Positions 1 to 64,000 of a DNA stretch of 64,000 nucleotides are shown here, piece after piece. Source of the DNA: Gammaproteobacteria bacterium (lineage in GTDB: Bacteria > Pseudomonadota > Gammaproteobacteria > JAABTG01); contig JAXHLS010000002.1 of assembly GCA_034522055.1 (NCBI GenBank), positions 1,488,001 to 1,552,000 of the forward strand, written 5' to 3'. A program made the position numbers and the translations under genes. The notes beneath the pieces were generated by a model that did no database searches, was not told the origin of the DNA, and worked only from the letters and a program-made list of their open reading frames with translations. The stretch's first letter is position 1. Each line of letters opens with the position of its first letter.

Positions 1-2109
1 CTCCCCCGCGACGGGAGGGTCGCCATCGGTAACCGCGTGCCACCAGGTCTCGTTGGCCCGATACCAGTGGTCGTTGGTGATGTAGGTACGCTCCATCTCA
101 TCGGCGATGGCCGTCAGGTTCGCCGGCATCGCTGGATCGCCTTTGTCATCGGGTAACGGCATGCGGATCTTCCAGAGTCCTCCGCCTTCGAGCAGCGCGA
201 AGGCCTGGCCCTTCGGGAGTCGGACGAGTTCGGCAGGCGTGAGCATCGGCACCTCGGACACGCTGATGCGATCCTCGTTGCGCGACTGGAAATCGACGCC
301 GGACATGGGATCCGACGAGTCGTTGACGCCGGAGACGTTCATGAGCGTGAACGCTTCGACCCGGGGCAGCTGGTCGGTAAGCATCTCGGCCGTCGCGAGT
401 TCCTTGACCCGCAGCATGATCAGGGTGTTGAAATTACCGGCCACCTGCCCCGCCTTGGCACGGCTGCCGATCTTCGCCTCCACGTCGGACCAGGTCTGGG
501 TGTAGGCGGTCACCTGAAAGCCGGCGCCACCCGCCTTGTTCAGTAAGGGGACGAACTCGTCCCCGATCAGTTCGTTGAACTCGTCGGCGTGCATCGAGAT
601 CGTCGGCAAATGGACCGTTTGCGGCGCGGCACCTTCCTCGGCCGGGTCGTGAATACCGTGCTTGTAGATGTGACCGGCCACGGAGACCAGATCGGCGAAC
701 ATGGAGTTGCCTACGGCACTCGCGACGGTCGTATCAGTGAGTGCATCGAGGCCGACGTAGACGATCCCCTTGCGATGGATCACGTCCAGCCACTCGAAGA
801 TCGGCCGGCTGTCGTCGCCGTTCAGGTAATCGGGCGAGATGAGCTCGGCGATCTTGCCGGTGGTCAATTTCTCCATCAGCGGGCCGACGGAGCTCACGAT
901 CTTGTCGAAGTAGGTCTTGTCGTACTTGAATGCGGACACGAGGCCATCGAGAACCGGATCATAGAAATCCTGCGCCTGCAGGTAGCGCATCAGGGCGATT
1001 GCGTCCCGGTCTCGCCCTTTCAGCGCCGATGAGAGGTTGCGCTCACTGATCTTGCCCGCGATCTCCTCAACCGCCTCGGACCAGCTCTCCTCACCGTTGC
1101 GCCGCAGGTGCTCGCGCGCATACTCGACGAACAGGGGCTCGATGTCATTGATGTAGCGACGGATCTGCTGGTAGTCCGGCCGACGCCCGAGTGCCACCAG
1201 CGCCCGCGCGATGATATTGACGAAGCGCCAGGCGAATTCCTTGAAGGCGGCCGAGTTGCCCTCGCTGGGCAGCTGGTTCGCGATCCGGGTCGCCACCTCG
1301 GTGATCCGCGAGAAGCTGCCGATGGCATTGTACCGCGCCGAAGTTTGAGGGAAGCCGAGATGAAACAGGGTGAAGTCCCTGGCGCGTCCGGCCCGCCTGG
1401 CCTCGGCGTAGACACGGCGCAGCAAGTCGGCATCACCCTTCGGATCGAAGACGATGACGACGTCACCGCGGCGGATATCCTGGGTGATGAGGATCTCGGC
1501 GAGCCGGGTCTTGCCGACCCGGGTCGTACCGAGCACCAGGGTGTGACCGACGCGCTCGCCGAGATCCATCCAGACGTCCTGCTCGTCGGGCTCGACGGCA
1601 TGCAGTGCCGGCGTGCCGCCGACCGCCGGCAGGGGCTTGAGGGGATTCCACCCTCTGGGCTGGCGCAGCAGCCAGGCCACGACCTTGAGTACCGGCACCG
1701 ATTCCCAGGCCACCTCTTTCCGCCGCGCCCACTGGTAGAGCGGACCCGGCTGCACGTAGTGCTGCACTTCGGGACGGAGGGTGTCGCGCAGGCGCTGGGT
1801 GTGGCGCTGGGTCCAGCGAAAGCCGCGCCCGAGAAACAGCTTGTGGCGGCTGAGGGGAATGCGATGGGCCCGGAGCGTGTAGCTCGGCAGGCGGCGCATG
1901 TTGCGCTGGTAGCGCAGGACCCGCCACGCCTGGCGGGTACGCACAAACGCCAAGAGGAACAATGCCGCAGCCGCGGCCATGGCGACACCCGGCGGCATCA
2001 TCAATGCCCAGGGCGCCAGCAGGGCCATCATTCCCGTTGCTGCCGCGACCAGGGCCGACCAGAGTTCCACCGGCGGGCGCAGCAGCGCCTCGACGGGATG
2101 CGGACTCAT
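1..2109 (-). CDS. traD: Conjugative coupling ATPase TraD, partial
   Basis: This is the TraD/VirD4-type coupling protein that links the relaxosome to the mating-pair secretion channel at the inner membrane. The reading frame is open from the ATG at 2109 to the left edge, so the C terminus is missing. Hydrophobic helices lie in about residues 15-60. Walker A (GTTRVGKTR) sits near residues 190-200, a Walker-B-like FDPKGDAD follows, and there is a later acidic HADEFNELIGDE segment. The family is inferred to be the PFGI-1-class TraD because the downstream genes are typical of that ICE type. Its start overlaps the stop of the upstream gene by 4 bp (ATGA), so the two are translationally coupled. Confidence 0.88.
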   Translation of the reverse strand, partial: MSPHPVEALLRPPVELWSALVAAATGMMALLAPWALMMPPGVAMAAAAALFLLAFVRTRQAWRVLRYQRNMRRLPSYTLRAHRIPLSRHKLFLGRGFRWTQRHTQRLRDTLRPEVQHYVQPGPLYQWARRKEVAWESVPVLKVVAWLLRQPRGWNPLKPLPAVGGTPALHAVEPDEQDVWMDLGERVGHTLVLGTTRVGKTRLAEILITQDIRRGDVVIVFDPKGDADLLRRVYAEARRAGRARDFTLFHLGFPQTSARYNAIGSFSRITEVATRIANQLPSEGNSAAFKEFAWRFVNIIARALVALGRRPDYQQIRRYINDIEPLFVEYAREHLRRNGEESWSEAVEEIAGKISERNLSSALKGRDRDAIALMRYLQAQDFYDPVLDGLVSAFKYDKTYFDKIVSSVGPLMEKLTTGKIAELISPDYLNGDDSRPIFEWLDVIHRKGIVYVGLDALTDTTVASAVGNSMFADLVSVAGHIYKHGIHDPAEEGAAPQTVHLPTISMHADEFNELIGDEFVPLLNKAGGAGFQVTAYTQTWSDVEAKIGSRAKAGQVAGNFNTLIMLRVKELATAEMLTDQLPRVEAFTLMNVSGVNDSSDPMSGVDFQSRNEDRISVSEVPMLTPAELVRLPKGQAFALLEGGGLWKIRMPLPDDKGDPAMPANLTAIADEMERTYITNDHWYRANETWWHAVTDGDPPVAGE

Positions 2110-2639
2110 TGCTCGATGCCGCGCCGGGAGATCAGGACCGGGATGTGCTTCAGGCCCAGGATCTCCGCGATGTCCGTCGCGGACGCCGGCAGGATCGGCA
2201 GGCCCCGCGCGATGGTGGCGATGGCCTCGAGATCTGCCGCGGACTCCGCATTGACCAGCAAGCCGACCCCATGGATCGCCGCGAGCCGCTCCCGATGCGT
2301 CTCCAGCCACTGGCGCGACAGGGGATCGGCGCCGATCAGGAAGAGTGGTCGCGGCAGCGTCGCCCCATTGGGGAGAGATAACGGACGCGGTGACACCGGC
2401 CCTGGTGTCAGCGCCGGCGTGCGGATCGGGAGCAGGCGCGTCAGATCGGCCGCGCCCAGACTGACTTCGGGCTGTGCCTGGACCGGGGCTGCCGGCGGCC
2501 GCTCACTGAAGGCCTCCAGGTACGGTGCGAGGGGCGCGGTGGCGCCGCTGTCGTAGATGACCGTGAGTTCTGCGCAGGCGACAGCGGACCACAGGCCGAG
2601 GGTCGCCGGGAGGATCCTTACCGTTCGCGCCATTCGCAT
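2106..2639 (-). CDS. Integrating conjugative element protein, TIGR03765-like
   Basis: A protein of about 178 residues with an N-terminal signal peptide ending near ACAE. It is rich in Pro/Leu and has a PRPLFLIGADPLSRQWL segment typical of the exported ICE protein family TIGR03765. The start is placed at the first of two close ATGs (2639 or 2633), because the longer frame would run back through the preceding gene. The biochemical role is unknown; members sit beside TraD in PFGI-1/SPI-7-type elements. It lies 7 bp after the lytic transglycosylase gene and overlaps traD by 4 bp. Family assignment is from remembered sequence pattern and position. Confidence 0.75.
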   Translation of the reverse strand: MRMARTVRILPATLGLWSAVACAELTVIYDSGATAPLAPYLEAFSERPPAAPVQAQPEVSLGAADLTRLLPIRTPALTPGPVSPRPLSLPNGATLPRPLFLIGADPLSRQWLETHRERLAAIHGVGLLVNAESAADLEAIATIARGLPILPASATDIAEILGLKHIPVLISRRGIEQ

Positions 2640-2646
2640 CCGGGGA

Positions 2647-3204
2647 TTACCCCATCGCCGTGACGCGGGACCAGATCCGCTCCACCCGCTCACGGTAGCG
2701 GGCCGCCCGATCGGCATCATTCGGCGCGTGATAGCAGCCGACCGCCGCCCACCAGTCGCCCCGTGCCCGGTAACAGTCGGCGAGGACCCCCGCGCCTACG
2801 GCGAGGTTATGGTAGGGATCGATGGCCGCCTCGACCGAGCGCAAAGCTGCCTTGTGGTATGCCCAATTGATCTGCATGAGGCCGATATCGACCGATCGGC
2901 GCCCTTCGGCGAGCGCCTCGCGCGCGGCGACCACCGCCGCCTGGCGAGTGGGAAAGTAGCGCCCCTTGCCCTGTATGTTGAGGGTCCAGGGCCACGGCCG
3001 GGTGGTGCGCAGGTGTTCGACGTGTTGGCCACTCTCGGCGAGCGCGACGGCGTAGAACAGCGCGCTCGGGATCCCATGGGCCACCGCGACGCGGCGGTAC
3101 CCTTCGGGCACGCCGTTTTCCGAAACAGGGGTGGCGGCGAGGGCCGAAGGTGACGCCACCCCGATCGCCACCAGCGCAAGAAAGGAGCGGGCGTGCGGTC
3201 TCAC
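2647..3204 (-). CDS. Lytic transglycosylase (SLT domain), conjugation-associated
   Basis: A 185-residue periplasmic murein transglycosylase of the VirB1/IagB/PilT class that would open peptidoglycan locally so the conjugation channel can cross it. A signal peptide (residues 1-23, ending ALA) precedes an SLT domain. The catalytic Glu is predicted at residue 57 in the ALAESGQ motif, and GLMQIN around residue 120 is the second conserved SLT motif. The AVGAGVLADCY segment completes the usual fold. The gene overlaps the preceding TIGR03759-like gene by 4 bp, as expected within the transfer operon. Confidence 0.88.
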   Translation of the reverse strand: MRPHARSFLALVAIGVASPSALAATPVSENGVPEGYRRVAVAHGIPSALFYAVALAESGQHVEHLRTTRPWPWTLNIQGKGRYFPTRQAAVVAAREALAEGRRSVDIGLMQINWAYHKAALRSVEAAIDPYHNLAVGAGVLADCYRARGDWWAAVGCYHAPNDADRAARYRERVERIWSRVTAMG

Positions 3205-3980
3205 AACGCCGATCCCGACAGTGGCGTGACGGACTCACCCCGGCGGCGCATCAGGACGGGGAGATCACCTCGCCCGGGCGCGACGCGCTTGAGGGCGCCC
3301 CCGTCGAAGTTCAAAGTCACGCGTCGCGTGGTGACCCACTCGGGACGGATCCCGCGCTCGATTGCCCAGTTCCGAATGGCACTTTCGTCGCCCACTGCGA
3401 TCTCGCTCAAGAAGACATCGACGCCGTCCAGGCGGTCGAGTCTCGCCAGCACCCGCGCGAGCAACGCATCGCAGGCGGCACAGTCCGGACGCGCGAACAG
3501 CAACACCCGATCGGTGCGCCGTAGTTCCTCGTCACCGTCGGTCTGAACCGGCAGGCGCGCGACGTCGATGAGGGTCTGGTTCGGGAACAGCAGGCGCGCC
3601 GCGTCGTCGTAGGCCCGCTGGAAGGCGAGGATACGCTCGGCGTCCTCACGCATCATCACGGCCCACTGCTCGGCGTACTGGCGGCGCTCGGCCTCATCGC
3701 GTGCGTGGATGCCGAGGACCTCTATCGGCGAGATGGTCCCGGGGCTGATGCTGCCGCGGATCCCTTCCATGAGCGTCCGATAGCGCTGCCACTCGGCTGC
3801 CGACAAGTCCCAGAGCCCGGCCCGGGCCCGCTCGTGCTCGGTGAGCGGCGTGCGCTCCAGGAGGGTCGCACTCGTCGTGGTGTTCCCTGATGGGGTGTTG
3901 GCCGGATCGGCGGCCCAGCTTGGGCTCGCGATCAGCGACAGCATCGTGCCCACCGTGGCGAAGACGAAGGTCCTATTCAT
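3201..3980 (-). CDS. Integrating conjugative element protein, TIGR03759-like
   Basis: A 259-residue exported protein with a signal peptide cleaved after SWAA (about residue 24). Its C-terminal half contains a thioredoxin-like CAAC pair (Cys167, Cys170) in the sequence RPDCAACDALL, which is characteristic of the TIGR03759 ICE family. This suggests a periplasmic disulfide or redox role in assembling the transfer apparatus, but no function is established. It overlaps the lytic transglycosylase by 4 bp downstream and the small membrane protein by 8 bp upstream. Confidence 0.8.
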   Translation of the reverse strand: MNRTFVFATVGTMLSLIASPSWAADPANTPSGNTTTSATLLERTPLTEHERARAGLWDLSAAEWQRYRTLMEGIRGSISPGTISPIEVLGIHARDEAERRQYAEQWAVMMREDAERILAFQRAYDDAARLLFPNQTLIDVARLPVQTDGDEELRRTDRVLLFARPDCAACDALLARVLARLDRLDGVDVFLSEIAVGDESAIRNWAIERGIRPEWVTTRRVTLNFDGGALKRVAPGRGDLPVLMRRRGESVTPLSGSAL

Positions 3981-4215
3981 CGCACGCGGCCTCCATGTTG
4001 CCGGCCGGGTCGCTACTCGTCCGTCGCTGGTAAGGCACGGTGAGGTCGCGATACGCCGGGTCGTGTTGATTACAAGCCGGGCGGACCACTGGCTCAGACA
4101 TCTCCAGGGCAGACGGCTGCGTCTGTTGGTTGGCCGGTGGTGGGGATTTATCGGGCGGCACGCCGCTTGCGGACAAAATGCCGAGGATGATCAGAATGGC
4201 GATGAAGGCTTCCAT
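3973..4215 (-). CDS. Small membrane-anchored ICE protein of unknown function
   Basis: An 80-residue protein with one hydrophobic N-terminal segment (about residues 2-17, MEAFIAILIILGILSASG), followed by a Pro/Gln-rich hydrophilic tail. The start at 4215 is preferred because GGGAAAG lies upstream and the ATG begins 2 nt after the pilL stop. It overlaps the next gene by 8 bp. I do not recognise the family. Operon position between PilL and the TIGR03759-like protein suggests a minor envelope component of the transfer machine. Confidence 0.55.
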   Translation of the reverse strand: MEAFIAILIILGILSASGVPPDKSPPPANQQTQPSALEMSEPVVRPACNQHDPAYRDLTVPYQRRTSSDPAGNMEAACDE

Positions 4216-4217
4216 GG

Positions 4218-4664
4218 TCAGCGCTTTCCCGTTCCTTGGTCGCACCGCTCGAACGAGATCAGCCGATGCACGGGATCTTCGACCAGCGTGAAGGCGGGTC
4301 CGGCGAGGATCCTCAAGGCCGTGCGCAGCGGCAGCGGACCGAGCGCGCGGTGGGCTTCCGGCAACGGCAGATCCAAAAGTTCGGCTCGGTCCGCGTCGGC
4401 GGCAAGGGGTGGCGACAGACGATAGCCGGACGACTCGAGCAGCGTCTCGACCGCGTCTCCGATCCGGATCACAGACGCCGGCAATACCGAGACCACCGGG
4501 GCTGCGAGGGGATCCCGTTGCGCCAGGCTCGGCGCCGGCTGCACCGTCGAGTAGCGCGCGACGGTGAGCTCGGCCGTATTGGCATCGAGGGACGCAATCA
4601 GCGCCCCCAGCATGCAGGCGGAGACGGGAAAAAGGTGATGGCGATGCGCGTAGGTTCGTTTCAT
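4218..4664 (-). CDS. pilL: PilL N-terminal domain protein (TIGR03748-like)
   Basis: A 148-residue exported protein whose mature part (DAVETLLESSGYRL, then PLPEAHRALGPLPLRTALRILAG) has the alternating pattern of a secretin N-domain/STN-like fold. This is typical of the N-terminal PilL protein of PFGI-1-class conjugative pili. A signal peptide covers roughly residues 1-30 after a Lys/His-rich start. The protein would help place the type IV conjugative pilus secretin in the outer membrane. It is separated from the upstream recombinase gene by about 90 bp. Confidence 0.72.
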   Translation of the reverse strand: MKRTYAHRHHLFPVSACMLGALIASLDANTAELTVARYSTVQPAPSLAQRDPLAAPVVSVLPASVIRIGDAVETLLESSGYRLSPPLAADADRAELLDLPLPEAHRALGPLPLRTALRILAGPAFTLVEDPVHRLISFERCDQGTGKR

Positions 4665-4755
4665 GAGTGCCCGGGCGAGTTCAAAACCTGCGTCCGAGTT
4701 TGCTGAGCGCGCCGTCCTCGCGAAACGGGAAACTCTCGCAGGTTACGCGTTCCTT

Positions 4756-5622
4756 TCAGCGCGACAAATATACGGTCAATATCTGCTCGCGTCCGTGGCC
4801 GAGCTCTCGGCTGATGACGAGCCGCGCCGCGCGGTCGATAGCGCGCTGCTCTCGCGTGAACGAACTCGAGGTCGGGCCCCCTGCCGCGGGTGCCTTCCAG
4901 CCGGTGAGCTCCTCGTAACGTCCCTGGGCATAGGCGTGCCGGAGGCCGTGCAGTTTCGAGAGCCCGGCGTTTGCGGTATGGCGCTCGTACACGCGTAGCT
5001 GCTGCCGGTAGTTGCGCTCGGCCGGGATCAGCGAGCCGCGGCCCGCGAGGCGATGGGCGCGATCCAGGATCACCCGCTGCGCCGGGGTGCGCACGGGGAT
5101 CTCGCGGGCCTTGCCGCCCTTGGTCCAGCTGTCCTTTAGCACCAGGTGATCGCCCCGATCCGCGTAGCTGGGTTGGAACTTGATGGCTTCCTCGCGCCGG
5201 AGACCGAAGGCCTGCTGCAGCTCGAGGCTCATCCGGACGTGGGCGTCCTTGACGCAATCGAGGGCCGCGCCGTCGACCTGGCGCGCCTTCGACTCGGTGC
5301 TGACGAACGTCCGCTCCGGGATCCCGTAGTGGTCGTTCTGGCGGGCGATGACGTTCTGCCGGTTCACCTTCTGCGCCCACCAGCGCAACACCGTCATCCG
5401 GTTCTTGATGGTGCCGATGGAGAGCGACTCGGTCTGCCACCGGTTCACCAGCGCTTCCACATGTTTCGGTTTCAGCGACTGCGCGCCCATGCCCCGGAAG
5501 CCCAGCGCATGGAGTTGGTCGGCGATCAGCGACAGCAGGCGCTCGCGGTTGCGCTGGGTCGCATAGCCACCGTCACGGTTGTGGCGACACAGCTGTTTGA
5601 GTTGGTAGTTCAGGTCTCTCAA
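4756..5622 (-). CDS. Tyrosine recombinase / phage-type integrase
   Basis: A 288-residue tyrosine recombinase with a SAM-like N-terminal DNA-binding domain (about residues 1-100) and a catalytic domain with all key residues visible: Arg142/143 in GLRREEA, Lys near 168-171, His225 and Arg228 in LHGLRHAY, His276 in RELGHGR and the nucleophile Tyr285 in ILTVYLSR. It resembles the integrase subfamily that sits inside PFGI-1/SPI-7-type elements beside the pil/tra genes, not the P4-type integrase at the tRNA end, so it may not be the main ICE integrase. The proposed start is TTG at 5622 and is uncertain. A long, highly structured leader lies upstream (about 5640-5880). Confidence 0.8.
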   Translation of the reverse strand: MRDLNYQLKQLCRHNRDGGYATQRNRERLLSLIADQLHALGFRGMGAQSLKPKHVEALVNRWQTESLSIGTIKNRMTVLRWWAQKVNRQNVIARQNDHYGIPERTFVSTESKARQVDGAALDCVKDAHVRMSLELQQAFGLRREEAIKFQPSYADRGDHLVLKDSWTKGGKAREIPVRTPAQRVILDRAHRLAGRGSLIPAERNYRQQLRVYERHTANAGLSKLHGLRHAYAQGRYEELTGWKAPAAGGPTSSSFTREQRAIDRAARLVISRELGHGREQILTVYLSR

Positions 5623-5639
5623 AGTGTTCGATGCTCTGG

Positions 5640-5880
5640 TAAGTGTTTCTGACCACCTGGCAGGCCGTAGCCGGCCAGGTCCTTAGATCAAGGCACGGGT
5701 CACGGGACACCACTCCCGTTCAACCTGAAGATGCCTGGTTGCAGGCAACACCGGTTCTCCCCTGTGGGGGATCGGTCCGGTGCAGACCAACTGGCCCGTT
5801 GTGGGCCGCTCTTCGATAACGCATCACCTCCTTCGTGTTGCTTGAGTTGAATGAATGGTCTTGCTGTAACGCATTACCTC
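5640..5880 (-). promoter_or_regulatory. Structured leader of the recombinase gene with tandem short ORFs
   Basis: Reading down the minus strand towards the recombinase, two short ORFs each follow a GGAGGT-type Shine-Dalgarno: 16 codons (5874 to 5824) and 34 codons (5824 to 5720), overlapping as TGATG. Both begin MRY, and their start regions look duplicated. The 34-codon ORF and the DNA below it can form hairpins: CACCGG/CCGGTG enclosing CCCC/GGGG, TGCCTG/CAGGCA, ACGGG/CCCGT and ACCTGGC/GCCAGGT. I infer a translation- or structure-sensitive leader; no known riboswitch is recognised. Confidence 0.45.
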
Positions 5881-6116
5881 CGTTGAGTTGGGCGAATGGG
5901 ATCTTCGCGATGTTGAGAGAACACCCGTCGAAGCGCCCTGCGGCGGCCGGATCGGGCAGATCGTGGAATGGCGAGCTGGGAGCTCACCGGATGAGTCGAC
6001 CGGAGGGCCGACGATTTTGACGATGGACCGGCGACCGTGAGGTCGGCGCGCTGGATCCGGTCCTTGGCGCGCATGCCCGATTTGACCTAAGCGGTCGAGG
6101 GTGGGCGCCCTCTTTG

Positions 6117-6148
6117 CCACTGAGCCGCAGTGGCCACGGATGAAATCG
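6117..6148 (-). repeat. Copy 1 of an upstream element shared with the DUF3577 operon
   Basis: A stretch of about 30 bp with a CACTG/CAGTG mini-hairpin followed by CCACGGATGAAA. It is nearly identical to 15426-15458. Both copies lie upstream of minus-strand ICE operons with structured leaders, so a shared promoter or regulator site is plausible. Confidence 0.5.
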
Positions 6149-6207
6149 ATCGTGGGCGCCAGTTTAGGAACGCGTCATTCGCGCGTCATCGGGAAAATCG
6201 GCCCTCA

Positions 6208-6478
6208 CGCCGCGCCGTTTACGGTAGCGCCGCCCGCGTCACTACCCCGCTTACGCTCGCTAGTGACACGGGCGACTTCGCGGCGGAGCAGCCCCTATGC
6301 CAGGCATGCGCCTGGCACAGGGGCTGCATCGAGAGGCTCCCGCGGGCCTGCGGCGCGGCTTCACCTGACCACAGGGGCCCACAGGCACCGCGCAAGCGCG
6401 GTCCCGCCCTTGGCGACGCGAGTAAGAAGGCTCGCTTTGCCAAGGGCGGACAAGGCCTGTGGACTCTGTGGACAGCTG
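6208..6478. repeat. Non-coding direct repeat, copy 1
   Basis: The block containing GTTTACGGTAGCGCCGCCC and the following GACCACAGGGGCCCACAGG ... TGTGGACTCTGTGGACAGCT recurs at 6897-7087. Copy 1 has an extra segment of about 80 bp near 6280-6360 that contains its own inverted repeat of a CAGGCAT-rich sequence. Neither copy encodes a credible protein on either strand. The duplication may have arisen from recombination during toxin-antitoxin cassette gain. Confidence 0.7.
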
Positions 6479-6481
6479 ATT

Positions 6482-6570
6482 CGGGAATAAGAGGCGACTT
6501 CGAGCGGCCGACCGGCGGGCGATTATTACACTGTAATAATTTGCCGAGGGGGCACGTCAGGGCGCATCGG
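6482..6570. repeat. 85-bp direct repeat containing a palindrome, copy 1
   Basis: A unit starting GGGAATAAG, continuing GACTTCGAGCGG, then the 19-bp palindrome, then TGCCGAGG and GGCACGTCAGGGCG. The same order recurs at 6670-6754. It is non-coding and brackets toxin-antitoxin remnants. Confidence 0.7.
6522..6540. promoter_or_regulatory. 19-bp palindrome ATTATTACACTGTAATAAT, copy 1
   Basis: A perfect inverted repeat (two 9-bp arms, one central base) in otherwise GC-rich DNA. Identical or one-base variants occur at 6706-6724, 7942-7960 and 17971-17989. A regulator binding site is the simplest reading; a cassette boundary is an alternative. Confidence 0.6.
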
Positions 6571-6607
6571 CGCCCAGTATGGTGGGCGGGCGCAGTTCGG
6601 CACGACT

Positions 6608-6673
6608 CTACTTCAAGCCCAACCGCACTTTGGCCTCCACAAGCGGCAGTTCCCTTCCGGTCTCGAGTTCGGG
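6608..6673 (-). pseudogene. C-terminal remnant of an antitoxin gene
   Basis: The last ~21 codons of an antitoxin, ending GRELPLVEAKVRLGLK, remain in frame with their stop. They match the C terminus of the intact-looking small antitoxin at 8064-8210 apart from a few substitutions. The upstream part is lost at the GGGAATAA repeat junction. Confidence 0.6.
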
Positions 6674-6754
6674 AATAAGGGGAGACTTCGAGCGGCGGGC
6701 GGGCGATTATTACAGTGTAATAATCTGCCGAGGCGGCACGTCAGGGCGAGTCTT
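6670..6754. repeat. 85-bp direct repeat containing a palindrome, copy 2
   Basis: Second copy of the unit at 6482-6570, diverged at several positions, with the palindrome at its centre. Confidence 0.7.
6706..6724. promoter_or_regulatory. 19-bp palindrome ATTATTACAGTGTAATAAT, copy 2
   Basis: The same palindrome with G instead of C at the central base on the plus strand, which is the reverse complement of copy 1. It also supplies the stop codon of the neighbouring toxin remnant. Confidence 0.6.
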
Positions 6755-6880
6755 CGTCCGGCACGTCGAGCAGGCGCTCGCTACGCCAGACTCGAACGAC
6801 ACGAATCCGCGTACCAGGTCCGTATCAAATTCCAGATCGCTAAGTGCGGATTCGGTGATCCGAATGGCAACCTTCGCCAT
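6710..6880 (-). pseudogene. Truncated ParE/RelE-type toxin remnant
   Basis: A 56-codon frame starting MAKVAIRITESALSDLE, which looks like the N terminus of a ParE/RelE toxin, then diverging into sequence unlike the family. The end of an antitoxin frame (LGSK, stop at 6885-6887) lies just upstream in the normal antitoxin-toxin order, 4 nt before the toxin ATG. The frame ends inside the 19-bp palindrome. It is best read as a deleted toxin-antitoxin pair whose 3' part was replaced by the 85-bp repeat. Confidence 0.5.
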
Positions 6881-6896
6881 GCTCCTACTTCGAGCC

Positions 6897-7087
6897 CAGC
6901 CGTTTACGGTAGCGCCGCCCGCGTCACTACCACGCTTGCGCTCACTAGTGACACGAGCGGCGTCGCGGCTTCACCTGACCACAGGGGCCCACAGGGACCG
7001 CGCAAGCGCGGTCCCGCCCTGGCGACGCGAGTGGGAAGGCTCGCTTTGCCAAGGGCGGGCAAGGCCTGTGGACTCTGTGGACAGCTG
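6897..7087. repeat. Non-coding direct repeat, copy 2
   Basis: Second copy of the block at 6208-6478, lacking the ~80-bp internal segment. It ends directly before the 3' end of the ParE toxin gene. Apart from the repeats and remnants listed here, I see no intact gene between 5880 and 7111. Confidence 0.7.
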
Positions 7088-7111
7088 CGCGAGAATTTAT
7101 TCCTTCGTCCG

Positions 7112-7408
7112 TTACAGGAATTTGTAACCCGCCTCGCGCTGGCTTCTGACCGCCAACACGAAGACGGTATCGACCTCAGGAACATAGCGGTAGAGGGCAA
7201 CATAACCGCGAGATTGCCGACCGATGATCAGTTCCCGGGTATCGTGGCGAGTTGGGCGTCCCAGCAGGGGATTGGATTCAAGCACATTGATTGCCTGGAT
7301 GATCTGATCGATACGCGCAGCTGCCTCCGCGACTTCGTTTTGTGCGAGGTGTTCCAGTATTCGATCGAAATCGTCGGCAACACGCGCCGCCAGCTCAATG
7401 CGCGCCAT
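7112..7408 (-). CDS. parE: ParE-family toxin
   Basis: A 98-residue RelE/ParE-superfamily toxin. Visible features are the N-terminal MARIELAARVADDFDRILEH helix pair, the PLLGRPTR loop, and the C-terminal strand motif GYVALYRYVPEVDTVFVLAVR typical of ParE. Such toxins usually poison DNA gyrase. It follows the RHH antitoxin gene with a 12-nt gap, so the two form a complete module that would stabilise the ICE. Its length is normal for the family. Confidence 0.85.
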   Translation of the reverse strand: MARIELAARVADDFDRILEHLAQNEVAEAAARIDQIIQAINVLESNPLLGRPTRHDTRELIIGRQSRGYVALYRYVPEVDTVFVLAVRSQREAGYKFL

Positions 7409-7420
7409 CGCGACGAATGA

Positions 7421-7708
7421 TCAGCGGGAAAGCTTACGTGCCACCGGAGGAGTCGACTTCTTACCGGCTACGCGATCTTCCAGATAGGTACGCATCTCCG
7501 ACCAAGGGATCGTCTCTCCCGATGCGACGATCTGAGCATAGCGATCTCCTGCCGTCTCGTGGAATTCGTTGCGTCGCTCTTCCCCATCCACGCGTTCAGC
7601 AATCGCATCGAGGATGAACGCGTGCGAGGTCATGCCTGCCCGCTCTGCGGCACGCGCAATACGATTTTTGAGATCATCGGGCAAACGAACGGTCGTCGTC
7701 GGCATCAT
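7421..7708 (-). CDS. parD: ParD/CopG-type antitoxin
   Basis: A ribbon-helix-helix antitoxin of about 95 residues beginning MMPTTTVRLPDDLKNRIARA; TTTVRLPDDL is the DNA-contacting strand and the two helices follow (AERAGMTSHAFILDAIAERV). The C-terminal part (EFHETAGDRYAQIVASGET) would wrap the toxin. The start is the first of two adjacent ATGs, with GGGAG upstream; a longer version from 7720 is less likely. Antitoxin-first order implies autorepression of the pair. Confidence 0.82.
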   Translation of the reverse strand: MMPTTTVRLPDDLKNRIARAAERAGMTSHAFILDAIAERVDGEERRNEFHETAGDRYAQIVASGETIPWSEMRTYLEDRVAGKKSTPPVARKLSR

Positions 7709-8063
7709 GCAGGCTCCCAAGCATTGCTTTGGCGAAATTGTAGCACATAAGTGCTACTATCCAAGATGACCCGTACGGGTTGATGCCATCGCTCCACCGG
7801 TGGTCCGCGCCATCACCGATCTTGACAGGGGCTACCTCGAAGTAGGTTCGGCTATGCGTCTGAACGTACGTTGAACTCGAAGAGGTCGCTACCTGACCGG
7901 CAACCGAGGTCGAAAGCGGCCACCAATAGCCATCCGCAGGAATTATTACACTGTAATAATTTGGTGGCCGGCTTCCGGGCGGCTCGTCGACGGTGTGCTT
8001 TGGCAACGCCGCGGCCGGACCGATGCACCTATTCGATCCGAGTCGGCGCGTTTCGGCATGAGT
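7709..8063. other. Gene-poor spacer with an inverted GAACGTAC motif
   Basis: No credible gene is seen. It holds the AT-rich parD promoter region (7735-7765), a CTGAACGTACGTT motif near 7859 that reappears inverted near 8904-8916, and the palindrome at 7942. Confidence 0.5.
7942..7960. promoter_or_regulatory. 19-bp palindrome ATTATTACACTGTAATAAT, copy 3
   Basis: Identical to copy 1. It lies between the ParDE module and the next toxin-antitoxin cluster, about 100 bp beyond the small antitoxin gene. Confidence 0.6.
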
Positions 8064-8210
8064 CTACTTCAAGCCCAACCGCGCTTTGGCCTCCGCGAGC
8101 GGCAGTTCCCGTCCGGCCTTGAGGTCGGCAAGACCGGCGATGACGGCTCGCATGAACGCCCGTTCGTCTTGGGCCATCGCCGAGTCAGTCACCGACTTCA
8201 CATCTGCCAC
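8064..8210 (-). CDS. Small antitoxin (48 residues), toxin partner lost
   Basis: A short minus-strand frame, probably started by GTG at 8210, ending LKAGRELPLAEAKARLGLK. The Glu-Leu-Pro/AEAK tail is typical of toxin-binding ends of small antitoxins. The same tail occurs as a remnant at 6608-6673. No toxin follows it downstream, so it is either an orphan or a remnant. The frame stays open upstream without a clear ATG, and the true start is uncertain. Confidence 0.45.
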   Translation of the reverse strand: MADVKSVTDSAMAQDERAFMRAVIAGLADLKAGRELPLAEAKARLGLK

Positions 8211-8285
8211 GTCCCGGCCGCGGCGGGTTCTCGCAGGCGTCAAGCCAGCCAGCCTTGGGCGACGCCCTTCGGTGCCATGGTCTCG

Positions 8286-8588
8286 TTACTTCTGTTCATC
8301 GTCGATCTCGCTCACATCCAGCAGCTGGCTTCCCCGGCGGACCGTGAGGATCTCGACCTTGTCCTTGACGCTGTAAATCACGCGGTAGGCGCCAAAGATC
8401 AGCTCTCTGATTCGCCTGACACCCACTTCCGGAACAACGCGACCGATCTCCGGAAAATCCGCCAGACGCTCGACCGATTCGAACAGTTCGTCCACCCACC
8501 GCTCGGCGGCATTGGGGTTGTCTTTAGCGATGTAGCGCGCGATATCAGATACCCGATCCAGTGCCAGTGGAGACCACTCCACCCTCAC
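8286..8588 (-). CDS. ParE/RelE-family toxin
   Basis: A 100-residue toxin of the RelE/ParE superfamily: MRVEWSPLALDRVSDIARYI at the N terminus, FPEIGRVVPEVGVRRIRELI in the middle and YRVIYSVKDKVEILTVRRGS at the C terminus are the standard family segments. Whether it acts on gyrase or on mRNA cannot be told from sequence alone. It overlaps the Phd antitoxin gene by 4 bp and follows it, giving the usual antitoxin-first operon. Confidence 0.85.
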   Translation of the reverse strand: MRVEWSPLALDRVSDIARYIAKDNPNAAERWVDELFESVERLADFPEIGRVVPEVGVRRIRELIFGAYRVIYSVKDKVEILTVRRGSQLLDVSEIDDEQK

Positions 8589-8866
8589 CGCGCGATCCCT
8601 TTCAGGACCCGCGCCCTCGCTTCATCGTGGGGAACGCCCCCGCCGGCGGCAAGTTGTTCCTCGGCGCCATAGATGTCCTCGAGGATCTCCAGTCGTTCCT
8701 GCATCGACTCGAACTCATGGACATCCATGAGGACGGCGACCCCGCGCCCTCGCTGGGTCAAGACCATCGGTCGCCGCGTCTCGTGAATGTGCTTTACAAA
8801 CGACGCCACTTCGGCACGAAACTCAGACAAGGGACGGATATCCTCATCAACTCTTACTTTCGACAT
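8585..8866 (-). CDS. Phd/YefM-family antitoxin
   Basis: A 93-residue Phd/YefM antitoxin. The N-terminal DNA-binding part reads RPLSEFRAEVASFVKHIHETRRPMVLTQRGRGVAVLMDVHEFE, where the LTQRGRGVAVLMD strand is the family signature. The C-terminal AEEQLAAGGGVPHDEARAR tail would neutralise the downstream toxin. A palindromic operator lies just upstream (8881-8916), fitting negative autoregulation. Confidence 0.87.
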   Translation of the reverse strand: MSKVRVDEDIRPLSEFRAEVASFVKHIHETRRPMVLTQRGRGVAVLMDVHEFESMQERLEILEDIYGAEEQLAAGGGVPHDEARARVLKGIAR

Positions 8867-8880
8867 GGCGACCTCTAAAA

Positions 8881-8916
8881 GTACGTTAACTTGTACTCTT
8901 TAATGTACGTTCAGGG
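8881..8916 (-). promoter_or_regulatory. Operator-like repeats upstream of the phd antitoxin gene
   Basis: AGTAC and GTACT arms are spaced by 8 bp (8881-8898), and a second GTACGTT lies at 8907. This is the normal location for Phd autoregulatory binding. Confidence 0.5.
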
Positions 8917-8981
8917 CAAGCCGATCGCAAGCGGACCGGCGATGGGCCGGCACCTGCCGGTTCTCCGAGCCGACGACTCGG

Positions 8982-9056
8982 TGAGACAGTCGTGGGGCCC
9001 GTGGGCCGGAGAGAGAGAGGCGCCACTTTTACCCAAGTGGCCAGGGAGAAGATGCC
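8982..9056. repeat. 75-bp direct repeat flanking the TonB-receptor cargo, left copy
   Basis: A 75-bp sequence (TGAGACAGT ... GGGAGAAGATGCC) repeated at 13630-13704 with only four mismatches. The two copies bracket about 4.6 kb holding the MrpE and IS91 fragments and the iron-uptake-like genes. Confidence 0.8.
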
Positions 9057-9179
9057 ATGACCGGAAACGCCCATGCCGACATGGCCGATTAGTCCATCGT
9101 CACCGAGGGACTGACCCTGCAGGCCTTCGGCGTGGACACCAGACTATCGGCGCGGGACAAACACATCCTGGAGGCTGCC

Positions 9180-9473
9180 ACATGGAGCAGCGCCCTGGTC
9201 ACCGATACCTTCGATCCCCGCGAGGTGCTGCCATCCCTGGGCCTCTCCGTCCACCTCGGCTATCTCGCCGGCCACATCCTGCTCTTCGTCGAGCACATGG
9301 ACCTTGAGGATGTCGCCCTCCATGCCGGCGCCGAGGGTTCCGGGCAGCAGGGATATGGTGTTGGCCAGCATCACCCGGGGCAGGCCCAGGGGCGGCCTGA
9401 ATCCATAGTCGATGATCCCCGGTGCAATGAGCAGGCGGGGGTCCAAGGCCCGCCAGGTGGCTTTGGGCTCACC
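9180..9473 (-). pseudogene. Fragment of a Na+/H+ antiporter subunit E (MrpE/MnhE) gene
   Basis: The minus-strand frame contains LPRVMLANTISLLPGTLGAG followed by GDILKVHVLDEEQDVAGEIAEV, the hallmark C-terminal region of MrpE/MnhE. The N-terminal membrane helices are absent and the other mrp genes are not nearby. It is fused upstream to the tail of an IS91-like transposase fragment, so this looks like a chromosomal gene piece carried in by a rolling-circle transposon. Confidence 0.55.
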
Positions 9474-9479
9474 CCATTC

Positions 9480-9830
9480 ACATCGAGGTAGGTAAGGATC
9501 TTCTAGATGACTTCCGGGTCCTCGATGCACGCGATGATCCGCACTGCCCCGCCGCAAGCGGGATAGGTCTTTTCGAGTACATCCCTGTACCCGACCGCTT
9601 CGCGGCAGCCTTCGGCTGTGCAAATCGGCTTTCCTGCCGATTTGTCAATATCGACCCCGAAGACTCGCTTCAAACGCTGCGCCCAAGTCATCGTAGCGCG
9701 GCGTTCGGCGGGCGTGGGCTCTTCCGGATCCGTGGGCGTGGCGTGTTCGCCTCCCTTGCCCCACCGGGCCGGCGTCAACCGCGCGAGATACTTGCTGTTG
9801 GGCGCAAACACGCCGTGGAAACGGGTCTAT
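9480..9830 (-). pseudogene. IS91-family transposase C-terminal fragment, interrupted
   Basis: The frame carries RLTPARWGKGGEHATP, then MTWAQRLKRVFGVDID, then ACGGAVRIIACIEDPEVI and, after an in-frame TAG, KILTYLD. This is the conserved C terminus of IS91-type (Y2 HUH) transposases. About 85 bp replacing the usual short CxxC-containing stretch contains a CAAATCGGC/GCCGATTTG hairpin (near 9619-9644), which recurs at 9900-9924. Catalytic HUH and Tyr regions are missing, so it is inactive. Confidence 0.65.
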
Positions 9831-10059
9831 GCGGAGATCTGCATAGCCGGGTGAGATTGACCCGAGGTTTCGGCACCAGCGCTGCCCGCCGCGCAATGAC
9901 AAATCGGCAAGACTGCCGATTTGCACGACCGCCGTTCGCCGGCAGGGTGGCGCACAGGGGCGTGCGCCATCAAGTCGAGCGGCTCGAATACATTGCAAAC
10001 CCGTTAATACTTAATATAATGCGAACGCTTCTCATCTTTGTTCTCGGAGTCCACGCATA

Positions 10060-12285
10060 ATGACGCACGAAGAATCCCGGTTCGGCCCTTCCTGGCCTTG
10101 CACAATGACGCTAATTTTGGTAGCACTGCTAACCGGAAATACGGCAGCGCAGCCCCAGAGGCCGATCGAATCCGAGGCCGAGACAGGGGCGGTTATGTTA
10201 GAGCCGATCTCGATAGTGGGCAGCATCGAAACGTCGAGCCAGGAGGCAGTGCGGCGGAAAGCTGACGCACCCAACGCGATGGAAGTTATCGACGCCGAGC
10301 AGCTCCAGCAGTTCAACGAGCAGGCGCTTGGCGACGCGCTGCGGCGGCTGCCGGGCGTCACATTTGACGGCGCCAACCGCGCGCGCGAGGTTCGGTTGCG
10401 TGGCTTGCCCGGTGAATATACGCAGGTTCTGATCAACGGCAGGCCGCTGATCGATGGCGAGTCCCGGCGCAACTTCGAGGTCGACCGGATACCCACCGGG
10501 CTGGTCGAGCATGTGGAAGTGATCCGTGCGCCACGGGCTATCTACAACGGGCAGGGTGCTGCCGGCACCGTCAACATCGTGCTGAAAAATGGCGTTGATT
10601 CCCTGTCGGATAGCGAGCTGGCGGTAGGCGTTGGCTATCTCGAAGACAACGATGAAATGGGCGAGGTAACGTTTTCGCACGGCGAGAGAATCGGTCCCCT
10701 GGAAGCTGCGCTGGCCGGTTCGCTGCAGCGCTTTCGGCGCAGCGAGAGCAAGGATGCGTTAGAATTTGACGCAGGCGGCACGCCCGATGGTGGCGTGCTG
10801 GAGCTCAACGAACGGCGTTTCGACCAGGTCAACCTGATTCCGCGTTTTGCACTGGAAACCGAATATGCCGGTCGCTTCGAGTTCGAGCCATTCTATCTGC
10901 GCACCAAGGAGTTTCGAGACGATATCGAGACCGACCTGGAAGACGACCAGGTAACCACCGATCGAGTGAGCGACGAGCGCCGCGAAAGAGTCCGGGAAAG
11001 CTACGGCTTTCGGGCCGACTGGAAGCGTGCCATCGGCGCATCCGCGCAGCTACGCGTGGGCTTCGACTGGCAGCAGGGTGAGACCGACACCGATCGTGAT
11101 GAAACCCGCTTCAACGCCGACGGCAGTGTCGACCGCGAACGGCAGCGCACCGAGCTGATTGAGCTCTCGATGATCCGGCCGGAAGCCGTCCTGAATATAG
11201 CCGCCGGCGCCCACGACATCAGCTTCGGCGTCGGCGCCGAGCTGCGGGAACACGATGAGACCAATTCCGAGATCCGCAACGGCGCGTTGCGCCCGCCGCG
11301 CGAGGATCGCATCTTCGACATCGACGAAGACGTGTTGTTCGCTTTCGCTGAAGACATCTGGCAGGCCAACGAACGTCTCAGCACAACCGGCGGCTTGCGC
11401 CTGGAAAGCTCGGATACCGAAGCAACCGATTTCTTCGGTACGACCACCTCGGAGGACGTCGCATTCCTGCTGCCTTCGCTGAACGTGGTATTCGCTGCCA
11501 CACCCAATACCGACCTGCGCCTCGGCGTTGCGCGGACCTTGCGCCGGCCCGACCTGCGGACGCTTTCGCCAGCGGTTGACGAGCAGGACGGCACTCCTGC
11601 CGAACCGGATGTACAGGGCAACCCGAACCAGGAACCCGAATCCATCTGGGGCCTGGACGCTGGCGTAGACTATTACTTCGCCAATGATCGCGGCTACGTT
11701 TCACTAAATCTGTTTGCGCGTGAATTCGAAGACAAGATCGAATTGGTCACCGCGCAGGTCAGCGGGCGTTTTGTTGCCTCGCCGCAGAATGTCGGAGACG
11801 CTCGCGCCGCCGGGGTCGAAGTTGCGGGCCGCGTGCCGCTGGACGCGATCGGCTTCAACAACACCACTCTATGGGGCAATGTGACCTATACCGATTCACG
11901 CGTCGACGAAATTGGCGGCGGTTCAAGGCGTTTTCTGAATCAGCCGGATGCTGTCGCAAATCTGGGCGTCGACTACTTTTTCGTGCCCTGGCAAACGACG
12001 TTCGGGCTTTCCGTCAATCACACAACTTCGGTCGATCAGACTCAGCGCCTGGCCAACGGGGGATTTCTCGACCAATCGATAGAGGAACGGACCCGGCTGG
12101 ACCTGTCGGTCAAAACTCAGGTGACTGAAAAGCTCGACGTGTCTATCAGCGCAACCAATCTTCTGGACCAGACCGAGGACCGGGTCGATCGGGTGCTTGA
12201 TGGAACCGGTGCGGTCGAAGCCGTTACGCTTACCCGAGAACCCACGTATCGCAGCGTATTCGCACGCGTGAAGTGGCGCTTCTGA
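10060..12285 (+). CDS. TonB-dependent outer-membrane receptor
   Basis: A 741-residue receptor with a signal peptide (about residues 1-31, ending NTAAQ), a TonB-box-like LEPISIVGS segment, a plug domain (VIDAEQLQQFNEQALGDALRR ... GGAGTVNIVLKNG-like region) and a 22-strand barrel ending VFARVKWRF, with the C-terminal aromatic Phe needed for BAM recognition. It would import a ferric siderophore or similar large ligand using TonB energy; the substrate is not evident. An AT-rich promoter lies at 10000-10035 with a weak Fur-box resemblance. The next gene, a PepSY-type membrane protein, overlaps its end, supporting an iron role. Codon use is less GC-rich than that of the ICE backbone, fitting cargo. 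Confidence 0.9.
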   Translation: MTHEESRFGPSWPCTMTLILVALLTGNTAAQPQRPIESEAETGAVMLEPISIVGSIETSSQEAVRRKADAPNAMEVIDAEQLQQFNEQALGDALRRLPGVTFDGANRAREVRLRGLPGEYTQVLINGRPLIDGESRRNFEVDRIPTGLVEHVEVIRAPRAIYNGQGAAGTVNIVLKNGVDSLSDSELAVGVGYLEDNDEMGEVTFSHGERIGPLEAALAGSLQRFRRSESKDALEFDAGGTPDGGVLELNERRFDQVNLIPRFALETEYAGRFEFEPFYLRTKEFRDDIETDLEDDQVTTDRVSDERRERVRESYGFRADWKRAIGASAQLRVGFDWQQGETDTDRDETRFNADGSVDRERQRTELIELSMIRPEAVLNIAAGAHDISFGVGAELREHDETNSEIRNGALRPPREDRIFDIDEDVLFAFAEDIWQANERLSTTGGLRLESSDTEATDFFGTTTSEDVAFLLPSLNVVFAATPNTDLRLGVARTLRRPDLRTLSPAVDEQDGTPAEPDVQGNPNQEPESIWGLDAGVDYYFANDRGYVSLNLFAREFEDKIELVTAQVSGRFVASPQNVGDARAAGVEVAGRVPLDAIGFNNTTLWGNVTYTDSRVDEIGGGSRRFLNQPDAVANLGVDYFFVPWQTTFGLSVNHTTSVDQTQRLANGGFLDQSIEERTRLDLSVKTQVTEKLDVSISATNLLDQTEDRVDRVLDGTGAVEAVTLTREPTYRSVFARVKWRF

Positions 12286-13370
12286 GTATTTCTGGGTTGA
12301 AAAGGCTACATCGATGGGCCGGACTGGCACTGTTCATGATCCTTGTCCTGCAGTGCCTGACCGGTTCGTTGCTGCTGTTCGAAGACGAGCTGGAGCCGAT
12401 TGTTCTCGATCTTGAAGTCAAACGGCAAGCGGCGGGCGCGCCGCTTCGGCTTAGGCTGGATAAACTGGCGCGCCGGGCAGTCAGCAGCCCGGGTGTTCAG
12501 GAAGTCACGCGGATTTATCCGTCGATATCGCCGAATTCTAGTTCTCCCGCGCGGGTCCTTGCCCGGAACAGGCACGATCCGAACAGCGAAATTGAACGCT
12601 TCATTGACCCTTTCAACGGCCGCATACTCGGCGAGCGCCCGCACAAGATGATCGGACTGGGCCGCGCCAGTCTGATGCCCACGGTCAAGGAGTTGCACAC
12701 CAAGCTTCTGGCAGGCGATACCGGCAAAATCATCCTCGGCGTGGTAGCCATCCTGTGGCTGCTCTCCGGGGCGCTGGGCATTGTCCTCTGTCTGCCACGC
12801 GGGGGCTCCAGATCGAAATGGCCGCGTGGATGGCGCATCACGCGCTTTCGTTCGAGCTATCAGTTGCACCGCGGCGGCGGCCTGTGGCTGGCCGGGGCGG
12901 CAATCGTCTTCTCCGCCAGCGCCAGTGTTCTCGTATTCGAGGGCTGGATCTTTGTCGAGCCCGGCGTGGCGTCGGCGACGCAAGCCGGTAACCCGGTCGG
13001 TTTCGAAGCCGCCGCAACCGCCGCACGGTCGAACCTGCCCGGGAATGGACGTGATTACCAGCTCGAATCGATTCGCATCGAAAGCGACAAGTCGCGTTAC
13101 CGGGTCGATTTCAGGCACGACCCTGAACACGGCATCTGGCACCGCCCCGAAGAGCAAGTCTACGTGGAGGCCTCTGATGGTCGATTGCTAGGTCGCGAGG
13201 GATGGCTCGCCGCGAGCGGATTGAACCATGTCAAACACCTGGCTTTGCCGTTGCACACCGGGGCGGTACTTGGTGCGCCGGGCAGAATTGCCGCCCTCAT
13301 TGCTGCAATGCTGCTGGCCGTGCAGATCAGCGCTGGCGTTTGGTTGTGGTGGCGAGGGCGTGCCCGCTAA
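12273..13370 (+). CDS. PepSY-associated transmembrane protein, putative siderophore-iron reductase
   Basis: A 365-residue inner-membrane protein of the PepSY_TM family: an N-terminal helix after LKRLHRWAGLALFMI, a GNTGKIILGVVAILWLLSG-like second helix, another at AGAAIVFSASASVLV and a C-terminal helix (AALIAAMLLAVQISAGVWLWW). Conserved His residues include RLHRWAG, VKELHTK and LNHVKHLALPLHTG. Such proteins commonly accompany TonB receptors and are thought to reduce imported ferric complexes. The proposed GTG start overlaps the receptor by 13 bp; a TTG at 12297 is an alternative. Confidence 0.8.
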   Translation: MALLSISGLKRLHRWAGLALFMILVLQCLTGSLLLFEDELEPIVLDLEVKRQAAGAPLRLRLDKLARRAVSSPGVQEVTRIYPSISPNSSSPARVLARNRHDPNSEIERFIDPFNGRILGERPHKMIGLGRASLMPTVKELHTKLLAGDTGKIILGVVAILWLLSGALGIVLCLPRGGSRSKWPRGWRITRFRSSYQLHRGGGLWLAGAAIVFSASASVLVFEGWIFVEPGVASATQAGNPVGFEAAATAARSNLPGNGRDYQLESIRIESDKSRYRVDFRHDPEHGIWHRPEEQVYVEASDGRLLGREGWLAASGLNHVKHLALPLHTGAVLGAPGRIAALIAAMLLAVQISAGVWLWWRGRAR

Positions 13371-13629
13371 TTGCCTAAGCAATTTTCTCTACACCGAACG
13401 ACCTGTATCTAGAACAGCAAGTCGGTGCTTTGCGCTCGGTACTGCTGCCAGTCGTGCCTGGTGGTGGCTAAGTCAGACCTTGCTGCGGCCCGTATCCTGC
13501 TGATCGTGATCGGCACAGGCATCGCGGCTAATATGACCGAGTTCCAGTACCGCAAGGCCAACTGGCTGGTCAGTGGCGGTGAACGATCACCGTCCATTCG
13601 GCGGCCCCTGCGCGCTGCGCAGCTGCAAC
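13371..13629. other. Spacer without a recognisable gene
   Basis: A plus-strand frame with ILLIVIGTGIAANMTEFQYRK is open here, but it has no ribosome binding site and no family I can name. It may be a remnant. Confidence 0.35.
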
Positions 13630-13704
13630 TGAGACAGTGCTGGAGCCCGTGGGCCGGAGAGGGAGAGGCGCCACTTTTACCCAAGTGGCCAGGGAGAAGA
13701 TGCC
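13630..13704. repeat. 75-bp direct repeat flanking the TonB-receptor cargo, right copy
   Basis: Right partner of 8982-9056, with four mismatches in 75 bp. It ends shortly before the 3' end of the DUF6573 gene. Confidence 0.8.
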
Positions 13705-13721
13705 GGCAGCGGCCGGCGGGA

Positions 13722-14150
13722 TCAGTCCTCGTTTGGTAGCAAGATGGTCATGACGGGTTCACCGTCGTCACCGGGTCCCACCACGCACTTCAGACTTGCC
13801 AGCGTGCGCCGGGTGGAAACGCCGTCCCTCGCGACACGGCTGACTTCGTAGTTCAACTGATGGACCTCATAGTCCGCCAGCCGGATCGCACAGGCGGTGG
13901 AGTAGAGCACGTTCCACAGGCGCTCGCCTTCACGCTGTTCAAGCTGGCGCTGGCTGTCGTCCGGGGTCCAGGCCACGCAATCGGCCCAGGCCGCCGCGGT
14001 CAGGGCCACCGGACCGGCAAAGCCGGATTCCAGGTTGATGATCCCCGCGGCAACCAGGACACCGTCCTCGAGGGCCTGGGCTCGGGTATAGGTCGAGATG
14101 ACCTCGCCGAATATCGGGTGGGCCATGGGCTTGATGGTTGGGTCTGACAT
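13722..14150 (-). CDS. DUF6573-like ICE/plasmid protein
   Basis: A 142-residue soluble protein containing HPIFGEVISTYTRAQALEDGVLVAAG, the characteristic start of the DUF6573 family found on plasmids and ICEs. The function is unknown. AAGGAGAA lies 5 nt upstream of the ATG at 14150, at the end of a two-tier hairpin leader (14176-14210). It is the last of three genes (DUF3577, radC, DUF6573), each with its own similar leader. Confidence 0.75.
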   Translation of the reverse strand: MSDPTIKPMAHPIFGEVISTYTRAQALEDGVLVAAGIINLESGFAGPVALTAAAWADCVAWTPDDSQRQLEQREGERLWNVLYSTACAIRLADYEVHQLNYEVSRVARDGVSTRRTLASLKCVVGPGDDGEPVMTILLPNED

Positions 14151-14175
14151 GGTGTTCTCCTTGGATGAAAGAGTC

Positions 14176-14210
14176 GGAGAGGCACTCCCCCGAATGGGAA
14201 GGACCTCTCC
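14176..14210 (-). ncRNA. Two-tier hairpin leader of the DUF6573 gene (radC-motif-like)
   Basis: On the minus strand, CCACCCA is followed by an outer stem GGAGAGG/CCTCTCC (7 bp) and an inner stem CTTCCC/GGGGGAG around ATTC, then the Shine-Dalgarno and start. The same plan occurs before radC and DUF3577. It resembles the published radC RNA motif, but I could not run a covariance search. Confidence 0.55.
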
Positions 14211-14236
14211 GGTGGGTGGGTAAAAGGTGCGTGGAC

Positions 14237-14752
14237 TCAGAGAAGGCCACGCTCGGCAAAGGACACGCTTTCGCCGGCGGCGACCACGAAGTGATCGAGC
14301 AGGCGGATGTCCACCAGTGCGAGGGCCTCTTTCAGCCTGCGCGTGATGGCCTCGTCGGCATGACTCGGCTCGGCGACACCCGAAGGGTGGTTGTGAAAGC
14401 AGACGATGGCGGCCGCGTTAGCCTCCAGTGCCCGCTGGACGACGATCCGCGGATACACGGATGCGCCGTCGATGGTGCCGTGGAACAGATCCACCGCTTT
14501 GATGATGCGGTGGCGGTTGTCGAGGAAGAAGGCCCCGAACAGTTCCGCCTTGTGTTCGGCGAGCCTGATACGAAGATAGGCCCGAGTGTCCTCGGGTTTA
14601 GTGAAGGCTCGTCCCGCACAATGGCGTTGTTTGAGGATGGCCAGGGCCAGCGCGATCACGGTTTGTTTCTCCCGGGCATTCAAGGTCAATGGTCTGAGAT
14701 CCACGAAACGGTCGCCGCCGTCGTGGAGGTCGGGTTGAAGGGGATGGGGCAT
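14237..14752 (-). CDS. radC: RadC family JAB-domain protein
   Basis: A 171-residue RadC-like protein. The JAMM/MPN metalloprotease-type motif is intact: His120-X-His122-Pro-Ser-Gly (CFHNHPSG) with Asp133 in PSHADEAIT, and an upstream Glu in AEHKAELFGAF. RadC proteins are common passengers of ICEs and phages; despite the name, a DNA-repair role is not established. The start ATG at 14752 follows a clear GAGGAGAA site, and a leader hairpin occupies 14774-14806. Confidence 0.9.
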   Translation of the reverse strand: MPHPLQPDLHDGGDRFVDLRPLTLNAREKQTVIALALAILKQRHCAGRAFTKPEDTRAYLRIRLAEHKAELFGAFFLDNRHRIIKAVDLFHGTIDGASVYPRIVVQRALEANAAAIVCFHNHPSGVAEPSHADEAITRRLKEALALVDIRLLDHFVVAAGESVSFAERGLL

Positions 14753-14773
14753 GACGGTTCTCCTCGATGAGAT

Positions 14774-14806
14774 GGGGAGACTCGCCCCGCCGGGGAGTGA
14801 CTCCCC
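14774..14806 (-). ncRNA. Two-tier hairpin leader of radC (radC RNA motif candidate)
   Basis: CCACCCAA precedes an outer stem GGGGAG/CTCCCC and an inner stem CTCCCC-GGC-GGGGCGAG, ending about 21 nt before the radC start. Architecture and position match the hairpins at 14176-14210 and 15281-15319, while the base-paired sequences differ, which implies compensatory change. A separate 10-bp stem (GACCGGGTGA/TCACCCGGTC, 14822-14848) lies just 5' of it. Confidence 0.6.
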
Positions 14807-14856
14807 GTTGGGTGGAAAGGGGACCGGGTGATGGGATCACCCGGTCTGATGTGGCT

Positions 14857-15252
14857 TTACGCGGCTTGCTCGGTGTAGAACGGTTGACCGTCGACCTTGG
14901 CCCAGCTGACTCGCAACAGGCGAGCCTTCAAGCTGATCCCGGTCTCACCGGCCTTGTCGCCGTTCTTATAGGTGTAGGCTTCAGCGAACAGATCGCTGAG
15001 CGTGAACCCCACGAGCACCTTGAGCTTGCCCTCGACGGCCGGCTTGAGTTGACGCACGATCTCCTGCGCCTGCTTGCCGGACACGCGACACTCGAAGTAG
15101 CTGTACTGGGCGTCGTCGGCGCTGCCCCGCAGGGCGGCGATGGTGACACTCCAGAAGGGCGAGCCTTCATTCGGCGTCACCTCCCGGGCCCGGTTGAGAT
15201 AACCGATACCGGTGGTGTAGAGGTCGAAATACTTCGTATCTTCGTTGGACAT
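14857..15252 (-). CDS. DUF3577 / STY4534-type ICE replication protein
   Basis: A 131-residue protein with the family pattern KYFDLYTTGIGYLNRAREV, FWSVTIAALRGSADDAQYSYFEC and LLRVSWAKVDGQPFY. This OB-like DUF3577 family is annotated as an ICE replication protein in SPI-7-type elements; a single-strand DNA-binding role is plausible but unproven. It is the first gene of the DUF3577-radC-DUF6573 set. Its start is preceded by GAAGGAGAAACGTC and by the hairpin at 15281-15319. Confidence 0.83.
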   Translation of the reverse strand: MSNEDTKYFDLYTTGIGYLNRAREVTPNEGSPFWSVTIAALRGSADDAQYSYFECRVSGKQAQEIVRQLKPAVEGKLKVLVGFTLSDLFAEAYTYKNGDKAGETGISLKARLLRVSWAKVDGQPFYTEQAA

Positions 15253-15280
15253 GACGTTTCTCCTTCAAACGGAACGGGAT

Positions 15281-15319
15281 CCGGAGAACGCGCCATCCCG
15301 GTCGGGAGCACATTCCCGG
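15281..15319 (-). ncRNA. Two-tier hairpin leader of the DUF3577 gene (radC-motif-like)
   Basis: CCACCC is followed by an outer stem CCGGGAA/TTCTCCGG (one bulge) and an inner stem closing GTGC and TCCC against GGGA and GCGC. This is the third independent copy of the leader architecture. Confidence 0.52.
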
Positions 15320-15425
15320 CAGGGTGGGTTGAGTCGAGGTCGCGAACGACCTCTTGTGGGCTGACACCGTTGCCTCGCGGCTCGGGTGCGTGCATCGGTT
15401 TCACAGCCCGACGATGCATCGGGTG

Positions 15426-15458
15426 TCACTGAGGCCGCAGTGACCACGGATGAAACCG
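15426..15458 (-). repeat. Copy 2 of the upstream element shared with the recombinase operon
   Basis: Near-identical to 6117-6148: a CACTG/CAGTG mini-hairpin followed by CCACGGATGAAA. It lies about 110 bp upstream of the DUF3577 leader hairpin and just after the parM stop. Confidence 0.5.
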
Positions 15459-15477
15459 GGTTGTGGTGTTGACGGGT

Positions 15478-16497
15478 TCAGGCCGCATCGGGGGTGTCGC
15501 AGACGTAGCGCAGGTACTTCAGCATGCCCCGGGCGTTGGCGAACGCCGGATGCTCGGCCACCGCCTGGTTCGGGAACCAGTCCCGGATGTGCGGGGCCAG
15601 GGCCACCGCCCCGCCCCCCACGATCAGGATCCGCTCGAGCTCCGCGCCACGCCCGAGCTGGCGCTGGGTCTCGGCGTGGAGCCGCTCGACCAACTGGCGC
15701 TCCGCCACCTTCACCAGGGGCGAGACATCGTGGGTCTGCCCGAACAGTCGCACGGTGCCTCGTTGGAGGGCCTCCTCCACCAGGCGCTCGCTCACGGTCT
15801 CCAGATCGAATCGCCCCTGAATGGCGTCCCGGACGTCGCGTTTCACGTCGAGGAGCCCGCAGCGCAGCGATCCGGATCCACCGTGCAGGACCGCCTGATC
15901 GGCCACCACCACGTAATCGGTAGTGCGCCCGCCGATGTCCACCACCGCCACCGGGGCCTGCAGTCGCTCGGGTTCGAGCTGCACGCCGTCCCTGGATTCG
16001 GTGATGACGTGGTCGTACCAGGCGGCCAGGGCCTCGGGGATGATCTCGTGGAAGGCGATGGCCGCCGGCAGCCGGCCGTCCAGGGGTGATACGGCCTGCT
16101 TGAGGCTGTCCCGTTTCCGCACCAGGGTGTCCTCGCAGCGGCTGCCGTCCTTGCGATAGAAGCTGCCCACCGGCAGGCCGGACACGGCGTGCACCGACCG
16201 CCCGCCGAGGCCCGCCTGTTGCAGCGCGTGCTGGACGATAGCGCGGTTGAGGCCGGAGAAGGGATAGCCATCGAAGTAGGTGGGCTCGCCCTCTACCTCG
16301 CCCACGGCGAAGGGCTGATCGGCGGTCTCATACTCGAAGATCCGCGGCCGGGCGTCGTCGATCCAGGTCACGTTGGCCCGTCCGAGCCGGGCCCGGGAGG
16401 GGGTCGCCACCAGGCGGCCGTCCGGCAGCGCCACCTTGGTGAACGCATAGCCGTCGTCGAGGCCCACCGGGACGGGATCCATGGTGTGCTCAGACAT
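15478..16497 (-). CDS. parM: ParM/StbA-like actin homologue (segregation ATPase)
   Basis: A 339-residue actin-fold ATPase of the ParM/StbA family. Phosphate-1 (VGLDDGYAFTKVALPDG), phosphate-2 (VAVVDIGGRTTDYVVV) and adenosine (ERILIVGGGAVALAPHI) motifs are all visible, and the length is normal. It would polymerise to push element copies apart, which implies that this ICE spends time as a replicating circle. It follows a short gene (16525-16917), possibly its DNA-binding adaptor, with a 27-bp gap. Confidence 0.87.
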   Translation of the reverse strand: MSEHTMDPVPVGLDDGYAFTKVALPDGRLVATPSRARLGRANVTWIDDARPRIFEYETADQPFAVGEVEGEPTYFDGYPFSGLNRAIVQHALQQAGLGGRSVHAVSGLPVGSFYRKDGSRCEDTLVRKRDSLKQAVSPLDGRLPAAIAFHEIIPEALAAWYDHVITESRDGVQLEPERLQAPVAVVDIGGRTTDYVVVADQAVLHGGSGSLRCGLLDVKRDVRDAIQGRFDLETVSERLVEEALQRGTVRLFGQTHDVSPLVKVAERQLVERLHAETQRQLGRGAELERILIVGGGAVALAPHIRDWFPNQAVAEHPAFANARGMLKYLRYVCDTPDAA

Positions 16498-16524
16498 CGG
16501 TGTCCTCCGCGCGCGATCGTGGCC

Positions 16525-16917
16525 TCACCCCACCACCTTGCGCAGGTGGGCGAAGGGCTTCCCGGTCGCCGGCCGGGGCGGCGTTTCGGGTGACATCGGA
16601 GCCTGCGTGTCCCCGCTCGGCCGGGGCTTCGGGGCCTGGCCGAGGCCGGCGGAGAACACGAAGCCCCGTTGCGGCAAGTACGGCGGTTGCGGCGTCTGGC
16701 GTTCCCGGTCCGGACCGGGCGATGCCGCGCCGTCCAGCTGGCGGGCGATGCGTCGTTCCGCCAGGAAACCCTGGACCAGCAACGCGCGGATCCAGTCGGG
16801 GTGGCGGCGCTTGGGAAGCGCTTCCAGGTGCGCCATGATCAGGGCCTCCACCAGGATCGCAGAGTCCAGCGATACGCTGATCCGCTTCCCGGCACGCGGT
16901 GAGGGGGTGGTCGACAC
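16525..16917 (-). CDS. Small putative DNA-binding adaptor (ParR-like candidate)
   Basis: A protein of about 130 residues with a basic N-terminal segment, KRISVSLDSAILVEALIMAHLEAL, resembling a ribbon-helix-helix strand and helices, then a Pro-rich, probably disordered tail. A GTG start at 16917 with GGAG 8 nt upstream is preferred over the ATG at 16983. Linkage to parM suggests the centromere-binding partner, although ParR usually lies downstream of ParM. I infer this role from context; sequence identity to ParR is not evident. Confidence 0.5.
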   Translation of the reverse strand: MSTTPSPRAGKRISVSLDSAILVEALIMAHLEALPKRRHPDWIRALLVQGFLAERRIARQLDGAASPGPDRERQTPQPPYLPQRGFVFSAGLGQAPKPRPSGDTQAPMSPETPPRPATGKPFAHLRKVVG

Positions 16918-17022
16918 AGGGACTCCGTCGGCTTGGTCCTGGGGCCGGATGCTGGACCCGGCGATGGCGGCAGGGATCCACAATCCGCGGCCCCGGGTGG
17001 GATCGTTTCATGACGGCGGCAC

Positions 17023-17790
17023 TCACGACCGCGGGGCTTGCGCGTGGAGGTCGAGGTGCCGAGACGTGGCGCTCTCCGGCATGGGCCGCAGCGGCCCGTG
17101 GGGCGCCCGCCGGGTACCGGCGATCACGGCCTCGGGGATCGTGCCCAGCTGCGCCTGCGCCTCGGTCGCGCGGGCGGTCCCCTGCAGCACCTCCGCACGG
17201 ATCAGCCCCGTGGGGCGGTATCCCAGGGGGCTCTGGAAGGCACGGCGCAACGCGCGACCACCCAGGGACGCGGTGCGCTCGCCGTCGTCAGCGGTGATGA
17301 CGCCGATATGCCGGGCGGTGAGCACGGCGCGCACGAGCCGATCGTAGGCCGCCACCAGCTGGGCGCCGCGGAAGGCGTAGGGATTGCTGAAGCGCAGCGG
17401 TGTGTGGGTCGGGCGTACCGATGCCGCCGGCGTCGCACGGATGGCCGCCGAGGCATTCAGGCCGGTCTCCACCGTTTCGATGGCCGCGGCCAGCGCCTGA
17501 TCGGCCGCTTCGAGGGCATCGTGAACCTTGAGCAGCCACCAGTCGGCATAGGGATCGTCGGCCCTCACCCCGTGCCAGATGGCGCGGAGCAGGTTCGCGA
17601 AGCCGATGAGTCCGATGATGGCCGGCTTGTCCGGGGTACCGGGGCGTCCCTTCACCAGGCGCTGGGCCTGACGGGTCTCGAGGGTGAGGGTCACCACGCC
17701 GCGCAGGACCCCGGGCCGATCGGCCTCCGGGGACGGGACGGTACGCGAGTCGGGATCTGTTCGGGGGATCTCCGTGGCCTGCTGATTCAC
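17023..17790 (-). CDS. Integrating conjugative element protein, TIGR03761-like (PFL_4669)
   Basis: A 255-residue soluble protein. Segments such as GVVTLTLETRQAQRLVKGRPG, AIIGLIGFANLLRAIWHGVRADDPYADWWL and RFSNPYAFRGAQLVAAYDRL match the TIGR03761/PFL_4669 ICE family as I remember it. The function is unknown. The start is GTG (17790) with AGGAG 8 nt upstream. The intergenic region above it (17791-18008) contains the 19-bp palindrome. Confidence 0.8.
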   Translation of the reverse strand: MNQQATEIPRTDPDSRTVPSPEADRPGVLRGVVTLTLETRQAQRLVKGRPGTPDKPAIIGLIGFANLLRAIWHGVRADDPYADWWLLKVHDALEAADQALAAAIETVETGLNASAAIRATPAASVRPTHTPLRFSNPYAFRGAQLVAAYDRLVRAVLTARHIGVITADDGERTASLGGRALRRAFQSPLGYRPTGLIRAEVLQGTARATEAQAQLGTIPEAVIAGTRRAPHGPLRPMPESATSRHLDLHAQAPRS

Positions 17791-17970
17791 GATCGTGGCT
17801 CCTGTGGGTGGTCACCGGCGGGATTTGGCCGTGGACATCCACCTTGAGGGTGAGCGGGGAATCGCGGGAAGGAGAAAGGGCGTCGGGTGGTCGCGTGGTT
17901 CCGTGGGCACGCACCGGTTCACTGGGGCGGGGGGGGTGACGGTGACTGGCCGGGCGCAGGGCCCGGACAA

Positions 17971-17989
17971 ATTATTACACTGTAATAAT
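17971..17989. promoter_or_regulatory. 19-bp palindrome ATTATTACACTGTAATAAT, copy 4
   Basis: Identical to copies 1 and 3, here about 180 bp upstream of the TIGR03761-like gene and 20 bp past the STY4528-type stop. A CCGGGC/GCCCGG hairpin lies just downstream on the minus strand (17950-17966). Confidence 0.62.
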
Positions 17990-18008
17990 CCGACAGCGGT
18001 CGCTTCGA

Positions 18009-19241
18009 TCAGGACCGGCGATCCGGCTTGGCACCCCGTGGCGGCATCCCCAGGAGCCTGCGGGCTTCGGCCAGCGGGCTCTCCCCACCCGCCCGTACCT
18101 GCTCCAGACGCCGCCGATGATCCCGTGCCCGGGCCGCGGCCTCCTGGCGCTGGTGCGCCGCCGCCGCGGCGTCCCGTTCGCGGGCCTCCCGGACCTTGAT
18201 CCCGAGGTTGGGCTGGAAACCGCCGCTGTGGGCCCGGCTGCAGAGGTGATGGAGATAGCGGAGTTCGTCGTAGATCGGCCTGGCGCCCTGCCGCTCGGCG
18301 CGAAAGCGCCCTTCGAGCTCGTCGAGCACGGCCTGGCGCTGCCCCGCGTCGACGCGCTCGAGGTAGCGGGCGGCGATGTCGAGCTGGTTGGCGGAGAGCC
18401 GGTGCGGATAGATCAACGGCGCGCACCCGGCGTCGGCATTCGATGCCGACGTGGGATCCGTTGTTGTTGTTGTTTTATTTATATAACTACTACTACTACG
18501 AACCGACTTCGATATTTGAGGGCTCAAAATTCGAAGGCGGTCCCCAACCGCCTTTGATTTTTGGTCCTGGTTGGTGAGCCGGGCCAGGACAGCGGCGCTG
18601 AAGCTGAAGTAGCGTCGCGCGCCGGCCTGGTGCACCGCTTGCGCGGCCTCGAGGCGGCGCTCCATCCCATTGGTGGGTGCCAGCACGTCGACGCCGGTGG
18701 CAATCTCCTCGTCGAGGGAGGCCAACACGGCCGCTGCCACCTTGCGGACCCGGGCGTGGTGGTGCCGGCCCACCGCCCTCAGGAAGGCCATGTACTCGGC
18801 ATCGAGGTGCAGCGCATCGGCCAGGGGCAGGGGCTCGTCGTGCAGGGCATAGACGTTGCCCCGATAGCGGCCACCGTCGTCCCTGACTCGCGCGCACAGG
18901 GACAGCCAGCGGGTCACCCGCAGGATGGCGATGGCGCGGGACACCGTGGAGGTGGAGGCGATGTTGGCGTGGCGGGCGATGGCGTCGTAGCGGGGAAACG
19001 CGGTGCCGGTAGGGATGGCCCGGCCCTGCTGGCAGATCACCATCCACACCACCTTGTCCACCGGCTCCAGGACGGGATCCTGCACCAGCAGCAGCGGAAA
19101 GGCCTGGTGCCGGTTGCCGAGGAACAGCAGGGCATCCCCGCTCCCGTCGGTGGTCTGCCGGCAAGCCTGCGAGACGGTCTCGCGGATCAGGGTGTCGAGG
19201 GCACGGGTGGCCGGTCGGACATCCCCCTCGTGCCGGCCCAT
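18009..19241 (-). CDS. STY4528-type ICE/pathogenicity island replication protein
   Basis: A 410-residue protein of the STY4528 family, a presumed replication or initiator-associated protein of SPI-7/PFGI-1 elements. The N-terminal half contains a winged-helix-like stretch (RYDAIARHANIASTSTVSRAIAILRVTRWLSL). The C-terminal part is Arg/Glu/Ala-rich and helical. An AT-rich run of in-frame triplet repeats (18461-18500) encodes the low-complexity linker SSSSYINKTTTTT between the halves, strikingly unlike the GC-rich gene around it. The role is known only by family association. Confidence 0.78.
   Translation of the reverse strand: MGRHEGDVRPATRALDTLIRETVSQACRQTTDGSGDALLFLGNRHQAFPLLLVQDPVLEPVDKVVWMVICQQGRAIPTGTAFPRYDAIARHANIASTSTVSRAIAILRVTRWLSLCARVRDDGGRYRGNVYALHDEPLPLADALHLDAEYMAFLRAVGRHHHARVRKVAAAVLASLDEEIATGVDVLAPTNGMERRLEAAQAVHQAGARRYFSFSAAVLARLTNQDQKSKAVGDRLRILSPQISKSVRSSSSYINKTTTTTDPTSASNADAGCAPLIYPHRLSANQLDIAARYLERVDAGQRQAVLDELEGRFRAERQGARPIYDELRYLHHLCSRAHSGGFQPNLGIKVREARERDAAAAAHQRQEAAARARDHRRRLEQVRAGGESPLAEARRLLGMPPRGAKPDRRS
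18461..18500. repeat. Trinucleotide microsatellites within the STY4528-type gene
   Basis: Runs of GTT (five units) and ACT (five units) separated by an AT-rich spacer, read on the minus strand as Thr5 and Ser4. Being triplets, slippage would alter linker length without shifting the frame. Confidence 0.75.
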
Positions 19242-19250
19242 GGGCGCGGC

Positions 19251-19886
19251 TCAGCGTCCGGCCGGTGGCCGGTTGGCGTCTGAGTCTTCCATCGTTACCG
19301 GGGCGGGGCCGGCCGGCGACAAGTCACCATACTCGGCCCAGCGCTGGGTGAGCACCCACACGGCGCGAAGCGATGCCCCCGTCTCCCGGCTGAGTTCGAG
19401 GTAGACTTCCGGGGCCAGGGGCGCCGTCGGATCGGGGGCCGTGCGCTGGCACCAGGCGTGCCACAGGGTGTGGGAGGTGGCCTCGTCGGGCTCGGGCGGC
19501 CTGCCGGTGGCGGGTTCGGCGGTGAGGACGCGGCGCAGCCGCGTGTACTCCCGCGAGCCCACGCCGAAGAGTCGGCGCATCATCTCCAGCGGGGCGTCGG
19601 CCTGGATGAAGTCCCGTTGTAGATCCTCCAGTTCCCGTTCCCGGCGCAGGTGGCCCAGCAGCGGCCAGTAGATCTCGCGATTGAGCCGGATGTCGAGACA
19701 GTGGGCCTGCAGGGCGCCTATCCGGTAGAGATCGGCCAGGTTGACGTCGCGCAGGGCGGCCACCTCCTCCGGCCCGAAGTTCATGCCGCGCAGGGCATGC
19801 TGATCGCCCTCCGCCAGGCAGCGGATGGCATACAGCAGGACCGCCCGCACCAGCTCGGATTCCTTGGTCCCGGTGGCGGTGCTCAT
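19251..19886 (-). CDS. DUF2857 / STY4526-type ICE replication protein
   Basis: A 211-residue protein starting MSTATGTKESELVRAVLLYA. It is helical, with ALRDVNLADLYRIGALQAHCLDIRLNREIYW and MMRRLFGVGSREYTRLRRVL, the latter resembling a helix-turn-helix. This matches the DUF2857 (STY4526) family of island replication proteins. The ATG at 19886 is chosen because it overlaps the stop of the upstream gene by 4 bp; a longer frame only runs into overlapping coding sequence. Its function is unknown beyond family naming. Confidence 0.75.
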   Translation of the reverse strand: MSTATGTKESELVRAVLLYAIRCLAEGDQHALRGMNFGPEEVAALRDVNLADLYRIGALQAHCLDIRLNREIYWPLLGHLRRERELEDLQRDFIQADAPLEMMRRLFGVGSREYTRLRRVLTAEPATGRPPEPDEATSHTLWHAWCQRTAPDPTAPLAPEVYLELSRETGASLRAVWVLTQRWAEYGDLSPAGPAPVTMEDSDANRPPAGR

Positions 19887-20491
19887 GGCCACAGCGCCGT
19901 GCCGGCGGCCTCGGCGGCCTGATGGAGGTCCCGGTAGGTCTCCATGAGCGCCACCAGGTCCCGCCAGGTCCGCCCGTCCAAGCGGCGCCACAGCCTGAAC
20001 CCCATGTGGCCGGGATCCAAAGTCCACACACTGGAGAACAACAGGCCGGCGTCCTGATCCTCGAGGGCACGGCGCAGGACGGAGCTCTCGGTCAGGTTGG
20101 GGAGGATCTCGTCCACGGGGGCCACCGTCATCTCCGCCACCGCCGCGAGATACCACCAGACCATGGAGATCTGGGCCAGGGTATCCTCGTCCAGCTGATC
20201 CACGAGGGCCGGATCGGGCACGTCCGTGAGCAGGAACCCCAGCCCTCGACCGGGGAGCGGCTGAATCAATTCGCTGAGACCATTGCGTTGGGCCAGCAGG
20301 CTGGCCAGGGTCCAGGCCCGGGCCCGCAGGGACTTGATGTCCCCGGGGCCGGGGGCGGCGTCCGGATTGTCCGTCCCGGTATGCTCGATGGCCTCGGAAG
20401 ACGGTATCTCTCCCCCCGGGGGACCATCGCCGTCGCTGGTCGCCGTTGGCTCCGTCCCGTCAGCGGGGGTGGTTGCGGGAGTCACGGTCAT
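19883..20491 (-). CDS. ICE protein of unknown function between ParB and DUF2857
   Basis: About 202 residues. A Thr/Pro/Gly-rich disordered N terminus is followed by an ordered part with ARAWTLASLLAQRNGLSELI, LAQISMVWWYLAAVAEM and LDPGHMGFRLWRRLDGRTWRDL. The position corresponds to the unnamed genes between parB and STY4526 in SPI-7-type islands. I do not recognise a domain. The start is uncertain: the ATG at 20491 overlaps parB by 32 bp, and 20542 is also in frame. Confidence 0.6.
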   Translation of the reverse strand: MTVTPATTPADGTEPTATSDGDGPPGGEIPSSEAIEHTGTDNPDAAPGPGDIKSLRARAWTLASLLAQRNGLSELIQPLPGRGLGFLLTDVPDPALVDQLDEDTLAQISMVWWYLAAVAEMTVAPVDEILPNLTESSVLRRALEDQDAGLLFSSVWTLDPGHMGFRLWRRLDGRTWRDLVALMETYRDLHQAAEAAGTALWP

Positions 20492-21530
20492 GTTCTTCGC
20501 CGGCGTCCGGCGCGGGGTGTCCGATGGGGCTTCGCGCGTCATGCTGGCTGCGACGTAACGGCAACTGGAGCGGCGCGATTTCGGTTTCGCTGCCGGCCGT
20601 AACGGCAACCGACGGCTGCGGTTTCGGTTCGCGCCGGCCGACGACGGCAACCGGAGCGGCCGCGGTTTCGGTTTGCGCTGCCGGCCCCGCCTCGCCGTGG
20701 CGCCCGGCGAGCCGAGTCTCCAGCATCATGCTCACCGCCTGGATGCTCACCTCCGCCTGCTCGGCGATCTCGGCCTCCAGGGCGCGGCGCAGGTGGCCGA
20801 TGTCCCAGTCCGGATCGTCATAGCGCCGACACAGGGCACCGAAGGTCTGGTCGAACACCGCCTCGGTGTCCACCGCGCGCTCGAGCCAGATGGCGCGGAC
20901 CGCACGCTCCAGCTGGCGGATCCGTTCGACCTGGGGCCGGCCCAGGCCGGACAGCAGCGCCGCCGGCAACAGCGGCAGCAGCCGCTCGACGGCATATTGC
21001 ATCTGGGAGATCAGCCCCTGGCTGAGCCCGTAGCCCCGATCCTTGAGTGCCGCAGACAACTCGGCCTGGGTGATCACACCCGTACCCGCTTCCCCTTCGA
21101 TCAAGCGCTTCGCCTCGTCCACGGCCAGGGCCTTGTCCAGAAAGTTGAGCGGGCCCCGCAGATCGTTTTCACGCAGGTGGGCCAGCAGGACGTCGGTCTC
21201 CCCGGTCCATGGCCGATAGAGGCAGGTGATGTCGCGAAAGCGTGCCTCGCCCGTCTCCTCGTAGAGCTCCAGCAGGATCCGCAGTCGCGTGTTACCGCCA
21301 CCATGGATCATGTAGTCGGATTCACCGGGACGTCGGGTCACCACCAGCGGCTGATCCAGGCCTTCGGCCCGTATGGAGGCCTTGATGCGGAGATACTCCG
21401 GGTTGGGCTGCTGGCGTGGATCCCGGTCATAGCGCCGGATCTCACGGACATCGAGCGCCAGCAGGGTGGCCCCCTCCTCCACCGCCGCTACCGTGCCATC
21501 CCGGCCGGCGCCCGTGTCTCCGTCGGTCAT
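20460..21530 (-). CDS. parB: ParB family partition/regulatory protein
   Basis: A 356-residue ParB. The ParB/Srx domain lies at residues 25-125, with YLRIKASIRAEGLDQPLVV as box I and MIHGGGNTRLRILLELYEE as box II (the NTR pocket residues). Next comes a KorB-like helix-turn-helix around LSAALKDRGYGLSQGLISQMQYAV. The C-terminal 100 residues are Ala/Pro-rich. It overlaps flhC-like by 4 bp. No ParA gene is present in the window although ParA normally heads this operon. Confidence 0.85.
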   Translation of the reverse strand: MTDGDTGAGRDGTVAAVEEGATLLALDVREIRRYDRDPRQQPNPEYLRIKASIRAEGLDQPLVVTRRPGESDYMIHGGGNTRLRILLELYEETGEARFRDITCLYRPWTGETDVLLAHLRENDLRGPLNFLDKALAVDEAKRLIEGEAGTGVITQAELSAALKDRGYGLSQGLISQMQYAVERLLPLLPAALLSGLGRPQVERIRQLERAVRAIWLERAVDTEAVFDQTFGALCRRYDDPDWDIGHLRRALEAEIAEQAEVSIQAVSMMLETRLAGRHGEAGPAAQTETAAAPVAVVGRREPKPQPSVAVTAGSETEIAPLQLPLRRSQHDARSPIGHPAPDAGEEHDRDSRNHPR

Positions 21531-22186
21531 GGCCGTCTCCTCGCCGGCCCGGCGCGCCGCTGTCTCGCCGGCCCGTTTTGGACGGTGGCCTTGCCACAGT
21601 CATGGCACCGGGAGGGCATTCGGCCGGTGAGATGGCCGGGCCATGGCCTGCCGCAAGTCGGGCAGCGATGGCGCCGATAGAGCAGGCAGGCGGGGCACAG
21701 ACTGTGGGGCTCACCGGCCGGGCCCACGGAGCGGACGCCGCACTCGACACAATGCTGGGCCTGCCAGATCCCGCTCTGAACCAGCACCGGGATGCTGTGG
21801 ATCCGCGCGATGTCGAGCAGGGGCTCGCGCACGGCCTGGTGGTAGAGGGTATTGAGGGCGATGAGATGGGCGGCCGGGGCGAGGGCATGGTCCACCAGGG
21901 CGTGGTGATAGCGCCATACGATGCTGGCGTGCAGTCGCCGCATCAGGGACTTCATCAGCCAGGTATCCGTGTAGGGTGCGAGCCCGGGCGGCGAATGGCG
22001 ATGATGTACCTCACGATACATCCGGCCAATCCGGGCCTGGGACAGGCCGGTCAGTTGCTGCACCAGGCCGGCGCGGGCGCCGCAGCGGATCAGCTTGAGC
22101 GCCTCGGCCTCGATCCGGCAGCGGCTTTCGGTGGGTGTGGGCACCGGCCCTGCCGGGGCTGCCATCGCCAGGGGATCCAGGGCCAT
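21527..22186 (-). CDS. FlhC-like transcriptional activator, ICE-borne (pair 1)
   Basis: A 219-residue FlhC homologue. The conserved helical core includes EAEALKLIRCGARAGLVQQLTGLSQARIGRMYREVHHRHSPPG, and the C terminus carries four CxxC pairs (CVEC, CPAC, CPTC, CHDC) where enterobacterial FlhC uses four Cys in all. With its FlhD-like partner it should form a heteromultimeric activator comparable to SetCD of SXT/R391 or AcaCD of IncC plasmids, controlling transfer genes and not flagella. It is co-transcribed with flhD-like (12-nt gap) and parB (4-bp overlap). Confidence 0.82.
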   Translation of the reverse strand: MALDPLAMAAPAGPVPTPTESRCRIEAEALKLIRCGARAGLVQQLTGLSQARIGRMYREVHHRHSPPGLAPYTDTWLMKSLMRRLHASIVWRYHHALVDHALAPAAHLIALNTLYHQAVREPLLDIARIHSIPVLVQSGIWQAQHCVECGVRSVGPAGEPHSLCPACLLYRRHRCPTCGRPWPGHLTGRMPSRCHDCGKATVQNGPARQRRAGPARRRP

Positions 22187-22198
22187 CGCCGTCCCCCC

Positions 22199-22492
22199 TC
22201 AGGGTGCGGCCAACAGGCCGGCGTGGGCCAGCACCGCGTCCACCTCGGCGGTCCTGCCCGACTGGAGAGCCTGGAACAGCCGTGTCCACCACCAGGATTC
22301 GCGGCGGGGTACGAGGAGTGGGATCCGGATGTCGATGGAGCGGGCCAGATCGTCGGGCTTCAGGGCCCCGATCTGTTCCACCCACTGGATCGGCACGCCC
22401 ATCAACGCACCGGCGCACTGGGGTGCCTGGTGCGCGAGATCGCGGGCCTGGATGAGGTATTGAAGATTGAGTTTCGAAAAGTCCGTATTCAT
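22199..22492 (-). CDS. FlhD-like activator subunit, ICE-borne (pair 1)
   Basis: A 97-residue FlhD-like protein: LNLQYLIQARDLAHQAPQCAGALMGVPIQW is the family's N-terminal signature and IPLLVPRRESWWWTRLFQAL the second half. It would pair with the FlhC-like product just downstream. It is clearly paralogous to the FlhD-like protein at 25659-25955: both share LNL-YLIQARDLA, and a WWW-RL motif with the Trp cluster conserved. Confidence 0.8.
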   Translation of the reverse strand: MNTDFSKLNLQYLIQARDLAHQAPQCAGALMGVPIQWVEQIGALKPDDLARSIDIRIPLLVPRRESWWWTRLFQALQSGRTAEVDAVLAHAGLLAAP

Positions 22493-22546
22493 GGCGCGCT
22501 ACTCTTCGCTGTGGTGGCGGCTGGCCCGTGCGCGCGACGCACCGGC

Positions 22547-22831
22547 TCACCGATCGCCTTCGGCCATCGGGCCGTGGACGTTGTTGATGAGTTCGGCGAC
22601 GAGCCGCGAATCGAAGTAGACCCGGCGCCCGTGGCGACGCCGCGCGTTGGCCAGCGCCTCGGTGAAGGGATGGGAGCGGCGATCGAGGGCCATGCGCAGT
22701 CCCTTGGGCGTGGTGTGCAGAACCGTGGCCACGTGCTCGACCTTCATGAGTGGCCCGAAGTGCTGCAGCAGGTAATGGTAGGTCCCGGTATCGATCCCTG
22801 GTCCGTCCTGAGTACTGGTGTGTCCTTTCAT
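22547..22831 (-). CDS. Small putative DNA-binding protein heading the flhDC-parB operon
   Basis: About 94 residues from the ATG at 22831. The core MKVEHVATVLHTTPKGLRMAL ... GRRVYFDSRLVAELI resembles an AlpA/MerR-like winged helix-turn-helix as seen in excisionases and small plasmid regulators. It lies 54 bp before the flhD-like gene on the same strand. A regulator or recombination directionality factor role is possible, but I infer it only from size, fold pattern and position. Confidence 0.5.
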   Translation of the reverse strand: MKGHTSTQDGPGIDTGTYHYLLQHFGPLMKVEHVATVLHTTPKGLRMALDRRSHPFTEALANARRRHGRRVYFDSRLVAELINNVHGPMAEGDR

Positions 22832-23676
22832 GGTCTCGATCCTAGTCCGTGGCTGGGGGTTTAACCTGTCCGAAAGCGGCACTTGAACAAGGGGCTTTCC
22901 CGCCTATTTCGGCCGCATGCCGTCAATGGTCGATGGTCCAAGCGTCAAGCCTGCGGATCATGGCCATGCCGGGAGGTATCCCCCTCGTCCAGCGCGCTCG
23001 AGGAGACTTCACGCGGCGTCAGTTACGTGCTGGGCTCGCCCGATCACACCAGGGCTTCGCCCGCGAACACGCCGCAAAGGGAAGGGAAGAACAGGGCCGC
23101 GCCCTTGGGTGAGCCTGGCCTGGCCTCTGGATCTAGAAGGACGTCACGCGCGCCTACGGTTGGCCCGGAAATTGTCCGCAGCCACAATGGGACGGCGCTT
23201 GCCCGGCGACCGTTGGGGACAGGGCGTCAACGGGACCAGGGTTTCGCGAGGGCTGTTGCGATGGGTGACGATGGCTGCGTGGTCGTTTCGAGGCCGTCGC
23301 TCGGGTTTGCGGACGTTCTGGCCGATGACCACCATGAACGATGTCGCTCTCCGCCGTGGAGATTGCGTATGTCGTAGAGAAACAGCGGCGGGGTGTGGGT
23401 GGGACGTCGAGTCCCCTCGGTCCAGGAGCCCGCCATGACCCGGGGGCCGGGGATCCGCTCTCCTTCACGCTCAGATCGCGCTTCGGGGCTGGATGACTTG
23501 GCGTCGGCCAAGGATCACGCCAACACCGAATAGGGGACCGTACTTCAACCGTATCGTGGAATGCCGGCATCGCGGTGTCTCGCTCAACCTCGATCCCCTA
23601 TTGCATCGCTCACCCCGCGGGTGGTCCCTGGCTTCCACGAACCACGGCTCCGAGCCTGAGTCATGCATCTATTCAG
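22832..23676. other. Gene-poor region, about 850 bp
   Basis: Several overlapping frames are open on both strands but none has a ribosome binding site, a consistent codon pattern or a recognisable family. It sits exactly where parA and dnaB would be expected upstream of parB, so it may be decayed or replaced backbone. Confidence 0.45.
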
Positions 23677-24354
23677 TCACGGCAATACCCCGTTCAAGCC
23701 CATCGATCCGCCGCCCCCCTCTACCATCGGATCCAAACCGTAACGTGCCGCGACAATGCCGAGCTGTGCATCGGTCGCGACATTGAGCTTACGCCGGATA
23801 CTGCGCCGATGGTGCTCGACCGTCTTCGCTGCCAGGGCAAGTCGGTCGGAGATCTCGGCGGCTGTCTGACCGCGGAGCATCAATAACAGGACGTCCATTT
23901 CCCGATCGGACAAGGAATCGACGCAGGCATCCTCCCGATGCACGTAGTCCAGGGCGATCTGTTGTGCCAGGCCGGAATCCACGTAACAGTCGCCCGCGTA
24001 GACCGCTCGAATGGTCCGCACGAGCTCATGAACAACGGCCTGCTTGGTCAGAAACCCTTTCGCACCCGCCGCCACGGCGCGTACGGCGAAGCCGCGTTCT
24101 ACCAGTCCGGTGAGGACGATGATCCGTATCTCCGGGAGCTGGCGCGACAGGCGGCGCGTGACCTCGAGACCCGAAATGCCGGGCAGCTTGATATCGACCA
24201 ATGCGATGTCCGGCTTCATCGCATGCGCCATCTTGATGGCCTCCTCCCCCGACTTGGCCGCACCGACGACCGTCATGTCCTCGGCGTTATTGCACACCCC
24301 GCTGAGCAGGGTGCGCATCATCCCCTGGTCGTCTGCCACTAGGATCTCGATCAT
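23677..24354 (-). CDS. NarL/UvrY-type response regulator
   Basis: A 225-residue response regulator. The receiver domain (1-125) has Asp8/Asp9, phospho-acceptor Asp54 (ALVDIKLPG), Thr at VLTG and Lys in AKGFLTKQA. The LuxR-type HTH lies at about 145-205 (SLSDREMDVLLLMLRGQTAAEISDRLALAAKTVEHHRRSIRRKL). It is similar in layout to UvrY/SirA/GacA. No histidine kinase is encoded nearby, so it probably answers a chromosomal kinase. It overlaps the HDOD gene by 4 bp as the last gene of the XRE-HDOD-RR operon. Confidence 0.88.
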   Translation of the reverse strand: MIEILVADDQGMMRTLLSGVCNNAEDMTVVGAAKSGEEAIKMAHAMKPDIALVDIKLPGISGLEVTRRLSRQLPEIRIIVLTGLVERGFAVRAVAAGAKGFLTKQAVVHELVRTIRAVYAGDCYVDSGLAQQIALDYVHREDACVDSLSDREMDVLLLMLRGQTAAEISDRLALAAKTVEHHRRSIRRKLNVATDAQLGIVAARYGLDPMVEGGGGSMGLNGVLP

Positions 24355-25151
24355 ATCCAGTACTCCGAAAATAACTGCCGGTATCCGTCGTAGAGCCGCC
24401 GAGCACCCGCAGTCACCTGCTCAGCCTCTGCCTCCGTCCTGCCCGGGAGGTCTTTCACCTCCTTTTCCTGATTCGCCACTTCGTTGGCGGCCGCCACGAC
24501 GCTACTGGGCGAATCGAGCCCGTCATAACCCGCGTGATGTCCCTCTGCACAGGCCGCCAATACCGCCGGGAGCCGCCACTCCTGAAGCAGCACGCCACCG
24601 ATCGTTGCGTGGGTGACTCCCAGGATCTCGTTCTCGGCCTCCAGCAGTGGGGTCCCGGCCTCGACCCGGTCGAGCACCGTCCGGTATGCATTGGGCGCCT
24701 GGCGTACCAGGCACAACTTGCCGATATCGTGTAGCAGGCCGCACACCCAGATCGGCGCCGCCTTTTGCTGCACTCCCGGCCGCATCAGGGCATTGGCGTA
24801 ACAGGCGGTCAACAAGCTGTGGTCCCAGAATGTCTCCATGCTGAACGCCCTTTCAGAGATCCCCCTGAAGATCCGCACCACCTCGGTTGAGAGCACCAGG
24901 CCCGCGACGTCCAGGGTCCCTACCCTCACCACCGCCTCACGGACCGAACCCACCGGCGTCTTGACGTAGAAGGCCGAGTTCGCGAGTCGCAAGAGGCGCG
25001 CCGTTATTGCCGGATCCGATTCGATGATGCGGGCGAAATCGTCTGCGCCACCGCTCTCGATCTCGTCGAAGAGCTTGAGCACCACGGGCGCCGGTGACGG
25101 AAGCCGAGTACTACAGACGAGCTGGCCAATGTCCATGCCGCGCTTCGTCAA
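24351..25151 (-). CDS. HDOD domain signalling protein
   Basis: A 266-residue HDOD protein: LPSPAPVVLKLFDEIESGGADDFARIIESDPAITARLLRLANSAFY is the standard N-terminal part, and LLHDIGKLCLV is an HD motif in the C-terminal part, with a further HATIGGVLLQEWRLP. HDOD proteins are usually non-catalytic signalling partners. It overlaps the XRE regulator at its start and the response regulator at its stop by 4 bp each, so the three are almost certainly made together. Confidence 0.85.
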   Translation of the reverse strand: MTKRGMDIGQLVCSTRLPSPAPVVLKLFDEIESGGADDFARIIESDPAITARLLRLANSAFYVKTPVGSVREAVVRVGTLDVAGLVLSTEVVRIFRGISERAFSMETFWDHSLLTACYANALMRPGVQQKAAPIWVCGLLHDIGKLCLVRQAPNAYRTVLDRVEAGTPLLEAENEILGVTHATIGGVLLQEWRLPAVLAACAEGHHAGYDGLDSPSSVVAAANEVANQEKEVKDLPGRTEAEAEQVTAGARRLYDGYRQLFSEYWI

Positions 25152-25522
25152 AGCCCCAGGATCCGGTCCACTTCGTCGCGTCGATCCGGAGACGCCCGAA
25201 GGTAAGCCCGCTGCAACTCGGCGAGTCGGTCGGTGAGTGCCGCGACCTCAGCCGGATCGTCCAGCAGATCGGGTTTCTCAGCGACCGCTTCGGCCAGCGC
25301 GTAAAGGGCGACGACGCTGGTGCCGAACACGCCGGAAATGCGCTCGAGATGGCGTGGGTGAACACCTCCCGGCAAGCCCCGCTCGGTGCGCGACAGGTTC
25401 GCCGCCGATACGTCCGCCAGACGTGCCGTCTCCTCCAACGACACGCCCCGAGTAACCCGTAGCGCCCTTAGAACTAACCCGATGGGCGAATCCCCTAGTA
25501 TCTGTTTGCTCCTCCCGCTCAA
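25148..25522 (-). CDS. XRE-family transcriptional regulator
   Basis: A 124-residue regulator with a lambda-Cro/CI-type helix-turn-helix (LRALRVTRGVSLEETARLADVSAANLSRTERG, residues 15-50) and a helical C-terminal tail that may dimerise. It is the first gene of the XRE-HDOD-RR operon and is divergent from the second FlhD/FlhC-like pair. The intervening 136 bp contains a 15-bp palindrome 16 bp from its start. By analogy with SetR of SXT elements I infer a repressor of the divergent activator genes; it lacks the LexA-like protease domain of SetR. Confidence 0.78.
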   Translation of the reverse strand: MSGRSKQILGDSPIGLVLRALRVTRGVSLEETARLADVSAANLSRTERGLPGGVHPRHLERISGVFGTSVVALYALAEAVAEKPDLLDDPAEVAALTDRLAELQRAYLRASPDRRDEVDRILGL

Positions 25523-25537
25523 AGTATCTTATCCGCC

Positions 25538-25552
25538 TTGTAATTATTACAA
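25538..25552. promoter_or_regulatory. 15-bp palindromic operator TTGTAATTATTACAA
   Basis: A perfect palindrome (seven-base arms, one central base) between the divergent XRE and FlhD-like genes. It is built from the same TGTAAT/ATTACA half-sites as the 19-bp palindromes at 6522, 6706, 7942 and 17971, but with the half-sites in the opposite order. Confidence 0.6.
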
Positions 25553-25658
25553 ACTTTGAGATCCTATCGCAACGCCCGGCCGGTCCCGATCCAACAGGGC
25601 CTGTCTAGGATTGTAGTGGGTCCAGTGCTAGTCGAGAAAAACGACACGGAATTGGCAG

Positions 25659-25955
25659 ATGACAGAGTACGATTTCTCACACCTGAATCTGGAGTATTTG
25701 ATCCAGGCGCGCGATCTGGCACGGCAAAACCTGCACGGCTGTGCCTTGCTCCTGGGGATCCCCGAAGAGCTCGCCGCGCGCCTCGCGGATGTCACACCGG
25801 CCGGCCTGTCTCGCGTCGCGGCGTTCAAGCCACCGCTGGTGTCCCCCAGGCTGGGCGACTGGTGGTGGGAGCGACTGCTTACAGCGTTGACCGACGGCGA
25901 TGGCGACGAACTCCAAGCAGTCCTCGAGCACGCCAGCCTGATTACAGCCGGCTAG
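25659..25955 (+). CDS. FlhD-like activator subunit (pair 2)
   Basis: A 98-residue FlhD-like protein with FSHLNLEYLIQARDLARQNLHG and the Trp-rich LGDWWWERLLTALTDGD. It is the second FlhD-like protein in the window. It is divergent from the XRE repressor candidate and 32 nt upstream of its FlhC-like partner. The ribosome binding site is weak (GGA about 10 nt upstream), consistent with controlled expression. Confidence 0.8.
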   Translation: MTEYDFSHLNLEYLIQARDLARQNLHGCALLLGIPEELAARLADVTPAGLSRVAAFKPPLVSPRLGDWWWERLLTALTDGDGDELQAVLEHASLITAG

Positions 25956-25987
25956 CCCATACCCATTCCCTGCAGCCAGCGACCCTC

Positions 25988-26620
25988 ATGGGCACAGGAA
26001 TGGATTCCATCGCTGCCCATGGTCCGGAACGGAACATCAACGTCCGACTCGCCGCCGATCCGGCCTGGAAAAAGACGGTGGCGGTCCTCGATGCGACCCG
26101 GCTCATGGAATTGGGGGCCCGGACTGGGTTGATCTGTCACTTGACGAAGCTGGACAGGAAGACCGCGAATCGACTGTACCGGCAGATCTACGGTCGACCC
26201 TCTCCGCCCGGGCAGTTCCCGTTCAGCGACGCCTGGTTTCTGAAAAGCGAGCGGCGGATGCTTCACGCCGCTATCGTCTGGCGTATTCACAAACACCTGC
26301 GAGAAACCAACAGCCGCCCCGCCCGCATTCTGATCGACGTCTACGAGATCTACCGGCAGATCATCCAGGAGGATCTCCTCGGGATCTCCCAGGTCGCCTT
26401 CGTCCCGCGCATCCTGGAGATGCAACTCTGGCACGAGCGACAATGCCCGCGTTGTTTGACCGAGTTTATTTCGCCCGTCGAGGAAACCGACGCGAGCTGC
26501 CCCGGCTGTCGACTGCATCATCGCTTTCGCTGCCGGTACTGTGGCGGGCGAGCAGAGGGGCTGCGCAGAGGTCGCCGCCCCGCGACCTGCCGGCATTGTG
26601 GGGCGGCGCGGGATCCATGA
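25988..26620 (+). CDS. FlhC-like transcriptional activator (pair 2)
   Basis: About 210 residues from the ATG at 25988 (26000 is an alternative). The FlhC core is visible in LMELGARTGLICHLTKLDRKTANRLYRQIYGRPSPPGQ and RRMLHAAIVWRIHKHL, and the C-terminal zinc-binding region has four CxxC pairs (CPRC, CPGC, CRYC, CRHC). It should act with the FlhD-like product as a master activator. It differs clearly from pair 1, so it is an independent acquisition or an old duplication, not a recent copy. Confidence 0.8.
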   Translation: MGTGMDSIAAHGPERNINVRLAADPAWKKTVAVLDATRLMELGARTGLICHLTKLDRKTANRLYRQIYGRPSPPGQFPFSDAWFLKSERRMLHAAIVWRIHKHLRETNSRPARILIDVYEIYRQIIQEDLLGISQVAFVPRILEMQLWHERQCPRCLTEFISPVEETDASCPGCRLHHRFRCRYCGGRAEGLRRGRRPATCRHCGAARDP

Positions 26621-27079
26621 AAAATTGGTTCCGATGACTGCGGCGGTTGGTACCTGCTTAGATCTTCAATGGAGAAGGCTGGTGGGCCTTTGCGCCTGGC
26701 GGGTCTATCACTGAGGCCTCGCGCCAACTGATATTGTGGCAATAATGGGTGACGTCCCCTTCGACATCCATTCCGAGTTCGGGGAACTCCTGAGCGAGCA
26801 CCTGCGCGACTGGCTGGAATGTTCCCCCAATTGACCAGTTTGCCAAACTGGTGTCCGCCATCGTGGCGCAGGCGGCCGTAATCCGCGTGGAGATGGGTTG
26901 TCCGACAGCCCGGCTCCAATCGAAGACAAGCACTTGAGTCTAAAGAGAGTCTAAGACTGCAGTCTAGGGCCGGTCAGGACCAGCGCCAGATTGCCCCGAA
27001 GCCGGGGGATCGGCAAAACGACTTTCGCGGAGTGCATGGCCCGCTTCAAGCGATCGGGCTTGTCTTGGCCACAGGCGCA
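26621..27079. other. Gene-poor stretch, possible gene fragment on the minus strand
   Basis: A 91-codon minus-strand frame (26658-26933, GTG start) includes SLANWSIGGTFQPVAQVLAQ and looks protein-like, but I recognise no family and see no ribosome binding site. The rest holds no candidate gene. Confidence 0.3.
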
Positions 27080-27365
27080 TTAGCTGGATGAGACGGTGCT
27101 GGAGCACAAGCTCTACTCAGAGGCGCTGTTCAAGAACTTGAAGTAGCTCCCGGGTGTACCCCGACAAGTCTTTTGACAGCCTCCAGCAAGCTCGTGACTG
27201 GTTCGTCGGGTCGGACTCCAGCATATGTACAACGAGGTCCACCGCCATAGCGACCTGAGATTCGTGACACCGGCGCAACGCCATCATCGGTAGGATGGCC
27301 TCATCCTGGAACAACGCCATAAACTTTGCGAGGCAACCAAGGCCAAACGTCCAGGGTGTTGGTCG
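27080..27365 (+). pseudogene. IS3-family transposase OrfB C-terminal fragment, broken
   Basis: Across frames the DNA encodes LEHKLYSEALFKNLK, YPDKSFDSLQQARDWFVG and then MYNEVHRHSDLRFVTPAQRHHR followed by LILEQRHKLCEATKAKRPG. These are the conserved C-terminal parts of IS3-type integrases. At least one frameshift and two in-frame stops interrupt it, so it is dead. It abuts the truncated methyltransferase gene. Confidence 0.65.
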
Positions 27366-27378
27366 GTCCGACATGTAA

Positions 27379-27960
27379 TTGGGAAACCGAGCAACTCCGC
27401 CAGATCAGGATACGCTTGAATTTCGCAATGTAGTGGCTGACCTTCGGCAAGGTGTTCCGTTGCCCAACGAAGGCGTAGGCTATGCTTATTCGAGCCATTT
27501 TCTAGAGCATCTCGATCCGTTTAATGAGTGCGAGGATTTTCTTACCGAATGTCGCCGTGTTCTCCGGCGCGGTCCTGTGCTGCGTATAGCGGTTCCAGAC
27601 TTCGATAAGATTGCACGATTCTATCTTGATGATCCAAAATCATTTTATGCCGAATGCGACTTTGAGAAGCCGTGGTTCTCGCGCGTGAAGACCTGGAACC
27701 GCCGCCTAGGAATATCGGTTATGTTCGATCATAAGATGATCTATGATTTAGTTTCGCTCGAAGAGGTTCTTGGAAAAGCAGGTTTCGTCGACTCGGTGGA
27801 GGTAGGTACTGATCTTGTAGGTCATTTCCCGTCGAATATCGCTGCCGAAATCGTGCCAACGCACCTGAGCCATACTCTGATCGTAGACGTTCGCACGCCT
27901 TCTCGGCCGCGGGTCGCCAAAACACTTTCGTCCGCATTCTTGACCGCTTTTGCCGACTAA
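27379..27960 (+). pseudogene. N-terminally truncated class I methyltransferase
   Basis: 193 residues with YAYSSHFLEHLDPFNECEDFLTECRRVLRRGPVLRIAVPDFD, the post-I and motif-IV region of SAM-dependent methyltransferases, followed by a C-terminal lobe. The glycine-rich SAM-binding motif I that should precede it is absent; IS3 debris lies directly upstream. Base composition is clearly more AT-rich than the ICE backbone, so this is foreign cargo. I treat it as a remnant, though a short product could still be made. Confidence 0.55.
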
Positions 27961-28004
27961 GTGCACATGGATAATGTGACCTGCCGGGTTTTTCGGGCCA
28001 TGGA

Positions 28005-28127
28005 TTACTGGACTCTAGCGCCCTCGTTGGTTGATTGAATCAGTGTCGCCTTGAATTCGCGTGGTGTCATGTCATGGAGGCTGGAATGCGACCGAATGGC
28101 ATTGTAGTGGGAGCGCCTGTATAGCTC
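28005..28127 (-). pseudogene. IS3-family transposase OrfB C-terminal remnant
   Basis: The minus strand encodes ELYRRSHYNAIRSHSSLHDM then TPREFKATLIQ and a stop, the usual end of an IS3-type integrase core. The rest of the gene is missing. Confidence 0.6.
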
Positions 28128-28184
28128 CGATTTCGATGGACACGGTATTAAGTGATACTAGACGTGTACGGAAGGAGATTAGAG

Positions 28185-28454
28185 ATGGGTAAGAAACCGG
28201 CGTTAACCCCCGACCAGCGTGCGGCGCTAGTGCTGCGGATGCTGAGCAAAGAAGAGCCGGCCGCGCAGATCGCGCCGCGTGCCGGGATCTCGGAGCAGAC
28301 CTTGTACCGTTGGCGTGAGGAGTTCTTCAGCGCGAGGAAGCTGGCGCTGGCCGGACGTGGCGCAGAGCACGACCAGGTCAAGGAGATCGGCCGGCTGAAG
28401 TCGGCGGTGGCCCAGGGAGCGGACGGTGACCACACTATTCATCAGCCACAGTAG
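28185..28454 (+). pseudogene. Transposase OrfA (IS3-type), truncated by the TIR gene
   Basis: After GAAGGAG, an ATG opens MGKKPALTPDQRAALVLRML then AGISEQTLYRWREEFFSARK, a standard helix-turn-helix OrfA. The last ~10 codons (from about 28420) no longer resemble a transposase and overlap the TIR protein start. The element's orfB is absent. Confidence 0.65.
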
Positions 28455-31218
28455 CAAGGACAAGGCCTGGGCTCAGCGCGTGCATCAGGCGCTGTCCGAC
28501 GCCGGTTATCAGTGCCTGTTTCTGGACTCGCACCCCGACGACGGCATCCACGCCGGCGCCGACTGGGAGCGCATGCTCTACCAACGTCTACGCCAGAGCC
28601 GTGGAGTGATCGTGCTCTGTACCGCCAACTGGCTCAGCTCCCCCTGGTGTGTTGCCGAGGCGATAATGGCTCGGGGGCGCAAGCGGCGCGTCTTCCTGGT
28701 CGCCGCGGATGACATCGTTGACAGGCGCCAAGCGAAGGGTGATCAAGAAGGGGCCCCGACGATCCCAGAATTTCTGACGGACAGGCAGTTCGTCAGTCTC
28801 GCCGGACTCACAGAGAAGGAGGCCGTCCAGCGACTGCTGCAAGGGCTGGAAAGGGAGGGCCTGAAGAAGCAAGACTTCAAGCTGCCCGAGCGACCCTACC
28901 CCGGCCTGGCGCCCTTCCAGGAGACGGACGCCGCCGTCTTCTTCGGCCGCGATGATGACACCGACCACGTTATTGATCGACTGCACCGCCGCCGCAAGGG
29001 CGACGCCAAAGGATTTGTGCTTCTCCTTGGAGCTTCGGGCTGCGGCAAGTCGTCTCTGGTGCGCGCCGGCGTGATCCCGCAGCTGCGCCGCGCAGGCAAG
29101 GACGAGGCGGCTGGTCCACGCTGGATCGTTGCTCCCCCAGTTCTCGCCGGCCGAGGGATCGAAGGGCTTGCCCTCGCGTTCGCGGACGCCTTCCGGCGTG
29201 CCGAGAAGCCGCGAGCATTGCAAGACGTTCGCGGACGAATGACCAGCTCCGGCGATCTGCGGCTGCTCGCAGGCGAACTACTCGACGCCCACCACGCAGC
29301 GAACGGCAGCGTCCTGCTCGTCCTGGACCAGCTCGAGGAGGTTTTGGACACCCCAGAGGAATCCCATGTTCGAGCGGCCCTGGCGCTGCTGCTGGAGGCA
29401 AGCGCTGACTTCGGCAGCCCCCTCGTTGTCCTGGCCACCATGCGGTCAGACTTCCTTAACGCGTTCCAGCTCTTCGAAGGAGCGGCGGACCGCTACGAGG
29501 CGGTCACACTCGATCCGATGCGCCGCGACCACTTCGGGCAAGTGATTGAGGGCCCGGCCGAGCGTTTCGGCCTCGACCTCGATCCCGGACTTGCTACGCG
29601 CATGGTGCAGGACACCGCCTACAGCGACGCCCTACCGCTGCTCGCCTTCACCGTGCGGAAACTTTATGGGCAATGCAAAAGGCAGGGCCGGCTGACCTTA
29701 GCCGCCTATCAGGCGCTCGGCGGTGTCTCCGGCGCCATCGAGCACGCTGCGGACAGCATCCTGTATGAGACGGGATACAAAGACTTGACACAATCGGATC
29801 CTAGGATGCGCGACCTGCGACGGGCCTTCTACAGCTTGGCCCAGGTGGGCGAGGAAGGCCGGTTCACCCGCCGCATCGCCCGCTGGTCGCGTATGCCCGC
29901 CTCCTGCGACACCATTCTAAATCGCTTAGTCAACGAGCGATTGCTGGTGTCGAGCAGCGCCAGTGGCGAACCGATCCTCAGCGTCGCCCACGAGGCCCTG
30001 TTCCGCGTCTGGAATACGCTCCATTGTTGGCTGCTGCAGGACCGCAGTGCTCTCAGTCTGCGCGCCCAGATAGAAGAGGCCGCTACCGCGTGGAGCGTGG
30101 AACCGCGGCCGGAGATCCACGCTCAGCTTCTCTGGCCGGAGGAGCGCATCCTGGACTCCGTGAGCAAGATCGCTCGCAGCGGCGTGTCGTTAGAGGACGT
30201 GGCAGACCCTAAGCTTGTGCGCGCCTTTGCAGGCCCCACCGATCCAGATATCCTGACGCAGTTGCCGGCCCTGAGTACGGGTCAGGATAGCGAGCGAGGC
30301 AGCGGCCCCTTCGGAGATGCCTGGCACCTACCACTCAGCCATGCGGCCCGATCCAGCGTTGGCGTGCGCCTAGCAATTCTCGACGACCACCGCCCCGGGG
30401 TCGGTCTGCGTCCTGACGGTTTGCCCGACATCGATTGGTGTCGAATCGACGGAGGGGAGGTGACCATCGAGATCCGCGTTAATCCGGATGATCCCAACTC
30501 GGAAGTCGCCGATACGGTAACGCAAGCCGTCAACCCATTCTGGATAGCCCGTTACCCGGTGACGATCACGCAATTCCAGACTTTTGTCGTGGAGTGCTTT
30601 CGGAAAGGCGACGATCAGACGTGTAAGTGGCATCTACCAGATGGGGTTCCTATCAGCTTGCTGAAAAACAATCCGCCGCCCAAGCACCGAGCGCGCTACG
30701 GCAACCACCCGGCGGACATGGTCAACTGGTGGGATGCCATGGCCTTCTGCCAATGGCTAAGCATACGCATCGGATACGATGTACGGCTCCCGACCGAATA
30801 CGAGTGGCAATGCGCGGCGATCGGTGCAAACACTCGACGGGGCAAGCCCGAGAAAATCTATCCGTGGGGCACGGATTGTGACCAGCAATGCGAGCCCTGG
30901 CGCGCCAATACCACCGACAGCGAACTCCACCGCTCGACGGCAGTCGGGCTTTATCCCCTCGGGGCCTCCACCGCCGGCGTGTTCGACATGGCTGGAACGG
31001 TCTGGGAATGGTGTCTGAATGCCTTCGAAGACCCCGATGACAACAGTTTACCAGGTGGCGACCAGGACCGTCGGGTGCTCCGCGGTGGATCCTGGGGCAA
31101 CTATCTGGCCTTCGCGTGCCCCACCTACCGCTATGGGCGTTACACGGACTTGCGTCGCTTTAGCTTCGTGGGGTTTCGGGTTATGTGCTCGACCCCATGT
31201 TTGGGCACTAAACTCTGA
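28426..31218 (+). CDS. TIR-STAND NTPase-FGE (SUMF1-like) multidomain protein, putative defence gene
   Basis: A 930-residue protein in three parts. Residues 1-145 form a TIR domain (LFISHSSKDKAW; candidate catalytic Glu78 in SSPWCVAEAI). Residues 155-600 are an nSTAND-type NTPase (PYPGLAPFQETDAAVFFGRD, Walker A GASGCGKS at 202-209, Walker-B-like VLLVLDQLEEVL). Residues about 670-925 are a formylglycine-generating-enzyme/SUMF1-like C-type lectin fold (FWIARYPVTITQFQTFV, RLPTEYEWQCA, FDMAGTVWEWC, VLRGGSWGNY). TIR domains often hydrolyse NAD+ on activation; STAND modules sense and oligomerise; here the FGE domain would be the sensor or peptide-binding module. The GTG start lies inside a truncated transposase gene. 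An abortive-infection role is inferred. Confidence 0.88.
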   Translation: MTTLFISHSSKDKAWAQRVHQALSDAGYQCLFLDSHPDDGIHAGADWERMLYQRLRQSRGVIVLCTANWLSSPWCVAEAIMARGRKRRVFLVAADDIVDRRQAKGDQEGAPTIPEFLTDRQFVSLAGLTEKEAVQRLLQGLEREGLKKQDFKLPERPYPGLAPFQETDAAVFFGRDDDTDHVIDRLHRRRKGDAKGFVLLLGASGCGKSSLVRAGVIPQLRRAGKDEAAGPRWIVAPPVLAGRGIEGLALAFADAFRRAEKPRALQDVRGRMTSSGDLRLLAGELLDAHHAANGSVLLVLDQLEEVLDTPEESHVRAALALLLEASADFGSPLVVLATMRSDFLNAFQLFEGAADRYEAVTLDPMRRDHFGQVIEGPAERFGLDLDPGLATRMVQDTAYSDALPLLAFTVRKLYGQCKRQGRLTLAAYQALGGVSGAIEHAADSILYETGYKDLTQSDPRMRDLRRAFYSLAQVGEEGRFTRRIARWSRMPASCDTILNRLVNERLLVSSSASGEPILSVAHEALFRVWNTLHCWLLQDRSALSLRAQIEEAATAWSVEPRPEIHAQLLWPEERILDSVSKIARSGVSLEDVADPKLVRAFAGPTDPDILTQLPALSTGQDSERGSGPFGDAWHLPLSHAARSSVGVRLAILDDHRPGVGLRPDGLPDIDWCRIDGGEVTIEIRVNPDDPNSEVADTVTQAVNPFWIARYPVTITQFQTFVVECFRKGDDQTCKWHLPDGVPISLLKNNPPPKHRARYGNHPADMVNWWDAMAFCQWLSIRIGYDVRLPTEYEWQCAAIGANTRRGKPEKIYPWGTDCDQQCEPWRANTTDSELHRSTAVGLYPLGASTAGVFDMAGTVWEWCLNAFEDPDDNSLPGGDQDRRVLRGGSWGNYLAFACPTYRYGRYTDLRRFSFVGFRVMCSTPCLGTKL

Positions 31219-31999
31219 GAGCCGCGCGGTTTCTGCACGTGGGAGCACATGTAGGCTTGTCATTATTCTGCACCAGGCGACGCTAATCCCGCCGTTGACA
31301 CCGTCGTGATTGCCGGGGATACAGCCCCTGTAAAAATGATCGATTGGTTGACTAAACAGCCAAACGTGCGACATCCTGTCCGCATAATCTATGCGTTCGC
31401 TCGTTAGATTGCAGGGTTGCACTGGGGAATCTTCTGTACGCCCGCAGAAGCGAGTAACGCACGACCGCGAGTGCTCAATCGGCATCAAATGTTTGTTTTT
31501 TGCTTGCCGAAACCGAACGCTGGCATCGCCGTCATTGATCACCACTTGACAATCTGTAGTTGATCGTATTACCTGGATCAAGCCAACGCATGACCTCAGA
31601 TCATCGCACGAGGATAAGAGTCAAGATGTGCAGGTCGTTGTGTCAGGGTCTCTTGCACAGTTTGTTGACGGCTTAATCGCGTTCTAATCCGCAGGTACCG
31701 GCACTGCGTCAGATCTACCGCGAACGTCCATATACGGACTCCTCCTCGTTTGCAAGCAAGCTGATCGTATAGTGCTGAGGTACGACTGCTAACGTATATC
31801 CGGTCTCTCACGCCTGTCAGCATGTGACCTTGATGGACATTCGCCCGCCAGCTCCCAATTGCTTTCTCGTGCTGTGATGCACCCGGACATTCACGGGTTC
31901 TGCCGACGCCGGTAATTAGTCCGCCAGTTTCCTTTGGTAATGACATGACGTGGTCCAATAGGCTGGTACACCCCAGTTAAGTAAGATTGACTTAACTGA
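31219..31999. other. AT-richer gene-free region
   Basis: About 780 bp with many stops in all frames, no recognisable protein fragment and a lower GC content than its surroundings. It separates the TIR-STAND-FGE gene from insertion sequence remains. Confidence 0.5.
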
Positions 32000-32002
32000 G
32001 GA

Positions 32003-32210
32003 TGAGAAACAACGACGACCCGAAAGAAGTACTCGAAAGAATTCAAGTTGGATGCGGTGAGCCTGGTTCTGGACCAGGGGCATACCCGGAGAGAGGCGGC
32101 GAGAAGTCTGGACATCAACGAACAGATGCTGGGTCGGTGGGTGAAAGAACACCGAGAATCTGAAGATGGCCGGGCCTTCCGTGGCAATGGCAAGCTGACG
32201 CCGGAGCAAG
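32003..32210 (+). pseudogene. IS3-family OrfA fragment, truncated by IS66
   Basis: The frame TTRKKYSKEFKLDAVSLVLD then TRREAARSLDINEQMLGRWV is a typical IS3 OrfA helix-turn-helix. No ATG is in frame at the expected start. It ends where the IS66 terminus GTAAGCGCC begins at 32211. Confidence 0.6.
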
Positions 32211-33680
32211 GTAAGCGCCTAGCGATCCCCAGTGTTGATCACCGCGTCACGGTGTTTTAGGGGATCACGTTCCACGGCAGCAGTGCCTCGAAGGCCTCGA
32301 CGGTAGTGGCCCTGGGGAGTTCGGCAAAGACGTGGCGCAGGTAGGTGTAGGGCTCGAGGCCGTTGGCTTTGGCGGTCTCGATGAGGGCGTAGAGGTTGGC
32401 GCTGGCGTTGGCGCCTTTGGGGGTGTTGGAGAAGAGCCAGTTTTTGCCGATGACGAAGGGGCGGATGGCGTTCTCGCAGCGGTTGTTGTCGGTGGCGAGG
32501 CGGCCGTCTTCAAGATAGCGGATGAGGCCGGGCCATTGGTGGGCGAGGTAGCCGAGGGCCGTGCCGGTGGCGGACTTCTCGGGTACTTGGGGCAAGGATT
32601 TGTCCAGCCAGGCTTTGAGTTCATGGATGACGGGCCGGGCTTCGGCCTGGTGGGCGGCATGGCGGTCCTCAGGCGAGGCATCCTTCCATGCGCGCTCGAT
32701 ACAATAGAGTTTCTGGATGAAGGCGAGTCCTTGGTGAGCCTTGCCGGTGCGGGCCTTGGCGCCCTTGCCCTGGGCGCGGATAGCCTCGTCGAATTTCCGC
32801 CGCGCATGGGCGAAGCAGCCGACGGCGGTGATGCCGGGGACGCGGGCCACGGCGCGATAAACCGCGTAGCCATCGGTCTGTAGATAGCCCTGGTAATCGG
32901 CCAGCACGCGCTGGGGCACGGCGCTGCTGCGTGAGGGATCGTAATCGTAGAGGATGACGGGCCGGCCCGGTGGCCCGCCCCGCTGTACCCAGAGGTAAGA
33001 TTGGGATTGGGCGCTCCGGCCGGGCTCCTTGAGCACTTGTACGGTGGTCTCATCCATCTGCAGGACATCGTAGCCCAACAGGGTGTCCCGCAGCAGGTTG
33101 ATGAGGGGCTGGACGAGGGCCCCGCAGGCCACCATCCAGTAAGCCAGAGTGGTCCGTGACAGCTCGATGCCGGCCCGTCCCAGGAGCGCGTGCTGGCGAT
33201 AGAGCGGCAGGGCATCCACGTATTTGGCGGTGGCCACGTAGGCCAGCAGGCCGGGGCTGGCCAGGGACTTCGGGATGGGCTGGGGCGGCATCGCTGCCTG
33301 GGCCACGCCCCCCGCTTGGCACTGCGGACAGGCGTAGCGGGGGCGGACGTGGCGCAGGACCTGGATCTTGGCGGGGATGATGTCGAGCTGCTCGCTGACA
33401 TCCTCGCCGATGGGGACCATCTCACCGCAACCACAGGGGCACTGTTTTTCCGCGTCCGGCACATCGTGGACGATGTCCACCCGCGGGAGCGCATCAGGCA
33501 AGCGTTGACGACCGGGCTTCTTACGGGCATGGGCCGGCACCGTGACGGCCTCATCGGCCGGTGCCTCGGGGGCTGGCCCCAAGTGACGCCCCAGCTCAGT
33601 AAGGGTCGCCTTACTCCCCGTGAGAAGCCCTTCCACGACCCTCACGACGGCCCTCACCCGGGCGCTTCAGGTTCACCTCC
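32211..33680 (-). mobile_element. IS66-family element, truncated at its 5' end
   Basis: The terminus GTAAGCGCC at 32211 matches IS66-type ends and lies just beyond the transposase stop. No matching inverted end or tnpA/tnpB genes are found beyond 33657, so only the tnpC part survives. The element interrupts an IS3 OrfA gene. Confidence 0.6.
32257..33657 (-). CDS. IS66-family transposase TnpC with a foreign N terminus
   Basis: 466 residues. From about residue 45 onward it is a standard IS66 TnpC: KPGRQRLPDALPRVDIVHDV, the zinc-ribbon-like CPCGCGEM and ACPQC, DDE-domain motifs (LQMDETTVQVL, YLQTDGYAVYRAV, CFAHARRKFDEA) and the NRCENAIRPFVIGKNWLFS signature. The first ~33 residues (VVRVVEGLLTGSKATLTELGRHL) instead resemble the N terminus of IS4-type transposases, and the usual IS66 N-terminal leucine-zipper region is missing. 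This implies an in-frame fusion of two elements; whether it still transposes is doubtful. Confidence 0.82.
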   Translation of the reverse strand: MRAVVRVVEGLLTGSKATLTELGRHLGPAPEAPADEAVTVPAHARKKPGRQRLPDALPRVDIVHDVPDAEKQCPCGCGEMVPIGEDVSEQLDIIPAKIQVLRHVRPRYACPQCQAGGVAQAAMPPQPIPKSLASPGLLAYVATAKYVDALPLYRQHALLGRAGIELSRTTLAYWMVACGALVQPLINLLRDTLLGYDVLQMDETTVQVLKEPGRSAQSQSYLWVQRGGPPGRPVILYDYDPSRSSAVPQRVLADYQGYLQTDGYAVYRAVARVPGITAVGCFAHARRKFDEAIRAQGKGAKARTGKAHQGLAFIQKLYCIERAWKDASPEDRHAAHQAEARPVIHELKAWLDKSLPQVPEKSATGTALGYLAHQWPGLIRYLEDGRLATDNNRCENAIRPFVIGKNWLFSNTPKGANASANLYALIETAKANGLEPYTYLRHVFAELPRATTVEAFEALLPWNVIP

Positions 33681-33784
33681 CTTGCCGGAGTGGCCCCACC
33701 AATCGGCGCCGAATGTCGCTTCCGGCCTTGCGACTGCCTGTCTCCCCGCATCCGTCTCGACACCGGCTGCTATCAGCCGAGCAT

Positions 33785-34963
33785 TCAAGATAAAAAGCGA
33801 CTCAACTGTGATACGGCGCACACATGCTTTACCGCGTACGCCTGGCCAACCTTCTGGATGTCCAGGATGTGCTGCACGGAGTCCATGACCTGCACGTGCT
33901 CCGGGTCGATGTCTGACAGGTTCAGAGCGTCCAGTCCAGACTGGCTTACGTCCGGATCATAACGAACATATGTGAACAGTTTCTGACCCGTCCAGTTCGG
34001 TAACCCCTTCTCGGGTGCCACCATATCCCCGATTTCGCGGTCTAGGACCGGACCGAACCGACATTCGCCCAGCATTCGGCACGCCATGTCCCAGCCCGCG
34101 CTGGCCGCATTCATAAGTGCCGAAGGAATGTTCTTCGCGTGGTCGAGCAGCCAGAGATCACGCGCCTGCAGATCAGGACGCGCCTTGGCGGCGGCGCCGG
34201 TTCCTACAGAGACCACCAGAAGCCGGTCCGTACCCATCGGCCAATCGACCTTGTAGGGAGCGGCGGTCGCCATCTGGAAGGCTAGGAATGCCGGATTGTT
34301 GTAGCTCGTCACGCCTCCGTCAACGAAGATGAACGGGTACTCCTGGTTGGTTCCGGGAGCGAAGGTCACGACTTCCGGGGGGAAAAAGGTTGGGGCGGCC
34401 GTACTCGCCCGCACCAGCTGCCAGAGGGGCAGGTCCAAATTGCAGTCCAGGCGCTGGCGCTGGTTGTACATGGCCCGAGGATTGTTGGAGACTGGCCACG
34501 GAGAGTCAGTCGTGTGATTCCGCAGAACCATCATGAGCAGAGTGCGCAGACCTGGGTCGCCCAGGGTGGCGGGCAGCGTGTCGCTCGCGTAGCCGAGGGC
34601 TTTGTTGAGCTCTGCGCGCAGCATCCTGGCAAGTGGCTCATCGTTGTAGCTGTAGCGCAGCCGATTGAAGAGAGACGCCTTATCAAACATCTGCTGCCCG
34701 CTGCTCACGTAGAAGGTGCGGATCTGATCCATTGACATTCCAGTGGAGACGCAGGTCGCAATCACTGCTCCTGTGCTGGTACCGCATACAAAGTCGAACC
34801 AGTCCGACAGAACCAAGTCCGCCTTGTCGAGTTGGGCGCGCAGATCCGATTCCAGTTTCGCGAGGATCTCCACGCTGATGAGCCCCAGGATACCGCCGCC
34901 GTCACAGGCGAGGATCTTTTTGGGACCATCGGATTCCAAACAGCTTTTCACATGCTCATTCAT
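33785..34963 (-). CDS. Patatin-like phospholipase, putative defence effector
   Basis: A 392-residue patatin/CapV-like lipid hydrolase. The oxyanion-hole glycines are at 22-24 (ACDGGGILGL), the nucleophile Ser63 is in GTSTG and the catalytic Asp215 is in FVDGG, so the Ser-Asp dyad is complete. Bacterial patatins of this type degrade membrane phospholipids and act as effectors of CBASS and related abortive-infection systems. No cyclic-nucleotide synthase is nearby; instead the upstream same-strand gene is an NDT/TPR/SLOG protein, which could provide the signal. The intergenic gap of 149 bp leaves co-transcription unproven. Confidence 0.87.
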   Translation of the reverse strand: MNEHVKSCLESDGPKKILACDGGGILGLISVEILAKLESDLRAQLDKADLVLSDWFDFVCGTSTGAVIATCVSTGMSMDQIRTFYVSSGQQMFDKASLFNRLRYSYNDEPLARMLRAELNKALGYASDTLPATLGDPGLRTLLMMVLRNHTTDSPWPVSNNPRAMYNQRQRLDCNLDLPLWQLVRASTAAPTFFPPEVVTFAPGTNQEYPFIFVDGGVTSYNNPAFLAFQMATAAPYKVDWPMGTDRLLVVSVGTGAAAKARPDLQARDLWLLDHAKNIPSALMNAASAGWDMACRMLGECRFGPVLDREIGDMVAPEKGLPNWTGQKLFTYVRYDPDVSQSGLDALNLSDIDPEHVQVMDSVQHILDIQKVGQAYAVKHVCAVSQLSRFLS

Positions 34964-35112
34964 AACCGGGGCTTCCGGAAACTGCGTGGGTCAAAGTAAC
35001 CGAATCTCTCATTTAAGGGTGAACGTCTCGGGGGGGCCGTGGCTACCTCTGCCGACCATCGACTTCTAAGACGCCGCGTGCCCACGATCCCTTGGCACGC
35101 TTCCGCACCTGA

Positions 35113-37098
35113 TCACAACTTCCGGGCATCGATCCAAGTCACCTCCCCCGTACGCTCCTTGACCTCGTTGTACAAATGCTCCGTGCCCCCCGGCTCGTCG
35201 CCTCCAGCGCCGTTCCAGAGACAAATGAAATGCAGCCTGTCCAGCCCCCAGGCCAGCGCTGTATAGAGGAGCCAGAGGTTGCAGCGCTCGTAGGGGTAGC
35301 CCTTTCCTACGCCTTTCGGAATCTCGCCGAGTGCCTCGGGCGCGGCGCGGATGGCTGCCGCGAGGTGCTTCCTGGCTTCCAGGTAACGGCCGCGCCACGT
35401 TTCGCCGCCACGCACCACGGATTTCTGAATGAACTCCGGCTCCCGGAACGGCTGAAGCCAGTGCACCTTTGTACCGCGCGCTTGGCAAGCCTCGGTAAAG
35501 AGCAGGTCGCCTCCGCAGGCGCCCTGGGTCAATGCCAGATCCGCAGGGCCGGCCCCATGTGCGTCCAGAGCCTCGGCGATGCGTTGCGCTGCGGCGGGCC
35601 CCTTCTCGGGCGAAAAACGCGGCTCCAGGCGATCCGGGGCGTCGATCATGTGCCCGCTGAACAAGAATACCCGCCGGGGTGTCCACTCGGAGTTCGGCTT
35701 GGTGAGGCGTTCCATTGCGCGCTCGAAAGCAGCCCGGCCGGCCTCAACAGCAGCGGGGCGAAAGCCAAGATCAACCAGGAGCTCCAGCTGCGAGCGGCTG
35801 GAGTCCAAGGCGAACCAGTCCTTGTCGTTGCGCGCGATCGCCTCTTTGTAAGCCGCAGTAACCTTCTCCGGGGTCCCTATCAGCACCTCGAGATCCCCAA
35901 GGGTTGCCAGTGCCCAGAAATGCTTGTGCTCGTCCGGCTCGTTCATCGCGGCGAAGCGCACCGCCCCGGCCAGCGCGCTCATCTCCGGCGCGTACCGTGC
36001 ATCGCCGGTGAGGTCCCGGTACAGGTGCATGAGCGTGAGCGCATTAATGCCCGAGTAGTAGTGGCGGGGATCGGCGCGAAAGCCCTGGGTGTAGCTGTAA
36101 ATGGCCGCGCGCAGCAGCGCATCCTCGTAGGCGGCGTCGCCGCGCATCTCCTCCTCCGTGCGGCCGTGCTGGCGCCAGACCCTGGTCCAGGTATCCTTGT
36201 CTACCCGTCCCAACAGGGCCCAAAACTCCACGTGCTCCGGGTGTTTCGCCAAAGCGCCTCGGTAGTGGGCGCGCGCGCGTTCCGGCGAGTGACCATGTGC
36301 ACCAGCCAATGCGAGCCGCTGGAGGCACATGCCCTGCTCCTCCAGCCCCGTTAGGTTATCCGGCTCGATCTTCAACCCGCGCTCGAGCTGCTCAAGAGCA
36401 AAGTCGAAGTGACTAACTTTGCGCAGCGCCTGCCCGGCGCGGATCCAGGCTTCGGCACGGAATGCGGCGACCGGCGCCTCGTCCGCCAGCACGAGAATGT
36501 CCCCCACGCAGCGGTACTTACAGGCCAACTCCACCCGGAGCTCCCAGTCGTCATAGCGCTCCCAGAAGTCGCGCGCGTCGCCGATCCGCAAAGTCTTCCA
36601 GTCGGGCTCCTGCAGATGTGGCAGCAAATGATAGACCGGGCTCTGCTTGCGGCCGTGCCAGGACTCGAGAGTCTTCTCGACCATACCCTTGAGCTTTGCC
36701 TTGTCCTCCTCAACCGTCACCGGGTCCGGCGCGCCGTCCTTGAGCCCGTAGCGCAGCTTGCGGTCGGTGTAGACGTCGAAAGCCGTAGGGATCGCCCCAC
36801 TGGAGATCAGCACCACGCCGCGGGCGCGCAGGCCGTGCCGCACCCCCAGCTCGTACCAGACATTGGGGTTGTCCGCGCTGAGGTCCGCGACCACCAGGTC
36901 CGCGATCAGCAGTTCCTGGAACATGTCCGCGCGGATGTCGCCAGCCCGCTGTTCCTGGTCGGCGCGGAAAACCTCAAGGCCCGCGGCCTCGAGGGCAGGC
37001 CGGATAAGCTCCTTGTAGACGCGGTTGAAATCGACCTCGGCACCCTGCCGGTTCGTTTTCATGCCGAAAGGCATTGCGATGAATGCGTGCAGCTTCAT
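35113..37098 (-). CDS. NDT-like / TPR-sensor / SLOG domain protein, putative nucleotide-signalling defence protein
   Basis: 661 residues. Residues 1-110 form a nucleoside-2-deoxyribosyltransferase-like Rossmann domain (FIAMPFG, FRADQEQRAGDIRADMFQ, LIADLVVADLSADNPNVWYELG, with a conserved Glu near 83). Residues about 170-450 are helical repeats resembling the TRAFs-binding/TPR-S module. Residues about 470-650 look like a SLOG domain (RRVFLFSGHMID, LTQGACGGDLLFTEA). In published conflict-system surveys, SLOG and NDT-like domains bind or cleave nucleotide signals. The ATG at 37098 is preferred because GGGAAG then sits 6 nt upstream. Confidence 0.78.
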   Translation of the reverse strand: MKLHAFIAMPFGMKTNRQGAEVDFNRVYKELIRPALEAAGLEVFRADQEQRAGDIRADMFQELLIADLVVADLSADNPNVWYELGVRHGLRARGVVLISSGAIPTAFDVYTDRKLRYGLKDGAPDPVTVEEDKAKLKGMVEKTLESWHGRKQSPVYHLLPHLQEPDWKTLRIGDARDFWERYDDWELRVELACKYRCVGDILVLADEAPVAAFRAEAWIRAGQALRKVSHFDFALEQLERGLKIEPDNLTGLEEQGMCLQRLALAGAHGHSPERARAHYRGALAKHPEHVEFWALLGRVDKDTWTRVWRQHGRTEEEMRGDAAYEDALLRAAIYSYTQGFRADPRHYYSGINALTLMHLYRDLTGDARYAPEMSALAGAVRFAAMNEPDEHKHFWALATLGDLEVLIGTPEKVTAAYKEAIARNDKDWFALDSSRSQLELLVDLGFRPAAVEAGRAAFERAMERLTKPNSEWTPRRVFLFSGHMIDAPDRLEPRFSPEKGPAAAQRIAEALDAHGAGPADLALTQGACGGDLLFTEACQARGTKVHWLQPFREPEFIQKSVVRGGETWRGRYLEARKHLAAAIRAAPEALGEIPKGVGKGYPYERCNLWLLYTALAWGLDRLHFICLWNGAGGDEPGGTEHLYNEVKERTGEVTWIDARKL

Positions 37099-37238
37099 GG
37101 TCATCTTCCCTGCAGGGCTATGCCCCCTCGCCTCCAGTTGGCAAAGCTACGGGGCCTTCGCCCATGCGTTCTGTGAGAGGCTCGGTTCAGGGCGGGTCGT
37201 AGTCACGGTGAGCGGTCGCCGGGCAATGGAGCATTGCC

Positions 37239-37760
37239 TCAACCCCTGACTGACGGCTCCTTCAACAGCCGCTCGGCGAGCTCGATGCAGACGCCGACGC
37301 CGGATGAAGTGAAGCTAATATCGAGGCGCTGCATATTTTTGCGCAGACCGAAGGGCTCGTGCACTCCCGGGCCTATAACCGCAGGGAGGGGCTTGACGGT
37401 GAAAGCGTTCCAAGTGTCTTTATAGAGGACGTGCAGCCCCCACGGAAGGTGCTGGCGGTGGGCCACCGGCAGCGACCTGTCGAAGACGCACCTTGCCCGA
37501 GCGTAGGGCTCGGTTTTCTCATCGAGGGGGATACCCGAGGACTTCGCGGTAAAGAGGACTTGCTGAGTAAACCGGGAGGCCTGCTCGGTCTCGGCGGCCT
37601 CGGACGTGATATTTGCGTCGCGTCTACCGATGACGAAGTAGGGGGAGGCCACGGCATCGCTAACTGTGATCATGCCCTTCTCGACGTTTGCAAAGGATAC
37701 CGACAGTACCGCCGCCTGGATTACCAGCAGCGTGCTGGTTATGGGATTCCATTTCCGCAT
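37239..37760 (-). CDS. Small exported protein of unknown function in the defence-like island
   Basis: 173 residues from the ATG at 37760, which has an excellent GGAGGGAGGAG site upstream. An N-terminal hydrophobic segment (ITSTLLVIQAAVLSVSFA) looks like a signal peptide or anchor. The rest is mixed alpha/beta with a LHVLYKDTWNAFTV stretch faintly reminiscent of M48-type peptidase cores, but no HExxH is present and I do not assign that family. It is on the same strand as the NDT/SLOG and patatin genes, 140 bp upstream of the former. Confidence 0.6.
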   Translation of the reverse strand: MRKWNPITSTLLVIQAAVLSVSFANVEKGMITVSDAVASPYFVIGRRDANITSEAAETEQASRFTQQVLFTAKSSGIPLDEKTEPYARARCVFDRSLPVAHRQHLPWGLHVLYKDTWNAFTVKPLPAVIGPGVHEPFGLRKNMQRLDISFTSSGVGVCIELAERLLKEPSVRG

Positions 37761-37989
37761 TTCTCCTCCCTCCACCTTGCTCCCTCCAGGAGCTCCTATG
37801 CGCCTTCGCGATCGTGTTCGCGGGCTGAGCACTACATTCCCCTTCCTGGATCTCCAAATCGCATAATGATCAATTCTGCTATGTCTGACACCATCCCACA
37901 AGGCTAGAGGCAGGCTACGCATGGCTGTCGGCGATGGAAAGCATGGGTCTTGGACTTCACACTAAGCCGCAATCTCCCGGAATGAGGAC

Positions 37990-38309
37990 CCTCGGATTAA
38001 GGGTGAGTTTCTGCACGGCGGAGCTCTTCCTCTACCAGCAGGGGCGTGGAAACCACCACCCCCGCAGGAGAGGCCATGTTCCAGATGCTGGGAGTGTTCG
38101 CCTAGTTCGAGCGCGCGATGATCCAGGACAGGGTCAGGGCAGGCCTGGAGCGCGCTAAGAACCAGGGCAAGCAGTTGAGCCGGCCCAACGTCCAGCCCCA
38201 GGTCGAGGAGGCCATACGTGTCGCCAGGGTCGAGGGCAAGGGGATTCTGAAGATCGCCCGGGAGCTTGGGGTTGGCGTCAGCGTCGTCCAGAGGATGGTA
38301 GCGGAGTAG
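37990..38309 (+). pseudogene. Serine resolvase/invertase remnant
   Basis: Across one frameshift (near 38045) and one in-frame TAG (38103), the DNA encodes ELFLYQQG, VETTTPAGEAMFQMLGVFA, FERAMIQDRVRAGLERAKNQ and a C-terminal helix-turn-helix ILKIARELGVGVSVVQRM. This is the middle and end of a Tn3-type resolvase. The catalytic Ser-bearing N terminus is missing. It is an inactive relic of a transposon that may have brought in the flanking genes. Confidence 0.7.
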
Positions 38310-38331
38310 CCGATGAGGCCCGCTCAGGACA

Positions 38332-38351
38332 TACTGTATGTATATACGACT
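38332..38351 (+). promoter_or_regulatory. LexA (SOS) box candidate
   Basis: TACTGTATGTATATACGACT matches the enterobacterial LexA consensus (CTGT, AT-rich core, ACAG) except for the last bases of the right arm. It lies 14 bp before the preferred start of the next gene. Confidence 0.45.
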
Positions 38352-38364
38352 TCTGGACCCATCC

Positions 38365-38685
38365 ATGCAGTTTCGTGTTCATCCCCTTCGCTATCGAGGC
38401 CGCCGTCGGCGCTGGCGCGACGTGACGAACTCCGAGCCCTTCGTCGGTGTGCTTCTCACCCACGTTCAGTCATCGAAGGCTGGAGTGCCTGTCCGAGTCG
38501 CGACCTTGAAGAACCCTCTCGCATCCGCCGGCGATGCGCTGCTCCCCCCGCTTTACGAGCCCGTCCAGGTGCCTGTCGGCCCAACCTCCCTGCGGATGCG
38601 GGGTATTGAGCACGCAAACGGAACCGCCATCCTCCAGGAGTGGTTCTGCGAGGAGGATGAGCCAACGACGTCTCCTGCGCCTTAG
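38365..38685 (+). CDS. Hypothetical protein, possibly SOS-regulated
   Basis: About 106 residues. The frame opens at 38338, but that ATG lies inside the LexA-like box, so the next ATG (38365) is preferred. The product has a basic N terminus (RYRGRRRRWRD) and a second half with VPVRVATLKNPLASAGDALL and GTAILQEWFCEED. I recognise no domain. Position after a resolvase relic and the SOS-box candidate suggest a damage-inducible mobile gene; both points are inference. Confidence 0.5.
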   Translation: MQFRVHPLRYRGRRRRWRDVTNSEPFVGVLLTHVQSSKAGVPVRVATLKNPLASAGDALLPPLYEPVQVPVGPTSLRMRGIEHANGTAILQEWFCEEDEPTTSPAP

Positions 38686-38822
38686 ATCGACCTTCGACGC
38701 CAGCGCACGCCTTCATAGGAAGCCGGGTCGTAAATAGTTGCGCTTATGGGAAAAGCGTGACCTAACGCGGGGCTGACTCGCGGAAGTGTGCGAACGTCGG
38801 TACTAGCGCAACGTCATGCCTT

Positions 38823-39842
38823 TCAATCAATCTCGTGTCGGATGGTGTGCTCGACCGTACGGTGTCCGATCACCACGTTCCCAGCCAGCAGAACTACGTT
38901 CCTTTTGTTCTGCTCCCCATCTTCATCCTTGAAGGTCAGCTCTTCGCCCTTATTTCGGATATTACTAAATGCGTTCGTGCCCGGGTCGTACATTGCATCG
39001 CCTTTTAGGGTCAGGATCCCATTCGTCCGTCCTGCTCCGCTCTTATCCGATGCGTTGTACGTAATTTGAAAATCCACATACAGCGCCCGCGGATCCTCGG
39101 TGACGAAAGACGCGGTCTGTAGCGTTGGATCACCTTCAATGGCGAATCCATTTCGCTCCAGCATATTGTCGACAGACTCCCTTGTTTCAACGAGAAACTG
39201 ATGAACTAGGGCCTCGTGATTCAATTGCGCTGGTTCTGTGATTTTCTCCAGCAGATCGTTCAATGATGGATAAATTGTTAGTTCATTTTCTCCCATATCC
39301 GATCCTGCGCGAAGATTCGGCGCAAGCCCACTGTGGTAGTTCCGTCCCGAGTAAAATCCCTTGTCCGCCGTAACTAATGCGACATGATCTCTCTCTAACA
39401 ATTCTAAACAGTCCGCCCATACAACACTATCCTTAAATTGCTGGTCCTTCGGACCGTTCGGTGGCTCACCGGCAATGACTGCCGACAGAGCGCGCTCCGC
39501 GCTTTGTAATGTAAATGGCACGTCCGCCAACTTGACTCCGAGATCATCGAATAGCGCATTGACTTTGTCGTCGATCTCATCAGGCGTTGGAAGCACGACT
39601 TCTTTTAGTCTCCCAAAAACCGATAATAACGTTGTATGGTTCTTATCGATATTGCCACGCGCCTCATTGAGGGACTTGCGCAAGTTAAATATCACCTCAC
39701 GCTTAATGACTTCAGGAAGGGCGATCACTGCGCCTTTTTGATTAGCAAAGTACTTCAGTGCCGCACCCCGGGCCGAGCTCAAGCCAAGTTCCGCATACCA
39801 AATGTTTGTGTCGAGGACGATATACATTTTGTACTTTGGCAC
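38823..39842 (-). CDS. PIN-domain (DUF4935-like) ribonuclease candidate
   Basis: 339 residues. The N-terminal PIN domain has its acidic residues: Asp11 (YIVLDTNIW), Glu44, Asp138 and Asp144 (KDSVVWADCLELL) and Asp160 (LVTADKGF). A C-terminal part of about 130 residues (DPRALYVDFQITYNASDKSG, then NGILTLKG) looks like a beta-rich accessory domain. PIN proteins of this size (PIN_12/DUF4935) occur in defence islands and are not typical VapC toxins; no antitoxin is adjacent. The GTG start at 39842 has AGGA 6-8 nt upstream. The gene is much more AT-rich than the ICE backbone. Confidence 0.78.
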   Translation of the reverse strand: MPKYKMYIVLDTNIWYAELGLSSARGAALKYFANQKGAVIALPEVIKREVIFNLRKSLNEARGNIDKNHTTLLSVFGRLKEVVLPTPDEIDDKVNALFDDLGVKLADVPFTLQSAERALSAVIAGEPPNGPKDQQFKDSVVWADCLELLERDHVALVTADKGFYSGRNYHSGLAPNLRAGSDMGENELTIYPSLNDLLEKITEPAQLNHEALVHQFLVETRESVDNMLERNGFAIEGDPTLQTASFVTEDPRALYVDFQITYNASDKSGAGRTNGILTLKGDAMYDPGTNAFSNIRNKGEELTFKDEDGEQNKRNVVLLAGNVVIGHRTVEHTIRHEID

Positions 39843-40053
39843 TAAATCCTATTGCAAAAACAATTCGATAGTAGGCCACATGTGTCGTATGAGCCCCCGT
39901 CCGATTCGCCGCGTATTGAGCCGTCCGGTAAGGAAACGAGCATGTCAAGCATGCCCCACCGCCTGGTTCTAACTCAAGACAGGACGTGCCCCGGTCCAAG
40001 TTTCGGTTCTAGAACTAGCGAAACCTTTCAGGAATGCCTTTCTACCCGCGTAC

Positions 40054-40260
40054 TCATCGGGGCGCTGGCGGACCATCATCGGGCACCAGCCACGGCGCGC
40101 CTGTCTGGATGCGTTGATAAATCTCCTCCCGATGCACCTGGACGTCCCGGGGTGCCTCCACCCCAATTCGCACCTGATTCGCCTTCACCCCGAGCACGGT
40201 CACGGTGATGTTGTCGTTGATGCGCAGGGCTTCGCCTACGCGGCGGGTGAGTATAAGCAT
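40054..40260 (-). CDS. csrA: CsrA family RNA-binding regulator, element-borne
   Basis: 68 residues, starting [20 protein letters not shown], with [22 protein letters not shown]: the complete CsrA/RsmA core including the RNA-binding Leu4/Arg6 strand and the Arg44-region (VHREEI). An AGGAGG lies directly upstream. CsrA binds GGA motifs in mRNA leaders. Its place in the accessory region near the tRNA end recalls the lvrC-type CsrA of Legionella ICEs, so it probably regulates element functions or interferes with host CsrA control. Confidence 0.88.
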
Positions 40261-40302
40261 GGTTGCCTCCTTGGCTGTTGCGTTGCTCTGGGATCGCGGC
40301 CG

Positions 40303-40790
40303 CTACCTCCGACACCATTCCCACTGTGGGAGCGGGTTGGATGCCTCCCACAATCCCCTGCCGGCCTCCCGGGCAGAGGCCTCCGCCTTAAGGAGCGGCT
40401 GGCGATAGGGAGCCTTGGCGTACTTCCGGTAGACCCAGGCGGCGCCGTCCGCCACGAGCTCGAGGTTAATCCAGTCTTCGCCATCGTAAAGGTGGGCCAC
40501 GGTTCGGCCGTAGCGGTCTACCGTGATGGTAGTCGCGCACAGGATGCGGTCATAAGCGAGCCGGGCCAGTAACTTGGTGGCCTCGCGGCCGTAGGGCTGA
40601 TCGCGTTCGGGGGTATCGATGTCGGCGAGGCTAATCTTCACTGGCTGCGCCTGGGGAGTCTCTGCCAAGTGCAGGGTGTCGCCGTACACCACCCGCGCTA
40701 CCTTGTGCCGCGCATGTCGCACTGCGGGGCAGCCTGGGCCGCCAGGGAGAGGGCCCAGAGGAGAAAGGCGCTGGTGGTGCGGAAGGGCAT
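40303..40790 (-). pseudogene. Thermonuclease (SNase-like) gene with a frameshift
   Basis: The SNase domain is well preserved: VARVVYGDTLHL, ADIDTPERDQPYGREATKLL, TVDRYGRTVAHLY and a final EAGRGLWE. The expected signal peptide, MPFRTTSAFLLWALSLAAQA, starts at 40790 in another frame; the two join near 40710 around CDMRGT, where a one-base change breaks the gene. A sequencing or assembly error is the main alternative. Such secreted nucleases are common next to ICE ends. Confidence 0.7.
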
Positions 40791-40958
40791 GCTGGCGTCC
40801 TTGCTGGCTGTGGTTCGGAGAGAGTACCCCACGGGGATAGTGGCGGCCAAGATCGCCAGAGGGTGCCCTGCTAAGACGTTGTTTCTCGTCCCGCTTTGAT
40901 CTCATTCAGGGAATACCGGGACGCGTTTGCCCAACGGTCGTCATAGGTGCGTAAGCGT

Positions 40959-41385
40959 CTAGAGAACCCCTGCTGGGCTCCGACTCCGCCTCGAAGACGC
41001 GGCCGGCGGTTGGGTGGCGCGGTGTTTCTGATTGACCCAGGCGACACCAGCCGCCACGAGCTCGCGGTTATTCCATTCGTCGCCAGCGTGAAATTGCGCC
41101 ACGGTCCACGGTGGTGGTCGCACACAAAGAACGGCCGAAGGCGAGCCGGGCCAGCAGCTGGGTGGCATCGCGGCCGTAAGGCTGATCGCGTTCTGAGGTG
41201 TCGATGTCGGCGAGCCGGAGCTTCACCGACCGCGCTTGGAGGCTCTCTGCCAGGTGGCGGGTGTCGCCATCTACCACCCGGGCCACTTGGCCCCGCATAT
41301 CACAGTATGGGCGGCGTGAGCCGCCAGGGTGAGGGTCCCGAGGACAAGGTTGGGCCCGATGCTGCGGCTGAGCGTGGGCGCGCCT
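40959..41385 (-). pseudogene. Second thermonuclease-like gene, degraded
   Basis: A tandem paralogue of the preceding gene: CDMRGQVARVVDGDTRHLAE and ADIDTSERDQPYGRDATQLL are in one frame, TVAQFHAGDEWNNRELVAAG in another, and a signal-peptide-like LVLGTLTLAAHAAH in the third. At least two frameshifts and no valid start make it a pseudogene. Confidence 0.65.
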
Positions 41386-41479
41386 CCTTTCGTTGGGCTA
41401 TCTGACGACGTTGACCGGTAGCCAGTTTGGTAGCCAGTTTAGTATTTACTAATTTTCTTTTCCGTAACTCTTTGTTTTT

Positions 41480-41555
41480 TGGTGGGCCGTGTTGGATTCG
41501 AACCAACGACCACCTGATTAAAAGTCAGATGCTCTACCAACTGAGCTAACGGCCC
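41480..41555 (-). tRNA. tRNA-Lys (anticodon UUU)
   Basis: A 76-nt cloverleaf: acceptor GGGCCGT/ACGGCCC, D-arm AGCTCAGTTGGTAGAGC, anticodon loop CTTTTAA within ACTGA/TCAGG-type stem sequences, T-arm GGTTCGAATCC, discriminator A and an encoded CCA. It marks the boundary between accessory DNA and conserved chromosome and is of a type commonly used as an ICE attachment site. Confidence 0.95.
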
Positions 41556-41700
41556 GTGTTCTGTATTTGCCGGGGACGCGGATGATAGCCCATAAGGCGC
41601 CCGCAACCCAAAATCGGGCACCGCCGTGACCTTGAATTTGTGGCACCATAGCCCTATGTTGCCTACCTAGTTTGCAAGATGCGTGCCGAGGACGCCGACG

Positions 41701-42039
41701 ATGCCAATCTATGAATACCGATGCGATAAATGCGGCCACGAGATGGAGGCCATACAGAAAATGAGTGACGACCCGCTCATCGAGTGTCCCGCCTGCGGCG
41801 AGGCCGCTTTGCGCAAGCTCGTCTCGGCGGCCGGTTTTCATCTCAAGGGAAGCGGATGGTATGTCACCGATTTTCGTGACAAGGGCAAGAAGCCCGGGGG
41901 GAATGGCACCAAAAGCGGTGGCGCCAAATCGACCAAGGATGGGCCCGACTCCTCTAAGGCAGGCGGCTCGGACAAAGGGGCCGGCGCCACTGCCGGGTCC
42001 GGTAGCGGCACCCAGGGCTCCAGCAACAAAGGCGGTTGA
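41701..42039 (+). CDS. FmdB-family zinc ribbon protein
   Basis: 112 residues from MPIYEYRCDKCGHEME; the zinc ribbon uses CDKC and CPAC (residues 8-11 and about 31-34), and ALRKLVSAAGFHLKGSGWYVTDF is the conserved FmdB tail. The remaining ~50 residues are a low-complexity Gly/Ser/Lys tail. The start at 41701 is set by GAGGA upstream and family alignment. FmdB genes commonly precede aspS in gammaproteobacteria; the role is unknown. Confidence 0.88.
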   Translation: MPIYEYRCDKCGHEMEAIQKMSDDPLIECPACGEAALRKLVSAAGFHLKGSGWYVTDFRDKGKKPGGNGTKSGGAKSTKDGPDSSKAGGSDKGAGATAGSGSGTQGSSNKGG

Positions 42040-42161
42040 GGGGACCCCGGCCGCCGAGCCGGTAAGCCGTACCGTGGCGGCAAAGGCCCGGTCGGATTTG
42101 TTGCACGGCCCCCCGTCCTTACGTAACCTTCCCGCTTTTTACCAGCCGGAATCCTCAGTCC

Positions 42162-43934
42162 ATGCGCAGCCATTATTGTGGTGATCTCAACGAAACCCAT
42201 TTGGACCAGGGGATAACCCTGTGCGGTTGGGTTCATCGGCGGCGGGACCACGGCGGGGTCATTTTCATCGACCTGCGGGACCGTGAGGGCGTGGCCCAGG
42301 TGGTGATCGATCCCGATACCCCCGAGGCATTCGCCCTGGCGGAGCAGGTGCGCAGCGAATACGTGCTGCGCATCACGGGCCGGGTGCGCCGGCGCCCCGC
42401 GGGCACCGAGAACAGGGAACTGCCCACGGGCATGGTAGAGGTGCTGGGCAAGGAGCTGGAGATCCTCAACACCGCCAAGACCCCGCCGTTCCAGCTGGAC
42501 GACGAGGATGTCCATGAGGAAAACCGCCTGCGCTATCGTTACGTGGATTTGCGGCGACCCGAGATGCAGCAGCGGCTGCGCACCCGGACCCTCATCACCC
42601 GCACCCTGCGGGCCTTCCTGGATGCCCGCGGCTTTCTGGACATCGAGACCCCCATGCTCACCCGGGCGACGCCCGAGGGGGCGCGGGACTATTTGGTACC
42701 CAGCCGCACCCACGGCGGCAGCTTCTTCGCGCTGCCCCAGTCCCCCCAGCTGTTCAAACAACTGCTCATGATGTCGGGCATGGACCGCTACTATCAGATC
42801 GCCCGCTGCTTCCGCGACGAGGACCTGCGGGCCGATCGCCAGCCGGAGTTCACCCAGCTGGACATTGAGACGTCCTTCATGGACGAGGACGACATCATGG
42901 CCCTGGTGGAGGACATGGTGCGGGAGCTCTTCGCGACGGTGCTGGATACCGCCCTGCCCGAGCCGTTTCCGCGCATGAGCTATGCCGAGGCCATGACGCG
43001 CTTCGGCAGCGACCGACCCGACCTGCGGGTGGATCTGGAGCTGGTGGACGTGGGCGATGTCATGGTGGACGTGGACTTCAAGGTCTTCTCCGGCCCCGCC
43101 CGCGACGCCGACGGCCGAGTGGCGGCCCTACGGGTGCCCGGCGGCGGGCGTCTCACCCGCTCCCAGATCGACGACTACACCCGCTTCGTGGGGATCTACG
43201 GCGCCAAGGGCCTGGCCTATATCAAGGTCAACGACCATGGCGCGGGACGGGAGGGCCTGCAGTCACCCATCCTGAAGTTCCTGCCCGACGATGCCGTCAC
43301 CGCCATCATGGAGCGCAGCGGCGCCACCACCGGCGATCTTGTCTTCTTCGGCGCCGACAAGGCGGGGGTGGTCAACGAGGCCTTGGGGGCCCTGCGCCTC
43401 AAGGTGGCCGAGGACGTGGGGTTGGTCAACCCCGGTTGGCGACCGGTGTGGGTGGTGGATTTCCCCATGTTCGAATGGGACGACGCCAGCCGGCGCTGGT
43501 ATGCCCTGCACCACCCCTTCACGGCACCCCGGGATCCGGACATGACGGTACTTGCCCAGGAGCCCCACCGGGCCCTGTCCCGGGCCTACGACCTGGTGCT
43601 AAACGGCACCGAGCTGGGGGGCGGTTCCATCCGTATCCACCAGCCCGCGACCCAGATGGCCATCTTCAAGCTGCTGGGCATCGAGGAGGACGAGGCCCGG
43701 GAGAAATTCGGCTTCCTGGTGGACGCCCTGGAGTATGGCTGCCCGCCCCACGGCGGCATCGCCTTCGGCCTCGACCGCATCGCCATGCTGATGACGGGGT
43801 CGCCGTCCATCCGCGATGTCATCGCCTTCCCCAAGACCCAGACGGCGGCCTGCATGCTCACCGCGGCGCCGGCGCCGGTGCCCGACAGCCAGCTACGCGA
43901 CCTGAACATCCGCCTGCGCCACAAGGAAAAGTAG
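42162..43934 (+). CDS. aspS: Aspartyl-tRNA synthetase, probably non-discriminating
   Basis: A complete 590-residue bacterial-type AspRS that charges tRNA-Asp. The anticodon-binding OB fold is residues 1-110, the class II core has motif 2 ([21 protein letters not shown]), and motif 3 is [14 protein letters not shown]; the bacterial GAD insertion lies between. His30 in RRRDHGG and Gly81 in PAGTEN correspond to residues reported in the Pseudomonas non-discriminating enzyme (His31, Gly83), where discriminating forms usually have Leu and Lys. This predicts Asp-tRNA-Asn formation and dependence on GatCAB. Confidence 0.97.
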
Positions 43935-44089
43935 GCCGCAGGCGGGCCGCGGCCGGGCGAGGGCGGCGGAATCGGTTGACTCGAGACCGCCGGAAGTCAA
44001 GCATGTGATGCTCCCATGGCCACGGCGCCGGGTCATGGAGTAAGTGTTCGATGTCTGTTCCTGGCGCATAACCCGTGGAGTCGGTTCCG

Positions 44090-45001
44090 ATGGCACGAAT
44101 TCTCACCGTGGGCGTGGCCACCCTGGACGTGGTGATCAGCGTGGACGACTTTCCCCGGGAAGACGTCAAGATGCGGGCCCGGGGGGTGACCACCCGGCGC
44201 GGCGGCAACGCCGCCAATACCGCGGTGGTCCTCAGCCAGCTGGGCCACGATACCAGTTGGGCGGGCTCCGTCAGCACCGATGGCAACGGCGACTTCATCA
44301 CCCGCGACCTGGCTCGCGCGGGCGTCAAGTCGGGCGGCATCGCCGTGCAACGCGACGGCGCCCTCCCCGTGTCCTACATCCTCAACAGCGTGGCCAGCGG
44401 ATCCCGCACCATCATCCACCACCGCGACCTCCCCGAATTCAATTTCGAGGATTTCCGCCGCCTCGACCTGCGGCGCTACGACTGGCTCCATTTCGAGGGG
44501 CGTAACGTGGCGGAGACCCGGTGCATGCTCGCCCACTACCGGGGCCAGCACTCCGCCCTGCCGTGTTCCCTCGAGGTGGAGAAGCCCCGGGAGGGCATCG
44601 AGGAGCTGTTCGAGTTGGCGGACGTGCTGTTGTTCTCCCGCCAGTATGCCCGCGCCCGGGGCTTCGAAGAACCCGGCAGCCTGCTGGCCGAGGTCGCCCC
44701 CCGGGCGCCGCGGGCGCTGCTGGTGTGTGCCTGGGGCGAGGCCGGCGCCTGGGCCCGCACCTACGAGGGCGAGGAGTTCCACAGCCCGGCCTGCAGTTAC
44801 GGCGCCGTGGTGGATACCATCGGCGCCGGGGACGTGCTCAACGCCGGCGTCATCCATGGTCTGGTGAACCAGCAGCCCCTGAACCGGGTGCTGCCCTTCG
44901 GCTGCCAGCTGGCCGGCGTGAAGTGCGCCCAGGAGGGTCTCGAGGACCTGCTGGCCAATTACCATCGCCTGGTGACGACGGACAAGCCCGCGCAGCCCTG
45001 A
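44090..45001 (+). CDS. PfkB-family sugar kinase (ketohexokinase-like)
   Basis: 303 residues of the ribokinase/PfkB family. Motif 1, TRRGGNAANTAVVLSQLGHD, and motif 2, VVDTIGAGDVLNAGVIHGL (catalytic Asp in GAGD), are intact. The internal region (LHFEGRNVAE) resembles ketohexokinase. The substrate cannot be fixed from sequence. The start at 44090 has GGAG 8 nt upstream. It is convergent with dgkA, whose stop lies about 20 bp away. Confidence 0.85.
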   Translation: MARILTVGVATLDVVISVDDFPREDVKMRARGVTTRRGGNAANTAVVLSQLGHDTSWAGSVSTDGNGDFITRDLARAGVKSGGIAVQRDGALPVSYILNSVASGSRTIIHHRDLPEFNFEDFRRLDLRRYDWLHFEGRNVAETRCMLAHYRGQHSALPCSLEVEKPREGIEELFELADVLLFSRQYARARGFEEPGSLLAEVAPRAPRALLVCAWGEAGAWARTYEGEEFHSPACSYGAVVDTIGAGDVLNAGVIHGLVNQQPLNRVLPFGCQLAGVKCAQEGLEDLLANYHRLVTTDKPAQP

Positions 45002-45020
45002 TCCCACCCCGGCCATCGCC

Positions 45021-45413
45021 TCAGAAGGCCAGTACCAGCCCCCACACCACAGCCACGTTCACCAGGGCGACGAACACCGCCGCCGAGCCGATGTCCTTGG
45101 CCCGCTTGGACAGCACGTGATGCTCGTTGCTGATGCGGTCGACGACGGACTCCACCGACGAGTTCACCAGTTCCACCGCCAGCACCAGCAACAGACTGGT
45201 GAGCAGCAGCGCCTTCTCCACGCCCCCCTCCCCCAGCCACAGGCCCAGGGGCACGAGGATGGCGCTCAATACCACCTCCACCCTGAAGGCCTCCTCGAAA
45301 CGCCAGGCCGAGATCAGGCCTGCCAGGGACCAGCCGCAGGCATTGCGCAGCCGGGTCAGTCCCTTGTACCCGGGTTTGCGCAACGCATCCCTCTCCCCGT
45401 CCGGTACGTTCAT
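45021..45413 (-). CDS. dgkA: Diacylglycerol kinase
   Basis: 130 residues, the usual size for the trimeric integral membrane DgkA. Three transmembrane helices are visible, and the catalytic signature is ELVNSSVESVVDRISNEHHVLSKRAKDIGSAAV (active-site Glu in AVELVNS). It phosphorylates diacylglycerol to phosphatidate, recycling diacylglycerol from envelope biosynthesis. It is divergent from the plcP-agt pair, so diacylglycerol made by a PlcP-type enzyme would be its substrate. Confidence 0.95.
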   Translation of the reverse strand: MNVPDGERDALRKPGYKGLTRLRNACGWSLAGLISAWRFEEAFRVEVVLSAILVPLGLWLGEGGVEKALLLTSLLLVLAVELVNSSVESVVDRISNEHHVLSKRAKDIGSAAVFVALVNVAVVWGLVLAF

Positions 45414-45453
45414 GGGCCTCTCGTCGTCATGCCAGGGTGGTGAAACTATCGGA

Positions 45454-45471
45454 CCTTCATGAAACTTTCAT
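45454..45471 (+). promoter_or_regulatory. Pho box upstream of plcP-agt
   Basis: CCTTCATGAAACTTTCAT matches the PhoB consensus (two CTGTCAT-type repeats at 11-bp period) at 14 of 18 positions by eye. It lies in the dgkA-plcP divergent spacer, about 140 bp before the plcP start. Confidence 0.6.
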
Positions 45472-45611
45472 TAATGGGCCACGGAACGGCAAAGATCGGC
45501 GCCCGGAAACGGCCAACGGACACATGGCAAGAAAAGCATCACCGAACTGCAACCCAAGCTTCATATGACGGGTATATACCATATCCATGTCCGCACATGG
45601 TGAACACCGAC

Positions 45612-46424
45612 ATGGAAACCCTGCGCTACCGTTCCATCTGGCTGTCCGATATCCATCTCGGCACCCGGGACGCCAAAACGGAATACCTCTACGATTTTCT
45701 GCGCCACACCGAATCCGATTACCTCTACCTGGTGGGTGACATCATCGACATGTGGAAACTAAAGGCCCGCTGGTACTGGCCCCGCATCAACAACGACATC
45801 ATGCGGCTGGTGATGAAGAAGGCCCGCAAGGGCACGCGGGTGATCTACATCCCGGGCAACCATGACGAGCTGTTGCGGGACTTCTCGGACCACCTGTTCG
45901 GCGGCATCGAGATGATGGAGGAGGCGGTCCACGAGACGGCCGACGGCCGGCGGTTGCTGGTGCTCCACGGCGACGTCTTCGACTGCGTGGTGATGAACAG
46001 CCGCTGGCTGGCGGAGCTCGGCAGCTGGGCCTACGACATGCTGCTGCGGCTCAACCGCTGGTACAACGTGGTGCGCCGCCGCCTGGGTTTTCACTACTGG
46101 TCCCTGTCCCAGTACCTCAAGCACAAGGTCAAGGAGGCGGTGAGCTACATCGGCGACTACGAGCAGGCGGTGGTGAAGGCCGCCCGCGCCAAGGGCGCCC
46201 ACGGCGTCATCTGCGGCCACATCCACCACGCCACCATCACCCAGTACGGCGACATGCTCTATGCCAACAGCGGCGACTGGGTGGAGAGCTGCACCGCCCT
46301 GGCCGAGCGCGAGGATGGCGAGCTGACCCTCATCCACTGGGTCACGGACAGCGCCCGACTGCTGGACGACCTGCAGAACCATGAGAATATTGATAGCGAC
46401 GGACGCGTGGTTCCCGCAGGTTAA
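45612..46424 (+). CDS. plcP: PlcP-like metallophosphoesterase (UDP-2,3-diacylglucosamine diphosphatase family)
   Basis: 270 residues from METLRYRSIWLSDIHLG. All metal ligands of the calcineurin-like fold are present: SDIHLG, VGDIIDMW, PGNHDELL, LHGDVFD and CGHIHHA. The family is commonly annotated LpxH, but the following glycosyltransferase gene and the Pho box fit PlcP, the phospholipase C that turns phospholipids into diacylglycerol under phosphate starvation in rhizobia and marine bacteria. I infer this function from context. ATG 45597 is an alternative start. Its end overlaps agt by 44 bp. Confidence 0.82.
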   Translation: METLRYRSIWLSDIHLGTRDAKTEYLYDFLRHTESDYLYLVGDIIDMWKLKARWYWPRINNDIMRLVMKKARKGTRVIYIPGNHDELLRDFSDHLFGGIEMMEEAVHETADGRRLLVLHGDVFDCVVMNSRWLAELGSWAYDMLLRLNRWYNVVRRRLGFHYWSLSQYLKHKVKEAVSYIGDYEQAVVKAARAKGAHGVICGHIHHATITQYGDMLYANSGDWVESCTALAEREDGELTLIHWVTDSARLLDDLQNHENIDSDGRVVPAG

Positions 46425-47391
46425 CGGCGTCGTACGCACCCTCTCCACCACCGCAGGGATCCTCGGCGACCTGGGTCACGAGGTGGAGGTGGTGGCGCCG
46501 CAGCGCTTCCGCACCATTCCCTGCCCCACCTATCCGGAGATCCGCCTGGCCCTGGGGGCGGGCCACGGCGTGCCCCGGGCCATTCGGGCCTTCGACCCCG
46601 GGGCCATACACATCGCCACCGAGGGCCCCATCGGCCTGGCGGCGCGGCGCTGGTGCGTGAGGCAGGGCCATCCCTTCACCACCTCCTATCACACCCGCTT
46701 CCCCGAGTACCTGCGGCTGCGGGCGCCCGTGCCCCTGGCCTGGAGCTACCGTTTCATGGGTTGGTTCCATGGCCGCGCGGCCCGCACCATGGTGGCCACT
46801 CGCTCCATGGAGCAGGAACTCGAGGCCTGGGGCTTCCGCCACCTGGTGCGCTGGACCCGGGGGGTGGACATCTCCCTGTTCCGCCCCCGCGAGTCGCCGG
46901 TGCTGGACCTGCCCCGGCCGCTGTTCATGTATGTGGGGCGGGTGGCGGTGGAAAAGAACATCGAGGCCTTCCTGGCCCTCGACCTGCCGGGCACCAAGGT
47001 GGTGGTGGGGGACGGCCCGGCCCTGGCGGAGTTGCGGCGGCGCCATCCGGACACCCACTTCACGGGCTACAAGATGGGCGAGGAACTGGCCGCCCATGTG
47101 GGCTCCGCGGACGTCATGGTGTTCCCCAGCCTCACGGACACCTTCGGGCTGGTGCTGCTGGAGGCCATGGCCAGCGGCGTGCCGGTGGCGGCCTTTCCCG
47201 TCCCCGGCCCCCGGGACCTGGTGCGGGACGGCGTCAACGGCTGCGTGGGAGAGGACCTGAGGGCCGCCGCCCTGGCCGCCCTGGAGGTGGACAGGGACGC
47301 CTGCCGCGGCTTCGCCGAGGGCTATTCCTGGGAGGCCAGCACCCGCCAGTTCCTCGCCAACCTCGCTCCCCGCGTGACCGCCGCGGTGTAA
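46381..47391 (+). CDS. agt: GT4 glycosyltransferase, Agt-like
   Basis: 336 residues of a GT-B glycosyltransferase family 4. The N-terminal ATDAWFPQVNGVVRTL and EGPIGLAARRWC with YHTRFPEYL are typical of the SqdX/MgtA/Agt branch; the C-terminal nucleotide-sugar site is MYVGRVAVEKNIE and FPSLTDTFGLVLLEAMASGVPVAAF (E-x7-E motif). It would glycosylate diacylglycerol, making glycolipids that replace phospholipids. The overlap with the phosphoesterase gene implies coupled translation. Confidence 0.85.
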   Translation: MRILIATDAWFPQVNGVVRTLSTTAGILGDLGHEVEVVAPQRFRTIPCPTYPEIRLALGAGHGVPRAIRAFDPGAIHIATEGPIGLAARRWCVRQGHPFTTSYHTRFPEYLRLRAPVPLAWSYRFMGWFHGRAARTMVATRSMEQELEAWGFRHLVRWTRGVDISLFRPRESPVLDLPRPLFMYVGRVAVEKNIEAFLALDLPGTKVVVGDGPALAELRRRHPDTHFTGYKMGEELAAHVGSADVMVFPSLTDTFGLVLLEAMASGVPVAAFPVPGPRDLVRDGVNGCVGEDLRAAALAALEVDRDACRGFAEGYSWEASTRQFLANLAPRVTAAV

Positions 47392-47478
47392 TGCCCGCCG
47401 CCGCCCGCGCCGGACGTTTGGGGGCCCCCCGCGCCGGTGTTAGAATCCTGCGCTTTACAGCGAGGGTTCGAGGACGCC

Positions 47479-48225
47479 ATGGCGGGACACAGCAAGTGGG
47501 CCAATATCCAGCATCGCAAGAAGGCGCAGGACGCCAAGCGCGGCAAGCTCTTCACCAAGCTCATTCGCGAGATCAGCGTGGCGGCCCGCCACGGCGGCGG
47601 TGACATAGAGACCAATCCGCGCCTGCGCCTCGCCGTGGACAAGGCCCTGGCCGGCAACATGACCAAGGACACCATCGAGCGCGCCATCAAGCGCGGCGCC
47701 GGCGACCAGGACAGCGACAATCTCGAGGAGGTGCGCTACGAGGGATACGGCCCCGGCGGTACGGCGGTGATGGTGGATTGCCTCACGGACAACCGCAACC
47801 GCACCGTGGCCGAGGTGCGCCACGCCTTCTCCAAGGCCGGCGGCAACCTCGGCACCGACGGCTCGGTGGCCTTCCTGTTCAACCATGTGGGCCAGATCAG
47901 CCTGGCCCCCGGCAACGACGAGGACACCGTGATGGAGGTGGCCCTGGAGGCCGGCGCCGAAGACGTCATCGGCAACGAGGACGGCTCCATCGAAGTCATC
48001 ACGTCCCCCGACGCCTTCGCCGCCGTGCGGGACGCGCTTAAAGCGGCGGGGCTGGCGACGGAGGAGGCGGAGGTCACCATGCGGGCCACCACCGCCAGTG
48101 TCCTCGACGCCGACGACGGCGCGAAGATGCTGCGCCTGCTGGACACCCTGGAAGACCTGGACGACGTCCAGCAGGTGTACTCCAATGCGGACATCCCGGA
48201 CGAGGCCTTTGAGGCCGTCGCCTGA
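47479..48225 (+). CDS. yebC: YebC/PmpR/TACO1 family regulator
   Basis: 248 residues, the standard length. It begins [20 protein letters not shown] and contains [20 protein letters not shown] and [19 protein letters not shown], both diagnostic. YebC proteins have been described as DNA-binding regulators and recently as translation factors that relieve ribosome stalling. It lies upstream of ruvCAB as in most gammaproteobacteria. Confidence 0.96.
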
Positions 48226-48230
48226 CGCGC

Positions 48231-48249
48231 ATGGGGCGAGGCGCCCCAT
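48231..48249 (+). terminator. Hairpin after yebC
   Basis: ATGGGGCG and CGCCCCAT form an 8-bp stem with a 3-nt loop 5 bp after the yebC stop. There is no T-run, so termination would not be classical. The rest of the 214-bp gap before ruvC holds no gene. Confidence 0.35.
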
Positions 48250-48439
48250 ACCAAAGAGATGAAAGGCCACCTCGCCCCGGCTCGTTCCCTCACCCCATCC
48301 CTGTACTCCGGGCATCCTGCCCTTCGCCCTGCGGGCCGCGCCAGGGCGCGTTCAAATCCGTTCCCGACGGATTTGTCCCAGAGGGAGAGGGGGCGGTAGT
48401 GTGCCTGCGGCACGTCTTTCACGTTAAGTTGGGCCGCGC

Positions 48440-48970
48440 GTGAGCGCGGAGGCATCCCGCATCCTGGGCATCGACCCCGGTTCCCGCATCACGGGTTATG
48501 GCATCATCGACGTCCACAAGGGGGGCAACGGCTATGTGGCCAGCGGCTGCATCCGCACCGCGGTCACGGACATGCCCCGGCGCCTGCTGCTGATCCACGA
48601 GGGCCTGGAAACGGTGCTCGCCCGCTACCAACCGGATGCCACCGCCATCGAGCAGATCTACGTCCATCGCAACGCCGGCAGCGCCCTCAAGCTGGGCCAG
48701 GCCCGCGGCGGCGCCATCCTCACCGCCATGCTCCATCAGCAGCCGGTGTTCGAATACTCCCCCAGCCAGATAAAGCAGGCAGTGGTGGGCAGCGGCCGGG
48801 CGAGCAAGGAACAGGTGCAACACATGGTGCGACATCTGCTCGGGCTCTCCGAGGCCCCCCAGGAGGACGCCGCCGATGCCCTGGCGGTGGCCCTGTGCCA
48901 TGGCAACACCGAGGCCACCTTCGCCCGCCTGCCCCAGATCAAGGTGCCCAGCGGGAGGCGCTGGCGGTGA
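48440..48970 (+). CDS. ruvC: Holliday junction resolvase RuvC
   Basis: 176 residues with the catalytic acidic residues in ILGIDPGSRITGYG, TAIEQIYVHRNAGSAL and DAADALAVALCH. RuvC cuts Holliday junctions made during recombination and fork repair, working with RuvAB. The start is GTG. The stop overlaps the ruvA start by 4 bp (GTGA). Confidence 0.96.
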   Translation: MSAEASRILGIDPGSRITGYGIIDVHKGGNGYVASGCIRTAVTDMPRRLLLIHEGLETVLARYQPDATAIEQIYVHRNAGSALKLGQARGGAILTAMLHQQPVFEYSPSQIKQAVVGSGRASKEQVQHMVRHLLGLSEAPQEDAADALAVALCHGNTEATFARLPQIKVPSGRRWR

Positions 48971-49565
48971 TCGGGCGCATCCACGGCATCCTGCGGGCCA
49001 AGCACCCGCCCCTGCTGCTCATCGATGTCCACGGCATCGGCTACGAGGTGGAGGCCCCCATGACCACCATCTACGAGCTTCCCAACCTGGGAGAGCCCGT
49101 GGAGCTCCACATCCATCACGTGGTACGGGAGGACGCCCAACTGCTGTACGGCTTCCTCCGGGAGCCCGACCGGGCCCTCTTTCGCACTCTCATCCGCATC
49201 AGCAACGTGGGACCCAAGCTGGCCCTGGCCATCCTCTCGGGGATGGACCACCGCCAGTTCTCCCTGTGCGTCCACGCCGGCGACGTGGCCGCCCTGACCC
49301 GCCTCCCCGGGGTCGGGAAGAAGACCGCCGAGCGCCTCATCATGGAGGTGCGGGACCGCCTGGACACCCTGGCCGACGCGCCGCCGGTGATGGGGCCCGC
49401 GGCCACCACCGCCCTGGAGGCGGACGACCCGGTGGGGGACGCCATCAACGCCCTGGTGGCCCTCGGCTACAAGCCCCAGGAGGCGAGCCGGCGCATCAAC
49501 GCCGTCACCGCCCCCGGCCTCGCCTGCGAGGACCTCATCCGCCAGGCCCTCAAGGAGCGTAACCC

Positions 49566-49569
<4 letters not shown>
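48967..49569 (+). CDS. ruvA: Holliday junction helicase subunit RuvA
   Basis: 200 residues from a GTG start: [20 protein letters not shown] (domain I OB fold), the two helix-hairpin-helix motifs [13 protein letters not shown] and [13 protein letters not shown], and the C-terminal RuvB-binding domain ([21 protein letters not shown]). RuvA binds junctions as a tetramer and recruits RuvB. It overlaps ruvC and ruvB by 4 bp each. Confidence 0.96.
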
Positions 49570-50617
<1,048 letters not shown>

Positions 50618-50621
<4 letters not shown>

Positions 50622-51034
50622 CGGCGGCCGCGGAGTTCCTGTGGCCGGTGCGGGTCTACTACGAGGATACCGATGCCGGCGGCGTGGTCTACTACGCCAA
50701 TTACCTGAAATTTATGGAACGGGCGCGCACCGAATGGCTGCGGGTCCTGGGCTTCGAACAGGACCGGCTGGCGGCCGAAGGGGTGCTGTTCATGGTGGCG
50801 CACATCGCCGTGGACTACCTGGCCCCCGCCCGTTTCAATGACCGCTTGGACGTGGGTGTTAAACTCGAACGCCTGGCGCGGGCTAGTTTCGAACTCAGCC
50901 AGGCGGTGTGGGGGCCACCCGCCGGCCGCATCCTGTGCCACGGCCGCGTGCGCATCGCCTGCGTCCACAACCAGACCCTGAAACCCCGGGCCATTCCGCC
51001 CGCCATCCGACAGGAAGTAACGCGTGAGCACTGA
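50618..51034 (+). CDS. ybgC: Tol-Pal-associated acyl-CoA thioesterase YbgC
   Basis: 138 residues with a hot-dog fold. The 4HBT signature, [28 protein letters not shown], carries the catalytic Asp. YbgC hydrolyses acyl-CoA or acyl-ACP and is linked to phospholipid metabolism near the Tol complex. GTG start; the end overlaps tolQ by 11 bp. Confidence 0.95.
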
Positions 51035-51704
51035 TCTATCCCTCTTCCACCTGGTGGCCGAAGCCAGCCTGCTGGTGCAGCTGGTGATGCTATTGCTGCT
51101 GCTGGCCTCGGTGGTCTCCTGGTCCATGATCATCCTCAAGTACATCACCCTGCGCCGTGCCCGCGCCGCGGCGGTGCAGTTCGAGGACCGCTTCTGGTCG
51201 GGCAAGGACCTGGTGCGCCTGTACAACGGCGTGTCCGCCAGCCACGTGCGTTCGGACGGCATGGCGCGCATCTTCGAGGCCGGCTTTCGCGAGTTCGCGC
51301 GCCTGCGCAAGCAGCCGGGCCTGGAGCCTAACGCCATCCTCGACAATTCCCAGCGGGCCATGCGTATCGCGCTGTCGCGGGAGGTAGACGCCCTGGAGAG
51401 TTCCCTGAGCTTCCTGGCCACGGTGGGCTCCACCAGCCCCTACGTCGGCCTGTTCGGTACCGTGTGGGGCATCATGAACTCCTTTCGCGCCCTCGGGAAC
51501 GTCCACCAGGCCACCATCGCCATGGTGGCGCCGGGCATCGCCGAGGCCCTCATCGCCACCGCCATGGGCCTGTTCGCCGCCATCCCGGCGGTCATCGCCT
51601 ATAACCGTTTCAGCCACGACGTGGACCGCCTCCTGAACCGCTACGACACCTTCATGGAGGAGTTCTCCAACCTCCTCCACCGCAAGGTCCACGACCCGCA
51701 ATAA
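51024..51704 (+). CDS. tolQ: Tol-Pal motor protein TolQ
   Basis: 226 residues, GTG start. There are three transmembrane helices: an N-terminal helix (LLVQLVMLLLLLASVVSWSMIILKY) and two that follow the conserved FLATVGSTSPYVGLFGTVWGIMNSF and IAEALIATAMGLFAAIPAVIAYN. It forms the proton-driven inner-membrane motor with TolR that energises TolA and supports outer-membrane constriction at division. Confidence 0.96.
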   Translation: MSTDLSLFHLVAEASLLVQLVMLLLLLASVVSWSMIILKYITLRRARAAAVQFEDRFWSGKDLVRLYNGVSASHVRSDGMARIFEAGFREFARLRKQPGLEPNAILDNSQRAMRIALSREVDALESSLSFLATVGSTSPYVGLFGTVWGIMNSFRALGNVHQATIAMVAPGIAEALIATAMGLFAAIPAVIAYNRFSHDVDRLLNRYDTFMEEFSNLLHRKVHDPQ

Positions 51705-51727
51705 GCCCTCGAGTGCCGGAAGTCCCC

Positions 51728-52156
51728 ATGCGAAGACAGCGCCGCCGCCCCATGTCCGAGATCAACGTCGTGCCCTACATCGACGTCATGCTGGTGCTGC
51801 TGGTGATATTCATGATCACCGCGCCGCTGCTGAGCCAGGGGGTCAAGGTAGACCTGCCCAAAGTGGCCTCGGAGCCCCTGCCCCCCAGCGAGCGCGAGCC
51901 CCTCATCGTCACCGTGGATCGCGAGGGCCGGGTGTTCGTCAATTACGGCGACGACCAGGACACTCCCATCGGCGAGGAGACCCTGATGGCGCGCGTGGCC
52001 GCGTTGTTGCGCAACCAGCCCGACATCCCGGTACTGGTGAAGGGCGACGAGGGCACCGCCTACGGTGCCGTGGTGCGGGTCATGAGCCTGCTCCAGGGAG
52101 CCGGTGCCAAGGGCATCGGCCTCATGACCGACCCGCCCGATCCCGAGCCGCGATGA
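51728..52156 (+). CDS. tolR: Tol-Pal motor protein TolR
   Basis: 142 residues from ATG 51728 (GGAAG 6 nt upstream; a GTG at 51713 is less likely). The single transmembrane helix contains the proton-carrying Asp in VPYIDVMLVLLVIFMI. The periplasmic domain ends in VVRVMSLLQGAGAKGIGLMTD. It overlaps tolA by 4 bp. Confidence 0.95.
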   Translation: MRRQRRRPMSEINVVPYIDVMLVLLVIFMITAPLLSQGVKVDLPKVASEPLPPSEREPLIVTVDREGRVFVNYGDDQDTPIGEETLMARVAALLRNQPDIPVLVKGDEGTAYGAVVRVMSLLQGAGAKGIGLMTDPPDPEPR

Positions 52157-53295
52157 CCACCGTCGGTCCCTGGGACAAGGCCCGCGCCGTGGTGCTGGCC
52201 GTCGGCATCCACCTGGCCGTGCTGGCGGTGCTGGTGGTGAGCCTGGAGTGGACCCCGGATCCACCCGCCGCCGGCCCGCCCACGGGCGAGCCCATCAAGG
52301 CGGTGGCGGTGGACAGCAAGCGGGTGGAACAGGAGGTGCAACGCCTCGAGGACCTGGAGCAAAAACGCAAGGACGAGCTGGCCGCCGAGACCGCCCGCGC
52401 CCGCGAGGCCCGCCTCGCCGAGGAGCGCAAGCTTGCAGAAGCAGCCGCCGAGCGCCGACAAGAGGAGGAGCGCCGCCGCGCCGCCGAGGCCCAACGCAAG
52501 GCGGACGAGGCCAGACAGCAGGCCGCCGTGGAACAGGCCCGACAGGCCGAGGCCCGGCGCGCCGCCGAGGAGCAGAAACGCGAGCAGGCCGAGGCGGCGC
52601 AACGGGCCGCGGAGCAGCGGCGCCGGGAAGAGGAGGCGAAACGACGCGCCGAGGAACAGAAGCTGCAACAGGCCGAGGCCGCGCGCCGGGCCGAGGAGCA
52701 GCGGCGCCAGGAGGCGGAGCAGGCCCGCCTCGCCGCGCAGCAACGACGCCAGGAGGAGGAGGCCAGGCGTGAGGCCGAGGAGCAGCGCCTGCGTGAGGCG
52801 GCGGCCATGCGCCTGGCGGAGGAACGCAAGCAGCGGGAGGCCGAGGCCAAACGCAAGGCGCAGGAGAAGAAACGCGAGGAGGCCGAGGCCAGGCGCCGCG
52901 CCGAGGAGCAACGCCGCCGCGAAGAGACGGCCCGGCGCAAAGAAGAAGAAGAGCGCATGCAGGCCATCCTGGCCGCGGAGGAGGGCGAACTGGCGCGCCG
53001 CCGCCAGAGCCTGGAGGCCCGGGAACTGGATGAGTACCGCCAGGCCATCGCCGATCGCGTGGAGCGCTTCTGGCTGAAACCTCCGGGCACCCCCGATGGT
53101 CTCAAGGTGGAGGTACGGGTGACCCAGATCCCCGGGGGGGAAATCATCAATTACCGGATCACCCGTAGCAGTGGCAACATTGCCTTCGACAGCTCAGTGG
53201 AGAAGGCCCTGGCCAAGGCCTCGCCCCTGCCCCAGCCCGGCAACCCCAGTCTGTTCCAGCGTGAACTCAAGTTTGTTTTCGAACCGGAGGGATGA
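52153..53295 (+). CDS. tolA: Tol-Pal system protein TolA
   Basis: 380 residues: an N-terminal transmembrane anchor (ARAVVLAVGIHLAVLAVLVVS), then a ~230-residue Ala/Glu/Arg/Lys/Gln coiled-coil (about residues 58-285) and a C-terminal domain (YRQAIADRVERFWLKPPG ... FDSSVEKALAKASPLPQP) that contacts TolB/Pal and is a common colicin and phage receptor. The coding region is highly repetitive, which explains the long open frames in other phases. Confidence 0.95.
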   Translation: MTTVGPWDKARAVVLAVGIHLAVLAVLVVSLEWTPDPPAAGPPTGEPIKAVAVDSKRVEQEVQRLEDLEQKRKDELAAETARAREARLAEERKLAEAAAERRQEEERRRAAEAQRKADEARQQAAVEQARQAEARRAAEEQKREQAEAAQRAAEQRRREEEAKRRAEEQKLQQAEAARRAEEQRRQEAEQARLAAQQRRQEEEARREAEEQRLREAAAMRLAEERKQREAEAKRKAQEKKREEAEARRRAEEQRRREETARRKEEEERMQAILAAEEGELARRRQSLEARELDEYRQAIADRVERFWLKPPGTPDGLKVEVRVTQIPGGEIINYRITRSSGNIAFDSSVEKALAKASPLPQPGNPSLFQRELKFVFEPEG

Positions 53296-53298
53296 CCC

Positions 53299-54606
53299 TT
53301 GTTCCATAAAACCCCAGGCCCGCTGACGGCCATCCTCCTGCTGTGCCTGGCCTGGGCCCCCGCCCAGGCGGTGCTGACGGTGAAGATCACCCAGGGTACG
53401 GAGGGGGCCCTGCCCATCGCCGTGGTGCCCTTCCAGTGGCAGGGCGCCACCAGCGTGCCGCCCCAGCGCTTCCACGCCATCATCGGCGATGATCTCAGGC
53501 GCAGCGGGCGCTTCCGGCCCGTGGCGGAGAGCGACCTGCCCGCGCGCCCCCACCAGGGCAGCGAGGTGGATTTCGGCACCTGGCGCAAGCTCGGGGTGGA
53601 CAATCTGGTGGTGGGGCGTCTCCAGGCCCAGCCCGGCGGCCGCTACCGGGTGGAGTTCCAGCTCTTCGACGTCTACAAGGGGACCCAGCTCGCCGGCTAC
53701 AGCATCCCCGTGGCGGGGGAGGACCTGCGCCTCACCGCCCACCGCATCAGCGACATCATCTATCAGAAACTCACCGGCGAGCGCGGCGCCTTCGCCACCT
53801 ACATCGCCTACGTCACCGAGGACCAGGATCCCGCCGGCAAGCGGCGCTACACCCTGGAGGTGGCCGACAGCGACGGCGCCAACCCCCAGACCCTGCTCAC
53901 CTCCGGCCAGCCCATCATGTCACCCGCCTGGTCCCCCGACGGCAGCCGCCTGGCGTACGTCTCCTTCGAGTCCGGCAACTCGGCGGTCTACGTTCAAAAG
54001 GTGAGGACGGGCGAGCGGGAGCAGGTAGCGGGCTTCGAGGGCATCAACAGCGCCCCCGCCTGGTCCCCGGACGGCCGCTTTCTGGCCCTCACCCTGTCCA
54101 GGGACGGTAACCCGGAGATCTACACCCTGGCCCTCGACGGCGGCACCTTCCGGCGCATCACCGACCACGGTGCCATCGATACGGAACCCAACTGGTCCCC
54201 CGACGGCCGCCATATCGTGTTCACCTCGGATCGCGGCGGCCGCGCCCAGATCTACCGCGTCGCCGCGGGCGGTGGACGACCCGCGCGCATCACCTTCGAG
54301 GGTGACTACAACGCCCGCCCCCGCCACTCCCCGGACGGCGAGCGCCTGGCCATGGTCCACGGCCTCAAAGGCGCCTATCATGTGGCCATCATGGACATGG
54401 CTACCGGCAGCCTGCGGATCCTCTCCGACTCGTCCCTGGACGAGACACCCAGCTTCGCCCCCAACGGCAGCATGGTCATCTACGCCACCAACGACGCCTC
54501 GGGGGCCGTGCTGGCCGCCGTGTCCGTGGACGGCCGCACCCGCCAGCGCCTGTCGGTACAACAAGGACGGGTCAGGGAGCCCGCGTGGTCGCCGTTCATC
54601 GAATAG
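53299..54606 (+). CDS. tolB: Tol-Pal system periplasmic protein TolB
   Basis: 435 residues with a signal peptide (residues 1-24, ending APAQA), a TolB N-terminal domain and a six-bladed beta-propeller with repeated AWSPDG motifs (for example SPAWSPDGSRLAYVS, APAWSPDGRFLALTLS, EPNWSPDGRHIVFTSDRGG). The start is a TTG at 53299 with GGAGGG 7-8 nt upstream; no ATG fits the signal peptide. Confidence 0.95.
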   Translation: MFHKTPGPLTAILLLCLAWAPAQAVLTVKITQGTEGALPIAVVPFQWQGATSVPPQRFHAIIGDDLRRSGRFRPVAESDLPARPHQGSEVDFGTWRKLGVDNLVVGRLQAQPGGRYRVEFQLFDVYKGTQLAGYSIPVAGEDLRLTAHRISDIIYQKLTGERGAFATYIAYVTEDQDPAGKRRYTLEVADSDGANPQTLLTSGQPIMSPAWSPDGSRLAYVSFESGNSAVYVQKVRTGEREQVAGFEGINSAPAWSPDGRFLALTLSRDGNPEIYTLALDGGTFRRITDHGAIDTEPNWSPDGRHIVFTSDRGGRAQIYRVAAGGGRPARITFEGDYNARPRHSPDGERLAMVHGLKGAYHVAIMDMATGSLRILSDSSLDETPSFAPNGSMVIYATNDASGAVLAAVSVDGRTRQRLSVQQGRVREPAWSPFIE

Positions 54607-54650
54607 ACATTCTGCCATCCTCGTCACCACCAATGCCGGAGAACAACACC

Positions 54651-55223
54651 ATGGGTCCATCACCTTACACACTGCTGCGGTCGCTGCTGGCCGCCGGCCT
54701 GGCCCTCGCCCTGCTGACCGGCTGCGAGACCATGGGGGGCAGGGACGACGATGCCGCCGCGGGCGCGGCGACGGTGGAAGACCGGGGCCTCACGGCCGAT
54801 GAGATGGAGGCCGAAGGGGCCAGCGCCGGCGCCATGACCGGCGGTGGCGCCTTCCAGGGCCATCCCCTGGACAACCCGGAAGGGCCGTTGGCCCAGCGCA
54901 CCATCTACTTTGACTTCGACCGCGCCGAGATCAAAAACGAGTACCGGGATATCGTCGACGCCCATGCCGCCTACCTGGCCCGCAACGGCGGGGCCTCGGT
55001 GACCCTCGAGGGCCATACGGACGAGCGCGGCTCCCGGGAGTACAACCTCGCCCTCGGCGAGCGCCGGGCCCAGTCGGTGCAGCGGGTGATGGAACTCCTC
55101 GGGGCCTCCCCGGCCCAGCTGCGGGTGGTGAGCTACGGCGAGGAGCAACCCGCCGAGTTCGGCCACGACGAGGCGGCCTGGGCCGCCAATCGCCGGGTCG
55201 AGATCATCTATAAATCCCGCTAG
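54651..55223 (+). CDS. pal: Peptidoglycan-associated lipoprotein Pal
   Basis: 190 residues. The lipobox LLTGC is at about residues 20-24. The OmpA-like domain has IYFDFDRAEIKNEYRDIVDAH, the peptidoglycan-binding LEGHTDERGSREYNLALGERRAQSV and RRVEIIY. It anchors the outer membrane to the cell wall and to TolB. ATG 54651 is chosen because GGAG sits 9 nt upstream; 54633 is also in frame. Confidence 0.95.
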   Translation: MGPSPYTLLRSLLAAGLALALLTGCETMGGRDDDAAAGAATVEDRGLTADEMEAEGASAGAMTGGGAFQGHPLDNPEGPLAQRTIYFDFDRAEIKNEYRDIVDAHAAYLARNGGASVTLEGHTDERGSREYNLALGERRAQSVQRVMELLGASPAQLRVVSYGEEQPAEFGHDEAAWAANRRVEIIYKSR

Positions 55224-55225
55224 CC

Positions 55226-55987
55226 ATGAACAGACTCACCACGATCTTAGTGTGCCTGGCCCTGGCCCCGGCTTCCGCCTGGGCCCAGGGCAGCGTGCAG
55301 GAGAGGCTGGAACGCCTGGAACGCATGGCCTCCAGCGGTGCCCTGATGGAACTCCTGGAGCGCGTGGAGGGCCTGCAGAAAGAGGTGCGGGAGCTGCGCG
55401 GCCAGGTGGAAGAGCAGGGCCACCGCCTGTCCCAGATGGGCGAGCGCCAGAAACAGCTCTACGTGGATGTGGACCGGCGCCTGCAGCGCATGGAAGCGGG
55501 CCGGCCCGTTGCCACGGCCGAGCCGGTGCCCCCCACCACGCCCGTCGCCCCCGCGAAGCCGGCGGACCGCGCGCCCGCCCCCGCGGCCGCGGTGGACCCC
55601 CTGGAGGAGCAGGCGGCCTACGAGGGGGCCTTCGGGCTGTTGCGGGACGGCCGCTACAAGCGCGCGGGCGAGGCCTTCAATCGTTTTCTCGACGAGTATC
55701 CCGCCAGCGGTTACGCCGACAACGCCCTCTACTGGCTGGGGGAGAGCCACTATGTCATCCGCGACTTCGATGCCGCGGCGGCCGCCTTCCGCCGGGTGGT
55801 GGCGGAGCACCCAAACAGCGACAAGACCACCCACGCCCGGCTCAAGATCGGCTACATCCTCCACGAACAGGGCGCACTGGACCAGGCCGAAGAGGTGCTC
55901 ACGGAGCTGGTGAAGGGGCATCCCGACAGCACCGCCGCCCGACTCGCCCACGAGCGCCTCAAGCGGATCCGCGCCGAGCGCGGCTAG
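55226..55987 (+). CDS. cpoB: Tol-Pal cell division coordinator CpoB (YbgF)
   Basis: 253 residues: a signal peptide ending SAWA, an N-terminal trimerising coiled coil (about 22-95), a Pro/Ala linker, and three TPR-like repeats (EGAFGLLRDGRYKRAGEAFNRFL, ADNALYWLGESHYVIRDFDAA, HARLKIGYILHEQGALDQA). CpoB coordinates peptidoglycan synthesis with Tol-driven constriction. It begins 2 bp after the pal stop. Confidence 0.93.
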   Translation: MNRLTTILVCLALAPASAWAQGSVQERLERLERMASSGALMELLERVEGLQKEVRELRGQVEEQGHRLSQMGERQKQLYVDVDRRLQRMEAGRPVATAEPVPPTTPVAPAKPADRAPAPAAAVDPLEEQAAYEGAFGLLRDGRYKRAGEAFNRFLDEYPASGYADNALYWLGESHYVIRDFDAAAAAFRRVVAEHPNSDKTTHARLKIGYILHEQGALDQAEEVLTELVKGHPDSTAARLAHERLKRIRAERG

Positions 55988-56000
55988 TCCGGGAGCGGGC

Positions 56001-56666
56001 ATGGCGGAGCATAGGCCGCGGCCGGAGGAGCGAGTCAGGATCACCGAGATCTTCTTCTCCCTCCAGGGGGAGAGCAGCAGCGTGGGGATCCCCACCACCT
56101 TCGTGCGCCTCACCGGCTGCCCTTTGCGCTGCGGCTACTGCGACACCGCCTACGCCTTCGGCGGCGGCCAGTGGATGACCATGGAGGCCATCCTCGAGGT
56201 CGTCGCCCGCCATCCCACGCACCACATCACCGTGACCGGCGGGGAACCCCTGGCCCAGGAGCGCTGCCATGCCCTGTTGCGCCGCCTGTGCGACGCCGGT
56301 TACCGGGTGTCTCTCGAGACCAGCGGCGCCCTGCCCGTGGAGCGCGTCGACCCCCGGGTGGTGAAGGTAATGGACCTCAAGACCCCGGGCTCGGGGGAGG
56401 TGGGGCGCAACCGTTACGACAACGTGGACCATCTGGACCCCAACGACGAGGTGAAATTCGTCATCTGTGACCGCACCGACTACGAATGGGCGCGGGGGCA
56501 GCTGGCACACCTCGGGCTCCGCGACCGTTGCGGCATCCTGTTCTCGCCCTGCGCCGGGCGCCAGGACCCTGCCGAACTGGCGCGCTGGATCCTCGAGGAT
56601 GGGCTGCCGGTGCGCTTCCAGATGCAGCTCCACAAGCTGTTGTGGGGCGACGAGCCCGGCCGATGA
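56001..56666 (+). CDS. queE: 7-carboxy-7-deazaguanine synthase QueE
   Basis: 221 residues. Radical SAM Cx3Cx2C appears as [10 protein letters not shown], preceded by the family start [21 protein letters not shown] follows. QueE contracts carboxytetrahydropterin to CDG, the base precursor of queuosine. Stop and queC start overlap as ATGA. Confidence 0.94.
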
Positions 56667-57352
56667 ACGACCCGGCCGGGACAGCGCGGGCAGTGGTGCT
56701 GCTGTCCGGCGGGCTGGACTCCGCCACCTGTCTGGCGGTGGCCCGGGACGCCGGCTTCGCCTGTTACGCCCTCAGCGTCGACTACGGCCAGCGCCACGAC
56801 GCCGAGCTGGCGGCGGCACGGCGGGTGGCGGCGGCCCTGGGGGTGGTGCGCCATCAGGTGTTCGCGGTGGATCTGCGCCCCATGGGCGGCTCGGCCCTCA
56901 CGGATCCCGCCATGGCCGTGCCCGAGGCCCCCGGGGAGGGGATCCCCCAGACCTACGTGCCGGCCCGCAACACCCTGCTGCTGTCCCTGGCCCTGGGCTG
57001 GGCGGAAGTGCTGGGGGCGCGCCACATCTACATCGGCGTCAACGCGGTGGACTATTCCGGCTATCCCGACTGCCGGCCCGAGTTCATCCGCGCCTTCGAG
57101 GCCACCGCCAACCTGGGGACCCGGGCCGGGGTGGAGGGCGATGGCTTCACCATCGCCACGCCCCTCATCGAGATGCCCAAGCATGACATCATCCGCCTCG
57201 GCCGCAGTCTCGGCGTGGACTACGGCCTCACGGTGTCCTGCTACCAGGCCGATGACGCGGGGCGGGCCTGCGGGCGTTGCGACGCCTGTCGCCTGCGGGC
57301 CACCGGCTTCGAGCGCGCCGGCGGCCCCGATCCCACCCGCTACCAGGCCTGA
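56663..57352 (+). CDS. queC: 7-cyano-7-deazaguanine synthase QueC
   Basis: 229 residues. The PP-loop ATPase motif [17 protein letters not shown] and a C-terminal zinc site with Cys residues in [20 protein letters not shown] identify QueC, which converts CDG to preQ0 with ATP and ammonia. [21 protein letters not shown] is the conserved middle. It is convergent with rapZ and overlaps its 3' end by 13 bp. Confidence 0.95.
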
Positions 57353-58221
57353 TCGGGGACCTCCGCGAGCTCCCGGTGGCGCACCAGCACCGCCGGGCCG
57401 CGCTCCGCCTGGAGGGCCGCGGCGAGACGTTCGGCCATGTACACCGAGCGATGCTGGCCGCCGGTGCAGCCCAGGGCGACGGTGAGGTAGGCCCGGTTGC
57501 CGGACTCGAAGCGCCCCAGCCAACGGCGGATGAAGGCCTCGATGTCGCCCTCCATTTGGGCGACCATGGGCTCGGCCTCCAGGAAGTCGACGACCGGCTG
57601 CTGGCGCCCGGTGAGCTGGCGCAGCCGCGGCTCCCAGTAGGGGTTGGGCAGGCACCGCAGGTCGAACACGAAGTCCGCATCCCGCGGCACTCCGTGCTTG
57701 AAGCCGAAGGACTGGAACAACAGGGACAGGGAGGCCCCCGCCGTGCCCCCCACGCGGTTCTTGATGAGGTCGCGCAGCTGGTAGAGGGTGGTGCGGCTGG
57801 TGTCGAGACGCAGATTGGCGCTGTCGGCGAAGTGCTCCAGCAACAGCCGTTCCTCCCGGATGGCCTCGGCCAGGGACAGGCCCTCGACGGTGAGAGGATG
57901 GCGGCGGCGGGTCTCGCTGAAGCGCTTGATGAGGATGTCGTCCTCGGCCTCCAGGAACACCACGTCCACCTCCACCCCGAGGGCCTTGAGCTGTTCCAGT
58001 TCAGTGGGGAAGCGACGCAGATCCTCCGCCGGACTGCGGGCATCGATGCCCACCGCGGCGCGCTCGTAGAAGCCGTCCCGGAAGCGCAGCAGCTGGCGGG
58101 TGAACTCCGGCAGCAGGTTGGCGGGGAGGTTGTCGGTGCAGTAGAAACCAAGGTCTTCCAGGGTATGCAAGGCCACGCTCTTGCCGGCACCGGACAGTCC
58201 GCTGATGACCACGAGTCTCAT
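57340..58221 (-). CDS. rapZ: RNase adapter RapZ (YvcJ family P-loop protein)
   Basis: 293 residues with Walker [34 protein letters not shown], the Walker-B-like [24 protein letters not shown], and a C-terminal [19 protein letters not shown] that binds amino-sugar phosphate in E. coli. RapZ controls GlmS expression through RNase E and small RNAs there. It ends the rpoN-hpf-ptsN-hprK-rapZ cluster. Confidence 0.94.
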
Positions 58222-58306
58222 GATGGCTGGCTCGATTCAGGCACGGGGTTTCCATGATGGGCCGGGCGGGGGAACTTCACCGCACCGCCCCACCCGGGGT
58301 TGCAAA

Positions 58307-58324
58307 CGCCGCCGGCCGGCGGCG
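58307..58324. repeat. 18-bp perfect GC palindrome between hprK and rapZ
   Basis: CGCCGCCGGCCGGCGGCG lies in the 170-bp gap after hprK. It could form a hairpin in the transcript, but no T-run follows. The rest of the gap shows no gene. Confidence 0.4.
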
Positions 58325-58392
58325 GCTCCAAGGTCGTCCAGGGTAGCCCGCCCGGGCCGGCGGGAAAAGAGGCTTGGGCACCGCCATCGCCC

Positions 58393-58908
58393 TCAGGTCC
58401 CATGCCCGGCCCGGCCCTGCCGGCCCACGAGGTGGGCCGCCGTATCGTAGCCCGCGAGGGCCAGCCGGTGGCGCGCCACCAGAGCCTCGACGAGCGCGGG
58501 ACCGGGCCAGGGTGGGGCCACCCTCAGCACCGCCACTGCCACGCCGTGGCGCGTCTCCTTGGTGAGCGGCGGCTGGAGGTTCGCGCTATCCCGGCCGGTC
58601 GTCGCGGGGTCCAGTTCGATGATCAGATGCAGGAGGTGTTGCGGACACAGGGCCTCATCGCCGAACTGGCGCCGGATATTGAAGGCGCCGAGGCCGCGTA
58701 CGTGAAGGAACTCCCCGGTATGGGGCGGCGGCGTGCCCACCAGGCCCTGGTCCGTGACCTGGAACAGGGCGCAGTCGTCGGCCACCAGGGCGTGACCGCG
58801 GGCCACCAGTTCCAGGCCCAGCCGGCTCTTGCCGCAGCCGGGCGCGCCCGCCAGCAACACGCCAAGCTCGTGGATGACCAGGAAGACGCCATGCAGGACC
58901 CGCTCCAT
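58393..58908 (-). CDS. hprK: Short HPr kinase/phosphorylase (C-terminal domain only)
   Basis: 171 residues matching only the catalytic domain of HprK: HGVFLVIHELGVLLAGAPGCGKSRLGLEL with P-loop GAPGCGKS, then GHALVADDCALF and IIELDPATTGRD. The N-terminal domain found in about 310-residue Firmicute enzymes is absent, as in alphaproteobacterial short HprK. It would phosphorylate an HPr/NPr protein on Ser. The start is uncertain because the frame is open upstream into ptsN. Confidence 0.8.
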   Translation of the reverse strand: MERVLHGVFLVIHELGVLLAGAPGCGKSRLGLELVARGHALVADDCALFQVTDQGLVGTPPPHTGEFLHVRGLGAFNIRRQFGDEALCPQHLLHLIIELDPATTGRDSANLQPPLTKETRHGVAVAVLRVAPPWPGPALVEALVARHRLALAGYDTAAHLVGRQGRAGHGT

Positions 58909-58933
58909 GCGCGCGGCAGCCGGAAGGCGACCC

Positions 58934-59395
58934 TCAGCCGCCCTCGGACTGCTCCACCAGCAGCCGGTGGATCACCGCAGGGTCCTCCTCGGCTCGCAGG
59001 CGCTGGCGGAAGGCGACATCGCGGAACATCTCGGCCAGTTGCCCCAGCACGTCCAGGTGTTCCTGGTTGGCCTCTACCGGTACCAGCAGGCCGAACAGCA
59101 GGTCCACCGGCATATCGTCCACGGCATCGAAATCGAGCCCGTCGGTCAATTTGATGAAGGCCCCCACCGTACCCTCGGCATGGCGGTGGCGCCCGTGGGG
59201 CAAGGCCACACCCTTGCCGATCCCCGTGGTGCCGAGGGCTTCACGCTCGTACAGGCAATCGAAGGCCTCGCGGGCGTCGAAGTCGTCGTGGCCGCTGGCC
59301 AGCATTTGCGCGAGGGTCTGAAGGATGCGCTTCTTGCTTGCGGGGTCGACACGGGTAGCCACCCGGTCGACCGTAATGATGTCCGAGATTTTCAT
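58934..59395 (-). CDS. ptsN: Nitrogen-PTS EIIA protein PtsN
   Basis: 153 residues starting MKISDIITVDRVATRVDPAS. The phosphorylated His lies in GVALPHGRH, within a normal EIIA-Ntr fold. It relays phosphate from NPr and regulates potassium and nitrogen processes. The ATG at 59395 is set by family alignment; the longer frame continues into hpf. Confidence 0.94.
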   Translation of the reverse strand: MKISDIITVDRVATRVDPASKKRILQTLAQMLASGHDDFDAREAFDCLYEREALGTTGIGKGVALPHGRHRHAEGTVGAFIKLTDGLDFDAVDDMPVDLLFGLLVPVEANQEHLDVLGQLAEMFRDVAFRQRLRAEEDPAVIHRLLVEQSEGG

Positions 59396-59447
59396 ATTGT
59401 TATCGGGGTAAGGGCCGGGGGCAGGCCGTGCCCCCGGCCGGTGGGCG

Positions 59448-59762
59448 TCAGATGACCTTGCCGGCCTCCTTGCGGTGATGGTCGGTACGCTTTTCCTTGT
59501 GGCGCATGATCTGGCGGTCGAGTTTGTCGGCCAGGGCATCGATGGCGGCGTACATGTCTTCATGCACCGCATCGGCGAACACCCGGGCCCCGGCGATGCG
59601 CAACGTGGCCTCCGCCTTCTGCTCGAGCTTGTCCACCGTCAGGACCACCTCGGCATCGGTCACGTTGTCGTAATGCCGCTCAATCTTCTGGAGCTTGTTA
59701 TTGACGTAGTCCCGCAGGGGGGGCGTCAACTCGATGTGATGACCGCTAAGATTGATCTGCAT
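59448..59762 (-). CDS. hpf: Ribosome hibernation promoting factor (short form)
   Basis: 104 residues from MQINLSGHHIELTPPLRDYVNNKLQKIERHY to HHRKEAGKVI; the basic KEKRTDHHRKE tail and the length mark the short HPF/YhbH form. It binds the 30S subunit and promotes 100S dimers in stationary phase. The AAGGAGC-like site upstream supports the start at 59762. Confidence 0.94.
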   Translation of the reverse strand: MQINLSGHHIELTPPLRDYVNNKLQKIERHYDNVTDAEVVLTVDKLEQKAEATLRIAGARVFADAVHEDMYAAIDALADKLDRQIMRHKEKRTDHHRKEAGKVI

Positions 59763-59930
59763 AGACAGCTCCTTCAGCGCCTGCCTCGAGCCCGCATTTC
59801 TCACCAGTCTCCGAACACACCACGGGCCGGGACGGGACACGGCCAGAGCGCCGCGAGGGCCCCGTCCGGATTCTGCTCCTGCCTGCATCGTATGGTGACG
59901 TTCCTGGTTCAAGCTGTTGAGAAATGCGGG

Positions 59931-61433
59931 CTACGTGAGCCGCTTTCGTTCGTTGGATGAGGAAATGGCCATGGCCTCACGGTACTTGGCAACGGTCCTG
60001 CGCGCCACCCTGATCCCCTGATCGGAAAGGATGGCGGCAAGCTTGCTGTCACTGAGGGGCTTGGCCGGATTTTCCGCGGCGACGAGCTTCTTAATCAGTG
60101 CCCGGATCGCCGTGGAGGATGCCTCGCCACCTGCGTCGGTAGCCAGGTGGGAGGAGAAAAAATACTTGAGTTCGAAGATCCCCCGCGGGGTATGCATGTA
60201 CTTGCGCGAGGTCACCCGGGAGATGGTGGATTCATGCATCTCCACGGTCTCCGCCACGTCATGGAGCACCATGGGTTTCATGGCCTCCTCGCCGTATTCC
60301 AGGAAGCCCTGCTGGCGCTCGACGATGGCGGTGGCCACCTTGAGGAGGGTCTCGCTGCGGCTCTGGAGACTCTTCATGAACCAGCGCGCCTCCTGGAGAT
60401 GGCTGCGCAGGGTGGTATTGTCGGCGCTGCTGTCGGCGCGCCGCACCAGGCTGGCGTAGTAGGGATTGATGCGCACCCGGGGCACGGCCTCCGGGTTCAG
60501 CTCCACATGCCAGCGCCCGTGCTGCTTTTTCACGTAGACGTCGGGAATCACATACTCCGGCGCGTCGTCGGCCAGCTGACGGCCGGGCCGCGGATCGAGC
60601 CCCTGCACCACCGCCAGCACCTGCTGGAGCTCCCCGGAGCCAAGCTTCATCTGGCGGCCGAGGGCGTTGGTATCACGCGCCGCCAAAAGGTCGAAGTGAT
60701 CCTCCACCACCTCCACGGCGCGGGCACACAGGGCATCCTGGCAGGGCAACTGGCGCAGCTGCAGCAGCAGGCACTCCCGCAGGTCCCGGGCCCCCACGCC
60801 GGCGGGATCGAAGGCCTGCACGCGGTGCAGCACCGCCTCCACCTCGTCCAACTCCACGGGCTCGGCACCGCCCACGGAGTCCCGGATCTCCTCCAGGGTC
60901 TCGGTGAGGAAGCCGTTATCGTCGATGGCATCCAGGATGGCGGTGGCGATGGTGCGATCCGCCTCAGACATGGGGGTCAGCATGAGCTGCCAGGACAGGT
61001 GTTCCCGCAGGCTGGTGCCGCTGGCACCGCGGTTCTCGTATTCCGTCTCCGGGGCCGCCGAGGCGTTGGGGGTACCGAGGTCGTAGACATCCTCCCAGGC
61101 GCTGTCCACGGGCAGATCCTGGGGGATCCCCGCCGGCTCCATGTCGAGGTCCGAGTCCTCGGCACCCAGGGCCTCGCTGAAACCGTCGTCATTGCCTCCG
61201 GCGTCGGCGGACGCCGCGTCGTTGGCCGTGTACTCCGCGCCGTTGGCGCCGCGCTCGTCACCGTCATCGGTATCGTCCCCCGCAGCCTCCTCGAGCATGA
61301 GGTTGGAGTCCAGGGCATCCTGGACCTCCGTCTGCAGCTCCATGGTGGATAGCTGCAACAGGCGTATGGCCTGCTGCAGCTGCGGCGTCATGGTGAGATG
61401 CTGGCCAAGCCGAAGCTGTAACGATTGCTTCAT
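59931..61433 (-). CDS. rpoN: RNA polymerase sigma-54 factor RpoN
   Basis: 500 residues. Region I ([29 protein letters not shown]), an acidic region II (about 55-120), the core-binding domain, the HTH ([26 protein letters not shown]) and the RpoN box ([12 protein letters not shown]) are all present. It directs transcription from -24/-12 promoters with enhancer-binding proteins. About 370 bp separate it from lptB. Confidence 0.96.
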
Positions 61434-61806
61434 GGATTCCTGGGTAGAATAGGTTTATCCCTGTCTTGATTCTAGCGCAGGAGAGGGGCGCCATAAACAA
61501 ACTACTGCAGACTTTGCGCCAACCCTCTCGTTAAAGGTGCGCCGGGAAGACCGTCCCGGTGCCCTCAGTCGCGCGAGGATATCCTGAGAAACCCCAACAG
61601 ATTGGCTCGTTCGCAGAATCCGTGGGTAAATGTTTCGCTCGCGGTGAGCGCCGAGAGCACGGCATCACCCGCATCGTCAATCGGCTGGAAGACCATTGCT
61701 GTTCCCTTGGCGTTCTTGGCGTCTTTACGAGAGGAAATTCTTGCCTCTACACCCACGGTTTCTGCTTACGAGCCGGAAGATTCGACGTGTTCGGATAAAA
61801 ACCGGC
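61434..61806. other. rpoN-lptB intergenic region with an RKDAKNAK-type repeat
   Basis: No gene is supported. A minus-strand frame encodes ISSRKDAKNAKGTA and FTHGFCERANLLGFL; the RKDAKNAK-coding sequence is a well-known dispersed intergenic repeat in many proteobacteria, so I read this as repeat DNA and not a protein. Confidence 0.5.
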
Positions 61807-62532
61807 CTACAGGGAAAACTCCTCCCCCAGGTAGACCTCCCTGACCTGGCGGTTCTGGAGCACGGCCTGGGGGTCCCCCTCGGCGATGATGCGCCCCTCG
61901 TTGACGATGTAGGCCCGATCACAGGTGCCCAGGGTCTCCCGCACGTTGTGGTCGGTGATGAGCACGCCTATGCCCTTGCTGGAGAGGTGCTTGATGATGC
62001 GCTGGATGTCCAGCACCGAGATGGGATCCACGCCGGCGAAGGGCTCGTCGAACAGCACGAAGCGCGGCTCCGCCGCCAGGGAGCGGGCGATCTCCACGCG
62101 CCGGCGCTCGCCGCCCGACAGGCTCATGCCCCTGGCCTCTCGCAGGTGGGCCACGTGGAGTTCCCGCAGCAACCCCTCGAGCCGGCGCTGCCGCTGGACG
62201 GTGCTGAGGTTGGGCCGGGACTCGAGGATGGCCAGGATGTTCTGCTCCACCGTGAGCTTGCGGAACACCGACGGCTCCTGGGGCAAATAGCCGAGCCCGA
62301 GGCGGGCCCGCACGTGCATGGGGGCCTCCGTGAGATCGTGGTCGTTGAGGAGGATGCGGCCGCTGTCACAGGGCACGAGGCCCACGATCATGTAGAAGCT
62401 GGTGGTCTTGCCCGCCCCGTTGGGGCCCAGCAGCCCTACCACCTCGCCGCTGTTGACGGTGAGGCTGACATCGCTGACCACCCGGCGGGCATGGTATTGC
62501 TTGGCCAGGTGTTCGGCCTCGAGGACGCTCAT
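61807..62532 (-). CDS. lptB: LPS export ABC transporter ATP-binding protein LptB
   Basis: 241 residues. Walker A is [16 protein letters not shown], the signature [16 protein letters not shown], Walker [14 protein letters not shown], and the switch His is in [11 protein letters not shown]. It powers LPS extraction from the inner membrane together with LptFG. Its start overlaps lptA by 4 bp. Confidence 0.97.
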
Positions 62533-63053
62533 TCTTTTTTGTCGCCGTCCCCTTTCTTGCCCGGCTGGAAGGTGATGCGCACGCGCTTGTCCTTCTCCTT
62601 GGAGCCGCGGGCGGTGACGCGATGCAGCTTGGTGTTGTAGGTGATCTTATCGCCCGAGAACCTGTCCTTGCCCTGGTTGATGACGGCCTCGGTCTTGAGA
62701 TTGAGGAGGTCCTGGGGCTCCAGGTACTCCATGAACTTCGCGTTGGCCCGGATGTATTCTTCCGCATCGTCCGGCAGCTGGCGGAACTCCGCGGGATTGC
62801 CGAAGGCGGTGACGCGTTGCAGGGCCTTGTCGTCGTCCATGTACACGGTGAGCTTGTCGGCGAGGATACGGATGGAGCCCTGGGTCACCACCACCTCCCC
62901 TTCGTAGACCGCCACGCCTTCCGTGTCGTCCATCACGGCGTTATCCGCCTCGATGTTCACGGGCTGATCGCCGTCCGATTCCAGGGCCCCGGCGGCCAGG
63001 GGCAGCAGCAGGGCGGCGATGAGCAGGGCTTCAATCGGTCTTCTTGGGATCAT
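62529..63053 (-). CDS. lptA: LPS transport periplasmic protein LptA
   Basis: 174 residues: a signal peptide ending LAAGALE, then the OstA/LptA beta-jellyroll ([40 protein letters not shown]) that forms the periplasmic bridge for LPS. The C terminus is Lys-rich. It overlaps lptC by 23 bp. Confidence 0.94.
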
Positions 63054-63600
63054 AGGTGGTCTGCACTTGGCTGATGAGTTCGAGGCGGTTCCCCGCCATC
63101 CAGGCCTTCAGGCCGACGCTCCTGGACTCCCCGGAGGGCGTACGGATGAGGGCGGTGTCGCCGGTTTCCGCATAATCCTCGTCATTGTATATGGTGAGGT
63201 TGCTGGTCAACACCTCGAGGCGCCGCCGGCCCTCGTGGTCATCCTCCCAGATATAGACCCGGCCCTGGAGGATTATGACACTCTGATCGGCCGACACCCA
63301 TCCCCGCTCGGAGCGCACCTGGGTGGGGGTGTCGTCGTCGCCATGGACCAGCACATGGGGCTCCTCCAGCTCGTGGGTATCCGTATCGGGGTAGTGCACC
63401 ATGCGCTTCGCGCGCAGCTCCTCGGCCGGCACGCCATCGGCGTCCATGCCGACTCTGACAAAGTCATTGAGGAAAAGGTCCGGATCGTGGCGCAATGCGG
63501 GATCATCCGGCTCCGGCACCTCGGTGAGGCGCTGCATCAGCCAGCCGCTGGCCACGGCCAACAGCAGCATCAGGAGGGCCGGGGCCCAACGGGCGATCAT
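63031..63600 (-). CDS. lptC: LPS export protein LptC
   Basis: 189 residues from MIARWAPALLMLLLAVASGW, an N-terminal transmembrane anchor. The periplasmic jellyroll follows (MVHYPDTDTHELEEPHVLVH, SERGWVSADQSVIILQGRV). It passes LPS from LptBFG to LptA. The start at 63600 is chosen because it overlaps the kdsC stop by 4 bp. Confidence 0.92.
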   Translation of the reverse strand: MIARWAPALLMLLLAVASGWLMQRLTEVPEPDDPALRHDPDLFLNDFVRVGMDADGVPAEELRAKRMVHYPDTDTHELEEPHVLVHGDDDTPTQVRSERGWVSADQSVIILQGRVYIWEDDHEGRRRLEVLTSNLTIYNDEDYAETGDTALIRTPSGESRSVGLKAWMAGNRLELISQVQTTYDPKKTD

Positions 63601-64000
63601 TCCAGATAGCGGGCCAGGGTGGCGTCGAGGACGCCGTGGCCCTCCATGACCAGCTCGCACACGTCCCGCCCCGCACCGCGCCCGCCGGCGTGGGGCGTCT
63701 GCCAGTGGGCGTGCCGGGCCACCAGGGGATGGGCATCGGCCACGGCGATGGCCAGCCCCACCCGCAGGATGATCGGCAGATCCACCACGTCATCCCCGAC
63801 GTAGGCCACCTGGTCCGCCGCGATGCCGAGCCGCTCCAGCAGGTCCTGGAAGGCCGGCAGCTTGTCCAGCTGGCCCTGGTAGACATAGTGGATACCCAGG
63901 GAGGTCATGCGATGCTTTACCACCTCGGAGGTACGACCGGTGATGACGCCGATGTCTACGCCGCTGGATTGCAGCATCTTCATGCCGTGGCCGTCCCGGG
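63597..64000 (-). CDS. kdsC: KDO-8-phosphate phosphatase KdsC, partial
   Basis: The frame is open past the right edge, so the N terminus with the nucleophile Asp motif is missing. The visible part reads RDGHGMKMLQSSGVDIGVITGR, then GQLDKLPAFQDLL and AYVGDDVVDLPIILRVGLAIAVADA, the remaining HAD motifs of KdsC. It releases KDO from KDO-8-phosphate for LPS inner-core synthesis. Confidence 0.92.
   Translation of the reverse strand, partial: RDGHGMKMLQSSGVDIGVITGRTSEVVKHRMTSLGIHYVYQGQLDKLPAFQDLLERLGIAADQVAYVGDDVVDLPIILRVGLAIAVADAHPLVARHAHWQTPHAGGRGAGRDVCELVMEGHGVLDATLARYLE

Follow-up and report, generated by a model that had tools for sequence, protein, structure and literature searches.

The locus described here raises the question of whether an XRE regulator that diverges from a second FlhD/FlhC pair serves as the transfer switch of a mobile island in the manner of SetR and SetCD of the SXT/R391 elements, as the original prediction held. 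Within the window, by which we mean the whole stretch of 64,000 nucleotides analysed, the arrangement was recovered exactly as predicted, with the xre gene (25148-25522, minus strand) and the genes of FlhD2 (25659-25955, plus strand) and FlhC2 (25988-26620, plus strand) diverging from a 136-bp spacer (25523-25658) that carries a perfect 15-bp palindrome. The putative XRE repressor is a protein of 124 aa with a TTG start, an HTH at residues 15-71 and a short C-terminal extension; it matched HTH_31 (6e-9) and HTH_3 (PF01381, 6e-6), both above the Pfam cut-off, and no domain other than the HTH families passed that cut-off, which bears out the claim that it lacks the protease domain of SetR. The second gene of the xre operon encodes an HDOD protein of 261 aa (24351-25136, minus strand; PF08668, 1e-47), whose start is more likely the ATG at 25136 than the TTG at 25151, because the alignment with the HDOD protein of L036, a related locus treated below, begins at MDIG. 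The third gene, which overlaps hdod by 4 nt, encodes an orphan LuxR-type response regulator (RR; 23677-24354, minus strand) with Response_reg and GerE domains, whose GacA/UvrY resemblance is seen in a match to PRK09483 at 1.5e-52, under the cut-off of that family; residues D54 and K104 are conserved in the alignment with the RR of L036, and no histidine kinase partner was identified. Both members of the divergent pair exceed the curated Pfam cut-offs for an FlhC/FlhD-type activator, FlhD2 with PF05247 (4e-7, score 30.7 against a cut-off of 27) and FlhC2, a protein of 210 aa with conserved Cys pairs, with PF05280 (8e-19, score 68.5 against 27). Between the window module and the copy in ICE2, a second element of the same genome, dN/dS is 0.11 in both xre and hdod and rises to 0.21 in rr, 0.30 in flhD2 and 0.34 in flhC2; these two full copies have diverged under purifying selection in every module gene, pair 2 being less constrained than XRE.

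The candidate XRE operator is the palindrome itself, TTGTAATTATTACAA (25538-25552). When the spacer was shuffled with its dinucleotides preserved, 0.7% of the shuffles contained perfect 7-bp arms with a 1-bp centre, a share that rose to 4% with any centre of 0-6 bp allowed, so the palindrome taken alone is only moderately unusual; it becomes strong evidence through its uniqueness in the genome and its conservation in L036. Across the 5.1-Mb genome, with at most one mismatch, its sole occurrences are the window spacer and the matching spacer of a second module copy (C2:3125708-3125722), and neither the rest of the spacer nor the rest of the window holds a second site with up to three mismatches. 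A promoter is predicted for xre at 25543-25572 on the minus strand (-35 TTGCGA at 25572-25567, an 18-bp gap, -10 AATAAT), and its extended -10 with TG, TGTAATAAT, falls inside the palindrome; the equivalent promoter predicted in L036 (5218-5189, TTGCAA-18-AATAAT) lies over the palindrome in the same arrangement. Since the predicted -10 overlaps the conserved palindrome in both loci, autorepression of xre-hdod-rr is well supported, and the palindrome is very probably where XRE binds to repress its own operon. The promoter scan detected no sigma70-like promoter facing flhD2 in either the window spacer or L036. The clearest conserved block on the flhD side outside the palindrome region is GGATTGTAG (25608-25616, plus strand), which occurs once per locus at +70 from the palindrome in window and L036 alike and is a possible element of an flhDC-2 promoter. 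An outer CTCAAAGT/ACTTTGAG repeat was set aside, since its centre does not coincide with that of the palindrome and it did not turn up in L036. When the regions upstream of flhD2 and orf111 were compared, no FlhDC target motif was found, and the one 9-mer common to both was taken as a chance match.

With regard to the distribution of this layout, a profile search with FlhC disclosed 13 related loci, and a close-relative scan of genome contigs with FlhC2 as the sole query gave no match; in the sample of 369 genomes, five close FlhC loci were noticed outside this genome, two of which (L030 and L043) are apparently one contig. In most of the related loci, orf111-flhD-flhC precede parB-DUF2857-STY4528-AcaB, to which parA is added in some cases; some loci stand alone. 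The original prediction had proposed looking for the same divergent layout in other islands, and it was indeed present, though in only one of the related loci, L036, where STY4528, DUF2857, ParB, orf111, RR, HDOD and XRE follow one another on one strand and FlhD-FlhC lie on the opposite strand. The proteins of the two loci are considerably diverged (identity of 69% for XRE and RR, 51% for HDOD, 68-70% for FlhD and 57% for FlhC), and the HTH core of XRE, VSAANLSRTERGLPGG, is identical in both. In L036, as in the window, 16 bp separate the start codon of xre from a perfect copy of TTGTAATTATTACAA. Anchored at the start codon, the two spacers share an identical block of 18 bp that contains the palindrome, against 36% identity over the remainder, and the longest identical run in 5000 shuffles was 9. 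This conservation, together with the identical HTH core, makes the palindrome a probable XRE operator.

The genome that harbors L036 has exactly one FlhC of the ICE type, which is the divergent one; orf111 there directly precedes ParB, and FlhDC-1, the core-position pair of the window, is absent. The L036 contig, of 65 kb, encodes a VirB4 that is 82% identical to that of ICE2, a TraD-like protein and other conjugation genes, its T4SS genes being 46-91% identical to those of ICE2. As this element carries conjugation genes and no other FlhC, it relies on pair 2 alone, and pair 2 is probably a transfer activator. L036 lies on a contig (G370:C5) filed as Nitrospira defluvii, whose end carries uvrY-like, uvrC and pgsA genes, tRNA-Gly and tRNA-Cys next to a tyrosine integrase and is Gammaproteobacteria-like; the contig is probably misbinned. 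A CsrA-family gene (6734-6913) directly follows flhC in L036, an island in which a GacA-like regulator is encoded as well, and is absent from the corresponding place in the window.

Again, the original prediction supposed that XRE is relieved perhaps through the HDOD protein and the response regulator, and it is the HDOD part of this proposal that gained support as plausible. Among the three best XRE homologues inspected outside this genome in the 369 sampled genomes, two directly precede an HDOD gene; these chromosomal cases show 42% (G090) and 32% (G303) identity in XRE and 35% and 33% in HDOD, respectively, and neither FlhDC nor a related response regulator was found near them. They lie in unrelated Gammaproteobacteria chromosomes (L068, 6209-7421; L069, 9947-11155), and the palindrome upstream of the L069 pair is a different and longer one. 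The HD motif is present in the island HDODs and absent from both chromosomal ones, suggesting that catalysis is no common requirement. Because XRE and HDOD are linked outside ICEs too, HDOD is the natural choice of a protein that may relieve or sense XRE, and we put the chance that it acts on XRE at about even. A tentative extension, which we regard as possible, is that XRE-HDOD pairs make up a general two-protein switch family of Gammaproteobacteria in which HDOD, not proteolysis, would relieve a Cro/C1-type repressor, and that a group of PFGI-1-type ICEs took this family over to control an FlhDC-type master activator above a ParB/DUF2857 (BisDC-type) operon. Searches for XRE gave no match in plasmids and none in the order of G126; plasmid matches to FlhC were all below 60% identity, those listed being 26-32% identical and mostly annotated as flagellar, and neither protein had a match in viral contigs. 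No published description of an XRE-HDOD pair, or of FlhD/FlhC pairs in ICEclc/PFGI-type elements, was found in a mostly open-access literature, which is weak evidence of novelty.

Taking these observations together, we lean slightly towards the reading that the autorepressed xre-hdod-rr operon and the divergent FlhDC-2, located at the right end of the island, form an on/off switch of its transfer, and are less confident of its exact wiring. Under such a switch, XRE seated on TTGTAATTATTACAA over its own -10 would keep the xre-hdod-rr operon low, and HDOD, as the partner of XRE suggested by their linkage, would modulate it according to cellular state, replacing the RecA-triggered self-cleavage of the SetR type. 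With XRE released, the orphan GacA-like regulator would rise, and flhDC-2 would open either directly or through it; the promoter of flhDC-2 has the look of an activator-dependent one. FlhDC-2 may in turn switch on the core operon orf111-(flhDC-1)-parB(BisD)-DUF2857(BisC), the trigger of transfer in ICEclc-type elements, and FlhDC-1, where present, may serve as feedback or amplifier, as L036 with FlhDC-2 as its sole FlhC would allow. With respect to the separate parts, FlhDC-2 probably activates ICE functions. That the state of XRE governs flhDC-2, directly or indirectly, appears somewhat probable; we infer it from the layout, the predicted promoter having been found on the xre side only, and an indirect route from XRE through RR to flhDC-2 is possible. 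Several points speak against this general model, namely the missing flhD2-facing promoter, the gap of 486 bp between palindrome and flhD in L036, the lack of a FlhDC target motif and of an identified kinase, three flhDC-2 copies without xre, the weaker constraint on FlhC2 and the degraded state of the window copy.

The alternative that survives best, though we consider it less likely, is that XRE autoregulates xre-hdod-rr only and that flhDC-2 is a neighbour under independent control, whether RR, FlhDC itself or some host factor drives it. The position of the palindrome on the predicted xre promoter agrees with this, as does the distance to flhD in L036, where some 380 extra bp lie between the GGATTGTAG region and flhD, and the second conserved block at +70 towards flhD would fit as well. 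Against it, the head-to-head linkage persists between elements whose proteins are only 51-70% identical, and the palindrome of the window lies just 107 bp from flhD2. The more specific claim that XRE represses flhDC-2 in the manner of SetR finds no support: it is the predicted xre promoter that the palindrome covers, flhD2 has no sigma70-like promoter directed at it, and the L036 gap is long. The notion of an equivalent switch thus stands in part, for its operator site is conserved and pair 2 is the sole FlhDC of the T4SS-bearing L036, and it is unsupported as far as SetR-manner repression is concerned.

The window does contain two pairs, as had been claimed, and FlhDC-1 is encoded on the minus strand at a distance of 3.2-4.1 kb from pair 2. 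FlhD1 (22199-22492, minus strand) is 45% identical to FlhD2, and FlhC1 (21527-22186, minus strand; PF05280, 3e-15) is 38% identical to FlhC2; it is this pair that occupies the core position, in synteny with related islands. In the FlhC tree, FlhC2 and the FlhC of L036 form one clade (support 97/98) apart from FlhC1, and a recent duplication of FlhDC-1 as the origin of FlhDC-2 was rejected on that ground. The ICE-borne FlhC clade is also separate from three flagellar-type FlhC sequences, and since each of the seven FlhC matches in this genome belongs to the ICE type, a role of FlhC as host flagellar regulator was likewise rejected. The genome holds five copies of FlhC2, the other four being 86-87% identical to that of the window, and two of XRE. 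The three FlhC2 copies without XRE lie at island ends and are all damaged: the one at C2:729668 (L010) is interrupted by a stop and has had its FlhD start replaced, next to remnants of transposases, that at 3486465 (L011) lacks FlhD and shows a large deletion that joins the window-equivalent position 18833 to 25603, and that at 3554621 (L012) has a truncated FlhC2. Such relics, with the weaker constraint on FlhDC-2 than on XRE or FlhD1, lend something to the view that pair 2 is a relic or cargo regulator without a transfer role, left over from island recombination, and that FlhDC-1 with ParB/DUF2857 is the true activator. We find this view unlikely, as L036 has kept pair 2 and lacks pair 1, the dN/dS values of the pair are 0.30-0.34, and it is intact in both full modules. 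The transfer switch built on XRE and FlhDC-2 remains our preferred reading.

A SetR/SetCD-type switch proper, in which XRE would block a strong flhDC-2 promoter and be removed on DNA damage, is very improbable, for although the element ends in a comparable divergent architecture (setR is rightmost in SXT; PMC4542580), the XRE protein is devoid of an S24 domain, no strong promoter points towards flhD2 and a single palindrome takes the place of four operators. SetR of SXT is a protein of 215 aa with a LexA-like S24 domain, four operators and a gene at the rightmost end of the element (PMC4542580). What our module has in common with SXT/R391 is an HTH_3-type repressor divergent from an FlhDC-type activator operon at an ICE end; of the SetR-type features, HTH_3 is present, and Peptidase_S24 and the four partially dyad operators are not, the present repressor having 124 aa, one conserved palindrome and HDOD and RR in its operon. 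A possible origin apart from SetR, as originally proposed, would fit the finding that two of the three best XRE homologues are HDOD-linked chromosomal regulators. Comparatively, the IncC repressor Acr1 is a small, autorepressing, Ner-like HTH protein whose gene shares an operon with acaDC (PMC4207636, PMC4542580); the Acr1/Acr2-AcaCD system of IncA/C shares with ours a small protease-less HTH repressor of its own promoter and an FlhDC-type activator, but acr1 is co-operonic with acaDC, whereas the repressor here is divergent and HDOD-linked. The ICEclc circuit, which the original prediction had missed, is as close a match as SXT, since the island encodes a TIGR03764 ParB and DUF2857 and these BisD/BisC-type proteins lie downstream of FlhDC-1. 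The master activator of ICEclc is BisDC, made up of the ParB-type BisD and the DUF2857 protein BisC (PMC7423338), and both backbones place such a pair downstream of further regulators, which are MfsR-TciR-BisR in ICEclc and XRE-HDOD-response regulator here; ICEclc has ParB as its D partner and DUF2857 as its C partner, to which true FlhD/FlhC pairs are added in our island. No counterpart of BisR, TciR or MfsR stood out among its annotated ORFs. Flagellar FlhDC (PDB 2AVU, 8J56) is related through the FlhC family by profile, that of the FlhC2 subfamily matching E. coli FlhC (2AVU) at 2e-20, but the island pairs have no flagellar context and belong to the separate ICE-borne clade. FlhDC-type activators with dedicated repressors govern spread in SXT and IncC, and the same logic may operate here on an ICEclc/PFGI-1 backbone. 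A protease-less repressor with an HDOD partner and a defined operator would open the signal that induces these islands to direct testing, and HDOD, still a poorly understood domain, would gain in XRE a concrete partner at the molecular level.

The assignment to the PFGI-1 class holds by gene content, the markers of the PFGI-1/ICEclc type (TIGR03764 ParB, TIGR03761, TIGR03759, STY4528 and STY4534) being present, while the wording that this ICE uses the switch is doubtful in view of its degraded copy in the window. The core operon is headed by orf111 (22547-22882, minus strand), a small conserved protein that lies upstream of flhD in most related islands. The BisD-type ParB is split over 19889-21530, its N-terminal part at 20460-21530 (minus strand; TIGR03764, 1e-83) and its C-terminal half in another frame at about 19889-20404, and it is intact with 559 aa in ICE2 (L008, 14571-16250). 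As in the BisDC circuit, it adjoins a BisC-type DUF2857 gene (19251-20156, minus strand; PF11198, 1e-46, domain at ORF residues 104-275), which is accompanied by an ICE replication protein of the STY4528 family (18009-19241, minus strand; NF040582, 2e-57) and an AcaB/PFL_4669-family protein (17023-17790, minus strand; PF08900, 4e-60; TIGR03761). VirB4 (TIGR03744) occurs in the genome only at C2:3169978 and C2:3448789, with none within more than 1 Mb of the window, and the TIGR03760 relaxase had no match in the genome. With VirB4 not nearby and ParB split, the window copy is degraded; ICE2 (at 3.124 Mb) is more likely than it to be functional and would be the working copy, the window copy retaining the switch. 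A TonB-dependent receptor and a PepSY-TM protein (10060-13370) are cargo not found in ICE2. Homology among the four copies ends on the right at 26868-26912, the probable end of the island. Just past it, a defence-like protein with TIR, nSTAND NTPase and FGE-sulfatase-type domains is encoded at 28426-31218, followed by an IS66 transposase (32257-33657) that adjoins genes of a phospholipase-type effector picked up by PADLOC (33785-34963) and of a TPR-S protein that weakly matches a TIR effector (35113-37104), these effector genes (33785-37104) forming a possible defence cluster.

Follow-up and report, generated by a model that had tools for sequence, protein, structure and literature searches.

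A TIR-nSTAND1-FGE protein on an integrative element of a gammaproteobacterium is a probable single-chain immune receptor with an apparently fixed FGE-fold sensor

The 64,000-nucleotide stretch of DNA that we analysed (the window) carries, at 28426-31218 on the forward strand, an open reading frame with a GTG start that encodes a protein of 930 residues in which Pfam identifies three domains. A TIR_2 domain (residues 5-138; 28438-28839; E 4.7e-19), which takes a TIR-like alpha/beta form in the structural model, is followed by an nSTAND1 NTPase (residues 157-561; 28894-30108; PF20703, E 1.8e-87) and by an FGE/C-type-lectin-like domain (residues 672-919; 30439-31182; PF03781, E 4.9e-39). All three lie far above their Pfam cut-offs, nSTAND1 scoring 294.9 bits against a cut-off of 27.1. 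Given a frame of 930 codons, a third-position GC of 0.74, and matches at 1e-18 or better for each domain, the three-domain open frame is far beyond chance. Glu-78 (codon 28657-28659) stands within WCVAEAI (residues 74-80), and the NTPase has a Walker A motif, GASGCGKSS, at residues 202-210 and a Walker B-like LLVLDQLEE at residues 297-305. With the three domains in place and both Glu-78 and Walker A intact, the proposal of a TIR-STAND-FGE fusion in one protein, made in an earlier sequence-only reading of this DNA, is borne out. Two alignments of relatives also delineate a conserved linker, GVRLxxLDDxRPGVGLRxDGLPDIDW (30361-30440), which runs into the FGE domain and is common to nSTAND1-FGE relatives, a related form being present in NACHT-FGE proteins. 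Near the C-terminus, the segment RGGSW...GFR (residues 886-918; 31081-31179) is homologous to the variable region that DGRs rewrite in relatives.

The gene begins inside the frame of an IS transposase OrfA remnant (HTH_Tnp_1, Pfam E 6.5e-7; 28185-28454, forward strand), which is present as a single copy in the genome and extends 29 bases past the start of the TIR gene. This remnant likely supplies the present 5' context of the gene, whose translation it may drive or couple. A search for a sigma-70 promoter-like site found none and, because the gene also sits behind the IS remnant, its expression is uncertain. These features, together with a long end branch in the tree described below, would suit a decaying and unexpressed passenger from which the upstream IS remnant has removed the promoter. 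We consider such decay improbable, however, because the 930-codon frame and all of the key motifs are intact, GC at the codon positions is normal for a coding gene, a Shine-Dalgarno-like GGGAG (28415-28419) is located 6 nt before the GTG, and the remnant's own ribosome-binding site would permit coupled translation.

A tRNA-Lys gene is located at 41480-41555 on the reverse strand, and its last 48 bases (41480-41527), corresponding to the 3' part of the tRNA, are repeated perfectly as an att-type repeat at G000:C2:1473425-1473472, where there is no second tRNA gene. The two 48-bp repeats bound an integrative element of about 56 kb, of which the gene studied here is cargo. The element encodes a TraD/TraG-like coupling protein, an integrase, ParM, AcaB, RadC, DUF2857 and an FlhC-like protein, a gene set of the kind present in integrative conjugative elements. 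The cargo section that holds the gene also contains an IS66 transposase, a patatin-like phospholipase, a TPR-S protein, a PIN_12 protein and a nuclease, and the defence-like neighbours (patatin, TPR-S and PIN) all fall within the 56-kb element. The patatin-like phospholipase (33785-34963, reverse strand) resembles CBASS phospholipase effectors, its score with the NCBIfam CBASS_lipase model being 105 bits, below the cut-off of 200, and among the scanned genes none of its neighbours was recognised as a cyclase. The TPR-S (tetratricopeptide sensor) protein (35113-37104, reverse strand) has an N-terminal stretch that is weakly similar to defence TIR effectors (PADLOC E 5e-6).

A model of the full-length protein was obtained with a middling pLDDT of 75.7, in which the FGE domain folded poorly. 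Structure searches with this model, in which the part covered by each match was assigned from the families matched, relate the NTPase part to ORC/Cdc6, Apaf-1, CED-4 and the SIR2-STAND filament EfAvs5, and the C-terminal part to ToxD and FGE proteins. Glu-78 aligns with the conserved glutamate of the WCxxE motif (alpha-C) in SpbK, SNC1 and other TIRs. This residue is catalytic in TIR NADases, and the TIR domain is predicted to have NADase activity on this basis. The geometry of an NADase pocket is not established because the domain has no close solved relative, its matches to PDB sequences being weak (best E 0.03). The suggestion that the TIR and STAND halves belong to an immune receptor nonetheless gains support from the domains and motifs and from the modelled likeness of the STAND half to Apaf-1, CED-4 and EfAvs5.

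The motif RGGSWGNY begins at residue 886, and the sequence-only reading had taken GGSWGNY (residues 887-893) for a complete FGE signature. The motif is indeed present, but GGSW is conserved across the FGE/C-type-lectin family and is not a catalytic signature. When aligned to human FGE (a reference segment containing Cys-336 and Cys-341, identical to PDB 1y1e), the two catalytic cysteines correspond to Asn-892 and Ala-897, so that both positions are substituted; the first block after GGS is ungapped, and Cys-898 falls one column off the catalytic position. Moreover, across the whole 5.14-Mb genome no sulfatase domain (PF00884) scores above its Pfam cut-off. A catalytic FGE was rejected on these two grounds and, judged from the aligned residues, the domain is not an FGE. 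The earlier call to look for the catalytic cysteine pair and for a sulfatase substrate nearby thus returned neither. One might still suppose that the domain is a working enzyme of the formylglycine-generating or sulfoxide-synthase type, and the whole protein a modification enzyme under regulation, given the strength of the PF03781 match, the presence of EgtB and OvsA among the single-sequence PDB matches, and a fold that matches true FGE at Z 23-24. This idea is hardly tenable when set against the lost cysteine pair, the genome free of sulfatase domains above cut-off, the lack in the protein's Pfam scan of the DinB-type iron-binding domain seen in EgtB, OvoA and SenA, and the DGR diversification of the homologous segment in relatives, which suits binding more than catalysis. 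Scores with the NCBIfam EgtB, SenA and OvoA models are 43-61 bits, the cut-offs being 360-420.

Because the FGE domain folded poorly in the full-length model, it was modelled separately from 61 aligned rows, giving a pLDDT of 86.5. Among the best structural matches of this model are PorK (Z 25.5) and the DGR variable protein TvpA (PDB 2y3c; Z 25.1, 2.6 Å), with ToxD, PvdO and true FGE (Z 23-24) also in this group and the phage protein Mtd (PDB 1yu0, 1yu1 and 1yu3) at Z 16. Counting matches within one Z unit as tied, we conclude that the fold is common to FGE and DGR proteins, and it is the missing cysteine pair that sets the enzyme apart. The comparison with FGE and DGR proteins proposed earlier for the C-terminal region therefore places TvpA level with true FGE. 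The loss of the cysteine pair, the absence of a sulfatase, the likeness to TvpA and Mtd, and the diversification seen in relatives make it a well-supported inference that the domain is a non-catalytic ligand-recognition module, as had been surmised from the sequence.

As part of placing the protein among its relatives, we scanned 84,980 species genomes with a three-row alignment, which yielded 313 relatives, and retained 78 loci; a contig scan using the single protein as query had found none. A search of 95 near relatives returned no full-length copy other than the one studied. About 11 further ORFs combine a TIR (or SEFIR-like) domain with nSTAND1 and FGE, as detected with a purpose-built TIR profile and nSTAND1 matching, and Pfam confirms the TIR-nSTAND1-FGE combination at six loci (L095, L100, L120, L141, L151 and L117, the last with SEFIR overlapping). 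These proteins occur in Methylococcaceae, Accumulibacter, Thauera and Anaerolineae. The N-terminal place is taken by bDLD3 (L081), EAD8 (L085), DUF4062 (L075) or a SEFIR-like domain in other nSTAND1-FGE proteins, while WD40 or TPR replaces FGE in the TIR-nSTAND1 relatives L065, L066 and L076. Both ends of the protein are, from these effector and sensor variants, evidently swappable modules. In a tree of 69 nSTAND1-FGE proteins, the studied protein sits on a long branch within a clade of 15 rows (SH-aLRT 99) made up of Methylococcaceae, Competibacteraceae and Accumulibacter proteins; one member, L085, is targeted by a DGR.

Several other loci recovered in this work show variations on the layout. 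In a related genome, L070 (1891-4712, reverse strand) has a TIR-NACHT-FGE arrangement across two neighbouring frames, which we take only as an indication of a recurrent layout. The Accumulibacter contiguus locus L151 encodes a TIR-FGE protein without STAND (10273-11610, reverse strand) as well as a TIR-nSTAND1-FGE protein (5368-8238, forward strand), and the two share a single template repeat and a single DGR reverse transcriptase. On a Chlorohelix plasmid, L075 (5326-11330, forward strand) has two tandem DUF4062-nSTAND1-FGE-type genes whose FGE end segments differ at DGR-variable positions, although the 14-kb locus contains no template repeat.

Diversification of the sensor by DGRs is evident in the relatives. 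In ten comparisons of variable region and template repeat (VR/TR) at nine loci, mismatches at template adenines number 9-21, against no more than 3 at other positions; the fraction of mismatches falling at template adenines is 21/21 in L104, 18/19 in L085, 13/13 and 20/20 in L151, and 19/22 in L141. Several of the loci with template repeats, and a few others, encode a DGR-type reverse transcriptase (RT) with an xGNLTSQ motif (e.g. IGNLTSQ). Across the relatives, entropies of about 3-3.5 bits are reached at some 15 positions enclosed by RGGSW and GFR, whereas the flanks are invariant or nearly so. For the gene studied here, no template repeat was found in the 64-kb window, and a BLAST search of the genome with 31060-31215 returns that segment alone. 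Group II intron-type reverse transcriptases have the motif QGxxxSP and DGR-type enzymes xGxxxSQ, and every readable domain-4 motif among the 41 RVT_1 hits of the genome is QGxxxSP, none being of the DGR type; the unread hits include three short fragments (L025-L027), and some high-copy hits were judged through copies of equal score. Group II intron-type RTs are very numerous in this 5.1-Mb genome, with RVT_1 at 41 places and several apparently identical copies.

A DGR target in its own genome was rejected for this gene because neither a template repeat, in the window or the genome, nor a DGR-type RT motif, among the readable RVT_1 hits, was found, and on the same grounds the sensor of this copy appears to be fixed rather than being rewritten. 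Additional indications come from the segment itself. Ten of its codons correspond, in a by-eye comparison with the relatives' templates, to template Asn codons, and their third bases are C in five cases, T in four and G in one, compared to C at 93 of 103 such positions in confirmed targets. In addition, the conserved ARAA core of the relatives is ACPT in the studied protein. The third-base pattern and the diverged core suggest that the segment is not under rewriting. An active, hypermutated antigen receptor might instead be diversified in trans, by an RT and template located on another element or in a missing part of the assembly, since L085 of the same clade and the TIR-bearing L141 and L151 are DGR targets and the carrying element is mobile. 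We judge this to be very unlikely, given that the genome is 98% complete and the variable segment finds only itself, that the RT motifs read are of the group II intron type, and that the mixed third bases and the replaced core depart from what is seen in confirmed targets and relatives. As to how a fixed sensor arose, we tentatively raise the possibility of a DGR-orphaned receptor, descended from hypermutated receptors, that lost its retroelement and is now fixed and horizontally transferred on the integrative element. The DGR-bearing member of the clade is compatible with such an origin.

The architecture itself is not new. Kaur, Burroughs, Iyer and Aravind (2021; eLife 10:e70394, PMC8195603) described bacterial and archaeal proteins that pair STAND with FGS. 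The NTPases they list include nSTAND1, their N-terminal effectors include TIR, and FGS is proposed as an invader-binding domain that is often DGR-diversified. Dore et al. (2024; PNAS, PMC10907252) reported nSTAND1 and NACHT proteins that carry FGE/CLec domains, in some cases also TIR, and are diversified by DGRs, and stated that STAND-associated CLec domains had not yet been tested experimentally. Neither paper (PMC8195603, PMC10907252) reports an activity, ligand or phage phenotype for any nSTAND1-FGE protein. The studied receptor belongs to the published nSTAND1-FGS class, and the novelty that the sequence-only reading had implied for its architecture falls away, since it had already been described in 2021 and is found in several phyla.

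Comparison with known systems defines the particular features of this copy. It has the N-terminal effector, nSTAND1, C-terminal FGS (PF03781) and single-gene organisation of the nSTAND1/NACHT-FGS proteins in PMC8195603; many of those proteins, however, feature EADs together with partner effectors, and a DGR is often present, whereas here TIR is fused directly and neither a partner gene nor a DGR was recognised for the receptor. The STAND sensors of PMC10907252 (Thiohalocapsa PB-PSB1 DGR 6 and clade 5D) likewise combine nSTAND1 with a C-terminal FGE/CLec domain and a homologous RGGSW...GFR segment, but are DGR-diversified and occur in multicellular bacteria. In the TIR-nSTAND1-WD40 and -TPR proteins, the TIR and nSTAND1 halves are up to 40% identical to those of the receptor (L065), although the sensor is a beta-propeller or TPR array rather than an FGE fold. 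Avs proteins have the same effector-STAND-sensor plan, and EfAvs5 is among the matches of the STAND half, yet they differ in sensor fold and no Avs model matches the protein in PADLOC at E 0.01. Finally, Treponema denticola TvpA and the Bordetella phage tropism protein Mtd resemble the C-terminal domain in fold and in having a loop region varied by DGRs, but both lack TIR and STAND.

Taken together, we favour, at a probability of somewhat more than three in four, a single-protein, NLR-like immune receptor in which ligand binding by the FGE fold leads in turn to oligomerisation of nSTAND1 driven by ATP, activation of the TIR domain and loss of NAD+. The ligand of the FGE/C-type-lectin-like domain would come from an invader or be induced by infection, and would be held at the loop surface that is diversified by DGRs in relatives. 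Its binding would free the nSTAND1 NTPase to take up ATP and form oligomers, and the clustered N-terminal TIR domains might then use Glu-78 to cleave NAD+ or to make an NAD-derived product, either of which could lead to arrest or death of the cell and, presumably, to an anti-phage effect.

The present work makes modest additions to the published class, namely a DGR-less copy, the mobile element on which it lies, and TIR-nSTAND1-FGE relatives, found directly, that have TR/VR pairs. With effector, switch and sensor in one chain, the receptor offers a compact, single-gene setting in which to test the published proposal that the FGE fold of STAND proteins serves as an antigen sensor and, because its sensor is apparently fixed, a single ligand could be sought. 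The DGR-bearing TIR-nSTAND1-FGE relatives L141 and L151 provide a natural counterpart, allowing fixed and diversifying sensors to be set side by side. If the DGR-orphaned origin is true, the receptor would resemble a germline-fixed receptor that arose from a hypermutating one.
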